In this document: positions 1 to 64,000 of the stretch, piece after piece
Numbering within the stretch: the stretch's first letter is position 1
Layout: each line of letters begins with the position of its first letter
Assembly (NCBI GenBank): GCA_032622095.1
Contig: CP136066.1
Span: 145,729,559-145,793,558, forward strand
Length of the DNA stretch: 64,000 nt
Reading direction: 5' to 3'
Origin: Siphonodentalium dalli
Taxonomy: Eukaryota; Mollusca; Scaphopoda; Gadilida; Siphonodentaliidae
The notes under the pieces: generated by a model
Database searches by the model: none
Told to the model about the DNA's origin: nothing
Seen by the model: the letters and a program-made list of their open reading frames with translations, nothing else
Position numbers and translations under genes: made by a program

Positions 1-1
1 T

Positions 2-352
2 AAACAGTTGAAAATTTCATGCCTGATACAACATTAGTTGTAGATTATATGTTCACACCAAAAAAAATTTCATGCCTGATACAACATTAGTTGTAGATTT
101 TCCAATATTATTTTCTTAACCACCACATGACCTTATTTTTCAAAGAAAATTTGGGGGGGGGGGGGGTATATAGGATATTGGGGGGTATATTGATATTACT
201 AGATGAATTGATCTCATAGTTGGGGATTTACATTTGGCAATGGGGAGGGAGTGTAGATGGGGTGGAGTTTTGACCCCCTACCTTGATAAAAATAAAAACA
301 GTTGAAAATTTCATGCCTGATACAACATTAGTTGTAGATTAGATGTTCACAC
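2..352. repeat. Short direct repeat, three copies
   Basis: A block of about 57 bases beginning aaacagttgaaaatttcatg occurs at 2-59 and 297-352, with a shorter internal copy at 64-99. A G-homopolymer and a ggggtatat motif lie between copies. No coding potential is seen. It resembles the edge of a dispersed repeat, but no boundary or target duplication is visible. Confidence 0.7.
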
Positions 353-539
353 TAAAAATCGGTTGGAATTGTTTTCATAGTTTGGTTTAATTCTCCAACA
401 TGTATGTTTTTAAATCACCAGTCCATATATGTTCCTACTTCAGGTTAAAATGTTGGACAGAATTGGCCACAAATTTTAACTTTATGGGGTTGTCAGGTTG
501 GTAATTTTCAAATTAGGTCACCTGGTCAAATAGGGGCCA

Positions 540-1345
540 AGCGAAGGACAGTTTTCCTCTTAATATGCTTCCTTCACAAGGACCATCAGGTCTATTTTAC
601 TGATATTTAGTATGAAGGGTTCTTTGGTGTATGGGATTCAAATTTATTCAGATGGGGTCACCAGGTTAAATAGGGTGGGACCAGGGACATAACTGTATGT
701 CTCTATAGTAATACTTAAAATGTCTTCTCAAGATAGGTTGGACTATTTAGCTTACATATAGTATGGAGGATCCTTTAGTGTCTGAGATTCAGATTTGTTA
801 ACATGAGGTCAACCTGTTAAGAAATGACGGGGCTATGGGGACTTAACAATTTTGTGTCTAATAAAATCATTAAAATACAATATTCATTAAAACATCTACC
901 TTGGAACTACCTGACTGATTAATCTGACATATACATGTATGGTGTTTTGGGTCCATGGATAATTGGGCTTCAAACATGTCTAAATAGTTTTATAAAAAGG
1001 CGCTTGTGAGATTGGAAATTTCCAACAATTGAGAAAGTTTGAGATGTCGGTTGTGAAATTCCAACCTAAGACTTGGGAGTCTGGAGCCCGGGCGGGAGGG
1101 GACTTGTTGAGCTGGAGCGGGTAGGGTGATCAGTAGTGTACAGTTGGTAAATTCAAGGTAGATATTCACCGATCTACATACATGAAGCCTCTCTAGCCAC
1201 ATATCCTGTTTAGATCTACTTCTTTTAAAATGATTATGAAAAGTTCTGACTGTTGTGGTCTCCAGAGTCCCAGTCTTATCAGTCTTTGTAGTCTGGTGAG
1301 CGACCCCACAGTCTTTGACTGTCTTGTCTTGTTTGGTGCCACTTT
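540..1345 (+). repeat. Dispersed repeat, copy 1
   Basis: This block recurs at about 25,969-26,625, with a shorter diverged relative at 18,714-19,030. Shared stretches include the text near gcgaaggacag, the 'tggggtcaccaggttaaata' segment and the terminal 'cagagtcccagtcttatcag' segment. The reading frames over 990-1,505 come from this repeat and are not credible genes. No terminal inverted repeat is seen. Confidence 0.7.
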
Positions 1346-1572
1346 TGAATTTGGTATTCCAAAAAAAAACAAAAACAAGCAAAAGTTTGTGAAATGGTCT
1401 AAACATTTTAGTTTTCTTTGTAGCTTCTCACTTTTCTTCTACAGTCTACTTTTGTTCCCTCCATTCTTTAAATTTTGTTTTGTATTATTGAGACGACAAA
1501 GTTAAAACAAAGAGATTGTACTTGCAGGTATGATTGTAATCTGAATTGCTTCTGACTAGTCCCCCTTTATTT

Positions 1573-1680
1573 GTTTGTCCCCCGCCCCGAAGGGGGACTA
1601 TAGTAATGGGGTCCGTCACATTTTGGGTACCTTCATGGTGTAAATCAACTCCTACAGTTTTAATCGTAGAAATTGAAACT
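1573..1680 (+). repeat. Left part of a split GTCCCCC-type repeat
   Basis: The sequence starts tgtcccccgccccgaaggggg, then a GTCC stretch, then 'taccttcatggtgtaaatca', like other members of this family at 5,201 and 7,920. It breaks off at 1,680 and resumes at 7,796 after a hAT-type insertion. Rejoining 'attgaaact' with 'tcacactattgttaccc' gives the order seen in the intact unit near 7,970-8,010. Confidence 0.7.
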
Positions 1681-2279
1681 TAGTGATGTAACGATACGGG
1701 GTTATCGGTAAAAGCCGATAGCCGATATTTTCAGTAGAATTATCGGCCGATCCGATACAGATACTGATAAGTCTTGTACGTGAACCAAACTCCATATCAA
1801 TTTGTCTTTTAAATTACAAAATATTGTCTGCAAAGAACCGATATTGCGATAACCTGGTTGCAAAAAAGTTTAGTTTACGTTCCCCAAAAACCCTGGCAAA
1901 ACGATTTAATATTTTGTTGCATTCATAAGATTTCCTCAATATTTGTTTGATTCCGTTACCGTGCCTTACGGAATCAGTCCATACTAGTAATCCATTTGAG
2001 TCAATGGCGGCAATTTCAATTTCAATTTGCCAAACACAATCTTTTTCAGAAGTTGAACTTGCGTTTAATAACACCTACAATGTCCCGCATAAATTGTTGA
2101 CATTTTCTCTGCCCATGACAGCAGATACAAATCCCGCCCATAGAGCACTCTGAATGGTTCGGATGGTAATCTATCAAACAAGTTAGTCACCTCCCCCATC
2201 TTCAGTCATCGTATACCAGAATGTCAATCAATTTGAATCAAAAGCACTTTAAACACACGCACTTAACTGTTGTTAACAC

Positions 2280-3154
2280 TAGAGGTGCCACGATTATTGA
2301 TTTTGATAATCGATAATCGGTTGTCAATAATCGACTATAATCGATTAATCGTACCTAATAACTTCAGTGGAAGATTTCCATAATATGGCCTATTGGCTGG
2401 GGGCTGGTTAAATGCACTGTCGCTGATTGTGGCATTGGCTGATGTAATTTTTCACATTAATAAAGTGCATCATAAACCACTGTTAATGACCAATGAACAC
2501 AATGTATTGAATACCACCACAGTTCTCGGCGATGTTATGATTATAATATTTGTGAGTTCATTTGAACGAACGTTGCGATTGATTTCAGTTATGAATAGCC
2601 AAACATACAAACAATATAAAAGTAGGAAAGTTAGAAATTATAAGTTTCATCAAACATCCAGTGCGTGGTTAACAATCACAAACGTGTGCCCCCACCCGCA
2701 AATTACAGGACTTAGAACAAGTTAAGTATGATACACGATAACCTGTATTAGTAACATCTAAGGTGACAGTCGGCACATTTCAAAGCCATAGTGCCACCTG
2801 TCAAGTTTAAATTTATATACAACGACGTCGCCATAAGTTCAAAGCTGCAGTGCCACCGATTTGTAGAATATACAATGGGCCGAAGAGTAACCATGTCGCA
2901 CCATCAAATGAACTGCCGAGTGTTTGCAACATAAGTTAGTAGTACTCATGTTGTCGGAATCTCTTTGATTAAATTGATGTTGTTAACCCTTCGGTTGTAG
3001 ATTAAACTGTGTAAAAGAAACACCGTATTCAATAATACCCGGCATTTTCCGACGTCTGAAATAAATAACGCAGATTAATCGACTATGGCAATGGTAATCG
3101 ATTATCGGCTTTATCAACGGTTCATCGATTATACGATTAATCGTGGCACCCCTA
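2280..3154. mobile_element. hAT-type MITE, 875 bp, nested
   Basis: Terminal inverted repeats are TAGAGGTGCCACGATTA and TAATCGTGGCACCCCTA (one mismatch). The flanks are GTTAACAC at 2,272-2,279 and 3,155-3,162, a perfect 8-bp target duplication. The subterminal regions are rich in 'ataatcgat' motifs. No transposase is seen; the 110-codon frame at 2,393-2,725 lies within it and has no recognised domain. It sits inside the larger hAT-type element at 1,681-7,795. Confidence 0.88.
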
Positions 3155-3879
3155 GTTAACACGTGATGTTTCTATATATTGAGGAATACTCTTAGGTGCC
3201 AAATAAACGTGCCGGCACGTTTATTAATTTGGAGCAAAAATACACACAATCACGCTTATTGTGACCCATCACGTTTATTATTTTTTGGGGGTAAATCCAT
3301 CACATACTGTGACATTTATTCTTTTTCTGTTTTAATGCATTATTTGGTGAGAGAAATGTAAAATTGATTGTAAATTCTTCGAAAAAAAATCAAATTAGGC
3401 TTAATGTAAAATTGTAAACTGAGTATGATTTTGGACAAGAACTTCAATCTACTAGTAGGCCTACACAAGTTTCAACCTGAATATATTAATCAATTTTGTT
3501 ATCCTTCATCCCATTTTCCTCTCTTCTGATTGGCTGAGAGTGCGTCACATGGCAGGCGATAAATCACCATATTACCCTCGAGGGTAACATTGCTTCAGTT
3601 ATTGACCGCTCAGCTGTTACCAGTAAACATAGAACTACGAAGAACTCACCTCGCAGAGGTTCTCTGAAAGCTCTCTGATAATTTCGAAAAACACCGTTTT
3701 TATAAACCCCACTGTTTCATAACAACCGCGAACTGTGGTGTTTGCTAATTTGCATAATTGTGAGTTTTTTATTTTCAATTAAAGCACGCTATGTATAAAT
3801 GGTGTTATCGCAGACAAATATCTGTTATAAGGTGTAATATTCATATTGGACCTTTTTATATCAATAACAAGAGCATCGC

Positions 3880-4740
3880 TAGGGCGTGGCAAAATACGTC
3901 CTTTAGCCATTTCGAATTGTAATATCGCAAAATAAGATAATACTTTGAGCTTATACATTTGAAGAATATCTGATATACCCCTAATTTCAATGCCAAAATG
4001 TGGTCAAATTCTAAGTCGAAAAATGGCCATGACTCATGTAAAAATAATTAGACAGAACCTATATTCAAACTTGGCCTGTAGTTTTAGCTGGGAAATACAC
4101 ATACCAGCTTTGGTTCAGCTCAAATAATCAAAACTGGAGTTATCGGTCGGAAACTAAAATGTTATGAAATTTGTCAAATTCTAAGTTGAAAAAGGGCCGT
4201 AACTCATGTAAAAATAACTGGAGGGAACCCATATTTGAACTTGGCCTGTATCTTTAGCTAGGAAATACACATACCAACTTTGGTTCAAATCAAATAATCC
4301 AAACTGGAGTTATCGGTCGGAAACCAAAAATGTTAACAGACGGTCAAATTCTAAGTCGAAAAAGGGCCGTAACTCATGTAAAAATAATTGGACGGAACCC
4401 ATATTAGAACTTGGCCTGTATCTTTAGCTGGGAAATACACATACCAACTTTGGTTCAGATCAAATAATCCAAACTGGAGTTATCGGTCGGAAACCAAAAA
4501 TGTTAACAGACGGTCAAATTCTAAGTCGAAAAGGGCCGTAACTCATGTAAAAATAATTGGACGGAACCCATATTAGAACTTGGCCTGTATCTTTAGCTGG
4601 GAAATGCATATACAAACTTTGGTTCAGATCAAATAATCCAAACTGGAGTTATCGATCGGAAACCAAAAATGTTAACGGACGGACGAACGGACAGACTGAT
4701 AACATAATACGACCTTTTTTCAAAAAGGGCGTATAATAAA
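3880..4740 (-). repeat. Tandem repeat, about 170 bp x 4, with GTCCG-type end
   Basis: Four units share 'ctaagtcgaaaaagggccgt' near 4,013, 4,183, 4,351 and 4,521. The array ends at about 4,676-4,735 in 'ggacggacgaacggacagac' followed by 'cgacctttttt', which is the reverse complement of the start of the repeat at 24,450. It is therefore a minus-strand copy of that family with an amplified core. The 62-codon frame at 4,388-4,576 is repeat-derived. Confidence 0.75.
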
Positions 4741-5200
4741 GACCGTGGGACAAATAGATAAACCTTATAATGTAGTTGGTATGCTGCAGACTATTGCACA
4801 TACGATGTACATACGTTACAACTACGTTTATGTACTATATATCAAATAGCCACTCTTTGCTGTTTATCAATTGATTATTTCTTTTCGTCAATACATTCAT
4901 CAGACTTCAGAGAATACCTGTATGTTGCGTAACGATCTGTGACAGATGGCAATTTCTTTTTGCACTACTACAACGTGTTAGTTCCACATTTTAGCATTCT
5001 GGAAATTAACACGTCTGTCGGCGTCTTCACGCTCATTTGAAACGAAACCGAACATTTCGCTGCATGGCTACTCAACTTCGAAATTGCTTTACTCCTCTTT
5101 CCGTGAACCGATTTCCACAATGCAACCAGCAAACTGACCGGAGAATATCTGCGCAAATGACGGGTCTGTTAATTGATCCAGATTATGAATGTTTTATTTT

Positions 5201-5899
5201 TGTCCCCCGACGTTTCCGTCGGAGGACTATAGAAATGACCCTCGTCCGTCCGTCCGTGTGTCCGTCTGTGCGTCCGAGATCGGGTACCTTCATGGTGTAA
5301 TCAACTCCTCCTACAGTTTTAAATGTAGAGATTTGAAATTCTGGGATATTGTTCCTAACATGTTGGTGATTTGCAACATCTATATAGCTAATCAAAAATG
5401 TCATTTTTTCCATATTTTTGGGGGGTTTTCGACTTAGAAAATTTTGAACATTTTTGCCTTTTGGATGAGATTGGGTACCTTCATGGTGTAATCAACTCCT
5501 CCTACAGTTTTAAATGTAGAGATTTGAAACTCTGGGATATTGTTCCTAACATGTTGGTGATTTGCAACATCTATATAGCTAATAAAAAATATCATTTTTT
5601 CCATATTTTTGGGGGGTTTTCGACTTAGAAAATTTGGAACATTTTTGCCTTTTGGATGAGATTGGGTACCTTCATAGTGTAATCAACTCCTCCTACAGTT
5701 TTAAATGTAGAGATTTGAAACTTTGGGATATTGTTCCTAACATGTTGGTGATTAGCAACATCTATATAGCTAATATTTTTTTTATGGAGTTATTAACCCT
5801 TTTCGACTTAGAAAATTTCAACATTTAAAAAAAATTTCTTTAACAAAGCGGCATCGACTTGCCATGTTGTCGGGGGACACTGTGGTCTGCTGACCTTTT
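5201..5899 (+). repeat. GTCCCCCGAC-type element with three tandem core units
   Basis: It starts tgtcccccgacg, followed by a hairpin partner cgtcggaggac and a gtccgtccgtccg run. Three core units of about 190 bp begin near 5,279, 5,468 and 5,661 with 'gggtaccttcatggtgtaat'. It ends 'gttgtcgggggacactgtgg' at about 5,866-5,885. The start and end are thus roughly inverted (GTCCCCCGAC and GTCGGGGGAC). The layout, a tandem core between conserved flanks, resembles the bivalve 'pearl' elements; that is an analogy only. Confidence 0.7.
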
Positions 5900-6019
5900 A
5901 TCTAAATAGCGATGATTCCAACATAAAATTAACTTTTCGAACTGGATTAAAGAATATATGCGCGCATTTATGCCTGCTATTAAAGAGGTTCGTGTGTACT
6001 CCATTGTCAGATAACAAAA

Positions 6020-6170
6020 CAGTTATCACCCTTGTTTTCGTGAGACACAGGGATTTGTCGCCGCTCTCGACCTGGAATGTCACCCTCGGGCCTGGCGGCC
6101 CTCGGGTGACATTCCAGGTCTCGAGCGGGCGACAAATCCCAGTGTCTCACTCAATCGCGGGCGATAACTG
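6020..6170. repeat. Long palindrome (foldback MITE)
   Basis: Two arms of about 70 bases are near-perfect inverted copies around a centre near 6,095. One arm includes 'gagacacagggatttgtcgc', the other 'gcgacaaatcccagtgtctc', and the outer ends are cagttatc and gataactg. The stem is unusually GC-rich for this window. It would fold into a strong hairpin. No target duplication was identified. Confidence 0.8.
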
Positions 6171-7795
6171 TATAGAATTATACAGTGAGTGAGTTACTCT
6201 AGTTAACTATCACTCTTTGATTGATTGATTGATTGTATTGGAAATGATAATAACACATATATAAATACAATAGATTGTTGATATACATAACTTAGGAGCA
6301 AACACATAGCATTGTACATAGTTTGTTCAGCATTAGATATCCTTTTATTTGTGATGTTGAAAAGGGGTTGTTTTGTGCAACACAACTGAAAATCATATTT
6401 AATAAACAGCCTTAAGTTTTCCCACCCCTTCTTGTATTCCGTATGGCTAATCCCTATATAGTATACAAAGTGGTGAAATGGTGTGTAATTTAGGTTTTTT
6501 CTGTTTTGTTTGATTCATTATAACGATCCCAAATTATCTAGTATTCTAAGCCATATAGAAGGTGTCGGAATATTGAAATAGCCGGAATTATGAACCCTCA
6601 TGGAAAAGCGTAATAATGAACCCTCAGAATAATGAACCATCGGAATAATGAACCATCTATACCCGAAGACCCCCAACCTACAAGAGAAAAAAAAGTCATG
6701 TGTAGTGTGTACTGTATAATACAATAATCAACATGTAAGACAATCTATTCCAACTTTATATCATATGAGTAATATGTAATTGCACGCATGGTCATACAAA
6801 ATGCATGAATGGGGTAAACAAGATAGTGAAGATACATGATGCATAATACCTGAATGTCACTTCCTCTGCACAGGTATGAATCCCTGTACTATATAAATGT
6901 ATGCATAAGCCTTTATGGCTCGAGTTTTAAGCATACTACCATGAAAAGTAAAATCCGTAACCCAGCACATTTATTGTGCACCAGCACTATTATTCTTTTT
7001 TTGGTAAAAATGTCACCCAGCACTTGTATTTAGCCAGCACTTTTATTTGGCACCTGAGAGTAGCGAGTCACGACTGCGGCGACTTTAATGCAAACTGGTC
7101 AAGTGTGACTCGTCTATTTATAAACACTATGATTTTTAGTTTACTGTGTCATCTGTCAACACGTGGCTTGTTAGTGATTCCTACTCGATGACATCAAATG
7201 CATGCAAATAATCGTTTTATCTTACCGCCCGGCATCCGCCTTGGGAAGATCATAACAATGTGACAACTTACTGTCGCACGTGGTGCAGAATTAATTCCAC
7301 ACCCCCATGAATACATCACTAAATGATACCGGTACATAAGTCTGATTCACTCACAGGAAGATTCCATTCTCACGCTAATGCCAGGGGCGTCAGTTATTCG
7401 CTTTCAACATGTGCTACTCGGCACTCACAAGTACTTTTAATTGTATACAGTAATTATGTTTTAACTTTAATTATTAAGCGTACCGAACTTCGGTACCTTT
7501 GGAAATGTTTATTTGGGTCATGAGTGTACCAACAGTCTCATGTCGATGTTGTCATCATGATCATGGTATATCACTGTATGTGATGGAGGGCTGACCAGTG
7601 CGTAAAATAGTCGCTATTTTTTCTGGAAATTCCCGTTATTTATTTAATATTAAAGTCGGAATTGGTGTAACAATGTTCACAAATGACGCGTCATGTATCG
7701 GTCGGGAGACTAAATTTTACCGATACCGATATCTTGCCGATACCACATATATCGGCCCGATCCGATAGCCGATACCGATAATCGGTACATCACTA

Positions 7796-8190
7796 TTGAA
7801 ACTTCACACTATTGTTACCCACACACATATTGTTGATTTGCAACATGTATATATTTTTTGACAGAATTATTCACCCTCTTCTACTTAGAAAATTTCAACA
7901 TTTTTTTAAATTTCAGTATGGGGGTACCTTCATGGTGTACGGTAATCAACGTCTCCTTCAGTTTTGATTGTATAGATTTGAAACTTCACAGTATAACTAT
8001 TGTTATCCACATGTTGGTGATTCGCAACATGTATACCGGTATAGATGATGAAAAAAAAAATTCACGGAGTTATTAACCCTTTTTATTTTGTTAGCAGACG
8101 TAGAGCCAACAAAGAGCAGAATTTTTTTATCGACAAAAACACATTGGAGTTTGCCACCTTCGTCGGGGGACACTGGTCGGCCGACCTTTT
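7796..8190 (+). repeat. Right part of the split GTCCCCC-type repeat
   Basis: This continues the element begun at 1,573. A full 'gggtaccttcatggtgtacg' core unit occurs at 7,922, and the end is 'gtcgggggacactggtcggc' followed by 'cgacctttt'. The first 8 bases are the hAT target duplication. Confidence 0.7.
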
Positions 8191-8196
8191 ATTTAT

Positions 8197-8510
8197 AATA
8201 ATTATGTGTCTGGTTTATCCGTGTTTCATGTGTCTTGTCTGTCTGCGTTTTATGTGTCTGTTGTCAGTGAAAAAAGGAAATTATTTGTTTCAGACCAGTT
8301 CAAATGCTGAAATAATGGTGTTTGTCTATATTTGTGTGTCTGTGTTTTATGTGTCTTGTCTGTCCGTGTTCTATGTGTCTGTTGTCAGCGAAAAAAAGGA
8401 AATAATTAGTCCCAGACCAGTTCAAATGCTGAAAGTATGGTGTTTGTCTATATTTGTGTGTCTTGTCTGTCTGTGTTCTATGCGTCTGTTGTCAGCGAAA
8501 CAGGAAATTA
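8197..8510 (+). repeat. Tandem repeat, about 115 bp x 3
   Basis: Three imperfect units contain 'gtctgttgtcagcgaaa' and 'cttgtctgtc' stretches, with 'cagaccagttcaaatgctga' in the first two. They create the 171-codon frame at 8,045-8,560, whose Cys/Val/Phe-rich sequence is a repeat artefact. Confidence 0.7.
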
Positions 8511-9332
8511 TTCTCAAACCAATTATGGTGTGTTTCTATGAATTTATGTACCTCTCATAGTTGGCCACATTGACAAGTTTTGTTCCTGTTACATTCAGTC
8601 ATTTCCAATATTTTACACATTTTTTGTTCTGTTTTGTTTTCTTTTTGACCTGTTGGGATTTGGACAACTCTATACACTAAAAAGCGAAAAATGGTGGATC
8701 TCTATGTTTTGGTATCCATCGAATATTGCGACCAATCAAACCATGGAAGTATTCTTCTGACACAAATAAGAACAAAATAGTAATTATTGAATTGTTCATT
8801 TCAGATAACTTATGTGAGAATGTTCATGTTCACAGTTAATTCGTTGTTCAAATTCCGTTTCCTAGTTTCATTGTTGTTGCAATTAGAAAGTGTAAAGTTT
8901 GACATATTTACTACTCATCGAGGATTAGCCACAGACTTTGGTTTCAAGTTCTTTTTTGAAAGTGATGTTTTACTTTTCAAACTTTTATGCTATGCACATG
9001 ATGTAAAAGATTACAGCAGGGTTTTTGACACTGTTATCCACTGGGTTTTCCATGTTTTAAAGGTAACAATAGACATAAGGTTTCATTGTACCACATGAAT
9101 ATGTCAGAAAAACCTTTCTGGGAGCATGCATGCAAGCCTTTATAAAGTGAGTGAATTTTGGAGAGTGAAAATTTGACCATAGATCTGCAACAACTGGTAT
9201 GGGTCAATGGGTGTTAATTATACCCCCATGACCGAAGCAAGGACATATCCAGGTCAATTTTCATAACGTTAACCGATATGGGCGCCCAACTTCCAGGTGC
9301 CCAAAAAACATGAATTTTAGAAAATAGTCTAT
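8511..9332. other. No recognised gene
   Basis: AT-rich sequence. A 103-codon frame at 8,787-9,098 is preceded by a plausible acceptor (ttcatttcag) and has a possible donor near 9,061, but its Phe/Leu-rich product matches nothing I know. I see no repeat boundary here. Confidence 0.4.
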
Positions 9333-9334
9333 TA

Positions 9335-10390
9335 CTCTTGTGCTCCAAATAAACATGCATGCACGTTTATTATTTTCTTGGGTAATTTCCCCCCTGCACA
9401 GCGCTTATTTGGGTCTGCACATTTATTAATTTTGAGGCTATGAAAATTTTATTCAGCACAAACTCAAGATTTCTATGATTCTGATATCAAAATGGTGAGC
9501 TTACCGGTATAACTTTATGCATGTACATATTCAAGTATATCATGTATATGGCATATATGTGAACATTGAAATACTGAATAAAACGCTACATGACGGTGAT
9601 GACACATACTATGTTGATTCCTATACTTGACCTACTATAAAAATAATTTGTTTAACCACAGTTAACATGTTGATGTTTTGCTCAGAGTTCCCCCTGCACT
9701 ATAAGCCTTTTTGCTGGGTCGCGATTTTCAAGATGGCCGATGGTTCTATATGGTCCGATTCCTAGCTTTTTATCCAACCCACCGGTAAAAGCCGGTAAAA
9801 GGTCAAAGTTGAGAAGTAGCATCCATTTGTTTACATCCGACAGCTGAGTGGGAGAATTTGTTATCAACATTTTATGGCTTAATTTCATTCATTCTGAGTG
9901 CAACTACGTGTTTAATAATTGTTTTGTGGCCATGTCATCTATAGAGTTAGGATCTGGTGACGATGCAGACATTCAGACGCCCTTTTTTGTCAACGAACCA
10001 TAAGTTACTGATAAATAGCGAGTTCTTGCGTTAAAAAAGAACTCAAAAACATACGTGATACACCCAATCCATCTACTGTGCGAAACCTACGTATTGTATG
10101 TATCCAGGGTGAGTGTTTAATTATATAGTTTTATGAAGTTCTCGCACCTGCGATTTGGTAACAACCATTTGCTATTTTATTTTGGGAATTCCCAGACTGG
10201 AGCCGTATGCTAAAAATAGATGCTACTTGTTAACTTTGACCTCCGGAGACCAAATGGCGGATTCACCGCGACTAAGTGAAGTCACTTATTATTTGGGTCT
10301 GCACCAGCTGTCTGCACGTTTATTAACTTTCAATGGAATTTCCCCCCTGCACTATTAATTGGGCCTGCACTTTTATTTGGAGCCCAAGAG
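9335..10390. mobile_element. TA-flanked inverted-repeat element with gene-like fragment
   Basis: The ends are CTCTTGTGCTCCAAATAAA and TTTATTTGGAGCCCAAGAG, each bordered by TA. A second inverted pair lies deeper ('aggtcaaagttgagaagtag' at about 9,800 against its complement near 10,220). The central 300 bp begins with an ATG in fair context at 9,932 and ends in a good donor (cagg|gtgagt) at 10,108. One frame there reads IRDTPNPSTVRNLRI, which recalls the N-terminal ubiquitin-like part of USP47. Three frames would have to be joined to give one protein, so this is at best a captured or decayed exon. Confidence 0.5.
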
Positions 10391-10793
10391 TATATGAATT
10401 AGAGTGATAATGGTAAGGATAGGATAGGATAACTTTATTCACAATATACACACACACGTATAGCAAACATACTAGTATTATCAACAATAAATACAGGTAT
10501 GTTGTATATTGCTCGGGGATAGCATAGCCCTGCCAGGCTGTCTTCCTGCCATCCTCAGTGGTATAGGTATCATTATAATTATTTAATGATGGCGTATGTG
10601 AGCGTTCATCTCAGTGTGAGCGCACAAACTATATTGTCGCATGTGGAGATAGTATCAAGGGCGTGCTACAGACATGTGAATTTTATGGGTACCAACCCGG
10701 ACCATTGTTAATAACAATAACTAAAATATTTTTGCGTTGTTCACTGGTGAGGCAGTTTGTGAGTGAGGTCTTGGGGAAATATCACGTACTAGT

Positions 10794-11464
10794 CAGGGTT
10801 TCCGCTATACCGGCAAGGTTCCCCTTGACGGCCCCGTTCCCCTCGCCAAGTTTCCCCCTCCTGCCATACCCCAGGACATACTGCATGTCTATAAAGGTAT
10901 AAAGATGTTTAAAACTTCTGAATTTTGTTGGAATAGTACTAAGGAATTTTAAAAGGTGAATTTATTTTATATCTTGTGAGTGTACACTCTAAACGCGTTG
11001 TTAAATTGAAACAGGAAGTGATCAGAACTGACATCGCTAGGAGCTATGCCTTTGAGGTCGGTTAGTTACGTTGCGGTTGTATGTAATCAGCCTTAATATA
11101 TTCCGATTACGTTATGCATCCGAAACATCTGCTGTGTCTTCCACAGTGAGTCTTTTTAACATTAACGAGCACGTTTAACTCTGGATTAAAATTACTGGTT
11201 TTCTGTACATGTACTTCGTAAATTAATATATATCTAATAAATTTACTAGTTTTAAAGTTAAAGGTACATGTATAAGGTTTGATAGCTTGACACTTGGGCA
11301 GAAATGGAACAAAACAATCTGCCGTTTCTACTCTCACACGATTCTATTGGCCGATATAACGAAAGTAGTTCAACCAGTGCTAAAAGTAAAACAGGCTACT
11401 TTTACCTGGATTTTTCCCCTCGACGGCTACCGGCCCCATTCCCCTACCCCTAGCGGAAACCCTG
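10794..11464. mobile_element. Inverted-repeat MITE, CAGGGTTTCCGCTA ends
   Basis: The 14-bp ends CAGGGTTTCCGCTA and TAGCGGAAACCCTG are perfect inverted repeats. Next to both ends is 'cccctcg' / 'ggccccattcccct' sequence. Flanking 8-mers (gtactagt, acatattc) do not match, so no target duplication is visible. Related ends occur at 43,727 and at 45,672 and 45,722. Confidence 0.7.
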
Positions 11465-13488
11465 ACATATTCAAGTATTATGGCATACATGTTAACATTT
11501 AAATATTGAATAAAACACCACATGACAAATACTATGTTGTTTCCTATGCTTGACCAACATGTACTTTATAAAAATATTTTTTTTAACTGTATAATTGATG
11601 TTTTGCTCAGAGTTTTCCCTGCTGCACTGTTATTAACTTTCAATGGAATTTTCCCTCTGCACTATTATTTGGGTCTGCACTTTTATTTGGAGCCCGAGAG
11701 TACCGGTAGGAACACTATCAACAGACATAGTGGGTGTGTATCTGTATGTACATGTATCGAGGTTATCACCACATATGTTAGGGGTAGGCTTACAGCTACT
11801 GTTTCCAAACACCAGGCATGCTACATGTAGGTTGGGTGTACTGGCTACCTCCAGACAATGGGATGTACTGTATAATGGCGGTATTATGGGTAAAATTCTT
11901 TTTAAAAGTTAGTGACATCAATTTCGTACCAAGTTTATAGCCAAGTTTATGAAAATGTGGTATGTGAATAATAAAAAACATACTTTAAGCATGAAGTAAG
12001 TATGATCTTTCATCAATCTTAATGTATATTTCCACTGTGTTTATCAAGTAATACTTTCCCCACAACACAAGTTGGCATGTTATGTCACTTCGGTCGAGGA
12101 AATTCAATATTTCTGAAGCTGGATAAAAAATATCAAAATAAAATAAAAAAAATAATTTCCCTACCTACCCAGACCTACCTACCCTAATTTTTTTGCTTCG
12201 TTAGCGGAAACATACAATCTTCTTTTTTTTTGGCCTAACATAATCCATGTGACATAATCCATGGGATGACATCGAATTCGGGTGGCAAACTGGGTTTTAA
12301 AAGTGATGAAAGGATACAAACATGTAGATTCAAAGTAAAAAATGTATACATGTATATCTAATATCTTGACCGAATATTTGCTAAAGTACACTGACACTGT
12401 AGTGTTGTGGATTGTGATCCTCACACCAAAATAGCTTGAGGTGATCCGAATTATGCCTGCATAATTTCAAATTGATCCGGCCATAAATACGGGTATGGTG
12501 TGCCGATGGATTCAAATTTGAAATCCAAGATGGCTGCTGGGTAGGGCCCTGCGAACCTTAGATTTTAGGCCAACTGAACATTGAAACCGAATCGTCTTTG
12601 TTTCAAATCGAACCTCGAACCAAAATACCGACCATTTTGTTCTCTTTTAAATATTAAATATAGAAGTTCAGTCCCAATATTCTAGATTTTGCAAAAAATG
12701 GCAAGTTGAGCTCCTGTGTCATTGTTCACTTATTGAAATCTAAATTTTTTCCAGAACCTGCGAGACATGCATGTAAAGTCTGAGTCCATTTATTCTGTCA
12801 CTTCCCTATTATTCAGTTTACACCCTTATAAATTTAGTTCTAGAAATGGATAATAGTGAATTTTATTGTGTTCTCATTTATTTTTTTATTAATTTGATCT
12901 GTCGTCTTGTTATGTATTATGTTGGTGCCTTTATTACTATCATTATATTTGTCTCCTTAATTAGTGATGTTTTCTTTTTATTTATTTTTTTATTTGCAAC
13001 ATGGTGTATTACTCCCAGAGCAGTTGAGATTTATATCTAAGGGTGAGTTAAGGTTAATGAAATGTTAACTGTATTTATGGTATTATAATCAACCCTCCCA
13101 TCGGGAAATTAATTGCATTTATTTTTTCACAAATATGGGTTTGATCCGATTTATTTTAAAGGAGTTATGACCCTTCTTTCTTTTTTTTAAATTTGAAATT
13201 TGGATTTTTCAGATTTTTTTAGATTGAAATTCCTCGCTCAATTTAACATAAACAAATATTAAAAAACTTTTATAATAATAAAAAAATTATTTAATTCAAA
13301 AAAAAATTTGTCATTGACACTAATTTGTTTTAGTTGTATTCCATTAATAAGGTGTGATGTCCTGTATTGAAAATGTGAAGATTTTATTGCAATAGTTGCA
13401 TGTAATATAATGATATCAATAAATTGCCATGTGAACATCCAATATCCAGAGTATGAGAATACCTTTAATAGATGTCATTCCAAGCAAG
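11465..13488. other. No gene; fragments of MITE ends
   Basis: A lone right end of the TTTATTTGGAGCCC family lies at about 11,680-11,707. The rest is AT-rich, with homopolymer T/A tracts after 12,840. Frames such as 12,179-12,424 (-) and 12,846-13,040 (+) have no recognisable domain. Confidence 0.4.
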
Positions 13489-13763
13489 ATCTGTTATTAA
13501 TTGAGTGATGACATATGTTACATAGCTCTAGGGGGTGGTTGTATGAAGGTAAAGATGAACAACCTGCTGGCTGGATAATTGTTTATCCTATCTGTCAAAT
13601 TTATTAATGGCTAAACAATTGGATCTCACAGTGAGAGGTCCTTGTGTGAATAGGAACAGAGTTATGAGACTTAAAACGACTCCTCCCCCACCCCAATTAC
13701 TTTAACCCCTTCTTAAGACAAATTATTTGACTTTTTGATTTTAAGTTAGGTACTGATATATGT
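13489..13763 (+). repeat. Direct duplication, left copy
   Basis: About 275 bp recurs at 15,241-15,520 with only scattered differences. Shared text runs from atctgttattaattgagtga through 'ggctggataattgtttatcc' to 'ggtactgatatatgta'. The two copies bracket 1.5 kb. They do not start TG or end CA, so they are not obvious LTRs. Confidence 0.85.
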
Positions 13764-15240
13764 ATATATCCGATTTGATTGAAACTTGGTGTGTAGGTGT
13801 CTCAACCAAGCACACAGGTGCTCTGCAATTCTGGGTTTTATCCGCAATTCTTTTATGGAGTTATTTTCCTTTTTTTTACTTAGAAAATTTCTAACTTTTT
13901 ATGATATCTCAAGTTTGGATTATTTAATTGCAAATACCGTTTTTATGTCATATCAAGATACATGTTGAGTTCGAATTTGAGTTTGATCCGATGATTTTCT
14001 CAGAGTTATGGGCTTTTCGACTTAGAAAATTCAATTTTCTTGTTTTTTCTTTTGTTTCCGGATGATAACTCAAGTTTTGATTGCTTAATTGGATTTGTTT
14101 TTTTTTGTGGATCGTTTATATCAAAATACAGGTCAAGTTCGAATTTGAGTTTAATCCAATGATTTTTACTAGAGTTATGGGCCTGTCAACTTCAAAAATT
14201 AGTGTTTTCTCATTTTCTGTATGAGGGTACCTTCATGGTGTAATCAACTCCTGCTACAGTTTTGATTGTAGATATTTGAAACTTCAGAGTATTGTTACCC
14301 ATAGCCATTGATTTTGTGCCCGTACGAACATATCAACTTATAATTCAGGCATCAACTCTCAGATTTTGCTCTCCTTTGGCATTGTGATAGCACATGCTGG
14401 GGGAAAGGATACATTTACACACTTGGCTTGCAATTGTTACATTATTTAGTAATTTCAATCTTGACCTTTTATTCTGGCATGTGCTTCTATTTGGCACACA
14501 AGTACTAGTAATAATGGTCCACTGGCAGATAACCGTGTGTACACCATGGTGTCATTGTAACTCTCCGGGATTGGAGGCAATACTAGTAAAGATATATATA
14601 TTTTTCATCTCGGTTAATTTAAAATGCCTTAATTCCTGATCATCTGGATGAATATCATAACAGGAAATATTCGTTGCAACCCTGGAGTTTGAATCCCTTC
14701 TTTTTTATTTCAGGCTGTCATGGCTGAAATTTCGGTATCTTTGTTTGAATTCTCCTTTTTTGCTGTCGTTATTTTTTTTCAGTTTTTCTCTAATTATATC
14801 TTTAAATGTTTGTTTTTAGTTTATGATAACCACCTGTTTGCCTTAGTTTTCTCTTCTATGTTAGTTGATGCTATTTTACTTCTCAGCATTCTTATTTTCT
14901 TGTGTTTCGTACTTTTCCGATTTAAAATTTAGATTTATTCTGATTTTCCCTTCTCTCCTTTCAGTTTTTGTCTACACTCTTCTTCTCTTCGATTTCTTCT
15001 TTTTAATTAGTTTGTTTATTTAAAGAAATAAAGGCTCAATAGTAAATAGGTGAGTGAGGCACAATTTGATTGCTTGTATTGTACTTATTATGATCAAGTT
15101 AATAGATTTTTCATTTTATTCTTATTTTTTCTATTTTATTTTGCATTAACACATCAATAAAATATGATCTCTTCATACAAATAATTAAGAGGACTCGATT
15201 TAACTGGATTCGCAACGCAATTTGTGATGCAATTTACAAA
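13764..15240. other. Degraded GTCCG-family core repeats; no gene
   Basis: Between the two direct copies are three diverged core units with 'gagttatgggc' and 'cgacttagaaaatt' motifs (13,860-14,200), then the 'ggtaccttcatggtgtaatc' unit at about 14,224, then T-rich DNA with an AATAAA at 15,026. The frame at 14,720-14,932 is a T-rich artefact. Confidence 0.5.
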
Positions 15241-15520
15241 ATCTGTTATTAATTGAGTGATGACATAATTATGTTACATAGCTCTAAGGGGTGGTTGTAT
15301 GAAGGTAAAGATGAACAACCTGCTGGCTGGATAATTGTTTATCCTATCTGTCAAATTTATTAATGGCTAAACAATTGGATCCCACAGTGAGAGGTCCTTG
15401 TGTGAATAGGGACAGAGTTATGAGACTTAAAACGACTCCTCCCCCACCCCAATTACTTTAACCCCTTCTTAAGACAAATTATTTGACCTTTTGATTTTGA
15501 GTTAGGTACTGATATATGTA
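15241..15520 (+). repeat. Direct duplication, right copy
   Basis: Near-identical partner of 13,489-13,763, ending just before the 51-bp hairpin module at 15,566 and the first USP47-like exon. Confidence 0.85.
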
Positions 15521-15565
15521 TTACTGTGATCATATCTTTGACCAATTATCAGTTATAGCTAATCG

Positions 15566-15616
15566 CTATCGCCAAGGTATGGGTTAAACATCTGCCGTTC
15601 GTGATCGGCCTCTCGT
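15566..15616. repeat. 51-bp hairpin module, copy 1
   Basis: The module starts ctatcgccaaggtatgggtt and ends gccgttcgtgatcggcctctcgt; the other copies have a perfect GCCGATC-GT-GATCGGC hairpin near the end. It recurs at 41,637-41,686 and 43,366-43,416 with unrelated flanks. A hairpin close to a fixed 3' end is reminiscent of Helitron-type termini, but no CTRR end is present. Confidence 0.75.
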
Positions 15617-15643
15617 CTTGAAATTAAGTACTCTTATTTTCAG

Positions 15644-15691
15644 TTCAACAAATGCATACATGTTAATGTATAGACAAAGAAAAGAATTCAG
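15644..15691 (+). CDS. USP47: USP47-like exon, end of catalytic domain
   Basis: Acceptor ttttcag, donor gtaagt. The frame reads STNAYMLMYRQ, the last strand of the USP fold (STNAYMLIYR in the vertebrate protein). The final bases in that frame do not join the next exon. A shift after MYR gives KEKNS plus a split Asp codon, which matches the expected spacing to PEEYPPHLKRLL. So the exon seems to carry a net indel, probably 1 base missing or 2 extra. The catalytic Cys and His exons upstream were not found. Confidence 0.75.
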
Positions 15692-15868
15692 GTAAGTACA
15701 TAGATATTTTTCACAATGTGCCCATCTGGCATTCTTTTTGAATAAATCAAAATTTTATCTGAATTTACCCACAGATTTTGAATCTTGTTAAATTGTTATC
15801 AGATGCATCAACTCCAGAGGTTTATTAATTGTGTAAGAAAGTTACTCTACTGTGGATACTTGTTTTAG

Positions 15869-15979
15869 ATGCAGTTACTCCAGAAGAATACCCACCACAT
15901 TTAAAGAGACTTCTTCAGAATCTACAAGACAGATGAAGCTGAGAGAATACAGAGGGAGATAGATAAGTCCACTTGCAAG
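15869..15979 (+). CDS. USP47: USP47-like exon after catalytic domain, frameshifted
   Basis: Acceptor tgttttag, donor gtaaaa. The first frame reads DAVTPEEYPPHLKRLLQNLQ and then meets TGA. The neighbouring frame continues DEAERIQREIDKSTCK, which matches the helical EEQEKRQREIERNTCK stretch of USP47. The exon is one base too long (or two short) for its phases, and the break lies near 15,936-15,940. No intron fits inside. The continuation starting IKLFC in the vertebrate protein is not found before 19,199. Confidence 0.8.
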
Positions 15980-17410
15980 GTAAAAAATTATCAGTGAATC
16001 ATCTATAATTTCTAATTATGTGAACAGTCCTAACTAAGACCCCCACCCCACCAGTGATGGCCTGCTGTAAGCATCTTATTGTACAGACAGATAGCATCAG
16101 CTCTGTTATATAAATAGTGTAGAGAAACAAATGTGACACTTAAGAAAAATGATTGTTTGTCTGAGATAGCTTACACCTGTATCTGTTGAAATATCATGCT
16201 AGTGCTTTCTCATGTTGTGAGGAGGTTATGTTACTCAGGGTTCGCGCTGGCCCAAAATTCCCAGGTGCCAACACTGTTGCTAATTGCATTATTTTTAGAG
16301 CCACTTTGTACTTTCTGTTGCCACTTTTTTCCGGCCAGTATTTTTTGGTGCCACTTTTGAATTTGGTATTCCAAAAAAAAAACAAAAGCAAGCAAAAGTT
16401 TGTGAAAGCTGAGTTACAAAGGAGATATTTATGATAATTTATCTAACACCTACTATCAATACACAGCTTCCTAACGATGTAGACTTCAGGAAGCCCTTTG
16501 TTTGACTAATGTTTGTCAAATTGGAGTCAATAGCCGTACTTAGTGTTATTAACGAGTAGAAATTCGAAACCCTTTCACCCCCGCGATAAAATAAGTCGAT
16601 CTGACATAAGCCGCTAATCTATTATACCCTTTCAATTAGGACCCAATCCGTCTGTCCATCCATCACGCTTTCTCCGTACGTTCGTCCGTCCGTCCGTCTG
16701 ACCTCATAACTCAAACAACTATGAACCGATTTCAATAATGTTTTGTATGCAATCTCCTTAGGACGGTCTCTCCGCATGGTGTTAATTGCGGTTCGGTCCG
16801 ATTTTTTTTTTCAAGTTACGCCTCTTTTTCGACTTATTTTGACTTAGAAAATTCTGTCCGACTTAATAACTTTAACAAATATGAACCGATTTCAATAATT
16901 TTTGGTATACATGCTTCTCACAATACTCTCTCTACATGATGCGGCTAGGGATTGGCTCAGACTGTTTTTCGTAATATTACACCTCATTTTCGACTTATTT
17001 TGACTTGGAAAATTCTGTCTGACTTAATAACTTTAATAAATATGAACCGATTTGAATAATTTTTTCTGTACAAGCTTCTTGTGACACCATATCGATATTA
17101 TTAGTCCGAATTTTTCTTTAAAGTTAAAAATCTTTTTGGTTGAGTTTACGGATAATGCGGGTTGAATTTGCCACGGTGGGGGTATGCTAGCACTCGAGTG
17201 CACACCTCTTGTATTTGATATGGACAGCCCTTGGGTGACAGGGATTCAGATCTTTTCAAATGGAGTCACCTGGTCAAATAGAGGCGGAGCCTGGGACCTA
17301 ACTCTTTTTCTCTATAGTATTTCTTGAAACACCTCAAGAACCATCGCACCTATGCTGCTTATATTTGGTGTTAGGGTCTTTGGGCGACTGGGATACAGAT
17401 TTGTTAAAAT
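15980..17410. other. Intron with GTCCG-type repeat; expected USP47 exons absent
   Basis: 16,243-16,420 is a fragment starting cagggttcgcgctggc, and its 'ggtgccacttttgaatttgg' part also occurs at 1,335. 16,640-17,215 is a GTCCG-type repeat with 'aactatgaaccgatttcaat' core units, related to 56,235-57,130. I read this interval for the missing USP47 segment and saw no matching exon. Confidence 0.55.
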
Positions 17411-18262
17411 CAGGGACCAGCCTAGACCATATTTTCAGGGCGAAATGACTTCGCCCTACTATCAAAATAAGGCGAAGTGGCCGTTCTATAGGGCGAAGAG
17501 AGTCTACAAAACTTAAATTGAACAGTACTACGACAGGAGTCGCTATAGAACGAAAATAGGAGAGATGTAATATGTCAATTAAACTTATGAAACAATGGTT
17601 GAAATATGGAGTCTTTATGTTCACTTCATGACCCTAATAACTATTAATAATACCCAAACATAATTGTGAGAGGATAGCAGCATTTTATATCGTAATTGTG
17701 GGAGAATGACAAGATTTTATTTCATATTTTTCGGGTTTTTAAAAATGCCAACAATATTTATCAAACCGAAACGAAATCATGAACACTTTCACTGCGCTCT
17801 ATTAGTAATCCCGTTTGAAAATTTAATATGCTTCACAAATGAATTTGTTTTAAAATTTCTTTAACCAAACTCCATAGAGGGAGTGATGAATTGACACATT
17901 GTGAGAGCTGTGAGTTGTAATCTTCATTGTATGGTGTGGTAATCACGGTAATCTATAAATCACAACAACCAGGTTAACACTTGAGGCCCGACGATGTTTT
18001 CACAGCTGCCAGTAATCAGACTCCGTTGTCAACATGCTTCCAGATTGGAGCAATACAGGTGTTAATTGTTTTACAACACCCTGATAGTGGAGTATTGTGT
18101 GCAATCACTGTTGACAGTTGTAAATTATCATAAATTATTTGGGGAATTTTGCCGATTTTCGTCAGTCAACTTTTCAGGGCGACTTGAACTTCGCCCGACT
18201 GCAAAAATAAGGCGAAGCGGACGGCGCTAGGGCGAAGAAGTCACCCTCTCGGTTGGTCCCTG
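17411..18262. mobile_element. hAT-type MITE, 852 bp, perfect 8-bp TSD
   Basis: The ends are CAGGGACCAGCC and GGTTGGTCCCTG (one mismatch), flanked on both sides by GTTAAAAT (17,403-17,410 and 18,263-18,270). The subterminal parts carry an inverted 'ttcgccct' / 'agggcgaag' motif several times. No transposase is recognised. The 96-codon minus frame at 17,334-17,624 crosses the left boundary and is spurious. Confidence 0.9.
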
Positions 18263-18374
18263 GTTAAAATGTGATCAACCAGTCAAGAATTGGCGTTTGG
18301 TGTGTAGGGTCCATGGAGAGATGGGATTCAAATATGTTTAAGTGGGGTCGGCCATAAAAAAGGGGTCATATCAG

Positions 18375-18705
18375 CAGGGACCTACCTAGAAGGCTACATG
18401 GGAGACAATCTTCTCCCTATAATGTGCCACTTCTCCCTATTTTTGTCCATGGGAGAAGTGACTTCTCTCTGATATACTAGTATGCATATTTCAAAACAGC
18501 ATATTTGAAGTGCATTTAGTGATTATAATGGTGTACCTACTCATTATAATGTTATTATACATGGGCTTTTGTATTGAATAATACTTACTAGATCACAGAA
18601 AGGTGATGTTAGAGAGTAAATTTAACTTCACCCTTTATGACAACTCCTTGATTACATTGATTACAGGCCATTTCTCCCTATTTGAGTTCTCTAGGCGGGT
18701 CCCTG
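18375..18705. mobile_element. hAT-type MITE, 331 bp, 8-bp TSD
   Basis: The ends CAGGGACCTACCTAGA and TCTAGGCGGGTCCCTG match at 14 of 16 positions. The flanks are CATATCAG (18,367-18,374) and CATGTCAG (18,706-18,713), 7 of 8 identical. The interior contains 'cttctccctat' / 'gggagaagt' inverted motifs. Its first 8 bases equal those of the element at 17,411, but the interior differs. Confidence 0.85.
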
Positions 18706-18713
18706 CATGTCAG

Positions 18714-19030
18714 GTTGGAACTATCCAACAGCTTGTAAAATTAATTCCAACATAAGGGAATGTGCAAAAGGAATTAACTTGGGAGTTTGCTCTGTTGACA
18801 GGCTATGGGCTATTGGGGGGTGGGGGGTCAGGAGTGTGCAGTTAACTTTTTTAAGGTGGACACCCCACTGTTCAACGGAGCCCTCGACCTACATCCCTGT
18901 TTAGTTAGAACTTCTTATTTTTAAGTGGTTTTGACAAGTAATGACTAGTTGTTTTCAGAGTCCCATTCTTCTCAGTCTTTAGTCAGGTGAGTGACTTAAC
19001 AGTCATTGACTGTCTTGTATTTTAAAGTTC
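18714..19030 (+). repeat. Diverged copy of the 540-1345 repeat
   Basis: Shared motifs are 'gtcaggttggaactatccaa', 'cttgggagtttgctctg' and the 'cagagtcccattcttctcag' to 'cattgactgtcttg' end. It lies immediately right of the hAT MITE, in the intron before exon 19,199. Confidence 0.55.
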
Positions 19031-19198
19031 TGGTTATTTGGTTGATGCAAGTGTCATTATTTAAGTTGTGGGACATACATCAGCGGAATGCGTATGCCAC
19101 ACGTGGGTCATACGGAATGGTAAACACAGGAAAACTGTAATTCTAGGAAGAAGCTTGTAATAAATATTAAATATACGAACCTTCTCTTTATTTCACAG

Positions 19199-19318
19199 CT
19201 GTTTGGTGTTTCTGCAGACAACATGAGATGTGTCTTGGAGAGATTTCATAATGATCTGAGGCTCTTGACAGTTCCAAACAAAACACTTAAAGCCGAGTCT
19301 TTCTTCAAAACAAACAAG
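19199..19318 (+). CDS. USP47: USP47-like exon, ubiquitin-like region
   Basis: 40 codons, phase 0 at both ends, acceptor tttcacag, donor gtagtg (weak). The frame reads [20 protein letters not shown] followed by [12 protein letters not shown]. The vertebrate protein has MRIVLERCYNDLRLLSVSSK and TLKAEGFFRSNK here, so identity is high. The exon is intact. The next exon begins VFIE, matching VFVE. Confidence 0.93.
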
Positions 19319-19359
19319 GTAGTGTAAAATCCTTTGAATTCGTGGGGGTCTATTATTTG

Positions 19360-20668
19360 TTGTACCCCCCGCTACGAGTTGTTGGGGGGTATACTGGTAT
19401 CAGCTTGTCCGTCCGTCTGTCATACCGTCCGTCCGCCTGGCAAGTCATCGTTCCTTCTGTTCGTCCGTGGACACAATTTTGTCCGGAGTTTTTCTCAGTC
19501 GTTTTATGATCATTTTCCGTGAAACTTGGCACAGATATCATCCACCATGGGAACCTGTGCACCTACGATTATGACGTCTGTCAGACTTTTTTTGGTGGAG
19601 TTATCCCCCTTTTTTCGACTTAGAAATTTTTTGCAACATGTATAATTTTGTCCGAGCTTTTATTCCTACATTTTTAGGTCAATTTAAAAAAAACTTGGTA
19701 CAGATATTTAGTACCATGGGAACCTGTGCACCTGCGATTATGACATCTGTCAGACATTTTTTGTTGCAGTTATAACCCCCTTTTTCGACAGAACTTTTTT
19801 CACAACATGCATAATTTTGTCTGAGCTTTTATTCAGTCAATAAATTTAGGATTAGAGTTAGGGGTTAGGATTAGGGGGTTTAGGGTTAGGGTTACCTGTT
19901 GACATAATTTCAGTGCCAAATATATGGCACTAGAAGGTGACCCGACTTCGTCCGGGCTATTCAAAAACCAAATTTCAAGTTGATTGCTCCACCCGTTTCG
20001 GAGATCTGGTCTGCGCATGCGCGAAGCTGGCGTCGCACGGGCTCGGCGACCCGATAAAATTCGTATCCGGGGCAAGATACATTCACATACCAAATTTCAA
20101 GTCGATAGCTCCACCTGTTTCCGAGATATATAGCCCAATGTCATTTGCAGATACCTCGGCCAGTGATGAGTTAACGCGACATCGGCCTGTTAAGAGTTAA
20201 CGCGATCACGTCACGATATGTTGATCGCGTAATATATTCACGCAATGATTTTCGATAAGCGAAGCATGGTCCTGCGTTCTTCCCGATAATTAAGGTAGAA
20301 ATTTTAAACGTACACAGGCATGTGATACATCATTGGAAAGATGAAAGGCCACAGATTCTAACCGTGCAAATTATATGACTGGCAATTTATTATTCGCGCT
20401 ATATCGAATCGATTTGTGAGCACCGAACTGAAATATATTAGCGCAAAACGGCGTAAAAACAGATTTGACCTCGGCACGTGAAAAGTTGACCTCGGATCTG
20501 AAAATTAATAGGCCTATGTTACTCCTGGCCCGAAAATACCCCCATCGATTACACACAAACAGACACACAGATCTTCCAAAATATATAATAGATGGCTACT
20601 TCAATCGAATAACATTTTGAATATGGGGGGTATTACTTAGTCCCATCTGGGACAAGCCCCATCTCTAG
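19360..20668 (+). repeat. GGGGGTATACTGG-type GTCCG repeat, interrupted
   Basis: It starts 'taccccccgctacgagttgt' with 'ggggggtatactgg' and a gtccgtccgtctg run, followed by two core units ('catgggaacctgtgcacctg'). A telomere-like ttaggg-rich stretch lies at 19,844-19,892. It ends 'agtcccatctgggacaagcc' and 'tctctag'. 37,545-38,283 is the same family and ends the same way. About 19,930-20,610 is foreign sequence within it, with 'ccaaatttcaagt' twice. Confidence 0.65.
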
Positions 20669-22632
20669 TTCATTTCATGGTTTGGCTCCACCACAAAATC
20701 AGCATCCAATGAAAATAATTGACTCTTGAATTGTAGAGAAAATATCAATATACGAGATGGAAATGATGATCGGGCATTACATTTGTTTTTGGCATGTCAT
20801 AATTAATGAATGGGGAAATAAAACAAGACGAGATGAAACGTAATCTTTTTAAATAAAATATCATTATCAAAAACAATATTTAATATAATTGTTTGTATCA
20901 ACAATGCCAAATGCATTGGTCTCTTAATAAAAGCTAATTGTTTCACCACGCGCAGACTACTTAAAAAATAACTACCTTGCTAGTATGTGAACCGAAGCTG
21001 GTAGCTATTTAGTGCATGGATTATGTAATGGCCTCTTGGTGCTTGAATATATGGCATCCAATTTATCAATAAGTGACTACTCAAAGATGTCATTAACCTG
21101 CTATTGTAGTACCTGTTGATATAGATAAATATGATATCTGATCCACGAATGTATGCCCCCAAGAAAAAGCCGGTTTATGAAAAACCAAAGCAATTTGACA
21201 CCGATGAAAAGAAAAGCCATTCACAATAACGTTATCCATCATGTTCAAAGCATAGGGTGAATGCTTGCCAAAATATTTCTTCGCCAAATGAAAATATTTT
21301 TTGCCAATTGGTATCAGACCACACCCCTGAATGTTGTGACAGATTATAGGATGCTGACGGCCGAATAAATTAGATTAGATTTATATGTGTTGACAATGCC
21401 TATTTTGCTGTTTGTTGAACATATTATCTGAGCTTTCTCACCAAAGTATATGAAACCTTCTGTGCCTGTATTATCTTTTCCTCAAATTGTCGTCTGCTAA
21501 TATATCCTGAACATCCCTCCAAATGAATAATAGATCAATTTGCTGTATATTATTTACAACTGATGGGAAATTCCATTTAGTAAAGAAAGGGTTAATAAGC
21601 AGACAGCTGGTCTGGATAATAGTAATAATAATTCTAATATTATACTTATCCCCGTCTTGATCCCTAATGTAAATAGACATTAAGACCAGTGTTCGCACTG
21701 GGGACCAAAAAATTTTGTGGCCAAAAGTTTAGCCAAATGAAAAAAACTTTGGCCAAATGGTTTTTGGCCAAATTAAAAAAACTTTGACCAAATTAAATCC
21801 TCATTTTCTGGGCGGTTCACAATTAATGACTAAAATATTTGTTTTAAACTTTATTTGTTACTCAGAATAAAAACATAATTAAAACAACAGAAAAACAACT
21901 TTAAAAACAATATTATACGAACATAGGTATCACACAGGCAGATCAATTCATAATAAAATATTACTATAGAATACGGCTGTCGCAAACATGAAACTAAAAT
22001 TCGATATAATTATAATCACACAAATCCGCTAAACCAATTGTAATAACTCTATGTCGATGACACCATGACGATCGCTAACTATTGCTTATTATAGAAAGGT
22101 GATAACTGACGGATTAACTGTTGAATATTTATTGTATTCAAACCTTTTATGGTGTGAGCCAGGTTATTAGACGAGATGCAGTTAATGACACATTACGTAA
22201 CCATTGAGTTAAGAACTGCTCGTCTGTAAAGAACAAAGCATTTAGGTAATTATCTAAATTATCATACAGACTGCCTAATCAACAAAAAATTACATAACCA
22301 GTATACAGCTTAAGCGTTTTGACGATTGGGCTGGTTAAATGTTATAGAGCTTAGCTTACCTTTTGCTGTCTCGTGAAGTTTGATTATGTGCAGTTTCAAT
22401 GTGTAATGCTTCCTTTGTACAGCCGTCACAATTCAATCAACGCCACCATTACGGTATGATATTTCCGTGGTACAAAATACTTTTGTCGCCTAATTTCATC
22501 TTGAATATCGATCTATTCAGCGTTAGTAAGCTTTCCGACTCCATGCTTTCCGTCTCCATTTGGGGTAAAAAAAAGTTTAGCCAAATGAAATTTTTATTAG
22601 CCAAATTCGAAAAAGATTGGCCGATGCCTGGG
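20669..22632. other. Intron; TTGGCCAAA-type repeat fragments
   Basis: 21,266-21,315, 21,690-21,800 and 22,570-22,635 carry 'gccaaatgaaa' and 'ttggccaaat' motifs also seen at 39,985. The piece starting cagtgttcgcactgg at 21,690 and the inverse-oriented piece ending at 22,640 probably bracket one element. A right end of the piggyBac-type MITE (aaagggttaa) is at about 21,586. No gene is recognised. Confidence 0.45.
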
Positions 22633-22776
22633 TTTAAACAGGTGAGTTTTTAATGCTGATTTAAAATCTGACAATGAACTATAATCCTGAATAGTCTTTG
22701 GCAGCGAATTCCAGATTTTAGGACATGCCACTTTAAAAGCCTGGTCACTGACATTAATAAGGTTAGCGCCTTGCAA
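22633..22776 (-). pseudogene. LINE reverse-transcriptase C-terminal remnant
   Basis: The minus strand reads LQGANLINV, then AFKVACPKIWNSLPKTI, then SLSDFKSALKTHLF. This is the typical end of non-LTR retrotransposon ORF2 (AFSVAAPKLWNSLP ... FKSLLKTHLF). Upstream on the minus strand the frame runs into a palindromic MITE. A possible earlier piece (IPSYMTERIYPFVHRR) lies at about 23,220-23,345, so the MITE cluster seems to have inserted into the LINE. No catalytic YxDD part is present. Confidence 0.8.
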
Positions 22777-22922
22777 GCCTTGAAATAGTGTGTCTGTCAT
22801 TTGCAGAATGAGGTTCCCAGAGGGTGAATTTGGTGATGCTAGCCTGCTATGCGGGGTAGCATCACTAAATTCACGATCTGGGGACCTCATTCTGCAAATG
22901 ACAGACACACTATTTCAAGGCT
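22777..22922. repeat. Palindromic MITE, copy 1
   Basis: The arms carry 'gcagaatgaggttcccagag' followed by ggtgaattt, and its inverse with 'ggggacctcattctgcaaat'; the centre is 'tgctatgcgggg'. The arms are about 60 bases. Family members follow at 22,960 and 23,091, and at 25,622 and 40,204. Confidence 0.85.
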
Positions 22923-22959
22923 TGGCGCCTTGAGGTGTAAGAAGGCTTGCTTCCTTAGA

Positions 22960-23090
22960 AAGCCTTGAAATAGTGTTTCTGTCATTTGCAGAATGACGTT
23001 CCCAGAGGGTGAATTTAGTGATTCTACCCCGCATAGCGGGCTAGCATCACCAAATTCACCCTTGGGGACCTCATTCTGCTTACACCTCGG
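22960..23090. repeat. Palindromic MITE, copy 2
   Basis: Same palindrome as 22,777, centred on 'ccccgcatagcggg'. The right arm stops early at 'cattctgcttacacc', where copy 3 begins. Confidence 0.8.
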
Positions 23091-23208
23091 CAGAATGAGG
23101 TTCCCAGAGGGTGAATTTGGTATGCTAGCCCGCTATGCTGGGTAGCACCATAAATTCACCCTCTGGGGACCTCATTCTGCAAATGACAGGCACACTATTT
23201 TAAGGCTT
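23091..23208. repeat. Palindromic MITE, copy 3
   Basis: Same palindrome, centred on 'cccgctatgctggg'. The right arm is complete with 'ctgcaaatgacaggcacac'. Confidence 0.8.
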
Positions 23209-23435
23209 GTTGCTTCCTTACAAAGCACAATACGACGATGAACGAATGGGTAAATGCGCTCAGTCATGTATGATGGAATGGTGTCAGAGTTCTGCTTCCT
23301 TCTGTATGTGAATATTGTACGATAGCCAATGTAACTCTGATCTCATAGTAACTACACTGTTTCCTTTTTTCTGCCTGAACACAATTCTGGCCGCACAGAT
23401 CACTTCAATGTAGTGATAATATCTATTTATTGCAG

Positions 23436-23549
23436 GTCTTCATTGAATGTTCAGACTGCCAAGAAGAACAAAATGTGATATTTCAAGACAGTCCGCTGTA
23501 TAAAATACTGGACAGGTTTCAGAATACAACATAGTACTCCCTTCTGCTG
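23436..23549 (+). CDS. USP47: USP47-like exon, frameshifted near its end
   Basis: Acceptor ttgcag, donor gtatgt. The frame reads VFIECSDCQEEQNVIFQDSP then LYKILDRFQNT, matching VFVE...LWKLLDRHANT of USP47. It then meets TAG. The alternative frame gives IVLPSA and leaves one base, which joins the next exon in phase (Ala, then EVETFNKNLE). So the exon holds a net frameshift of 1 base missing or 2 extra at about 23,530-23,535. Confidence 0.85.
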
Positions 23550-24449
23550 GTATGTGAGCATGATCTATAGGATTGGAGAATATTATGCATTTAGTTTTAC
23601 ATTAAAAAAATATTGGCTAAATTCTAAATTAAAACAAAGTTAAACTACGGTCTGCAAATTTAGTAATTTTCATGCATATTAATTAATGTGCCGGTGCCCG
23701 AGAATAAATTCTGTTTTGTTTGTTTGGCCTAATCACTAATAAGGTAACAATATTGCTTTGATGATTTTGGTTAGCATGGTAATGATACACTTCTTTACAA
23801 TATGATCCATGTCACGTTATAACCACTATGATATATAATATGTATCAAAAAACATTTAACAATCTGGATATGCATAGATCAGATATTCCTATGATTTGAC
23901 CAATTGTGCATATTTTTTATTGACTTTCACAACGTTTGACTATTTATTTGATTGTATGAGTTAGTTTGAGCGGTTCCTCCTCCAAGACACTAATCCGGCT
24001 GCAAATTGCTCGTGCATGTTTTTGCTCAAAAAGTGGGTACTGGGCTTACTCACAAGGACACCCCTGTGCAAAAATTGAGTTAGCCTTCAGGTGCCGACCT
24101 ACCATCATGTTTTATACTAATGCCATATTTTTTGTATTGCATAAAGATAATCATGTGTTGTATTTATATTATTAAGAAGATAAAATCACATGATAATAAC
24201 CAAAAACAGTGATAGACAGATCTATACATTTCGAATCAATTTGAATAAGGTTGTAAATTTTGGGATCAGTTTGTAAATACAATAGGGTTGTATGCATGAT
24301 GATTTCATTAGTTAATTTAGTTACACTAATAATTATTAATCAATCTAATTCTTAAAAAACCGTGTGATGCAGGTCACTCTTCTGCATTATCAAAGGATCC
24401 TACAAAAACACCCAAGTCATTACTCCACAATCTATTTTATTGATTTTTA
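23550..24449. other. Intron, nothing recognised
   Basis: AT-rich sequence. No inverted-repeat element, tandem repeat or credible exon is seen. Confidence 0.4.
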
Positions 24450-25260
24450 TACGCCCTTTTGAAAAAAGGCCGTATTATAGTATTGATCTGTCCGTCCGGG
24501 CGTCCGTCCGTCCGGGCATCCGTTAACCTGTTGTCCGGATGATAACTTAGTTAGAGTGAACCAAAATTAGTAAAATTTGGTATGTGGGTTTTTTAGCCGA
24601 AAAGTAAGTTCAAGTTCGAATTTGGGTTCCGCCCGCCAATTTTCACCGGAGTTATGCCCCTTATTTAACGTTTTTTGACTTAGAAAATCCTTGAAATTTG
24701 TTGTTCGGATGATAACTTTAGTATAGTTTATCGGAATGAATCCAAATTTGGTATATTACTTTCTCCCACCAAAACACAGGTCAAGTTCGAACTTGGGTTT
24801 TGTCCGACCATTTTTGGCTGAGTTATGCCCCTTTTTCGATTCAGAAAATTCAGTTTTTAGCTCACCTGAGACGAAGTCTCCGGTGGAGCTATAGTCATCA
24901 CTCCTCGTCCGTCCGTCCATCCGTCCGTCCGTCAACAATTCTTTGAACATCTTCTTCTCTGCAACCGTAATGCCGAATTGGTTCATATTTGGTGTGGATG
25001 TTCCCTAGGTGACTCTCATTCAGATTTATTCAAATGAGGACACTGGGTCAAATAGTTGCGAAGCCAGGGCCATAACTCTGTAATTCTTACAACGACTTCT
25101 TCTCAAATTTCATTTGGCCGAATGGGTTCATATTTGGTACAAAGGGTCTTTCGGGGACTGTTATTCAGATTTGTTCAAATGAGGTGACTGGGTCGAATGT
25201 GACATAACTTTAAAAAAATTCAGATTTTTTTCAATTTTCACCATACTCAAATTAACAAAA
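24450..25260 (+). repeat. Two GTCCG-type repeats in succession
   Basis: The first starts 'ttttatacgcccttttgaaa' with 'ccgtccgggcgtccgtccgt' and two 'gatgataactt' core units. The second starts ttttagctcacctgagacga at 24,856 with gtccgtccgtcc and 'ggtgtggatgttccctagg' core text. Both start types are seen repeatedly in mollusc introns (general knowledge). No transposase is linked to either. Confidence 0.65.
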
Positions 25261-25621
25261 AAAAAATTCATTTTTTAATCATTTTATAAAATTTGAAAAA
25301 AGTTACACCATTATAACATCTGCAGAGTTGTGAAACTTTAATCTTTAATCTTCTGAAATTACAGAAATATTCCATTACCCATCCCCCCTCCCCCATGGCC
25401 CAGACCCACCCCCACCCTGCAGTGGCCTGCACCCAACCAACATCCCTTCCAACGGATATCATTTCCAGCTTCCAACTTTAATACCTGTTCTATTAAAGTT
25501 GCAGATATCTCTTTGTGGATAAACAGAGAGAAACACATGTCATTAATCAAGATTAGAATAATATGTCACTGACAGCTTGTATAAACATACTGCTAGCAAT
25601 TTTAAACAAACTGCCTGAATT

Positions 25622-25735
25622 TAGTGTGTCTGACATTTGCAGAATGAGGTTCCCAGAGGGTGAATTTAGTGATGCTATCCCACACAGTGGGCTAGCATCA
25701 CCAAATTCACCCTCTCATTTTGCTTAGGCCTCATC
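25622..25735. repeat. Palindromic MITE, copy 4
   Basis: Same family as 22,777, with 'gcagaatgaggttcccagag' at left and a shortened right arm, 'caccctctcattttgcttag'. A left half alone occurs at about 25,922-25,965, joined directly to the 25,969 dispersed repeat. Confidence 0.7.
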
Positions 25736-25968
25736 TTCTGGGAAGTATCTATAGTATCAAATTAACATTGTTTTTAGTTACATTTCCCTTCTAGGAAGTT
25801 TCTATATCCCCTAATTTGCAGAAGATAAAATTCATAATTGATGTGCCCAATGGGTGAACATCAACTTCCAACTGGGGAACTTCAATGTTATCCTAGGTCT
25901 GCCATAGCAGTTGAGGGCTTTAGCAGAATGAGGTCCCCAGAGGGTGAATTTAGTGATGCTAGCCCACT

Positions 25969-26625
25969 CCAAACGAAGGACAGTTTCCCTCTTAATAGGC
26001 TTCCTTCACCAGGACCATCAGGTCTATTTTACTGATATTTATCATATGTATGAAGGGTTCTTTTGTGTCTGGGATTCAAAGTTATTCAGATGGGGTCACC
26101 AGGTTAAATAGGGTGGGACCAGGGACATAACTATATGTATGGAGCAATCAGGAGGATCCTTTCGTGACTGAGATTCAGATTTGTTAAAATGAGGTCAACC
26201 GGTCAATCTGACATACATGTATTGTGTTTTGGGTCCATGGATAATTGGGCTTCAGACATGTCTAAATGGTTTTAGAAAAAGGCGCTTGTGAGATTGAAAA
26301 TTTCCAACAATTGAGAAAGTTTGAGGTGTCAGTTGTGAAATTCCAACCTAAGACTTGGGAGTCTGTAGCCCGGTCGGGAAGGGACTTGTTGAACTGGAGG
26401 GGGGGGGGGGGGGTGATCAGTAGTGTACATTTGGTAATTTCAAGGTGGATTTTCACCAATCTATATATACGTGAAGTCTCTCTAGCACATATCCTGTTTA
26501 GAGCTATTTCTTTTAAAGTGATAATGGAAAGTTCTGACTATTGTGGTCTCCAGAGTCCCAGTCTTATCAGTCTTTGCAGTCTGGTGAGCGACCCACAGTC
26601 ATTGACTGTCTTGCTCTTATGTTTT
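25969..26625 (+). repeat. Dispersed repeat, copy 2
   Basis: Partner of 540-1,345 with the same order of blocks but an internal deletion near 26,140. It contains a G15 tract where copy 1 has a short run. The 124-codon frame at 26,266-26,640 is repeat-derived. Confidence 0.7.
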
Positions 26626-27178
26626 TTGGTTTCCGGATGATAACTCGATTTTGGAATTTTTATACGCAAAACCCGTTTTTTGTGGATTACATATATCGAA
26701 ATACAGCTCAAGTCCGAATTTAGTTTTAATCCGATAATTTTTGCGAGAGTTATGGCCCCTTTTTTTTTACGTAATTTGACTTAGAAAATCCCTGAAATTT
26801 GTTGTCCGGATGATAACTTTAGTTAGAGTGAACCGATTTTAATCAAATTTGGTGTGTGGGTTTATTAGCAGAAAAGACAGCTCAAGTCCGAATTTGGGTT
26901 CCGTCCGCCAATTTTCACCGGAGTTATGCCCCTTATTTGACGTAATTTGACTTAGAAAATCCCTGAAATTTGTTGTCCGCATGATAACTTTACTAGAGCT
27001 TATCGGATTCAAGGATAATTTGGTATATTACAGTTATTACTTTCTCCCACCAAAACACAGGTCAAGTTCAAATTTGAGTTCCGTCCGCCAATTTTTACCA
27101 GAGTTATGCCCCTTTTTGATCAGTTTCCGCCGACCCAAGAGAGGGCGTATATTGCACGCCCAGCGTAGCTCTTGTTAC
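26626..27178 (+). repeat. GTCCG-family core units and 3' end
   Basis: Three 'gatgataactt' core units, then 'gagggcgtatattgcacgcc' and 'agctcttgtt'. The 3' text complements the 'tatacgccc' start of the repeat at 24,450. This may be the other half of that repeat, separated by later insertions. Confidence 0.5.
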
Positions 27179-27963
27179 TAACATTACTGTTGGTGGGGTG
27201 TCTCCCAAAATCACGACGCCACGTCCATGACTTTACAAACATTACTGTTTTTATTGATTTAATTGATTTGGTACCTCTTTGATTGATTCAACAAATATTA
27301 ACACAAGCGTATACTATAAAACATCTTTATTATTTAAGAAAAACAACTGGAAAAAATAATAAAAGATGTGCTTGAGTATCTTCTCCTATTCTACAGGATA
27401 GAAAGACATGATTGTATTCACCTTCCAAATGCTCAGAAATGGGGGTGGGCTTATCTTTGAGGATGGGCTTACGTACGTTCAAAATTATTTTCCAAATTTT
27501 GTAAAAACGCTCCGGGCCACTGCTCTCCATTTTAAAAATTGACAAGTGAACGAGGAATCAGGTATCTGCACAAAATTGGGTCACTGTTCAGTGCACTGTT
27601 CCCTTATTTTTTTTATCTCCCTATTTTCATATGCTTTGCAGATTCCCTCTTCTTTCCCTTGTCATCCATACATTTGGTTCCAACTTCACATTGTGATTAA
27701 AAGTATATGACTAATTGGTTTCAGGCCGTTTTTCTTTCAGCCTATCCTAATTTGACTTATCAAAAAGCCTTCGACCGTCAGCCAGCATTTCATTTTGACT
27801 TTTTACTGTCATCCCGGGATGCTAGGTGTGATTTTCGCTAACCCTACATGATGTGTCACCTGGTCAGACACCCACTTACCTCTTATTGGTTACCCATAAA
27901 ACAGAGTCCTGTGTGGATGGTAATTACACAGGTTATCATTCATTTTTCCACTATCTATTCCAG

Positions 27964-28554
27964 CTGAGGTTGAAACTTTCAACAAAAACTTAGAACAGAG
28001 TGCGATGCAAAGAGAATTGTTCGATAAGGTGACTTCTAAAGAATGTGTTGAGGCTAATTCTGAGACAGATGAGGGAATCAGTGACGGCGATTTTGATGTC
28101 GGCAGTCGGACTATGTCACTTCCCAGAAGGAGCAGCGAGCCAAATTTGTCGCAGGATTCTCACAGTGATTCTGACGTTCATAGTGGCGTGGATACAAGCA
28201 GTGCGGAGAGTAGTCTCAATGCTAATTATAATGCGAGTCCTAACGGCCAATCATTGTCTCCAGATGATTTCGCTGATCTGAGGGACTCGGGCATTGATTA
28301 TGTGACTAACTCGTCAGAGAATGTGAACTCAGCACCGTGTGAAACATGTGATAGTGGCGCAGTTAGTTTCATTCCAGATGCCGAACCATGTGGTAGTGGT
28401 AATGTTAATAATTTATTCCCAGACACAGAGAACTGGGATTTGGAAATTGAATCATCATCAACAGCAGCTGTGATAGAGAATGCTATCAAAACCCAAGAAG
28501 CCCTGAAATACTTCCATGCAGTGGAAACCAGTGATCGAGATACCGGCAGTCGAG
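27964..28554 (+). CDS. USP47: USP47-like exon, acidic serine-rich linker
   Basis: 591 bp open throughout, entering with two bases (completing Ala) and leaving with one (completing Gly with the next exon). Acceptor ctattccag, donor gttagt. About 196 residues begin EVETFNKNLEQSAMQRELFD and contain Ser/Asp/Glu-rich text such as RRSSEPNLSQDSHSDSDVHS, with no fold expected. In USP47 this position holds a variable acidic linker before the conserved ITL block. Intact length argues against long neutral decay. The ATG at 28,005 is internal, not a start. Confidence 0.85.
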
Positions 28555-28613
28555 GTTAGTCCAGAGAAAAAAACCTATATGTGTTTGGGGTTTCCCTACC
28601 AATCCTGCTTTAA

Positions 28614-29061
28614 CCCTTTCTATACTAAATGGATTAGGCCCCCCAAAAAAGTGTTTTAATTCTCAGGCATCACCGCATCGAAAAAAATGGCCCGCGTTGG
28701 ACGATTTTATTTGGATTTTGGATTTCAAATTTTCACCATATGTAGTTGTAAACCAGAAACACGAAAATAGGAAACAGAAATTAGTTATGTTTCAAATATC
28801 GAGTAGGAGTTAAATCCAAAAGTGTATGTGTGGGTATTCAACAAAAAGACAATAGACAACGATAACTATCAGGCATATTGTCACCACAGGCTGTCCAAAC
28901 TCCCAAATTTATTGGTCAAATATGGTAAAATATTTGGAAAAAAGATCAGCAGGCAGTTGGATATTTGACCTTTGCTACATACAGAAGGAGTCCTATTTAT
29001 TGGTGGGAAATGTTCAGATAATAAGTTCAACAAAGTCAATAAGTATTTAGTATAGAAAGGG
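28614..29061. mobile_element. piggyBac-type MITE, 448 bp
   Basis: The ends CCCTTTCTATACTAAATG and ...ATTTAGTATAGAAAGGG are inverted and flanked by TTAA on both sides (28,610-28,613 and 29,062-29,065), the piggyBac target signature. It has no coding capacity. A 253-bp relative lies at 38,487-38,739. Confidence 0.85.
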
Positions 29062-29503
29062 TTAACCTCCTACCCTAACATTTTTTCATGTTACAAATGA
29101 AATCTCATAAAATTTTCAGCTCATCATATAGGTAACAGATAAACTGAAAAAAAAACCAATTACAATGTCCAAAAATCTGTTCATTTCTTAATATTAAGAC
29201 TTTCAAAGTATTTGGCTTGTACAATAAAGAATGAAAACTTTTCTCAGCCCAATGATATCGTTGAATTTCAATGCAGAAAACGAATCCATAAATACAGCTT
29301 AATAAAAAATTATCAAATTTTAAGCCTATCTACCGACCTTCAATTTATCTGACGTGTAACCCCAACCAGACATTTAATTTTATTCAGCCTTAGAACATAT
29401 AGTCGATCTCACAAATGGACTCTTTTGGGAAAATGGACCACTTTGCATTTGATACTCGTTCTGAAGTACCTTATTATGCGGTAGTCCAGTGTTGCTGGCT
29501 GAT

Positions 29504-29830
29504 TGTCCCCCGAAAAAAAAATTCTGGGGACTATTAAAATAGCCGGTGTCCGTCCGTCCGTCCGTCCGTGGAGCCATCCGTGTGTCCGGAAATGGTTTCC
29601 GGATGATAACTTTAGTTTCGGTTATTAGATCAAAAGCAAATTTCATAGGTCAGTTTATCAGACCAAAATAAAGGTCAAGTTTGAATATGGGTTTGCTCCG
29701 CCCATTTTTGCGAGAGTTATGGCCCTTTTTTGACTTAGAAAACCCCTGAAAGTTGGTTTCCGGATGATAACTTTAGTAGAGTTAATCGGATTCAAACCAA
29801 ATTTGGTATAGTACTTTCTCTCGGCAATTT
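29504..29830 (+). repeat. GTCCCCCGA-type repeat, 5' part
   Basis: It starts tgtcccccga, has a gtccgtccgtccgtccg run at about 29,551, then two 'ggatgataactttagt' core units. A matching end, 'ggttcgggggacactggccg', is at 35,051-35,070, on the far side of the 164-bp satellite. The 88-codon minus frame here is spurious. Confidence 0.6.
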
Positions 29831-30401
29831 TTTTTTCAAATCAATGAGGGAGGGAGGGTTTTATTTTTATTTTTTATTTTATTCTGCGCATAGTAAGCAT
29901 GGACAATGATATCTTCCTCTGTCTAGTAATAACCAGAAAGGTAGAGGGAACTGTTATGCATATAAACTCATTTAGTCTTATATAAAAATGACATTGTACT
30001 ACCAGTGTATGACATTAACTACTGTTATTGTTGTCTAAAAACTGATACCTCCCCATTCTAATATGTGATCCTGAATTTAGTCCTGTGCCTTTCAATTGTA
30101 TAACGTTACAATTAGTGTAAGTTGTTCACAATGACTAATTGTAAGAAGAGCATGAGGATCAGCTAATCATTTTCTTAATTGTAGTCATCTACTTCATGTT
30201 GTAAGCATGCAAGTCACTTTTTAACACATTACATGTTAGAGCTCAATGCACACTAATATTCAACACATATCTGCTATGAACATGTTGATAAAATAAAAAA
30301 TTGGTTTTTTTTTGTTTTTTGTTTTCAAATTTATTTTTTCACAAGTTTTTTTGTCATAACATCAGGCATTGCAATAAAAGGCCTAATGCGGCCCCTTTTA
30401 T

Positions 30402-33400
30402 TAGCTCAACTTTACTTTGTAAAGTTTGAGCTATTGCCATGGCTTTGTCGTCCGTCGTCCGTGTGTACGTGTGTACGTAAGGCGTCAACAATGCACTCTA
30501 CAGGTCGTACCTTTGGTCGGATCATTTTGAAATTTGTCATAGCTGTTGACATCAACATTTAGACCAGAATGATTAATTTTGGTGTCATTCGGTAAAAAAA
30601 CATGGCCGCCAGTGGCCATCTTGCATTTCAAAATTCAATCCATTAGCACGGGCTACAGGGCGTACTGTTTGTCTGATCGTCATGAAATTTGTCATGGATG
30701 TTAATATTGACATGTAGATGGGAACGAGTAATTTTGGGGTCATTCGGCCCAAAAACATGGCCGCCAGCAGCCATCTTGGATTTTACTCTTTGTATGACTA
30801 AATTCTTTAGCACGGGCTACAGGTCGTACTTTTAGTCTGATCATCATAAAATTTGTCAAGAATGTTAATAATGACATGTAGATGGGAACGAGTCATTTTG
30901 GGGTCATTCGGCCAAAAAACATGGCCGCCAGCAGGCATCTTTGATTTCACTCTTTGTATGACTAAATCCTTTAGCACGGGCTACAGGTCGTACCTTTAGT
31001 CTGATCATCATAAAATTTGTCATGGCTGTTGAAATTGGAATGTAGATGGGAACGAGTCATTTTGGGGTCATTTGGACAAAAAACATGGCCGCCAGCAGCC
31101 ATCTTGGATTTCAAAATTCAATCCATTAGCACGGGCCACAGGTCGTACTGTTCGTCTGATCATCATGAAATTTGTCATGGATGTTAATATTGACATGCAG
31201 ATGGGAACGAGTAATTTTGGGGTCATTCGGCCAAAAAACATGGCGGCCAGCAGCCTTCTTGGATTTTACTCTTTGTATGACTAAATTCTTTAGCACGGGC
31301 TACAGGTCGTACCTTTAGTCTGATCATCATCAAATTTGTCATGGATGTTAATATTGACATGTAGATGGGAACGAGTCATTTTGGGGTCATTCGGCCCAAA
31401 AACATGGCCGCCAGCAGCCATCTTGGATTTTACTCTTTGTATGACTAAATTCTTTAGCACGGGCTACAGGTCGTACTTTTAGTCTGATCATCATAAAATT
31501 TGTCAAGAATGTTAATAATGACATGTAGATGGGAACGAGTCATTTTGGGGTCATTCGGCCAAAAAACATGGCCGCCAGCAGGTATCTTTGATTTCACTCT
31601 TTGTATGACTAAATCCTTTAGCACGGGCTACAGGTCGTACCTTTAGTCCGATCATCATAAAATTTGTCATGGCTGTTGAAATTGGAATGTAGATGGGAAC
31701 GAGTCATTTTGGGGTCATTCGGACAAAAAACATGGCCGCCAGCGGCCATCTTGGATTTCAAAATTCAATCCATTAGCACGGGCCACAGGTCGTACTGTTC
31801 GTATGATCATCATGAAATTTGTCATGGATGTTAATATTGACATGCAGATGGGAACGAGTAATTTTGGGGTCATTCGGCCAAAAAACATGGCGGCCAGCAG
31901 CCTTCTTGGATTTTACTCTTTGTATGACTAAATTCTTTAGCACGGGCTACAGGTCGTACCTTTAGTCTGATCATCATCAAATTTGTCATGGATGTTAATA
32001 TTGTCATGTAGATGGGAACGAGTAATTTTGGGGTCATTCGGCCAAAAAACATGGCCGCCAGCAGCCATCTTGGATTTTACTCTTTGTATGACTAAATCCT
32101 TTAGCACGGGCTACAGGTCGTACTTTTAGTCTGATCATCATAAAATTTGTCAAGAATGTTAATAATGACATGTAGATGGGAACGAGTCATTTTGGGGTCA
32201 TTCGGCCAAAAAACATGGCCGCCAGCAGGCATCTTTGATTTCACTCTTTGTATGACTAAATCCTTTAGCACGGGCTACAGGTCGTACCTTTAGTCCGATC
32301 ATCATAAAATTTGTCATGGCTGTTGAAATTGGAATGTAGATGGGAACGAGTCATTTTGGGGTCATTCGGACAAAAAACATGGCCGTCAGCGGCCATCTTG
32401 GATTTCAAAATTCAATCCATTAGCACGGGCCACAGGTCGTACTGTTCGTCTGATCATCATGAAATTTGTCATGGATGTTAATATTGACATGTAGATGGGA
32501 ACGAGTAATTTTGGGGTCATTCGGCCAAAAAACATGGCGGCCAGCAGCATTCTTGGATTTTACTCTTTGTATGACTAAATTCTTTAGCACGGGCTACAGG
32601 TCGTACCTTTAGTCTGGTCATCATCAAATTTGTCATGGATGTTAATATTGACATGTAGATGGGAACGAGTAATTTTGGGGTCATTCGGCCAAAAAACATG
32701 GCCACCAGCAGCCATCTTGGATTTTACTCTTTGTATGACTAAATCCTTTAGCACGGGCTACAGGTCGTACTTTTAGTCTGATCATCATAAAATTTGTCAA
32801 GAATGTTAATAATGACATGTAGATGGGAACGAGTCATTTTGGGGTCAATCGGCCAAAAAACATGGCCGCCAGCAGCCATCTTGGATTTTACTCTTTGTAT
32901 GACTAAATCCTTTAGCACGGGCTACAGACCGTACCTTTAGTCTGATCATCATAAAATTTGTCATGGCTGTTGAAATTGGAATGTAGATGGGAACTAGTAA
33001 TTTTGGGGTCATTCGGCCAATAAACATGGCCGCCAGTGGCCATCTTGGATTTCAAAATTTAATCCATTAGCACGGGCCACAGGTCGTACTGTTCGTCTGA
33101 TCATCATAAAATTTGTCATAGATGTTAACAATGACATGTAGATGGGAACGAGTAATTTTGGGGTCATTCGGCCAAAAAACATGGTCGCCAGCAGCCATCT
33201 TTGATTTTACTCTTTGTATGACTAAATCCTTTAGCACGGGCTACAGGTTGTACCTTTAGTCTAATCATCATAAAATTTGTCGTGAATGTTAATAATGATA
33301 TGTAGATGGGAACGAGTCATTTTGGGGTCATTCGGCAGAAAAACATGGCCGCCAGCAGCCATCTTTGATTTTACTCTTTGTATGACTAAATCCTTTAGCA

Positions 33401-34867
33401 CGGGCTACAGGTCGTACCTTTAGTCTGATCATCATAAAATTTGTCATGGCTGTTGAAATTGGAATGTAAATGGGAACGAGTAATTTTGGGGTCATTCGGC
33501 AGAAAAACATGGCGGCCAGCAGCATTCTTGGATTTTACTCTTTGTATGACTAAATTCTTTAGCACGGGCTACAGGTCGTACCTTTAGTCTGGTCATCATC
33601 AAATTTGTCATGGATGTTAATATTGACATGTAGATGGGAACGAGTAATTTTGGGGTCATTCGGCCAAAAAACATGGCCGCCAGCAGCCATCTTGGATTTT
33701 ACTCTTTGTATGACTAAATCCTTTAGCACGGGCCACAGGTCGTACTGTTCGTCTGATCATCATAAAATTTGTCATAGATGTTAACAATGACATGTAGATG
33801 GGAACGAGTAATTTTGGGGTCATTCGGCCAAAAAACATGGTCGCCAGCAGCCATCTTTGATTTTACTCTTTGTATGACTAAATCCTTTAGCACGGGCTAC
33901 AGGTTGTACCTTTAGTCTAATCATCATAAAATTTGTCGTGAATGTTAATAATGATATGTAGATGGGAACGAGTCATTTTGGGGTCATTCGGCAGAAAAAC
34001 ATGGCCGCCAGCAGCCATCTTTGATTTTACTCTTTGTATGACTAAATCCTTTAGCACGGGCTACAGGTCGTACCTTTAGTCTGATCATCATAAAATTTGT
34101 CATGGCTGTTGAAATTGGAATGTAAATGGGAACGAGTAATTTTGGGGTCATTCGGCAGAAAAACATGGCCGCCAGCAGCCATCTTTGATTTTACTCTTTG
34201 TATGACTAAATCCTTTAGCACGGGCTACAGGTCGTACATTTAGTCTGATCATCATAAAATTTGTGTCATGGCTGTTGAAATTGGAATGTAAATGGGAACG
34301 AGTCATTTTGGGGTCATTCGGACAAAAAACATGGCCGCCAGTGGCCATCTTGGATTTCAAAATTTAATCCATTAGCATGGGCCACAGGTCGTACTGTTCG
34401 TCTGATCATCATGAAATTTGTCATGGTTGTTAATATTGGATTTTACTCTTTGTATGACTAAATTCTTTAGCATGGGCTACAGGTCGTACCTTTAGTCTGA
34501 ACGTCATAAAATTTGTCATAGATGTTAATAATGACATGTAGATGGGAACGAGTCATTTTGGTGTCATTCGGCCAAAAAACATGGCCGCCAGCAGCCATCT
34601 TGGATTTTACTCTTTGTATGACTAAATCCTTTAGCATAGGCTACAGGTCGTACCTTTAGTCTGATCGTCATGGATGTTAACGATGACATGTAGATGGGAT
34701 ACAATCATTTTGGGGTCATTCGGCCGAAAACATGGCCGCCAGCAGCCATCTTGGATTTTACTTTTCTCTTCATGTCTATAAACTAGTATTAGACATTCAA
34801 CTTTCCACATTCCTAATCGCTCCATTGACTGTAATACATTAAATTATTCCCTTTCCAAGTTGAGCTA
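30402..34867 (+). repeat. 164-bp tandem array in an inverted-ended element
   Basis: About 25 units of 164 bp, each with 'catggccgccagcagccatc', 'ttagcacgggctacaggtcg' and 'tagatgggaacgagt'. The left end, TAGCTCAACTTTAC, is itself a hairpin with GTAAAGTTTGAGCTA; the right end is AAGTTGAGCTA (34,857-34,867), so 11 bases are inverted at the borders. A gtccgtcgtccg tract follows the left end. Variant units recur every 4 units (for example catggtcgccagcagcc near 33,180 and 33,836), giving a higher-order repeat of about 656 bp. All reading frames here are by-products: 164 is not a multiple of 3. Confidence 0.9.
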
Positions 34868-35090
34868 CAGTGTCATTGACACTTTCATTCAATGCGGCGG
34901 GGCCTGAGAACCAAAACTTTTTTTTTTCTGCCTAAATGTGTACTGAATGAAATTAAATTTGGTTTACTAGCACAAAAGACTGATCACATTCGATTTCGTG
35001 TTCCGCCATGCCAATTTTTATGCGCAAACAACGCTCCAAATGAAGCCACCGGTTCGGGGGACACTGGCCGAGCGGCCTTTTATTTTTCAG
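34868..35090 (+). repeat. End of a GTCCCCCGA-type repeat
   Basis: A core-like stretch with 'gtttactagcacaaaagact' and 'cgtgttccgcc' is followed by the family end 'cgggggacactggccgagcg' and 'gccttttattt'. It probably pairs with the start at 29,504. Confidence 0.55.
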
Positions 35091-35831
35091 CATTTTGACA
35101 ACTTTCGTTTTTAAGGCACTGAATCCCAATTTCTGCGTTCAGCCTTTTTTCTGAAATTATGTGTGCCTGCCCGAAGCAAGGCACAAGCGTGCTCATTGAA
35201 GACCATCTGTAGTATTGTAGTATGGGATTGCCTTTTAAAGGTGGTCTTCACCCTGAAATCCAAGATGGCTGACTTAACAAATAATTAACAAGGTCAAGAA
35301 TAACTTGAATAGTGCCATATGCACATTTCTCACTCTGTAGTACTGAAAACAGTTCTGGGATACATGGTCCTGATTGATCATGAAAGATTTGCCGATTATT
35401 TATAAGGCTGACGAAATTACCAATGTTCTAATAATATTTTTATGTGAGTTTATCATGTTTGTATTCGAGGAATTACTAAAGTTGCAGCATTTTATTTCCT
35501 AAAAATTTTAAGAATATTGCCGACAGTGGCTGTTATATTTTTATATATATTTTGAGATTAGCAATTGACGTGTGATGTGCAATATCATAGCTATAATATA
35601 AATGTGCATGGTCAATGATTTGCCTATTCTGAAAATAGGCCTGAAAATATCACTAATCAAGTTCCTACCATGTGTATTATAGGAGGTATTAAAATGCCAG
35701 AGGGTAAAATGCTTACCAAGAGTGTCAATTTCATCAACAACTCAGTACAATTTTGCAATGTAGGTACTATTAAAAAAAACTCCTGGGTAATCGTTGGCGG
35801 GTGTGGTGTGTCTGTCTGGCTTGAGCACATC
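35091..35831. other. Intron, nothing recognised
   Basis: AT-rich unique sequence up to the hAT-type MITE. A single gtgtggtgtgtctgtctgg stretch is present. No exon match. Confidence 0.4.
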
Positions 35832-36964
35832 TAGTGATGAGCCGATAATCGGGGATGCCAATCGATACTCGGGTTTGAACATCGGGATTTCCGATTGTCT
35901 AAATAATAAATAGGTGCTTGTTTTTCTTCAATGAACTGGTTTAAATATGACGATGTTTTGTTGAATAAATGACCTGTAAACATGGGGAAAGTGATCCGAA
36001 ACACAAACTTGATATAAAGACATGTCCTCTTCAATACCCCAGCCGTACCTGGGTCTATGTTTGAACAATATATAGTGGGGATCACCGGGAAGCACGTGAC
36101 ACTTTGTGTTAGAGTGACGCTGCAAGCATGACGCCGTGATTGCGCATAATCATTAATTATTGGCATACCGGAACAGTCGTTTCAGTCGATTGATTTCATT
36201 AGCATTATGATGTACACAACGCACATATCATGGGACTCATGTACGCCCATAGGTAACTTTATTGTTCGTCAACATGTAGACATTTTGATTTATGTCAGAC
36301 TATCAAAAATCAAGATGTATGCATACGGAGTACAACAGAGCTATCTATATAGTACATACAGCGTAACAGGTATAAACTATACTATAGAAACCGAAAGTGC
36401 ATGTCACGTGACTTTAAATAGTCAAAGACAATGTCATTCCATCCAGTCAGCCTCGTGTGACGTCACGTATAGGTCACCATCAATGATTATTATGATGACC
36501 ACGCTGAAATCGAATCGTGTCTGTGAAATTGACATGAACATGGTGTAACTTGCAACTAGTTCAGTCGGCTCATTTCCTTTGATGTGATGTCTTTGAATTG
36601 GGATCAAAGAAAAATGCCGTTTGATAAATTGTTATCAAAAACGAACCGTGGACATGTCGTCATGTCATCAAACTTTCAAACAATTTGTTATGGAATAGCC
36701 TAAAATACATGGGTAAGTTGCCTGTATTCGATCACAAGTCCGCCCATGCCCACCTATATACTTACCCAAACATATACTTATGTATACTGTGTACTGGCAT
36801 ATTATTTCGTTTGTTGCTTGCTTCTATAATTCTAAGTATTATATAACACATATAACATATATTCTGCTATAATTATTGAAATAATCGGAATCGGCACCTG
36901 AATCGGCCGATTGTGATCTCAAATAATCGGCGCAAGGCTCTATTTGACAATCGGCTCATCACTA
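35832..36964. mobile_element. hAT-type MITE, 1.13 kb, perfect 8-bp TSD
   Basis: The ends are TAGTGATGAGCCGATAATCG and ...CAATCGGCTCATCACTA, inverted. Both flanks are AGCACATC (35,824-35,831 and 36,965-36,972). The ends share TAGTGATG with the element at 1,681. No transposase is recognised; the 111-codon minus and 113-codon plus frames inside have no known domain. Its right end lies 46 bp before a USP47-like exon. Confidence 0.9.
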
Positions 36965-37010
36965 AGCACATCCCTGCATGATTGATTATTAAGACATGAT
37001 TCTATTGCAG

Positions 37011-37102
37011 GGTTGACAGTGTTCACTGATAAAAGAATAACGCTCGGGGCTTTCAAGAAGAAGCTTCAACCATATGTTCAAACTAATTCAGATTTCTTCA
37101 AG
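37011..37102 (+). CDS. USP47: USP47-like exon, ITL block
   Basis: Acceptor tctattgcag, donor gtgagt. Two entering bases complete Gly, then LTVFTDKRITLGAFKKKLQP and YVQTNSDFFK. This matches the vertebrate VDKRITLAAFKQHLEPFVGV region. Intact, and in phase with both neighbours. Confidence 0.92.
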
Positions 37103-37544
37103 GTGAGTCAGTATTTCCACGAAAAGAGGAGAGAATTTGATTTATTCTGACTACTGCAACTGTGTATGATATTCATACTAGGCCTGAAAACAGTGTGCTT
37201 CTTCTACCCCAGCCAACAACCTCCAACTGCTGCAACTTTGTTGGATCTCATGCGAAAGTTTCCATGATGCAATCAAAATAATTGCCAGTATAAATCTAGC
37301 ATGGGAGAAAAAAACATTGAGAAACTACTTTCAAAAACTACTACTGAGCATAAAGGAGGTTGTCAAACTTAACAATTGCTGGGAAAACTATATGTTGCAA
37401 AGGCTGGCAATTCTGCAAAACAAAATTACCTTTTTTATTGAAAATTTAATTAGTCAAATCTTTGCTGGAATGATTTGATTCTTGATATTAAACATTAGAA
37501 CCAAACAGCACAGTTCTATGACTTGCAAAAGTTGTTATAATTTT

Positions 37545-38283
37545 TTATACCCTCGCAACGAAGATAGGGGGGGGTATACTGGAGTCAGCTCGTTCGTCTG
37601 TCCGTTCGTCCGTGGACACAAATTTGTCCTGAGTTTTTCTCAGTCGTTTTTTGATCAATTTCCATGAAACTTGGCACAGACATCAACCACCATGGGAACC
37701 TGTGCACCTGCGATTATGACGTCTGTCGGAGTTATCCCCCCTTTTTCGACTTAGAAATTTTTCGCAACATGTATACTTTTGTCCGAGCTTTTATCCCTAC
37801 ATTTTTTGGTAAATTTTTTTAAAACGTGGCACAGATATTTAGTACCATGAGAACTTGTGCACCTGCGATTATGACATCTGCCGACATTTTTTGGTGGAGT
37901 TATCCCCTTTTTTGCAACATGCATAATTTTGTTCGAGCATTTATTCCTACATTTTTTGGTCAATTTTTTAAAAACGTGGCACAGATATTTAGTACCATGG
38001 GAACCTGTGCACCTGCGATTATGACGTCTGTCCGACATTTTTTGTGTGGAGTTATTCCCCTTTTTCGACTTCAAATTTTTTTCGCAACATACATAATTTT
38101 GTCCAAGCTTTTATTCCTACATTTTTCGGTCAATAGGTTTAAGATTAGGGTTATGGTTGTACACCTGCAATGGGAACTGTTATTTTATTATTTTAACTAA
38201 ATGTTTACTGACATGTGAAACATCTTAGTATTTTAAAAACAGGGGGGTACCCGTAGTCCCATTGGGACAGTCACACCTCTAGT
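37545..38283 (+). repeat. GGGGGTATACTGG-type GTCCG repeat
   Basis: It starts 'ataccctcgcaacgaagata' with ggggggggtatactgg, then three core units with 'ctgtgcacctgcgattatga', and ends 'gtagtcccattgggacagtc' and 'acctctag'. Same family as 19,360. A short 'agattagggtta' motif near 38,141 corresponds to the ttaggg-like stretch of the other copy. Confidence 0.7.
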
Positions 38284-38354
38284 TTATTCAGGTATCAAGA
38301 ACTCTTTCAAAATATTCGTCATTGAAAATTGCCTTATTAAATTTCCAATTCCAG

Positions 38355-38435
38355 GTGTACATAGTCTATCCAAACAAAAAGCAATTTGAGAGCACTAAAC
38401 TGTCTGAAAACTTATCTTTTCTGGATGATGGAAAG
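38355..38435 (+). CDS. USP47: USP47-like exon, beta-strand block
   Basis: 27 codons, phase 0, acceptor attccag, donor gtaagt. Reads VYIVYPNKKQFESTKLSENL then SFLDDGK. It corresponds to FKVFRVYSNNQEFESIRLNE-type sequence of USP47. Intact. Confidence 0.92.
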
Positions 38436-38486
38436 GTAAGTTGAATCGTCGGTCAATGCTATAATTTAAATATGTTGTCTCCTTAA

Positions 38487-38739
38487 CCCTTTCTATACTA
38501 AATGGATTCTCCCAGTCAGTTAAAAAGTGTACATCGGAATGGTGTATTATGATTTGCAGGGATGCACAGGTAATATAAGCAGACTGCAGATAAATAAAAG
38601 TACAAAAGGAGTGCTATTTATTGAGGGAAATGTTTAGATAATAAGTTCAACAAACGACCTATGGTCGTTTGTTGAACTTTTTATCTTAACATTTCCTATG
38701 GGATAACTACTCATCAATGATGTTTTACTATAGAAAGGG
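38487..38739. mobile_element. piggyBac-type MITE, 253 bp
   Basis: CCCTTTCTATACTAAATGG at left and ACTATAGAAAGGG at right, with TTAA on both sides (38,483-38,486 and 38,740-38,743). An internal hairpin, 'agttcaacaaacgacc' and its inverse, lies near 38,643-38,678. Relative of 28,614-29,061. Confidence 0.85.
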
Positions 38740-39541
38740 TTAAAGATGGCATGAATTCCCAATACGACGATGAATCATAATATGACTTGATGCAATACAT
38801 GTACCGATTTGAAGTCCCAAATATCGCAGTATGCTGTAGTTCCTATTTACACTATCTCTTATTCATGCACTTCGGCGCAAGTTTTATCTAAATTTGATAG
38901 AATGAAATTCATAAGTTTAATACCTATGATCACTGAAGTGTGTCTGAAAATGTAGCAAAGATACACGAGGTACACATGTTCCGGCTGCTTGTAATCGTAA
39001 CCGATGCAATTTTGACATAACTGTCTTTCGAAGTGGCCGCAATATTTTCGTTTCTGTATTGAGTATTTGTTTAATAGTATAACAGCGCAGCAGATGTTTT
39101 ATCATGTAACAGGTTCTTAGATTCAAACATAACCAGCACTTTTATTATGCTAGTTCTGGGGTCTGCACTCAGCAGGTTCAATAGTTCTCATTCTACAGTG
39201 ACAAAATCATGTGTCACAATAAAGAATTTTATTAGACACATTGGATTTATTTTAAATGGAATACAAACTGGAACTACTTCTTGTTGACGTTGCCAGGATA
39301 AATTACATAAATTTCACCTAACTTTCACTTCATTGAAGCCTCAATAACTGAAGGCTCTTTAGAATAAATAGACAACTTGCATCAAAATGTCAGATCTTTT
39401 ACCAAACTCGTTGTGGACGAACCATCATCATATATATTCTTTATATCCTTGTGCAAGCCAGAACTCATTCAATAAAAGATTCTTTACTAAGAAGCATGTT
39501 GTATTCTGCCTATAGATTATACCATTTTAATTATTTTTCAG

Positions 39542-39622
39542 CTGAAGATCAAGTTGGGTAGAGCTCTAAAACCAGGAGAATACAGGGTTAAAGTTTACCA
39601 ATTACTTGCTAATGAAACAGAT
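39542..39622 (+). CDS. USP47: USP47-like exon, LGRAL block
   Basis: 27 codons, phase 0, acceptor ttatttttcag, donor gtaagt. Reads [20 protein letters not shown] then LLANETD, nearly identical to [20 protein letters not shown] of the vertebrate protein. This is the last exon found; the KFLLDAVFAKG-type continuation is not seen downstream. Confidence 0.95.
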
Positions 39623-39671
39623 GTAAGTTGATTAGTCACCAATTACTTGCTAATGAAACAGATGATTAGTC
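39597..39671 (+). repeat. Tandem duplication across an exon-intron border
   Basis: 41 bases covering the last 26 bp of the exon, the donor and following intron are repeated directly (39,597-39,637 and 39,638-39,671). The second copy lacks exactly gtaagtt, so it has no splice donor. Confidence 0.9.
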
Positions 39672-39853
39672 AATGTCACAACCTTGCCAGTATGTGCAAT
39701 TTCACAGGCAGCACATTGTTTGTGGTATTTTGTCTTGTATAAGGTCAAAGATATTCAAAAAGTCTTATATCCTTTGAATGCCAACAATTTATCAATCACC
39801 CCTTGATTCACCATCTTAGAATTTCTTCCATCAATGAATGCTCTGAGAGCCCA

Positions 39854-40606
39854 GATTTGTTTTTTCATAATATTCTTCAGACTGCTTCAGAGGTTTACAG
39901 TAGGAGATTTTCTGTCAGTGAGAAATATGTTTTTTAAGTATTAGTTCCAGGGTCTGCGCAGGCACAAAATTTTCTTTTGCCAAATGATAATATTTTTTGC
40001 CAAATTCTCTCAGAATTTGCCGAATGATATCAGACCGAACTTAATGTGCTTATGGAAAATTTATTTCAACACCGTTGTTGTTGCTTTTAGATGTTTATTA
40101 AGCTCACTCCATGACCAAATAAATCTTGTTGAATACAATAATTGAGATGTTAATTTCCTTTCTCACAATTATTACAAGTCATCTACAGGCTGTGCTAAAT
40201 TGACATAAAAATGAGTTTAGTGTGCCTGTTATTTGCAGAATGAGGTCCCCAGAGGGTGAATTTAGTGACGCTATCCCACATAGCGGGCTTTCATATTCAC
40301 CCTCTGGTGACCTCATTCTGCTTAGGCGTCATCTTCTGGATAGTTTCTTTATTTATCAAATAATCTATAGAAACTTCTTCACATAGATTCTATTTCTTTT
40401 TATGTTTACCCATACCATAGTATGGTAAACATGGTGTTGTTGTCCGGACGGACTAACGACCAGTGGTCAATCCGGACAACAACACCATGTTTACCATACT
40501 ATGGTATGGGTAAACATAAGAAGAAATAGAATCTATGTGAAGAAGTTTCTATAGATTATTTGATAAATAAAGAAACAGTCTGAAGAATATTATGAAAAAA
40601 CAAATC
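39854..40606. repeat. 136-bp-arm inverted repeat, left arm interrupted
   Basis: The right arm, 40,471-40,606, is continuous. The left arm is split: 31 bp at 39,854-39,884 and 105 bp at 40,344-40,448. The inner arms differ at about one position. The spacer is 22 bp at 40,449-40,470. The 459 bp at 39,885-40,343 is a later insertion containing TTGCC-type repeat text (39,985-40,035) and a palindromic MITE. Confidence 0.92.
40204..40325. repeat. Palindromic MITE, copy 5
   Basis: Same family as 22,777: 'gcagaatgaggtccccagag' at left, 'gtgacctcattctgcttagg' at right, centre 'cccacatagcggg'. It lies in the insertion that splits the large inverted repeat. Confidence 0.8.
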
Positions 40607-42458
40607 CGTCTATCTGTAGACACTTTACACATGGTGCGATAACTCAAAAATTTTCTATCTGATTGGAACCAAATTTCGTATATGAATTTCTCAACACAAA
40701 AGACAGATAGAGTATGGGTTTGATCCGACTATTTTTAACTGAGTTATGGCCCTTTTTCCAAAAAATATTCACTTTAAATAAAAAAAAATTTTTTAGATTG
40801 AATTCATTGCTCAATTTAACCAAAATAAATAAATAAATAAATATATATTAAAATATATATATTTTTTTTTAAGTTTAAAACAAAATTTGAAAAACTAACA
40901 CCATTATAACTCTGCCAAGAGTACCCCGAGTCACCACACCAAATTTGTTTAAATCGATCCAAAATCTTGTGTTATGTACTGGTAAATTTGTTTGGAGGGA
41001 CATTAAATCCAATTCACAAATTCCATCCCATGCCTTTGGACTACTTAGCTATTGATAAGGCTATGTTATTTTTAGATGTCTCTTATGCCAATGTGCAGAT
41101 AATCTGATAAAGAAAGCTATGGTATCTAATTTAAGATAAAGATTCAACAATACACATCACATGATATTAACAGTAGACTTGGACATCTGTGCTGCCTTGC
41201 ACAGCTGAACATATCACTCTACAGATGGTCTGAGGTCATTATAAATGTTATTGGTTTAATAGAGATGTCAGCTTTCAACATAAATAATTCCTGTGATTTG
41301 TTGATAGCTCTGCTATATAATTGATATTAATGGGTCAGTAGTGAGGTGGCTTATCTTGATCTAGATTGTTGGAAGAATTTGATACATTATCATTGTAAAC
41401 TTAAATTAGACTCTTAACCCGAGTATTCCATGTCCAGGTCACCTTTCACATTTAACCCAAGGCTGTGGTGGTGCAGCATTACAGATCCTGTACCAGTGCA
41501 TTCTCTTTTATAAATGCGAGTGACCCATAAATTCCAATAATTTGTGTTATGTACATTTGTCTATAATAGTACATAACAGTATACTCTATAATTCAACACC
41601 AAAACTCTCAATTATGATTCCGATAATAGTAATTTACTATCGCCAAGGGATGGGTTAACATCTGCCGATCGTGATCGGCCTCTCGTTGTTCTATAGTTAT
41701 TACGTTCTTGTCTTTATATATAATTCATTGGAGGATATACCAATGATATATTACAGATCTTTAATATATAGTTTTGTTACTCGTTTTACCAATACCCGTA
41801 CTATTGTTACTCGTTTTACAAATGCCCAAACATATGCTGATCACGGCAAATAAGCGATCCCCCCTGCCATTCGCAAATTTCACTTGCTCATTCCCCATCA
41901 CGAGAGCCAGCAAAAGAACAGTGAATGCGTGTTTTTGAATATCGTTAAATGCCATGAATAAGGTCTTTATTTCAGCTACTATTTCTCACATAGGTTTGTC
42001 CCTGGAGCATGGCATAATGTCGACATAATTAGTGTGAGAGAAGTCCACTAGAAATTAACGGTTAACCGGTTGAAATCCGGCTAACCCCAATGGTTAACCG
42101 GTTAGAAGAATGGGTCAACCGTTTCAGCTCTACTCTTTACATATATTGTCCTACAATTGTTTCCATGGCACTGGGCCATTAACTAGCTACCCGGTATAAG
42201 GACACTTATTTTGGAGATGATTTGTGGAATTGTACATATATGTTGAGAAATGGCCTGGAAATAATGTTCCCCAAAATAACTTAAGCATTTCAGGTTATTA
42301 TTGAATCATATTGATTTGAGATGGTGCCTAGGTAAAATCTGTTTTTGCCTAGGCCGATTTCTTTCACCTAGGCAAATACAATGTATATTGCCTAGGCAAA
42401 TTTTCCTTAATTCCCAGGGCTGATTTTATAAATTCCATAGACACATGATATCTGATAG
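40607..42458. other. Repeat core fragment, hairpin module and CCTAGG-rich stretch
   Basis: 40,620-40,960 is a GTCCG-family core fragment ('gagttatggcccttttt'). 41,637-41,686 is the second 51-bp hairpin module. 42,050-42,120 has repeated 'ggttaaccggtt' motifs. 42,320-42,415 has 'gcctaggcaaa' four times in both directions, resembling a MITE end. No gene is identified. Confidence 0.5.
41637..41686. repeat. 51-bp hairpin module, copy 2
   Basis: Starts ctatcgccaagggatgggtt and ends with the perfect hairpin gccgatcgtgatcggc plus ctctcgt. Flanks are unrelated to those of the other two copies. Confidence 0.75.
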
Positions 42459-42719
42459 GCAGATTTTAAATTATCTCTTTCGCCTTGGGCCAGATTCACT
42501 AAGAATTTCTATAAGCCACCAATTGAATATTCATCATTTGAGGAAATATCTTATTTTGAAATTCCCTCTATTGCATTTGGGCTGCAGGATAATAATAATG
42601 GTTCTGGTATTCTTGAAGCTGACTTATTGGTCAAATATTTTTCACCCAATCACTTTTATAATCTCATTCAGGTTGATCGTGACACATTCTTCACGTGTAT
42701 AGATTTTGGTATTGATTGA
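42459..42719 (+). pseudogene. Unidentified coding-like stretch without ATG
   Basis: An 86-codon open frame without an initiator contains text such as FTKNFYKPPIEYSSFEEISY and ILEADLLVKYFSPNHFYNLI, then DRDTFFTCIDFGID and a stop. The composition is protein-like, unlike the T-rich random frames nearby. After the stop another frame continues NGFENINTTFINISAVTDIV, suggesting one frameshift. I cannot assign a family. It may be a decayed gene or mobile-element protein. Confidence 0.45.
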
Positions 42720-43365
42720 ATGGTTTTGAGAATATTAACACAACATTTATCAATATTTCTGCTGTTACAGACATTGTATCTTTCCAATGATCAGCTTAGA
42801 ATAAAATTAACCATAGGTATACTGTACGCGATCCAATGTTATGACTCTAATATTTTCAATTTGACCCTTCTCATATCTCTCCTTTTGTTATCTGATAATT
42901 CTGTATTAAAATATTTTATATCCAACCATTATCAATCATATTTAATATCAAGGTATATACACCCCTCACTTATATAGATGTTCAGGTGTTTGTTGGTCTC
43001 TAATCTCAATCATACCATAACTTTTACTATGCAGCTAACACAACAACATAATCTGTTATGACTCAGGTTCCATTGTTAAGAAGTAAATAAATAGAGTTAT
43101 TATGATGTTAATATTGTAACTATTATATATTTTAACAGCTATGGTGCATCTGTCTGACTGTAGTTGGGCATAATTATCTTTATCAATCTATCACACATAC
43201 ATGTATCTCTGTTGGAGTGACCTATTAGGTTGAAATCGAATGTCATATCCATGTTCCTATTGTGTTTAAATGAGCAAGTTGCTCAATAAGTCTGATTCCA
43301 CTATGAAACTAATAAATAATAGTACGCTGTGAATTGTTGATATTATTGCACTCATAAAAAGATCG

Positions 43366-43416
43366 CTATCGCCATGGTATGGGTTAAACATCTGCCGATC
43401 GTGATCGGCCTCTCGT
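43366..43416. repeat. 51-bp hairpin module, copy 3
   Basis: Same as 15,566 and 41,637, with 'ctatcgccatggtatgggtt' and the GCCGATCGTGATCGGC hairpin, ending ctctcgt. Confidence 0.75.
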
Positions 43417-43491
43417 TTGTGTGAGCAGTTAAATATAGGGTCTCTGTAGAAAATATTTGTCCTTTTAATATACAATAAATAAAGGTTTTCT

Positions 43492-43627
43492 TTATGGGGG
43501 TGCTCAAAATGAACTTGTCATAGCGGATTTTAAAAACCTGCTAGATGTATATTCAGATCCAGAACTACCACAAGATGTTCAGAGACCTGTAAAAATGATG
43601 AAAAATGTTTACTGCATGCACATATGA
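43492..43627 (+). other. Short coding-like frame, unidentified
   Basis: A frame of about 45 codons contains NELVIADFKNLLDVYSDPEL and PQDVQRPVKMMKN before a stop. It looks protein-like but matches no family I recognise, and no splice borders are clear. Confidence 0.3.
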
Positions 43628-44039
43628 ACGTTTACATTTGCAAAAAACATGCTTATAAATGCTTAGTAGTATAAGTTATAACCAATCAAATAGCAGTTTG
43701 GTATAAATGGAGAATATATATATAATCAGGGTTTCTTTTAATATACCAGCATGGGATCCCCCCAATGGCCCCTTTCCCCTAGCCAAGTTTTCCCCCGTTG
43801 AACTGTCAGCTGATTTTCTTCTTACTAATCTTAGGGGCCCATTCCCGCAGGATATCAATATACGAGGACAACTTTATTTGATGTCTTGGCAAGAACATAA
43901 TTATGCGTTGAACGCAATATTGCAGAAAGTACATTATATACCGGACTGACATCACTATAGAATACACACCTCTTTGGGGTTGAGCTAGTTACGTTGCATT
44001 TAGGTATGAAACATCGTCAGCAGTTTAATTGTACTTGGC

Positions 44040-44625
44040 GTTATCTCTGTTTTAGTCACAAAATACATTCCACATGCGACTCGGTAAAATAAATATAGAA
44101 AATACTCAGCTTACATTAAACAAAGATATATGGACATTGTAACGATGTATTTTTGGACATATTGACGGTGGCAACTCAGTAAAATAAAATATTGAAAATT
44201 CTGTGAATTCTCAGCTTACACTAAACACAGATATATGGACATTGTAACCACGTATGTTTGGACATATTGACGCTGATACATTAAACACAGATATATGGAC
44301 ATTGTAACCACGTATGTTTGGACATATTGACGGTGGCGACTCAGTAAAATAAAATATTGAAAATTCTGTGAATTCTCAGCTTACACTAAACACAGATATA
44401 TGGACATTGTAACCACGTATGTTTGGACATATTGACGCTGATACATTAAACAGATATATCGACATTGTAACCACGTGTGTTTGGACATATTGAGGGTGGC
44501 GACACGGTAAAATAAAATATTGAAAATTCTCAGCTTACATTAAACACATATATATGGACATTGTAACCAAGTATGTATGGACATATTGAAGCTAGCAACT
44601 CGGTAAAATCAAAATCAGACTGATC
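44040..44625 (+). repeat. Tandem repeat with 'ggacatattga' units
   Basis: At least six units of variable length (roughly 55-120 bp) share 'agatatatggacattgtaac' and 'gtttggacatattgacg'. Every second unit adds 'actcagtaaaataaaatatt'. Non-coding. Confidence 0.8.
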
Positions 44626-44864
44626 TCATATTAGCCATATTTATTTTTCGATTGAATTTGCAGTGGCCATTCAATAAGTAGCTCAGTTCTGTTGCCATTT
44701 TGTTTAGTTTTTTATGTTTCCCATACCATAGTTGGTGATATATGTTCACCAATTAATCACCTCGATTATGCAATTTATCTTCTGCAAAATAGGGGAGATA
44801 GAAACTGAACAGAAGGGAAAAAGAAACTAAAAACAATGTTAATTTGAGACAATAGATGCTTCCC

Positions 44865-45608
44865 AAAAGATGGCGTCCGTCCATTCGTGCATGCATCAAC
44901 AATTCCGTTCAGCGCACCCTACAGGCTGCATCCCTTATCTGATCTTCACCAAACTTCTAGTGTAGCTTCAGGGTGACCTATAGATGGGAGCTATCAATTT
45001 TTTTCCGAATTTCAATGAAAAGCATGGCCACCAGCAGCCATCTTCGATTTCAAATTGGAATACTTCGGCATACCCTGCAGCCCTCATTTATTGAAGAAGT
45101 TATTTGAAAATTTACAGGCATGTTTAGAATCGCCTCTAGACGGGTGCTATCAAATTTTTTTTAAATTCGTTGAAAAACATTGCCACTGGCAGCCATCTTG
45201 GATTTCAAATTTGAATTCATTGGCACACCCTGCACCCACATTTATTGAAGAATTTGAAAATTCACAGACATGTTTAGAATCACCTCTAGATGGGAGCTAT
45301 CAAATTTTAACAATTTTCGATGAAAAACATGGCCGCTGGCAGCCATCTTGGATATTACTCTTTCATGACTAAAACCTTTGGCACACCCTACGGAACACAT
45401 TCCTCATCTGATGATCACCAAACGTCATATGGATCTTCGGGGTTACCTCTAGATGGGAGCCTCCTATTTTTTTTACCGAAAATGTTGAAAAACATGGCCA
45501 TCTTTGAATTTACTCTTTGTATGACTAAATCCTTTGGTGCACCCTACAGACAACATCCCTCATCCGATCGTCACCAAACTTCAAATGGATCTTACGGTGA
45601 CCTCTAGT
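44865..45608 (+). repeat. Degenerate relative of the 164-bp tandem repeat
   Basis: About five diverged units contain 'cagcagccatcttcgatttc', 'tagatgggagctatcaa' and 'atctgatgatcaccaaac'. Spacing and wording match the 30.4-34.9 kb array, but each unit has diverged. Frames at 45,055-45,372 and 45,320-45,607 are repeat-derived. Confidence 0.7.
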
Positions 45609-45756
45609 TTACTTTCCTTCTTTTTTATGTCTATAATCTGCATTGATTTATGTTACCCAAGCGGAAACCCTGGCTATTATGTCTAATCTGTAGTGATTTA
45701 TTTTACCCTGGCGGAAACCCTGTTTATTATGTCTTATTTTTTCATTTCTTTTCCAG

Positions 45757-46140
45757 GCACGTAGAATTGTGACTAATGTCAACCAGGCGTGGAACAGGAA
45801 AATATGGCTCTCGCCAGGCAGGCCGACGGATCAACTTGCCACCAGCATCTGCTCATATATCGGCAACTCGTTCAGATGGAAACTACCCAGTACACGAGCT
45901 AGTCAATGCTCGAAAGACTGATAAATTCAATGAAAAATCACTCAACGAAACTGAATAACATGGGTGACAAAATTGGTATTATTATAAGACGGTTCTAGAT
46001 TTGTTACTCTTGAGAAACCTGGTAAAAATGTTAATGATGTAACATTTGATTCTGATTGCAATGAGTCTCGAGAACAAGTCGGTAGGATGAAAATTAAAAA
46101 CACTATTCACAACCTGATCATGAACCAAAGGAAGAAAATT
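45757..46140 (+). pseudogene. Exon-like start of an unidentified protein
   Basis: A strong acceptor (tttcttttccag) precedes a frame starting at 45,777 with MSTRRGTGKYGSRQAGRRIN and running 60 residues. After a shift another frame reads FVTLEKPGKNVNDVTFDSDC, NESREQVGRMKIKNTIHNLI. It may be the 5' part of the recombinase gene family that follows, or an unrelated gene split by it. The last part (46,093-46,117) recurs exactly at 55,437-55,461. Confidence 0.4.
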
Positions 46141-46151
46141 AATTTTCCAAT

Positions 46152-46394
46152 ATGCCGTCACGCGAGGCGGTTGGATTTATTTTATCTACTTGCTATGATT
46201 GTTCCAAGGAATGTGTGGGTTACTGCGTCCGTAAACAAATTGAATTTGAAAGAGAATTGAGATGCCCTAATTCTTATTCAGCCTCAGGACGCGAATATCG
46301 AGTTTATGTTTTTTTGTGGGAGGATTTTAGGATGCTGGCCGACTTTGTCCACGCGATTGACCTTGATGCCAATGTTGTCAACATAATCAAATGA
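46152..46394 (+). CDS. Unidentified 80-residue protein, copy 1
   Basis: Reads MPSREAVGFILSTCYDCSKE..., with four Cys in the first 25 residues (CYDC and two more), then REYRVYVFLWEDFRMLADFV. No family is recognised. A near-copy follows 473 bp downstream with its frame intact, although one codon is gained there. A short stretch of open DNA with Cys pairs suggests a metal site, but this is inference. Confidence 0.4.
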   Translation: MPSREAVGFILSTCYDCSKECVGYCVRKQIEFERELRCPNSYSASGREYRVYVFLWEDFRMLADFVHAIDLDANVVNIIK

Positions 46395-46624
46395 TTATTA
46401 TGATTTGTAAGTGACCCAATGGTCCCAACACCTGTCAACTTAGACATCAAGTTTTGCACATGCGCAATACAGGACGTGCATAACAACGACTCACCGAGGT
46501 AAATGCCATTTTTTGAATTAAGACTTGCGATTGATGCGCACGTGCAGAAGCTTTCCCGCGTATCCGCTTGTTAAGGTTGTGTTGCTAAAATGGTGTAGAG
46601 GGTAAGTGTGCTTTATTTTCCAAT

Positions 46625-46870
46625 ATGCCGTCACGTGAGGCGGTTGGATTTATTTTAACCACTTGCTATGATTGTTCCAGGGAATGTGTGCGTTACTGCG
46701 TCCGTAAGCAAATTGAATTTGAAAGAGAATTGAGATTGCCTATAAATTTTTATTCAGCCTCAGACCGGGAATATCGAGTTTATGTTTTTTTGTGGGAGGA
46801 TTTTAGGATGCTGGCTGACTATGTCCACGCGATTGACCTTGATGCCATTGTTGTCAACATCATCAACTGA
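46625..46870 (+). CDS. Unidentified 81-residue protein, copy 2
   Basis: Second copy of the frame at 46,152, about 86 percent identical in protein, with substitutions such as S-to-T and K-to-R and one extra residue. Start ATG and stop are in the same positions. The upstream text 'ttttccaatatgccgtcacg' is also repeated. Retention of an open frame in both copies is the only sign that it may be functional. Confidence 0.4.
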   Translation: MPSREAVGFILTTCYDCSRECVRYCVRKQIEFERELRLPINFYSASDREYRVYVFLWEDFRMLADYVHAIDLDAIVVNIIN

Positions 46871-47204
46871 TTATTATGATTTGTAAGTGAGTTCATCAAT
46901 GAAATTAATGTCGAAGTTGAACACAAGGCCACAGACCCCAGTCGCCACAGTCCTAGGACTTTCTCATTAATATGTAACTCGGGAATATCGAGTTTAACAT
47001 CCCAGTATCATTATCATTTACACCAGTTATGTTCAGAATAATATTACAAAAAAATTACACCCAATACGCCCCAAAAACATAATTCAATATTCAAACACTT
47101 TGAGAAATCATAAAACGAAAACTAAGTGGCGTTAAACAAATCGAAATCAGTCTCAGAAATGTGACAATTTAACTAACACCAATTTAAGAATGGCCACACA
47201 AAAA

Positions 47205-48148
47205 CTGAAAATTGACGTGAGTGGAACCTTAATGTGGAATTAACCATAAATGATATCCTAGTTCCAAGTAAATACCCTGTTATTGTTCAAGCGACAAGGA
47301 TCTTGTGCAAGTACAATCCGAACACGAACAGATACAATAATCCTTCGCTTGCTTTGAAACTTTTGACATCAGCTCAAGAAAGGTGCACGAGTCAAGAGGA
47401 CAGACTCTCTTATGTCAAGCAATCCTGATGGAGCTAAGGACGCTGAAGGCTTCCTGGAAGTTATACAAAATGAATGGGAAGATGAAGTGTCAAGTCCAGC
47501 ATTGCAAACAGTGGTATCAAACAGACTAAACAAAGGGCAGGTTCTCCCTATGACAGACGACATCCTGAAATTTCCAAGCATACTTAAAGAAAATGAGTGA
47601 CTTGAACAAAAGTACCCTTAACAAAGCATTTTCCAAATCACATTGGGAAACATTGAGTCAGATAACATTGGCAGAAATTGTGCTATTCAACAGGCGGAGA
47701 GGAGGGGAGACCGAAAGAATAACAGTTGAGCAATACAAAAACAAAACAGTTAAGTCTTCAACCTTGAAGGAGATAGATCAGTCCATTGGAAAAGGCATTA
47801 TGTTCGATGTTTTCCAGAGTTGAAATACGAGGGAAAAAGGGGCGTACTGTTCCTGTGCTAATTACAAAGCGGTGTGAGCAGAGCATCGATTTGTTGCTAA
47901 TATTCCGGACGGAAGCAGGAGTTCATGATGAAAATCCTTATGTTTTTGCTAGATCAAATTTCGATTCACGAAATTCCATCAGAAGTGCTGACGTTGTGAG
48001 GAGGTTTTCTAAAGAAGCAGATTTGGGAAACATTGAGTCAGATAACATTGGCAGAAATTGTGCTATTCAACAGGCGGAGAGGAGGGGAGACCGAAAGAAT
48101 AACAGTTGACCAATACAAAAACAAAACAGTTAAGTCTTCAACCTTGAA
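47205..48148 (+). pseudogene. Tyrosine recombinase-like gene, older degraded copy
   Basis: Frames joined by shifts read YNPNTNRYNNPSLALKLLTS, then EGFLEVIQNEWEDEVSSPAL, then LAEIVLFNRRRGGETERITV (box I Arg), then VEIRGKKGRTVPVLITKRCE and ENPYVFARSNFDS. This is the middle and catalytic part of a phage-integrase-fold protein family common in invertebrate mobile DNA. It keeps the GKKGRTVPV segment that the later copies lack. It stops before box II. At 48,027-48,148 it carries a second copy of its own 47,646-47,767 segment. Confidence 0.7.
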
Positions 48149-48244
48149 GTAATGTATTGTCATAACGTTTTAAATTTCAGAACATTTAAATTGTAATATA
48201 GTTTGGTGTAAGTTTTCTGGGACAATTTCTTCATTCTGCTCTAA

Positions 48245-48850
48245 TTATCCTAGTTTTATTTTCTCACATTTTTTAATGTTGTTGGAATTGTATGATTCTT
48301 CCGCATTTTCACCATCGGACTGGTCTGTTGAACAGTCATCATCCCCATACACCATTCTCTCGATTTCGCCATCAGACATCCCAGTCTCATTGTCAATAGG
48401 CCCATCTCCACTTCTAGTCGGGCCACTGCTAGTAGATTGTGCATATTTATTCTGATTGTTCTCAACACATGGAGCCGCTGCTGCTTCAGAACTTTTTTCA
48501 CTGCATTTGATGTCTTCATAAGACACGCTTTTTCCAGGTTCGATGTTTAACTTCTTTCGTTTCAGTCGGGGCTCTTTCGCAACTTCACCTCTTAAATCAC
48601 CATGGTATTCAATGAAGCTATCTCCGATTAAGTTTGTGCTGTCACGCCTGTGAGGAAGTCGATCTAAAATTTCATTCTTGTTAATTGGCCAAATCCCAGC
48701 TTTCCTGAAACCGGACTTAAGATTCTCGGAAACATTATCAGAGATTGCATCATGCAGTTTCGCCAGCTGTATTGGGAACACATCCTTGGGTATAGCGCTT
48801 GCCGACTTTTCCCGCTTCTTCCAATCGGTCAATAACAATATGATCCGCAA
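48245..48850 (-). pseudogene. pogo/DDE_1 transposase C-terminal fragment (unit 1)
   Basis: About 200 residues on the minus strand: TDWKKREKSASAIPKDVFPI, then SENLKSGFRKAGIWPINKNE, ILDRLP, and an acidic tail. The SGFRKxGIxPxN...LxRLP block is the familiar C-terminal end of pogo/Tigger-type (DDE_1) transposases. The DDE catalytic core and DNA-binding domain are absent, so it is a fragment. The frame starts from a TTG in the computed reading; no true ATG is evident. Confidence 0.75.
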
Positions 48851-48934
48851 ACTTCTGATGATGAAGCTTACGAAACATATATATCGGACATGTAGGACTA
48901 GACCACACTGTTAACCCTGAAATTTCTCGGAACA

Positions 48935-50500
48935 TGATCACGGTACAGCCATGCAATAATGACGGAGGAAAAAGACGCTGGGATAAAATTCACTTCTGCC
49001 TTTTTTGTCAGCATGGATTTACGAATTTGACAAAATCATTTTTTTGGGCCCCATAGTGGTGAAAAGGAAATCAAAGCAATTCTGCGTCTCGAGAAAAATT
49101 CGACTGAAAAGAAAAATGAACTCCTGAGACTTCGGAATTCCGGTGATTTCCAACATAACATGGATGTGTTGAAAAGTGGCAAAGGAATGCTTGTTGTGTT
49201 GTCACGGAAGATGGGTGGAGATGTTTCACCATCAGACTATTTGCCATGTGAAAGTTGTTTAGCGTTTTTCTTGAAGGATGGTTTGTGGCGCCACAGAAAA
49301 CAATGTCCACTGAGAAAAGGAGAGGTTCCATACAGAAGGGTACAGTCAGGAGCAAGACTTCTTCTGCCATCATCAACAACTGCGAGCGATGGTCTGAGGA
49401 ATCAAGTTTTTACGAGAATGGCGTCCGACGAAATCACGATCGCCGCTCGAAATGATCGTTACATCATAAAGTTAGGGGAGAAATTATTTCAGAGACATGC
49501 GCATTCCTAAGAAGAAAAAAAATAAATGTAACATTAACTAATAGCAGAAGTAACCATTTGTACCCCGTGTACCCATGGGCCTGAAATTAGTTCAGGAAAT
49601 ATGTTTTCTAATTTGCTAAATTTGTGCTCATAAAATGTAACCAATGTACCCGACGTAACAACAGGGTACAAAAGTTGTGTTGTTTTTCGGCGTACCAAAA
49701 TTTGCCATATATGAAACAAAGGGCAGGTTCTCCCTATAACGGACGACATCCTGAAATTCCAAGCATACTTACAGAAAATGAGTGACTTGAACAAAAGTAC
49801 CCTTAACAAAGCATTTTCAAAATCACATTGGGAAACATTGAGTCCGATAACATTGGCAGAAATTTTGCTATTCAACGGGCGGAGAGGAGGGGAGACAGAA
49901 AGAATAACAGTTGACCAATACAAAAACAAAACAGTTAAGTCTTCAACCTTGAAGGAGATAGAAGACTCGTTCAGTCCAATGGAAAAGGCATTATGTGCGA
50001 TGTTTTCCAGAGTTGAAATACGAAGCTATAATATGCTAATTACAAAGCGGTGTGAGCAGAGCATCGATTTGTTGCTAATATTCCGAACGGAAGCAGGAGT
50101 TCATGATGAAAATCCTTATGTTTTTCGCTAGATCAAATTTCGATTCACGAAATTCCATCAGAAGTGCTGACGTTATGAGGAGGTTTTCTAAAGAAGCAGA
50201 TTTTAAATTTCCTGGTTCGATAACCAGCACAAAGTTAAGGAAACATGTAGCGACCATGTCGCAGATATTGAACCTCGGCAAGCAGGATTTGGAAACTATG
50301 GCAGAGTTCATGGGTCACGACATGGAAGTGCATAAAACATTTTACCGTCTACCACAGGAGACAATACAAGTTGTCAGGATGGGTAGATTATTACATGCGT
50401 TTGACCAAGGCACTGTAGGAAAGTATAGCGGGAAATCGCTCGATGAAATACCGGTGGAAGACAGACTATGTGGAAGAAGGTAGTTTCATCTATACCGTAA
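48935..50500 (+). pseudogene. Zinc-finger tyrosine recombinase gene (unit 1), broken
   Basis: Same parts as the unit 2 copy: a CLFC zinc-finger start, a C2HC finger (CESC...LWRHRKQC) in 49,160-49,510, then a non-coding 200-bp stretch, then the catalytic domain from about 49,718. An extra T at about 50,124 shifts the frame before box II, and two extra bases at about 50,470 shift the last residues. Confidence 0.75.
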
Positions 50501-50923
50501 AGCCGGTTTACTTTGGCCCACTTTTTGCCTTCCTCACTTGATAACTTATAAACAAAGAAACCGATCACTAATTTCTAGTTGCTTAAATATGCGGACCTGA
50601 TGTGTCTACAATGTCACAAATATGCAATACCTGAGACTATACTAGAATGTGTTAGTTTTTGTTTTGTTTGTGGGTGGCCAAAGTTCCAATTGTTTTTGCA
50701 CCATTAGTCAATGCTGATGACAAATGCGTATACACTTGGGTAGTTTAAAACAAACAGACAACAGAAATAACATACTTATATTAATTAAGCAAACACAATT
50801 CAGGGATATGACTGATATAACACATTCTAACACATAATTATACATGTATGTCAACAATTATGTCAGACACAGTGCTGCACATTACTTGTACAACATAGAG
50901 AAATCTATTTCCGGAAGGTCTCA

Positions 50924-51124
50924 CTATACACCCCAGGTCTGAAATATAATTCTACACTCTATCTTGAAGACACCCCTATCATTGTAAGGCACAATAGAAG
51001 ATATATCAATATTCTCAAGAATGTCACTAAAATGGTTAAGAATCTGGTCTCTTGTCTTTGGCCATTTCCAGCCTGTGGTATCACACTTGACCATAACATT
51101 TTTCTTCAGCGCCAGTAACTTCAA
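50924..51124 (-). other. Unidentified minus-strand frame (unit 1)
   Basis: The minus strand reads LALKKNVMVKCDTTGWKWPK then TRDQILNHFSDILENID. It is repeated in unit 2 (54,266-54,610), where the frame is longer. No family is recognised. The poly-C tract lies just upstream of it. Confidence 0.35.
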
Positions 51125-51663
51125 CAGTCTCTACCTGACCAGGAAATGGCGACCCCCCCCCCCCCCCCCCCCCCCCCTCATAATTCACCACGACCCAATC
51201 ACCTGAAACAAGAAACGATGGTGTGATGAACATGTGTTAACCTTCCTCTTCAATGCGTCAAGATGATTATTATTGTAGACACTATTATTAAACTAATGTC
51301 ATTTATACTTTAATTATTGTTTGAGAATTGTTTGAAGTACAAAAGTCCTACGAAAATAAAAGGTATATAAGCAATTCATGTGAAGTTTATCATTAAATCG
51401 CGCAGTATTCATCTAGCATGCCTTAGATTCATGTCCATGCACACAATTTTCTTTGAATTATGTACAACTTGACTGTTACATAAGCTGCAAATTAGCAGGC
51501 AATCATTTTAAATTCATCGTAAACTGGTCAGTTTAGATGAATGTGTTTTGCTTATGGCACATGTACAGTAATGTATTGTCATAACGTTTTAAATTTCAGA
51601 ACATGTAAATTGTAATATAGTTTGGTGTAAGTTTTCTGGGACAATTTCTTCATTCTGCTCTAA

Positions 51664-52268
51664 TTATCCTAGTTTTATTTTCTCACATTTTTTAATGTTG
51701 TTGGAATTGTATGATTCTTCCGCATTTTCACCATCGGACTGGTCTGTTGAACAGTCATCATCCCCATACACCATTCTCTCGATTTCGCCATCAGACATCC
51801 CAGTCTCATTGTCAATAGGCCCATCTCCACTTCTAGTCGGGCCACTGCTAGTAGATTGTGCATATTTATTCTGATTGTTCTCAACACATGGAGCCGCTGC
51901 TGCTTCAGAACTTATTCACTGCATTTGATGTCTTCATAAGACACACTTTTTCCAGGTTCGATGTTTAACTTCTTTCGTTTCAGTCGGGGCTCTTTCGCAA
52001 CTTCACCTCTTAAATCACCATGGTATTCAATGAAGCTATCTCCAATTAAGTTTGTGCTGTCACGCCTGTGAGGAAGTCGATCTAAAATTTCATTCTTGTT
52101 AATTGGCCAAATCCCAGCTTTCCTGAAACCGGACTTAAGATTCTCGGAAACATTATCAGAGATTGCATCATGCAGTTTCGCCAGCTGTATTGGGAACACA
52201 TCCTTGGGTATAGCGCTTGCCGACTTTTCCCGCTTCTTCCAATCGGTCAATAACAATATGATCCGCAA
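51664..52268 (-). pseudogene. pogo/DDE_1 transposase C-terminal fragment (unit 2)
   Basis: Same as 48,245-48,850, but 'gaacttattcac' replaces 'gaacttttttcac' near 51,908, which shifts the frame after IKCSE. The conserved NLKSGFRKAGIWPIN block is unchanged. Confidence 0.75.
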
Positions 52269-52307
52269 ACTTCTGATGATGAAGCTTACGAAACATATAT
52301 ATCGGAC

Positions 52308-53985
52308 ATGTCAGAATCCTTTCCTGCTGCAAACTCTCCCAGAAATGAGGCACATCTGGCACAGGGTTCTAGTTTACAACGAGGACTAGACCACACTGTT
52401 AACCTCGAAATTTCTCGGAACATGATCACGGTACAGCCATGCAATAATGACGGAGGAAAAAGACACTGGGATAAAATTCACTTCTGCCTTTTTTGTCAGC
52501 ATGGATTTACGAATTTGACAAAATCATTTTTTTGGGCCCCATAGTGGTGAAAAGGAAATCAAAGCAATTCTGCGTCTCGAGAAAAATTCGACTGAAAAGA
52601 AAAATGAACTCCTGAGACTTCGGAATTCCGGTGATTTCCAACATAACATGGATGTGTTGAAAAGTGGCAAAGGAATGCTTGTTGTGTGGTCACGGAAGAT
52701 GGGTGGAGATGTTTCACCATCAGACTATTTGCCATGTGAAAGTTGTTTAGCGTTTTTCTTGAAGGATGGTTTGTGGCGCCACAGAAAACAATGTCCACTG
52801 AGAAAAGGAGAGGTTCCATACAGAAGGGTACAGTCAGGAGCAAGACTTCTTCTGCCATCATCAACAACTGCGAGCGATGGTCTGAGGAATCAAGTTTTTA
52901 CGAGAATGGCGTCCGACGAAATCACGATCGCCGCTCGAAATGATCGTTACATCATAAAGTTAGGGGAGAAATTATTTCAGAGACATGCGCATTCCTAAGA
53001 AGAAAAAAAATAAATGTAACATTAACTAATAGCAGAAGTAACCATTTGTACCCCGTGTACCCATGGGCCTGAAATTAGTTCAGGAAATATGTTTTCTAAT
53101 TTGCTAAATTTGTGCTCATAAAATGTAACCAATGTACCTGACGTAACAACAGGGTACAAAAGTTGTGTTGTTTTTCGGCGTACCAAAATTTGCCATATAT
53201 GAAACAAAGGGCAGGTTCTCCCTATAACGGACGACATCCTGAAATTCCAAGCATACTTACAGAAAATGAGTGACTTGAACAAAAGTACCCTTAACAAAGC
53301 ATTTTCAAAATCACATTGGGAAACATTGAGTCCGATAACATTGGCAGAAATTTTGCTATTCAACGGGCGGAGAGGAGGGGAGACAGAAAGAATAACAGTT
53401 GACCAATACAAAAACAAAACAGTTAAGTCTTCAACCTTGAAGGAGATAGAAGACTCGTTCAGTCCAATGGAAAAGGCATTATGTGCGATGTTTTCCAGAG
53501 TTGAAATACGAAGCTATAATATGCTAATTACAAAGCGGTGTGAGCAGAGCATCGATTTGTTGCTAATATTCCGAACGGAAGCAGGAGTTCATGATGAAAA
53601 TCCTTATGTTTTCGCTAGATCAAATTTCGATTCACGAAATTCCATCAGAAGTGCTGACGTTATGAGGAGGTTTTCTAAAGAAGCAGATTTTAAATTTCCT
53701 GGTTCGATAACCAGCACAAAGTTAAGGAAACATGTAGCGACCATGTCGCAGATATTGAACCTCGGCAAGCAGGATTTGGAAACTATGGCAGAGTTCATGG
53801 GTCACGACATGGAAGTGCATAAAACATTTTACCGTCTACCACAGGAGACCATACAAGTTGTCAGGATGGGTAGATTATTACATGCGTTTGACCAAGGCAC
53901 TGTAGAAAAGTATAGCGGGAAATCGCTCGATGAAATACCGGTGGAAGACAGACTATGGAAGAAGGTAGTTTCATCTATACCGTAA
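52308..53985 (+). pseudogene. Zinc-finger tyrosine recombinase gene (unit 2), best copy
   Basis: Three frames in order. (1) 52,308-52,544: MSESFPAANSPRNEAHLAQG... with CLFC at residues 60-63, the start of a C2H2-like finger, broken in a T7 tract. (2) 52,557-52,998: HSGEKEIKAIL, then a C2HC finger with C30, C33, H45 and C49 counted from the internal Met at 52,648. (3) 53,206-53,985: catalytic domain open to a TAA. Counting from the Met at 53,266: Arg36 (RRGGE), Arg154 in TKLRKH, His180 in FMGHD and Tyr189 in FYRLP. In box II the usual first His is Thr151. The family is a phage-integrase-fold recombinase of Crypton or related type. The middle region seen at 47.2-47.6 kb is missing and replaced by 200 non-coding bases. 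Confidence 0.8.
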
Positions 53986-54265
53986 AGCCGGTTTACTTTG
54001 GCCCACTTTTTGCCTTCCTCACTTGATAACTTATAAACAAAGAAACCGATCACTAATTTCTAGTTGCTTAAATATGCAGACCTGATGTGTCTACAATGTC
54101 ACAAATATGCAATACCTGAGACTATACTAGAATGTGTTAGTTTTTGTTTTGTTTGTGGGTGGCCAAAGTTCCAATTGTTTTTGCACCATTAGTCAATGCT
54201 GATGACAAATGCGTATACACTTGGGTAGTTTAAAACAAACAGACAACAGAAATAACATACTTATA

Positions 54266-54610
54266 TTAATTAAGCAAACACAATTCAGGGATATGACTGA
54301 TATAACGCATTCTAACACATAAGTATACATGTATGTCAACAATTATGTCAGACACAGTGCTGCACATTACTTGTACAACATAGAGAAATCTATTTCCGGA
54401 AGGTCTCACTATACACCCCCAGGTCTGAAATATAATTCCACACTCTATCTTGAAGACACCCCTATCATTGTAAGGCACAATAGAAGATATATCAATATTC
54501 TCAAGAATGTCACTAAAATGGTTAAGAATCTGGTCTCTTGTCTTTGGCCATTTCCAGCCTGTGGTATCACACTTGACCATAACATTTTTCTTCAGCGCCA
54601 GTAACTTCAA
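54266..54610 (-). other. Unidentified minus-strand frame (unit 2)
   Basis: 114 codons starting MKLLALKKNVMVKCDTTGWK, then WPKTRDQILNHFSDILENID and ISSIVPYNDRGVFKIECGII. The first 60 residues are shared with unit 1. No known domain. It may be a captured host exon. Confidence 0.35.
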
Positions 54611-55043
54611 CAGTCTCTACCTGACCAGGAAATGGCGACCCCCCCCCCCCCTCATAATTCACCCCACGACCCAATCACCTGAAACAAGAAACGATGGTGT
54701 GATGAACATGTGTTAACCTTCCTCTTCAATGCGTCAAGATGATTATTATTGTAGACACTATTATTAAACTAATGTCATTTATACTTTAATTATTGTTTGA
54801 GAATTGTTTGAAGTACAAAAGTCCTACGAAAATAAAAGGTATATAAGCAATTCATGTGAAGTTTATCATTAAATCGCGCAGTATTCATCTAGCATGCCTT
54901 AGATTCATGTCCATGCACACAATTTTCTTTGAATTATGTACAACTTGACTGTTACATAAGCTGCAAATTAGCAGGCAATCATTTTAAATTCATCGTAAAC
55001 TGGTCAGTTTAGATGAATGTGTTTTGCTTATGGCACATGTACA

Positions 55044-55433
55044 GTAATGTATTGTCATAACGTTTTAAATTTCAGAACATGTAAATTGTAATATAGTTTG
55101 GTGTAAGTTTTCTGGGACAATTTCTTCATTCTGCTCTAATTATCCTAGTTTTATTTTCTCACATTTTTTAATGTTGTTGGAATTGTATGATTCTTCCGCA
55201 TTTTCACCATCGGACTGGTCTGTTGAACAGTCATCATCCCCATACACCATTCTCTCGATTTCGCCATCAGACATCCCAGTCTCATTGTCAATAGGCCCAT
55301 CTCCACTTCTAGTCGGGCCACTGCTAGTAGATTGTGCATATTTATTCTGATTGTTCTCAACACATGGAGCTGCTGCTGCTTCAGAACTTTTTTCACTGCA
55401 TTTGATGTCCTCATAAGACACACTTTTATTAAA
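55044..55433. mobile_element. Composite repeat unit 3, truncated
   Basis: 390 bp identical in order to the start of units 1 and 2 (minus-strand pogo tail, ending within SVSYED). It breaks off at 'gacacacttttatt'. The minus-strand frame 55,140-55,466 continues across the junction into flanking DNA, making a chimeric reading frame. Confidence 0.85.
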
Positions 55434-55490
55434 AACATTAAAAACACTATTCACAACCTGAATCAAAGGAAGAATTTTTTATTTTTTTTT

Positions 55491-56150
55491 CGTCTAATAA
55501 CATTTAAACACCAATTTTGAACAGTTTAAGGTAGGTGGATATTTCCTCATTAATATTCGACCCGTTGCGATCAATTAGAATTAGTAGTCAGTGCTTTATC
55601 GCGGGAAAAATGCAATTTAATCATCTCCGCGTGACCATTTCTTCCACAAGATATCCAAGAAAATGTCAATTTTCACAATCATCTCAACAACTTTTCGCCA
55701 CAACCATTATACCGATCGAAGCGCATGTACTCCTCCCACAAATACATATATCGTGTATTGTCACGGAATGTCTTAATAGTATTCCAAATTTCCAATTTAC
55801 ATACAGGTAACCGCTTCGCAATTACTGTCCGGTTAGTCCCAGAAAATTCAATCATTAGTCCGCTTACTGAGACATTCCGTGACAATACTCAAGATATGTA
55901 TTTGTGGGAGGAGTAAAGGCGCTTCGATCTTTTTAATGTTTGTGGCGAAATGTTGAGATGATTGTGAAAATTGACATTTTCTTGGATATTTTGTGGAAGA
56001 AATAGTCACGTGGCGATGATTAAATTGCATTTTTTCCGCGATAAAGCACTGACAACTGATTCTAACTGATCGCCGCGGGTCGAATATTAGTGACGAAATA
56101 TTCACTTACCTTAAACTGTTCAGAATTGGTGTCTAAACTGTTATTAGACG
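55491..56150. mobile_element. Foldback element, about 280-bp arms
   Basis: The left arm starts cgtctaataacatttaaaca and the right arm ends 'ctgttattagacg'. The arms 55,491-55,774 and 55,869-56,150 are inverted copies with several differences (for example 'ggatatttcctcattaatat' against its complement). The 94-bp centre is unrelated. No gene; the frames at 55,535-56,105 are arm readings. It sits 30 bp past the truncated third unit. Confidence 0.88.
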
Positions 56151-56234
56151 AATAAAAGGTGTCGGAAAGTGTCTGTAAACTTTGACAACACAAATTCCTT
56201 GCCTCGAACTCTACGACTTCTGGTTTTCATTTGT

Positions 56235-57315
56235 GTCCATCACGCTTTCTCCCTCCGTTTGTCTGTCCGTCCATCCGTCCGACCTCATAACTCGAACAAC
56301 TATGAACCGATTTCAATAATTTTTTGTATGCAATCTCATTAGGACTGCCTCTCTCCGCGTGATGCTAATTGTGGTTCGGTCAGACTTTTTTTTTTAAAGT
56401 TACACCTCATTTTCGACTTATTCTGTCCGACTTAATAACTTTAACAAATATGAACTGATTTCAATAATTTTTGGTATACATGATGCTCACAATACCCTCT
56501 CTACATGACGCGGCTAGGGATTGGCTCAGACTGTTTTTCGTAATATTACACTTCATTTTCAACTTATTTCTGTCTGACTTAATAACTTTAACAAATATGA
56601 ACCAATTTGAATAATTTTTTTGTATGGATGTTCACCACTATGAGGACATTTAATAGCATATTCAACTGTTTTGTGTTTTGGTTTGATGAGGGACAGTTGG
56701 TGTGCGGGCGGGCAGACCTAAAGAATGCCTTACAACTTTGACATTTGTGAACGGATTCAAAAAATTTTGGTATGTTGCTCCCAATGACTATTTATTGCCT
56801 GTAGATAATGGGTCATGTCCGAACTTTTTGACAAGAGTTATTCACCTTTGATGACTTTTTTTGCATATTTTTCACTGTTGGCGCGATAACTCAATCAAAT
56901 ATTAACTGATTCAAACCATATATGATCTATGAGTCTCTTGCAACAAATTCTCGGACAAGTTCAAAAACCAGGTTTGTCCGAATTTTTTCCCGGAGTTATG
57001 GGCTTTAGTTTGTCTATTTTTAGCATTTATTTTCTCTATTAGCGTGATAACTGAATCAAATTTTGTTAACTGATTCAAACCATATTTGATATATGAGTCT
57101 CTTGCAACACTATCTCGGGACGAGTTCGAAAACCAGGTTTGTCCGAATTTTTTCCCCAGAGTTATGGGCTTTAGTTTGTCTATTTTTAGCTTTTTTCACC
57201 GTTGGCGCGATAACTGAATAAAATATTAACCGATTCAAACGATATTTGATATATGAGTCTCTTGCAATAATATATCAGACGAGTTCGAAAACCAGGTTCG
57301 TCCGACATTTTGGGC
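56235..57315 (+). repeat. GTCCG-type repeat with several core units
   Basis: 'catcacgctttctccctccg' and gtctgtccgtccatccgtccg, then 'aactatgaaccgatttcaat' units shared with 16,640-17,215. From 56,880 there are three units with 'ggcgcgataactgaat' and 'gagttcgaaaaccaggtt'. Confidence 0.7.
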
Positions 57316-57326
57316 CTTGTGTTGGC

Positions 57327-58060
57327 CTTAATGCAAAGTTATTGGCAGAAGTTTTTTTCGACTGCCAATAACCTCGATATAGCATCTTAGATGCATACCC
57401 CTTGTTTATTTCATAGTTATTGATCTTTGTGTTTATGAAAATGCTGATTATGCCCACACCAGGCGGTATGCCACCAGGGGGTATGCACCGGACGACAGTC
57501 CATCTGTTGTTTTTTTTGCGAGTAGTATTTGTAATACTTGTATCTATTATTTATTACAGGCCTATTCATATTTTAATTCTGTATATGAGAAATCCAACCC
57601 ATGCAGTATTTAAAAATCATTTCCGCACACATGTTCTATACAGACTTTGTTGACATCTGCAAAAACTAAAAACATTGTGACCCACATTTCACGAAGCGGG
57701 CGCAACTAAGAGGTTTTCCGAAAATGCAAAGAATCTCAGAATTTGCAGCTTTTGACATAATTTTGGTCGTTTAATTGTCAAATTCCATGTCAGTAAATCA
57801 TAATCAGAAGTTCTGTGTCTTTGAATGTAATGTAAGATTGTCAAGTCAATGATTAGATTGATTGCAATTAGCGCCCTTTTAAGTCGTGGATTCAAGGACG
57901 TGGTTGGTGTTAAATAAAACCAGAACGACACGGTTGTGTGAATGTGTTAATCGGGTTGACACTTGTGCCATATCGAATAACACATTCACACAACCATGTC
58001 GTTCTGTGTATGTATTTCTGCTTGGAATATTTTCTGAATGTCGACTGAGTTTTGTGTGGG
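57327..58060 (+). repeat. 1.22-kb tandem unit, copy 1, without MITE
   Basis: Same sequence as the next two units ('ttgatctttgtgtttatgaa', 'ccagggggtatgcaccggac', 'cacatttcacgaagcgggcg') but 480 bp shorter. At 57,609-57,615 it has a single TTTAAAA, where copies 2 and 3 hold a foldback element between two TTTAAAA copies. It contains a hairpin around 'ggttgtgtgaatgtgttaat' (57,927-58,002). Confidence 0.9.
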
Positions 58061-59276
58061 CCTTAATGCCAAGTTATTGGCAGAAGTTTTTTTCGACTGC
58101 CAATAACCTCGATATAGCATCTTAGATGCATACCCCTTGTTTATTTCATAGTTATTGATCTTTGTGTTTATGAAAATGCTGATTATGCCCACACCAGGCG
58201 GTATGCCACCAGGGGGTATGCACCGGACGACAGTCCATCTCTTGTTTTATTTACGAGTAGTATATGTAATACTTGTATCTATTATTTATTGCAGGCCTAT
58301 TCATATTTTAATTCTGTATATGAGAAATCCAACCCGTGCAGTATTTAAAAGTACTCAATCCGATAAAACTCCTCTCAATTACTATTTCAATGGCTTCCGG
58401 GGTCAAAAATATTTGATTCGAGTCGAGGAAGCCACCCATCAAAGCTCAGATTTTTTAGATATCGATTTTAGAAATCTATTATTTTTCATTATTGGGAATA
58501 CTTTCTGGCCCAGAACAGTCAAAATTGCGTTATTATTACCACTTGATTTTAGAGTTATCCATCCTTGTCTGTTTGATTAGTGTTTTGGTGTACACATCTC
58601 GAGCAGATTATGGCAGTTGAAGGCAATTATTAGTACTCATCTCGAGAAAATAAGAAATTTCAAAAATCAATATCTAATAACTCTGAGCTTTGTTTGATGG
58701 GTTCCTCGACTCTATTCAAATATTTTTTACCCCGAAAGCCAAAGAAATAGTAATATAGGACCCTTTGATCGGATTGTTGTTGTTGGAATCTGTTGAGATG
58801 GGGACCCTCTGATCGGATTGAGTACCTTTAAAAATCCGTTCCGCACACATGTTCTATACAGACTTTGTTGACATCTGCAAAAACTAAAAACATTGTGACC
58901 CACATTTCACGAAGCGGGCGCAATTAAGAGGTTTTCCGAAAATGCAAAGAAACTCGGAATTTGCAGCTTTTGACATAATTTCGGGCGTTTAATTGTCGAA
59001 TTCCATGTCTACATCATATTCGGAAGTTCTGTGTCTTTGAATGTAATGTAAGATTGTCAAGTCAATGATTAGATTGATTGCAATTAGCGACCTTTCAAGT
59101 CGTGGATTCAAGGACATGGTTGGTGTTAAATAATACCAGAACGACCCGGTTGTGTGAATGTGTTAATCGGCTTGACACTTGTGCCATATCGAATAACACA
59201 TTCACACAACCATGTCGTTCTGTGTATGTATTTCTGCTTGGAATATTTTCTGAATGTCGACTGAGTTTTGTGTGGG
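58061..59276 (+). repeat. 1.22-kb tandem unit, copy 2, with MITE
   Basis: Head-to-tail with copy 3 at a period of 1,216 bp and with few differences. A 476-bp foldback MITE is inserted at 58,351-58,826. The long frame at 58,155-58,580 crosses the MITE border and is not a gene. Confidence 0.9.
58351..58826. mobile_element. Foldback MITE, TTTAAAA TSD (copy 2)
   Basis: The ends gtactcaatccgat and atcggattgagtac are perfect inverted repeats, and the arms continue as inverted copies for most of the length ('gaggaagccacccatcaaag' against 'tttgatgggttcctcgact'). TTTAAAA flanks both sides (58,344-58,350 and 58,827-58,833). Confidence 0.9.
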
Positions 59277-60493
59277 CCTTAATGCCAAGTTATTGGCAGA
59301 AGTTTTTTTCGACTGCCAATAACCTCGATATAGCATCTTAGATGCATACCCCTTGTTTATTTCATAGTTATTGATCTTTGTGTTTATGAAAATGCTGATT
59401 ATGCCCACACCAGGCGGTATGCCACCAGGGGGTATGCACCGGACGACAGTCCATCTCCTATTTTATTTGCGAGTACCGGTAGTATTTGTAATACTTGTAT
59501 CTATTATTTATTGCAGGCTTATTCATATTTTAATTCTGTATATGAGAAATTCAACCCGTGCAGTATTTAAAAGTACTCAATCCGATAAAACTCCTCTCAA
59601 TTACTATTTCAATGGCTTCCGGGGTCAAAAATATTTGATTCGAGTCGAGGAAGCCACCCATCAAAGCTCAGATTTTTTAGATATCGATTTTAGAAATCTA
59701 TTATTTTTCATTATTGGGAATACTTTCTGGCCCAGAACACAGTCAAAATTGCGTTATTATTACCACTTGATTTTAGAGTTGTCCATCCTTGTCTGTTTGA
59801 TTAGTGTTTTGGTGTACACATCTTGAGCAGATTATGGCAGTTGAAGGCAATTATTAGTACTCATCTCGAGAAAATAAGAAATTTCAAAAATCAATATCTA
59901 ATAACTCTGAGCTTTGTTTGATGGGTTCCTCGACTCGAATCAAATATTTTTTACCCCGAAAGCCAAAGAAATAGTAATATAGGACCCTTTGATCGGATTG
60001 TTGTTGTTGGAATCTGTTGAGATGGGGACCCTCTGATCGGATTGAGTACCTTTAAAAATCCGTTCCGCAAACATGTTCTATACAGACTTTGTTGACATCT
60101 GAAAAAACTAAAAACATTGTGACTCACATTTCACGAAGCGGGCGCAATTAAGAGGTTTTCCGAAAATGCAAAGAAACTCGGAATTTGCAGCTTTTGACAT
60201 AATTTCGGGCGTTTAATTATCGAATTCCATGTCAGTACATCATATTCGGAAGTTCTGTGTCTTTGAATGTAATGTAACATTGTCAAGTCAATGATTAGAT
60301 TGATTGCAATTAGCGACCTTTCAAGTCGTGGATTCAAGGACGTGGTTGGTGTTAAATAATACCAGAATGACACGGTTGTGTGAATGTGTTAATCGGGTTG
60401 ACACTTGTGCCATATCGAATAACACATTCACACAACCATGTCGTTCTGTGTATGTATTTCTGCTTGGAATATTTTCTGAATGTCTACTGAGTT
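59277..60493 (+). repeat. 1.22-kb tandem unit, copy 3, with MITE
   Basis: Third unit, ending where 'tgtctactgagttaacacaa' replaces the unit sequence. It holds the MITE at the same position (59,573-60,050), so copies 2 and 3 derive from one MITE-bearing unit. Confidence 0.9.
59573..60050. mobile_element. Foldback MITE, TTTAAAA TSD (copy 3)
   Basis: Nearly identical to 58,351-58,826, with the same ends and the same TTTAAAA flanks. Two extra bases lie near 59,738. Confidence 0.88.
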
Positions 60494-62222
60494 AACACAA
60501 ACGTTCACAAATTTGAAAAGATTATTTCTGGCCTCATGACCTCCCACACCTAATGTCCTGCAAGTATTTTATGCCCCTGCCCTCAATTGTTAATGATAAC
60601 AAGAGTGCCTCATGACGGTTCGTTTTTATCCTGTTTCGTTTGAATTTGTTAAATAAAAAATTGCATTTAATACAAAGTGTATTTTCTTATTAGGAACACC
60701 AAAGCCAAATATTGTAAGAAACCATAATAATAGCAGATTACTGTATTGTGTTGACTATAGTTTTTATGTAATGAGTGGGATTTGGCATATAATTTTAGCT
60801 TCAGCAAGGGAAAATATATGCCTACAATCCCAAATGTTACATAGAAACTATAATCGAACACAGTACAGTAATAGGCCAATAGTAGTACTACATAGCACTT
60901 GCCTGCTGATTAGGGGTCTACATCGGCATGTTACATATCGTCGCACATGACACTGGCCCATCAATTAGGGGAGAGAGGGGGTTTCTCATATTAATTTCTA
61001 ATTTTCATACATTGTTGCAATATAACTCGATAATGGTCCCAGATATCAATTCCAAATTTTGAATATGGGCCATTCACATCAGACTGACCCACCCACAAAT
61101 CAAGGGTTTGTGGGTGAAGGGTTTAATTAGCAGTTTAATTTCCAAAGTGACTATATGTATCGGTCAGATCAGTTTGTACAGAGCCTAGCTGGCACCCAAG
61201 TAAGGGTGAGTGATATGTAAACGATAGGTCTCTTTTGTGTATATACATGTGAGATTTCCTACCCCTCCGAATTAGGGTGAGTGGATTTAAAGGGTGTGTT
61301 CATGTAGAGGTTTCATTTTGGTAATTAAATGAGACTCCCTCCCTACATGGAGCAGCTAGAGCCCAGCCTTTCTGTTGCTTTTCACTCTCTCCCATTGAGG
61401 GTCGATTCCTGACATCTTAGTGCCATATGCTTTATACTTCTTTCAAGCCGATAAGAACATTTGAGTCTGATAAGGCCAGTTATATATAAGATGCTGACGA
61501 TAAGATAGAATGCTATAGTGTGATGTCAAGTTGAACTGTGATAATGGCCAGAAATCTAATTCTGGCCTGAATTTACCTTTCCTGGTGTTATTAGTGACTT
61601 GTCGCCCGAGGTATTAGTACAGTGAGTACACACTTGCCCAACAGCACATTTTCAACAAATATCAGTTTCACACAAGATTTGGCTGGAATCCCATAGCCTG
61701 GCCTCTGAGTTTCAACATAATAATGTGAGTTCCGCTACCGCATGAATGTTCATAGCAAATTTGAGCCCAATTGGCCTTACAAGCTTACCGAATTTCAGTC
61801 AAATCTGACGATTGGTTCTTGAGAAGCTTTTGAAATATTTGGGTCACCAACAGGATTTGAACCCTCATTGACCGTCTCCTAATAAACCAATCAATCCTAT
61901 ATTGATCAAAATTGTTTCCCTGTTGCCCAAGGTATCTGCACACCATATTTGAGCAAAATTGAGTGTTTCTTGCGAAGTAAATGTTTGGTCAGTAAATGAT
62001 TTGAACCCCCCCCCCCCCCCCTCCCATTCTCACCATCCTTGATAAATCTTGTATGGTTTCTGGCAAGTCCGACTATGCAGTCAATTATTTAAGTTCAACT
62101 GCGGTGTCATTGATAATTTCAGTATTCACATTGTGAGTCATTGGTTTTAATCATTCTGTATATGGACAAAGCCATTAATGCACTAATTGACCTTGGGCAT
62201 ATGTGAGCAATATGGTGTTTAC
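60494..62222. other. No gene; one palindrome and a poly-C tract
   Basis: 60,738-60,871 is a palindrome with ttactgtattgtgtt at left and aacacagtacagtaa at right. 61,700-62,000 has degenerate text with 'catttgagc' repeats, and a C15 tract lies at about 62,008. No exon or gene is recognised. Confidence 0.5.
60738..60871. repeat. Palindromic MITE, 134 bp
   Basis: Inverted arms of about 55 bases (ttactgtattgtgttgacta against its complement) with a short centre near 60,805. Several mismatches. No target duplication was identified. Confidence 0.7.
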
Positions 62223-63731
62223 TAGTCCAAGTCTTCTCGTACTAAAACCGGCTAAGATATTGGGATGGAGGTGCCGGTCTTTAGTCCAAGACCGCTTGTA
62301 TACCAATCCTATGACACGACTTACGCCCACGATCTGTGGCGGGAATTTGTGGTGTATTTTACTCGATTTACCTAGCAAATCAATACATGATGCTATATAC
62401 ATCGGAAAGGCTTACATCTTATGGTCATAATGGTGTATAATAATCTAACTTTAATGTTAAATTACACATAGAATATTCCGGTTGATTGACACAAACATCG
62501 ATTTGTTTATCTGTTTGTTTACGTTTTAACCGAAAGCCGAAGTGGTGGGAACGGGTCGTTTCGGTCCGGAGACGTTTCGGCTCAGACCTTTTCGGTCCAG
62601 GGACGTTTCGGCTGGGACGTTTCGGCCGGGACGTTTCGGCCCCATATATTGTGTTAATTGGAGTTGATTGCAGGGGATTAACTCGGCTTATACACGAGTC
62701 GCAGTCTACGGCTTGTTGGTGTGACGAGACGTCTTTCCCACACTTGATGCAAGGGTTGTCGGGAGGGCTTTCCTTGGTTGTAGCTTGTCGACGAAGGTTG
62801 TACGGCATGTTGAACGATTTCAAGATGATATGAACAGAGCAGTATCCCATGCTTAATATACTCTAGGACCGAAACGACACGGACCCGAAGTGGTCCGAAT
62901 AAGTTCGGCATAATCCGCTGTTTGTTCTGGGAATTCTACTTTCCGTTTCTATATATAGCGCGGGTTTTCCGAACAAAAATGTCGAAAACCGATCGCCCGA
63001 AAGTCCAGTTTTCTATGTGCTTTCAGAACAATTCCCGCACTAAAAACTTAATGACATAATGGAGGATCAGAACGGTAGTTTTGTTGACAATTTTCGCAAG
63101 CAACTTGTCAAAATTGGAGCAAATTAGAACTCTTATGTCTGACTTGCCATGCGTGTGCATTTTGATTTGTGTGTTGATAAAATAATCGGAGAACCGAATC
63201 ACACAGTTTCGAAATATAGTTCTTCCGTTTTAGTGGGACTTTTCAAACTTAAGGTTCATTTATTTAGTGTATTACATTTATATCTCCAATGTTTAATTAA
63301 TCTATTTATTATTTTATTTATTGACACACATAATTACGATTACAATGGAGAATTCATCGTAATTTGCGTTGTTGTCCTAAATCTACGGAATATTTTCAAC
63401 GGAAAATGCCGAACACAGTTCGCGAGGTCAACCGAGTTCGCATACTTTTAAAAAATTGTAAACATTGAGGTAAATGTCTCTTTTCGCATTAAATTACCGT
63501 TTTAAATTCACAACTGATGTGGGTTTCAGATAAAATAGCATGTCTTCTGCGGAAAATATCCGTTTATTGTCGCAATTGTGATATGTTATTTCATATAATT
63601 GTGGTTTTATTTGAGCGGGTCACTAACGCTTAAGTCGTGTCATAAGAATGCATGGGCCTGGAACTCGGACTAAAGACCGGCACCTCCATCCCAATATCTT
63701 AGCCGGTTTTAGTACGAGAAGACTTGGACTA
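62223..63731. mobile_element. Mutator-like element, 1.5 kb, perfect 9-bp TSD
   Basis: Terminal inverted repeats of about 65 bp are almost perfect (TAGTCCAAGTCTTCTCGTAC ... at left, its complement ending CTTGGACTA at right). The flanks are GGTGTTTAC on both sides (62,214-62,222 and 63,732-63,740). Long TIRs with a 9-bp duplication are the Mutator/MULE signature. No MULE transposase is seen. The interior has a gacgtttcgg repeat (62,550-62,642) and a Cys-rich minus-strand fragment. Confidence 0.9.
62692..62808 (-). pseudogene. PHD-like Cys-rich fragment inside the MULE-like element
   Basis: The minus strand reads MPYNLRRQATTKESPPDNPC, then IKCGKDVSSHQQAVDCDSC. The C-x2-C ... C-x2-C spacing with AVDCDSC is like the first half of a PHD finger. 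The expected W...H..C second half is missing; the frame then runs into the gacgtttcgg repeat. Probably a captured gene fragment. Confidence 0.5.
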
Positions 63732-63789
63732 GGTGTTTACAAGAACCATGGGTACACAATGTATGTGTGACTGAACCTGATTAAGTATG

Positions 63790-64000
63790 CCTCGTTATAC
63801 AGTATGTGTGTGTGCATTCCTTATTTGGGAGTACCTCCCTATCACTGGTGTGTGATGTGTTCCTTATATGGAATTAAACTCATTAGTGCCCATGACCTCT
63901 GCATGTCTGTGAAAAGTTGATTCCTTATTTGGTGCGTACCTCGTTATCACTTGTGTGTGATGTTTACCTTATATGGTATAAACCTCATTAATATTCATGA
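63790..64000 (+). repeat. Imperfect tandem repeat, about 125 bp x 2
   Basis: Two units share 'attccttatttgg', 'tatcactggtgtgtgatgtg' and 'ccttatatgg...aaactcatta'. The second unit runs to the end of the window, so the array may continue. Confidence 0.7.

Follow-up and report, generated by a model that had tools for sequence, protein, structure and literature searches.

Transposons of the pogo superfamily of Tc1/mariner DNA transposons encode a DDE_1 transposase, carry inverted ends and duplicate a TA target. Insertion of a transposon into a tyrosine recombinase (YR) element is also known, as Crypton copies of medaka carry piggyBac or RTE inserts (PMC3212892, Table 2). Likewise, multimers of the KolobokP transposon are reported in molluscs, as far as PMC9587614 describes them. 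Here we analyse a locus of Siphonodentalium dalli in which pieces of a zinc-finger YR gene and of a pogo element alternate head to tail. The window, meaning the whole stretch of 64,000 nucleotides that was analysed, is G000:C6:145729559-145793558, and the genome searched comprises 2.23 Gb in 9 contigs. Literature on such a YR/pogo composite was not found, judged by titles and abstract openings.

The two near-identical units of 3.4-3.5 kb and the partial third one that a preliminary description had reported are present in the assembly, with restarts at 48,149, 51,568 and 55,044 that are exact to 1-2 bases. Unit 1 (48,149-51,567) measures 3,419 bp and unit 2 (51,568-55,043) 3,476 bp, and a repeat search of the window places three identical 300-bp copies of one family (D1) at 48,148, 51,567 and 55,043. 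The third copy (384 bp) matches the start of unit 2 (positions 1-383) at 99% and stops at 55,427; at its right edge lies a filler of ~55 bp resembling sequence near 46,090, where the related locus on contig C9 keeps ~45 bp more of the unit. The array was said to start at 48,149. The units do start there, but unit 1 is preceded by another piece of the YR gene, itself duplicated in part (47,246-48,148, hereafter YR copy 0). The features are the following.

47246..48148, + strand: YR copy 0, a middle/3' piece of the YR gene that ends at the YR/pogo joint (by sequence comparison; joint spanned also on C9 and C2)
47,643-47,769 = 48,023-48,149: partial internal duplication within YR copy 0
48149..48839, - strand: unit 1, C-terminal coding part of the pogo transposase, from a truncated pogo element (92% to the L008 ORF, 141 aa)
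48839..49503, + strand: unit 1, N-terminal part of the YR, zinc fingers by eye (by sequence comparison)
48,893/48,894: 70-bp deletion in the YR N-terminal part of unit 1, absent from unit 2 and C9
49504..49713, no strand: unit 1, 210-bp stretch replacing ~375 bp of YR coding sequence (by sequence comparison)
49714..50494, + strand: unit 1, catalytic part of the YR, frameshifted and lacking the hairpin motif; ends in TCTATA, the pogo target
50495..51567, - strand: unit 1, 3' part of the pogo element with its terminal inverted repeat (CCGTAAAG...)
51568..52257, - strand: unit 2, C-terminal coding part of the pogo transposase
52258..52991, + strand: unit 2, N-terminal part of the YR
52992..53201, no strand: unit 2, 210-bp replacing stretch
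53202..53979, + strand: unit 2, catalytic part of the YR, open frame, lacking the hairpin motif; TA target copy at 53,978-53,979
53980..55043, - strand: unit 2, 3' part of the pogo element with its terminal inverted repeat; the frame 54,266-54,616 lies here
55044..55427, - strand: incomplete third copy with 384 bp of pogo sequence, then ~55 bp of filler

Unit 1 aligns to unit 2 in two pieces at 99% identity. Over aligned bases the units are 99.56% identical, with 15 mismatches and 7 indels that include the 70-bp deletion in unit 1, and the lengths of their poly-C runs differ. With 15 substitutions and 7 indels between them, the two units are no double count of a single sequence. Doubling of one real unit by the assembler is thus very unlikely in view of these differences, even though the copy number in the window rests on the assembly and the near-identical C9 locus shows one unit.

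Matches to the whole unit break at recurring unit positions (1-690, ~741-1424, 1635-2413 and 2410-3476). Positions 741-1424 are the N-terminal part of the YR and 1635-2413 its C-terminal part. Positions 2410-3476 and 1-690 are contiguous in L005 (C3:62.68 Mb), in which no YR match was detected within the 7.5 kb read, and this contiguous sequence represents the 3' portion of a - strand pogo element. We considered the unit restart (3476|1) as an element end and rejected it, as sequence runs on across it in L005, a pogo copy without YR. Unit position 1, which is preceded by CAG to give CAGTAATG, was likewise rejected as an end of pogo or of another element, L005 being continuous there. An inverted-repeat search around one unit returned pairs of 12-15 nt only.

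The pogo/DDE_1 C-terminus described on the - strand is borne out through the ORF of a related copy, L008, to which the window fragment is 92% identical over 141 aa. Pfam finds the DDE_1 domain in this ORF (E 3.7e-20) and in L019 (2e-18), and returns no match for the window fragment itself, whose overlap with the DDE_1 match is limited to the last ~20 residues. A frame on the - strand was also described as being without identity; the frame exists (54,266-54,616) but is part of the pogo stretch, and it is similar to the tail of a pogo transposase of 611 aa (27%, 48 aa, E 8e-7, in a single comparison). Together with its relatives the element displays the features of the pogo superfamily, namely a DDE_1 transposase in the related copies, terminal inverted repeats and a TA target duplication; of the two ends, the window retains the left one only.

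The position at which YR gives way to pogo can be read from empty and filled sites. The empty site at the 3' end of the YR reads TCTATACTTAAAATT in L006, L007 and two L009 copies. The filled left end reads TCTATA/CCGTAAAG at C2 (n=2) and in the window (n=2), or in the longer reading TCTATA/CCGTAAAGC..., and the right end reads CGG/TACTTAAAATT at C2 (n=3), with ...GCTTTACGG/TACTTAAAATT as its longer reading. These readings show that pogo inserted there, with inverted ends and a duplicated TA. A probe of the left joint gave 31 matches in the genome, and both partners were present in five (both window units, one copy on C9 and a pair on C2). A further 18 held the YR side only, 17 of them ending at the insertion point and one being shorter, and in four of these 18 the empty site was read; 8 held the pogo side only (two >90% identical, the others 74-79%). 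Of the 40 matches scored for the YR/pogo joint at 48,148, three cross it, namely those of the window, C9 and C2. Since YR and pogo are linked at the same site in all five copies, these most simply go back to one insertion that was spread by duplication. Recombinase and pogo are thus linked elsewhere, on C2 and C9, at loci related to the window by duplication, and the notion of a composite recombinase/DDE unit as a family is not supported, the partners being joined in 5 of 31 matches, all at one site.

The joint specific to the array is the other one, where truncated pogo is fused to the N-terminus of the YR (48,839 and 52,257). A probe of this joint gave 8 matches, three of which span it: C9, unit 2 and, as far as its 70-bp deletion, unit 1; the same probe did not find the joint at C2. 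Comparison by eye with L011 and with pogo copies reveals a one-base overlap at the fusion.

We examined the state of the YR gene in relatives and in the array. In L006 and L007, 374 bp of DNA separate the N- from the C-terminal part; this DNA is YR coding sequence that is missing from the window units. In both units ~375 bp of YR coding sequence are replaced by 210 bp of unrelated sequence, found in the window and C9 only among 9 sequences compared, and the N- and C-terminal parts fall in separate frames. The motif GKKGRTVP, which we take to hold the hairpin lysine of YRs, is absent from the frames of both window units (alignment A1) and retained in YR copy 0; furthermore, the YR of unit 1 is frameshifted. 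The recombinases of both units look dead. Given the loss of YR coding sequence, the missing motif, the frameshift in unit 1, and a pogo piece left with one end and ~20 DDE_1 residues, the YR and pogo pieces both read as pseudogenes, neither of which would be able to act. The zinc-finger YR gene on the + strand of the preliminary description is supported as a YR by fold ranking and motifs, but the gene is broken and the motif is gone from both units.

Sequence searches gave little for the YR protein. Pfam, which holds DUF3504, returned nothing above the curated cut-off for 7 window pieces (one weak MitMem_reg) or for 3 long relatives (one weak zf-C4), and searches of PHROGs and of PDB sequences gave E values of 0.017 or worse and 0.12 or worse, respectively. 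We modelled the 662-aa relative in L015 (mean pLDDT 70.6, pTM 0.39). Its Foldseek ranks 1-8 of 220 are XerH/XerD (probability 0.97-1.00, best E 3.1e-3, TM to query 0.18-0.21), and the next match falls to E 0.21 and probability 0.13. Likewise, a model of the window's own YR ORF (mean pLDDT 72.9, pTM 0.65) has YRs at ranks 1-11 of 116 (best E 1.5e-2, TM 0.31-0.37). Neither model has a match at E 0.001 or better, and TM-scores are low. In alignment A1 (11 rows, several of them close relatives) R57, R175, H201 and Y210 are nearly invariant, the residues being assigned by eye; at the presumed first catalytic H (HxxR box), also assigned by eye, all 10 of the 11 rows that cover the position have T. 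Fold ranking and motifs, rather than sequence search, support the protein as a tyrosine recombinase.

Pieces of this YR recur in other tandem arrays. L010 (C9:153.7817-153.8189 Mb) shows 18 matches at ~2,167-bp spacing, and its satellite-like units, each with a 338-bp YR fragment, are 99.8-99.96% identical in the 7 kb read. On C6, the arrays L009 and L012 have units of ~2.31 kb and ~5.46 kb. The YR portion in the three arrays is between 338 bp and ~1.2 kb long, and their similarity to the window lies in YR sequence; we infer satellite-type amplification. One of the two origins that the preliminary description offered is a head-to-tail array built by the recombinase through repeated insertion of circles at a single site. 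The YR fold indicated by model comparison agrees with this proposal, as do YR pieces in arrays with units of ~2,167 bp, ~2.31 kb and 5.46 kb. However, a fixed junction sequence at element ends was found neither in the window joints nor in the three other YR-bearing arrays read, which differ from one another in unit length and YR extent; the window joints are a TA-duplicating pogo insertion and a one-base-overlap join, and both window units lack the hairpin motif. We consider repeated integration extremely unlikely.

A zinc-finger YR frame of 610-611 aa is present in L016, L017 and L022-L027 (C6:179.0, C3:139.4 and C9:74.17 Mb). The segment around it is common to C6 and C3 over ~23.6 kb, up to the edge of the fetched DNA, and is shared with C9 over ~17 kb with two large indels, the similarity starting sharply at one side; the three copies (C6, C3, C9) gave no confirmed element ends. 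Dispersed repeats with the YR tail only (query ~177-248) account for 36 of 148 protein matches, mostly as a frame of ~80 aa. Eight fetched copies (L035-L042) are 92-99.6% alike over 1.9-2.5 kb, and none of the eight has clear element ends.

C9 also holds a paralogue of the array. The region C9:117.93-118.05 Mb matches window 1-4,000 (with a gap), 44,522-56,902 and 60,500-63,825 (bar one inserted element). The parts compared agree at 97-100%, a large interchromosomal duplication. Window 1-4,000 recurs in inverted orientation at C9:117.992 Mb as well, and beyond window position 63,825 no C9 match occurs among the matches listed. On C9 the left YR piece is the same and one unit is present, with unit positions 1-427 occurring a second time; this single unit, a form for which the preliminary description had suggested looking, stands between ~430-bp direct repeats with flanks as in the window. 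Counting substitutions only, window and C9 are 99.83% identical in the left flank, 100% in YR copy 0, 99.53-99.67% in the unit and 97.93% in the right flank, which is less alike than the left; with gaps included (BLAST) identity is 97.2-97.5%. Units within and between the two loci are 99.5-99.7% identical.

This layout recalls KolobokP-type composite-like DNA transposons, (LTDR-INT)n-LTDR, whose consecutive monomers share long terminal direct repeats: C9 resembles LTDR-INT-LTDR and the window (LTDR-INT)2-LTDR. We give such an origin next to no credence, and rejected it as a candidate for its arms without inverted ends (13 and 9 of 30 ungapped positions match). Moreover, no flanking 3-5 bp target duplication was seen by eye at the array flanks of the window and C9, the arm is pogo sequence that is unbroken in L005, and the transposase is a DDE_1 pogo. 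With 40 of 518 candidates scored, the matches listed include no locus other than the window and C9 that has both borders of the arm.

At C2:4.05-4.08 Mb, YR and pogo copies lie in direct repeats that have been rearranged, which suggests a tandem ancestor. With C2 as outgroup there are 21 variable sites. Six pair units by derived base (units 1 and 2 three times, unit 2 and C9 twice, unit 1 and C9 once), and the others are private or not polarised. The conflicting sites give no direction, whether gain of a unit on C6 or loss of one on C9; exchange or conversion, or recurrent change, would yield them.

Our data suggest the following course. A pogo transposon inserted with TA duplication near the 3' end of the zinc-finger YR gene, as seen in copies at C2:4.05-4.08 Mb, with the left joint being the same on C9 and twice in the window. 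The YR copies with pogo may once have stood in tandem, as the rearranged C2 locus suggests. A non-homologous deletion would then have brought the N-terminus of the following YR copy up against the middle of a pogo copy; the remnant, 3.5 kb long, would have lain between direct repeats of ~430 bp, as it does on C9. As these repeats flank one unit there, unequal homologous exchange between them is possible and would give two units; exchange or replication slippage may thus have raised the number on C6 by one unit (or lowered that on C9 by one), with no active part for the YR and pogo pieces in the duplication. Unequal exchange after a single insertion, the other origin put forward earlier, is supported by the C9 paralogue, though not proved. 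Together, the array is very probably a pogo-in-YR nest that was cut by an illegitimate join and multiplied by homologous exchange within a duplicated region.

Other repeats surround the array. Window 62,223-63,732 holds an element of ~1.5 kb whose inverted ends, ~105 bp long, are imperfect (87%); it occurs in at least 37 other places, its two main pieces being 95-100% identical (40 of 3,921 candidates scored). Its many 95-100% copies and its absence at the matching C9 site indicate that it is probably a recent insertion. Window 30,498-34,438 is a tandem array of ~24 copies of a 164-bp unit, and the stretches 57,317-60,000 and 55,503-56,137 hold direct repeats at ~1,216-bp spacing and a separate large inverted repeat next to the array.

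An apparently new composite element can thus be explained by three ordinary steps, i.e. nested insertion, illegitimate deletion and unequal exchange, and it is unusually clear here in that loci resembling the intermediates persist in the same genome. This calls for caution in repeat annotation and involves no new mechanism and no new kind of mobile element. The part that deserves separate study is the YR family behind the array. With no significant Pfam model and T at the presumed first catalytic H, this zinc-finger family could be an undescribed eukaryotic mobile-element family that moves in large segments (~23.6 kb on C6 and C3, ~17 kb on C9, around the 611-aa frame), the frequent tandem arrays of its pieces reflecting past activity. 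We think this unlikely; if true, the window array would be a decayed derivative of that family.

In appearance the locus is like KolobokP as PMC9587614 describes it, with multimers and with direct repeats on either side of internal units, but its arm ends are not inverted, no target duplication was seen and the transposase is another one. With Crypton (CryptonA), in the description of PMC3212892, it shares a YR protein in a eukaryote; in contrast, the window YR has N-terminal zinc fingers (by eye), no significant Pfam match and T for H in the presumed HxxR box, and no element ends were found for it. The pogo superfamily is matched in DDE_1 of related copies, inverted ends and TA duplication, whereas the window has only one end and the 3' part left. 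The nested Crypton inserts of medaka, as given in PMC3212892, are alike in that a transposon lies inside a copy of a YR-type element; the window nest involves a YR family not assigned to Crypton and, unlike those of medaka, appears to have been later truncated, fused and tandemly duplicated.
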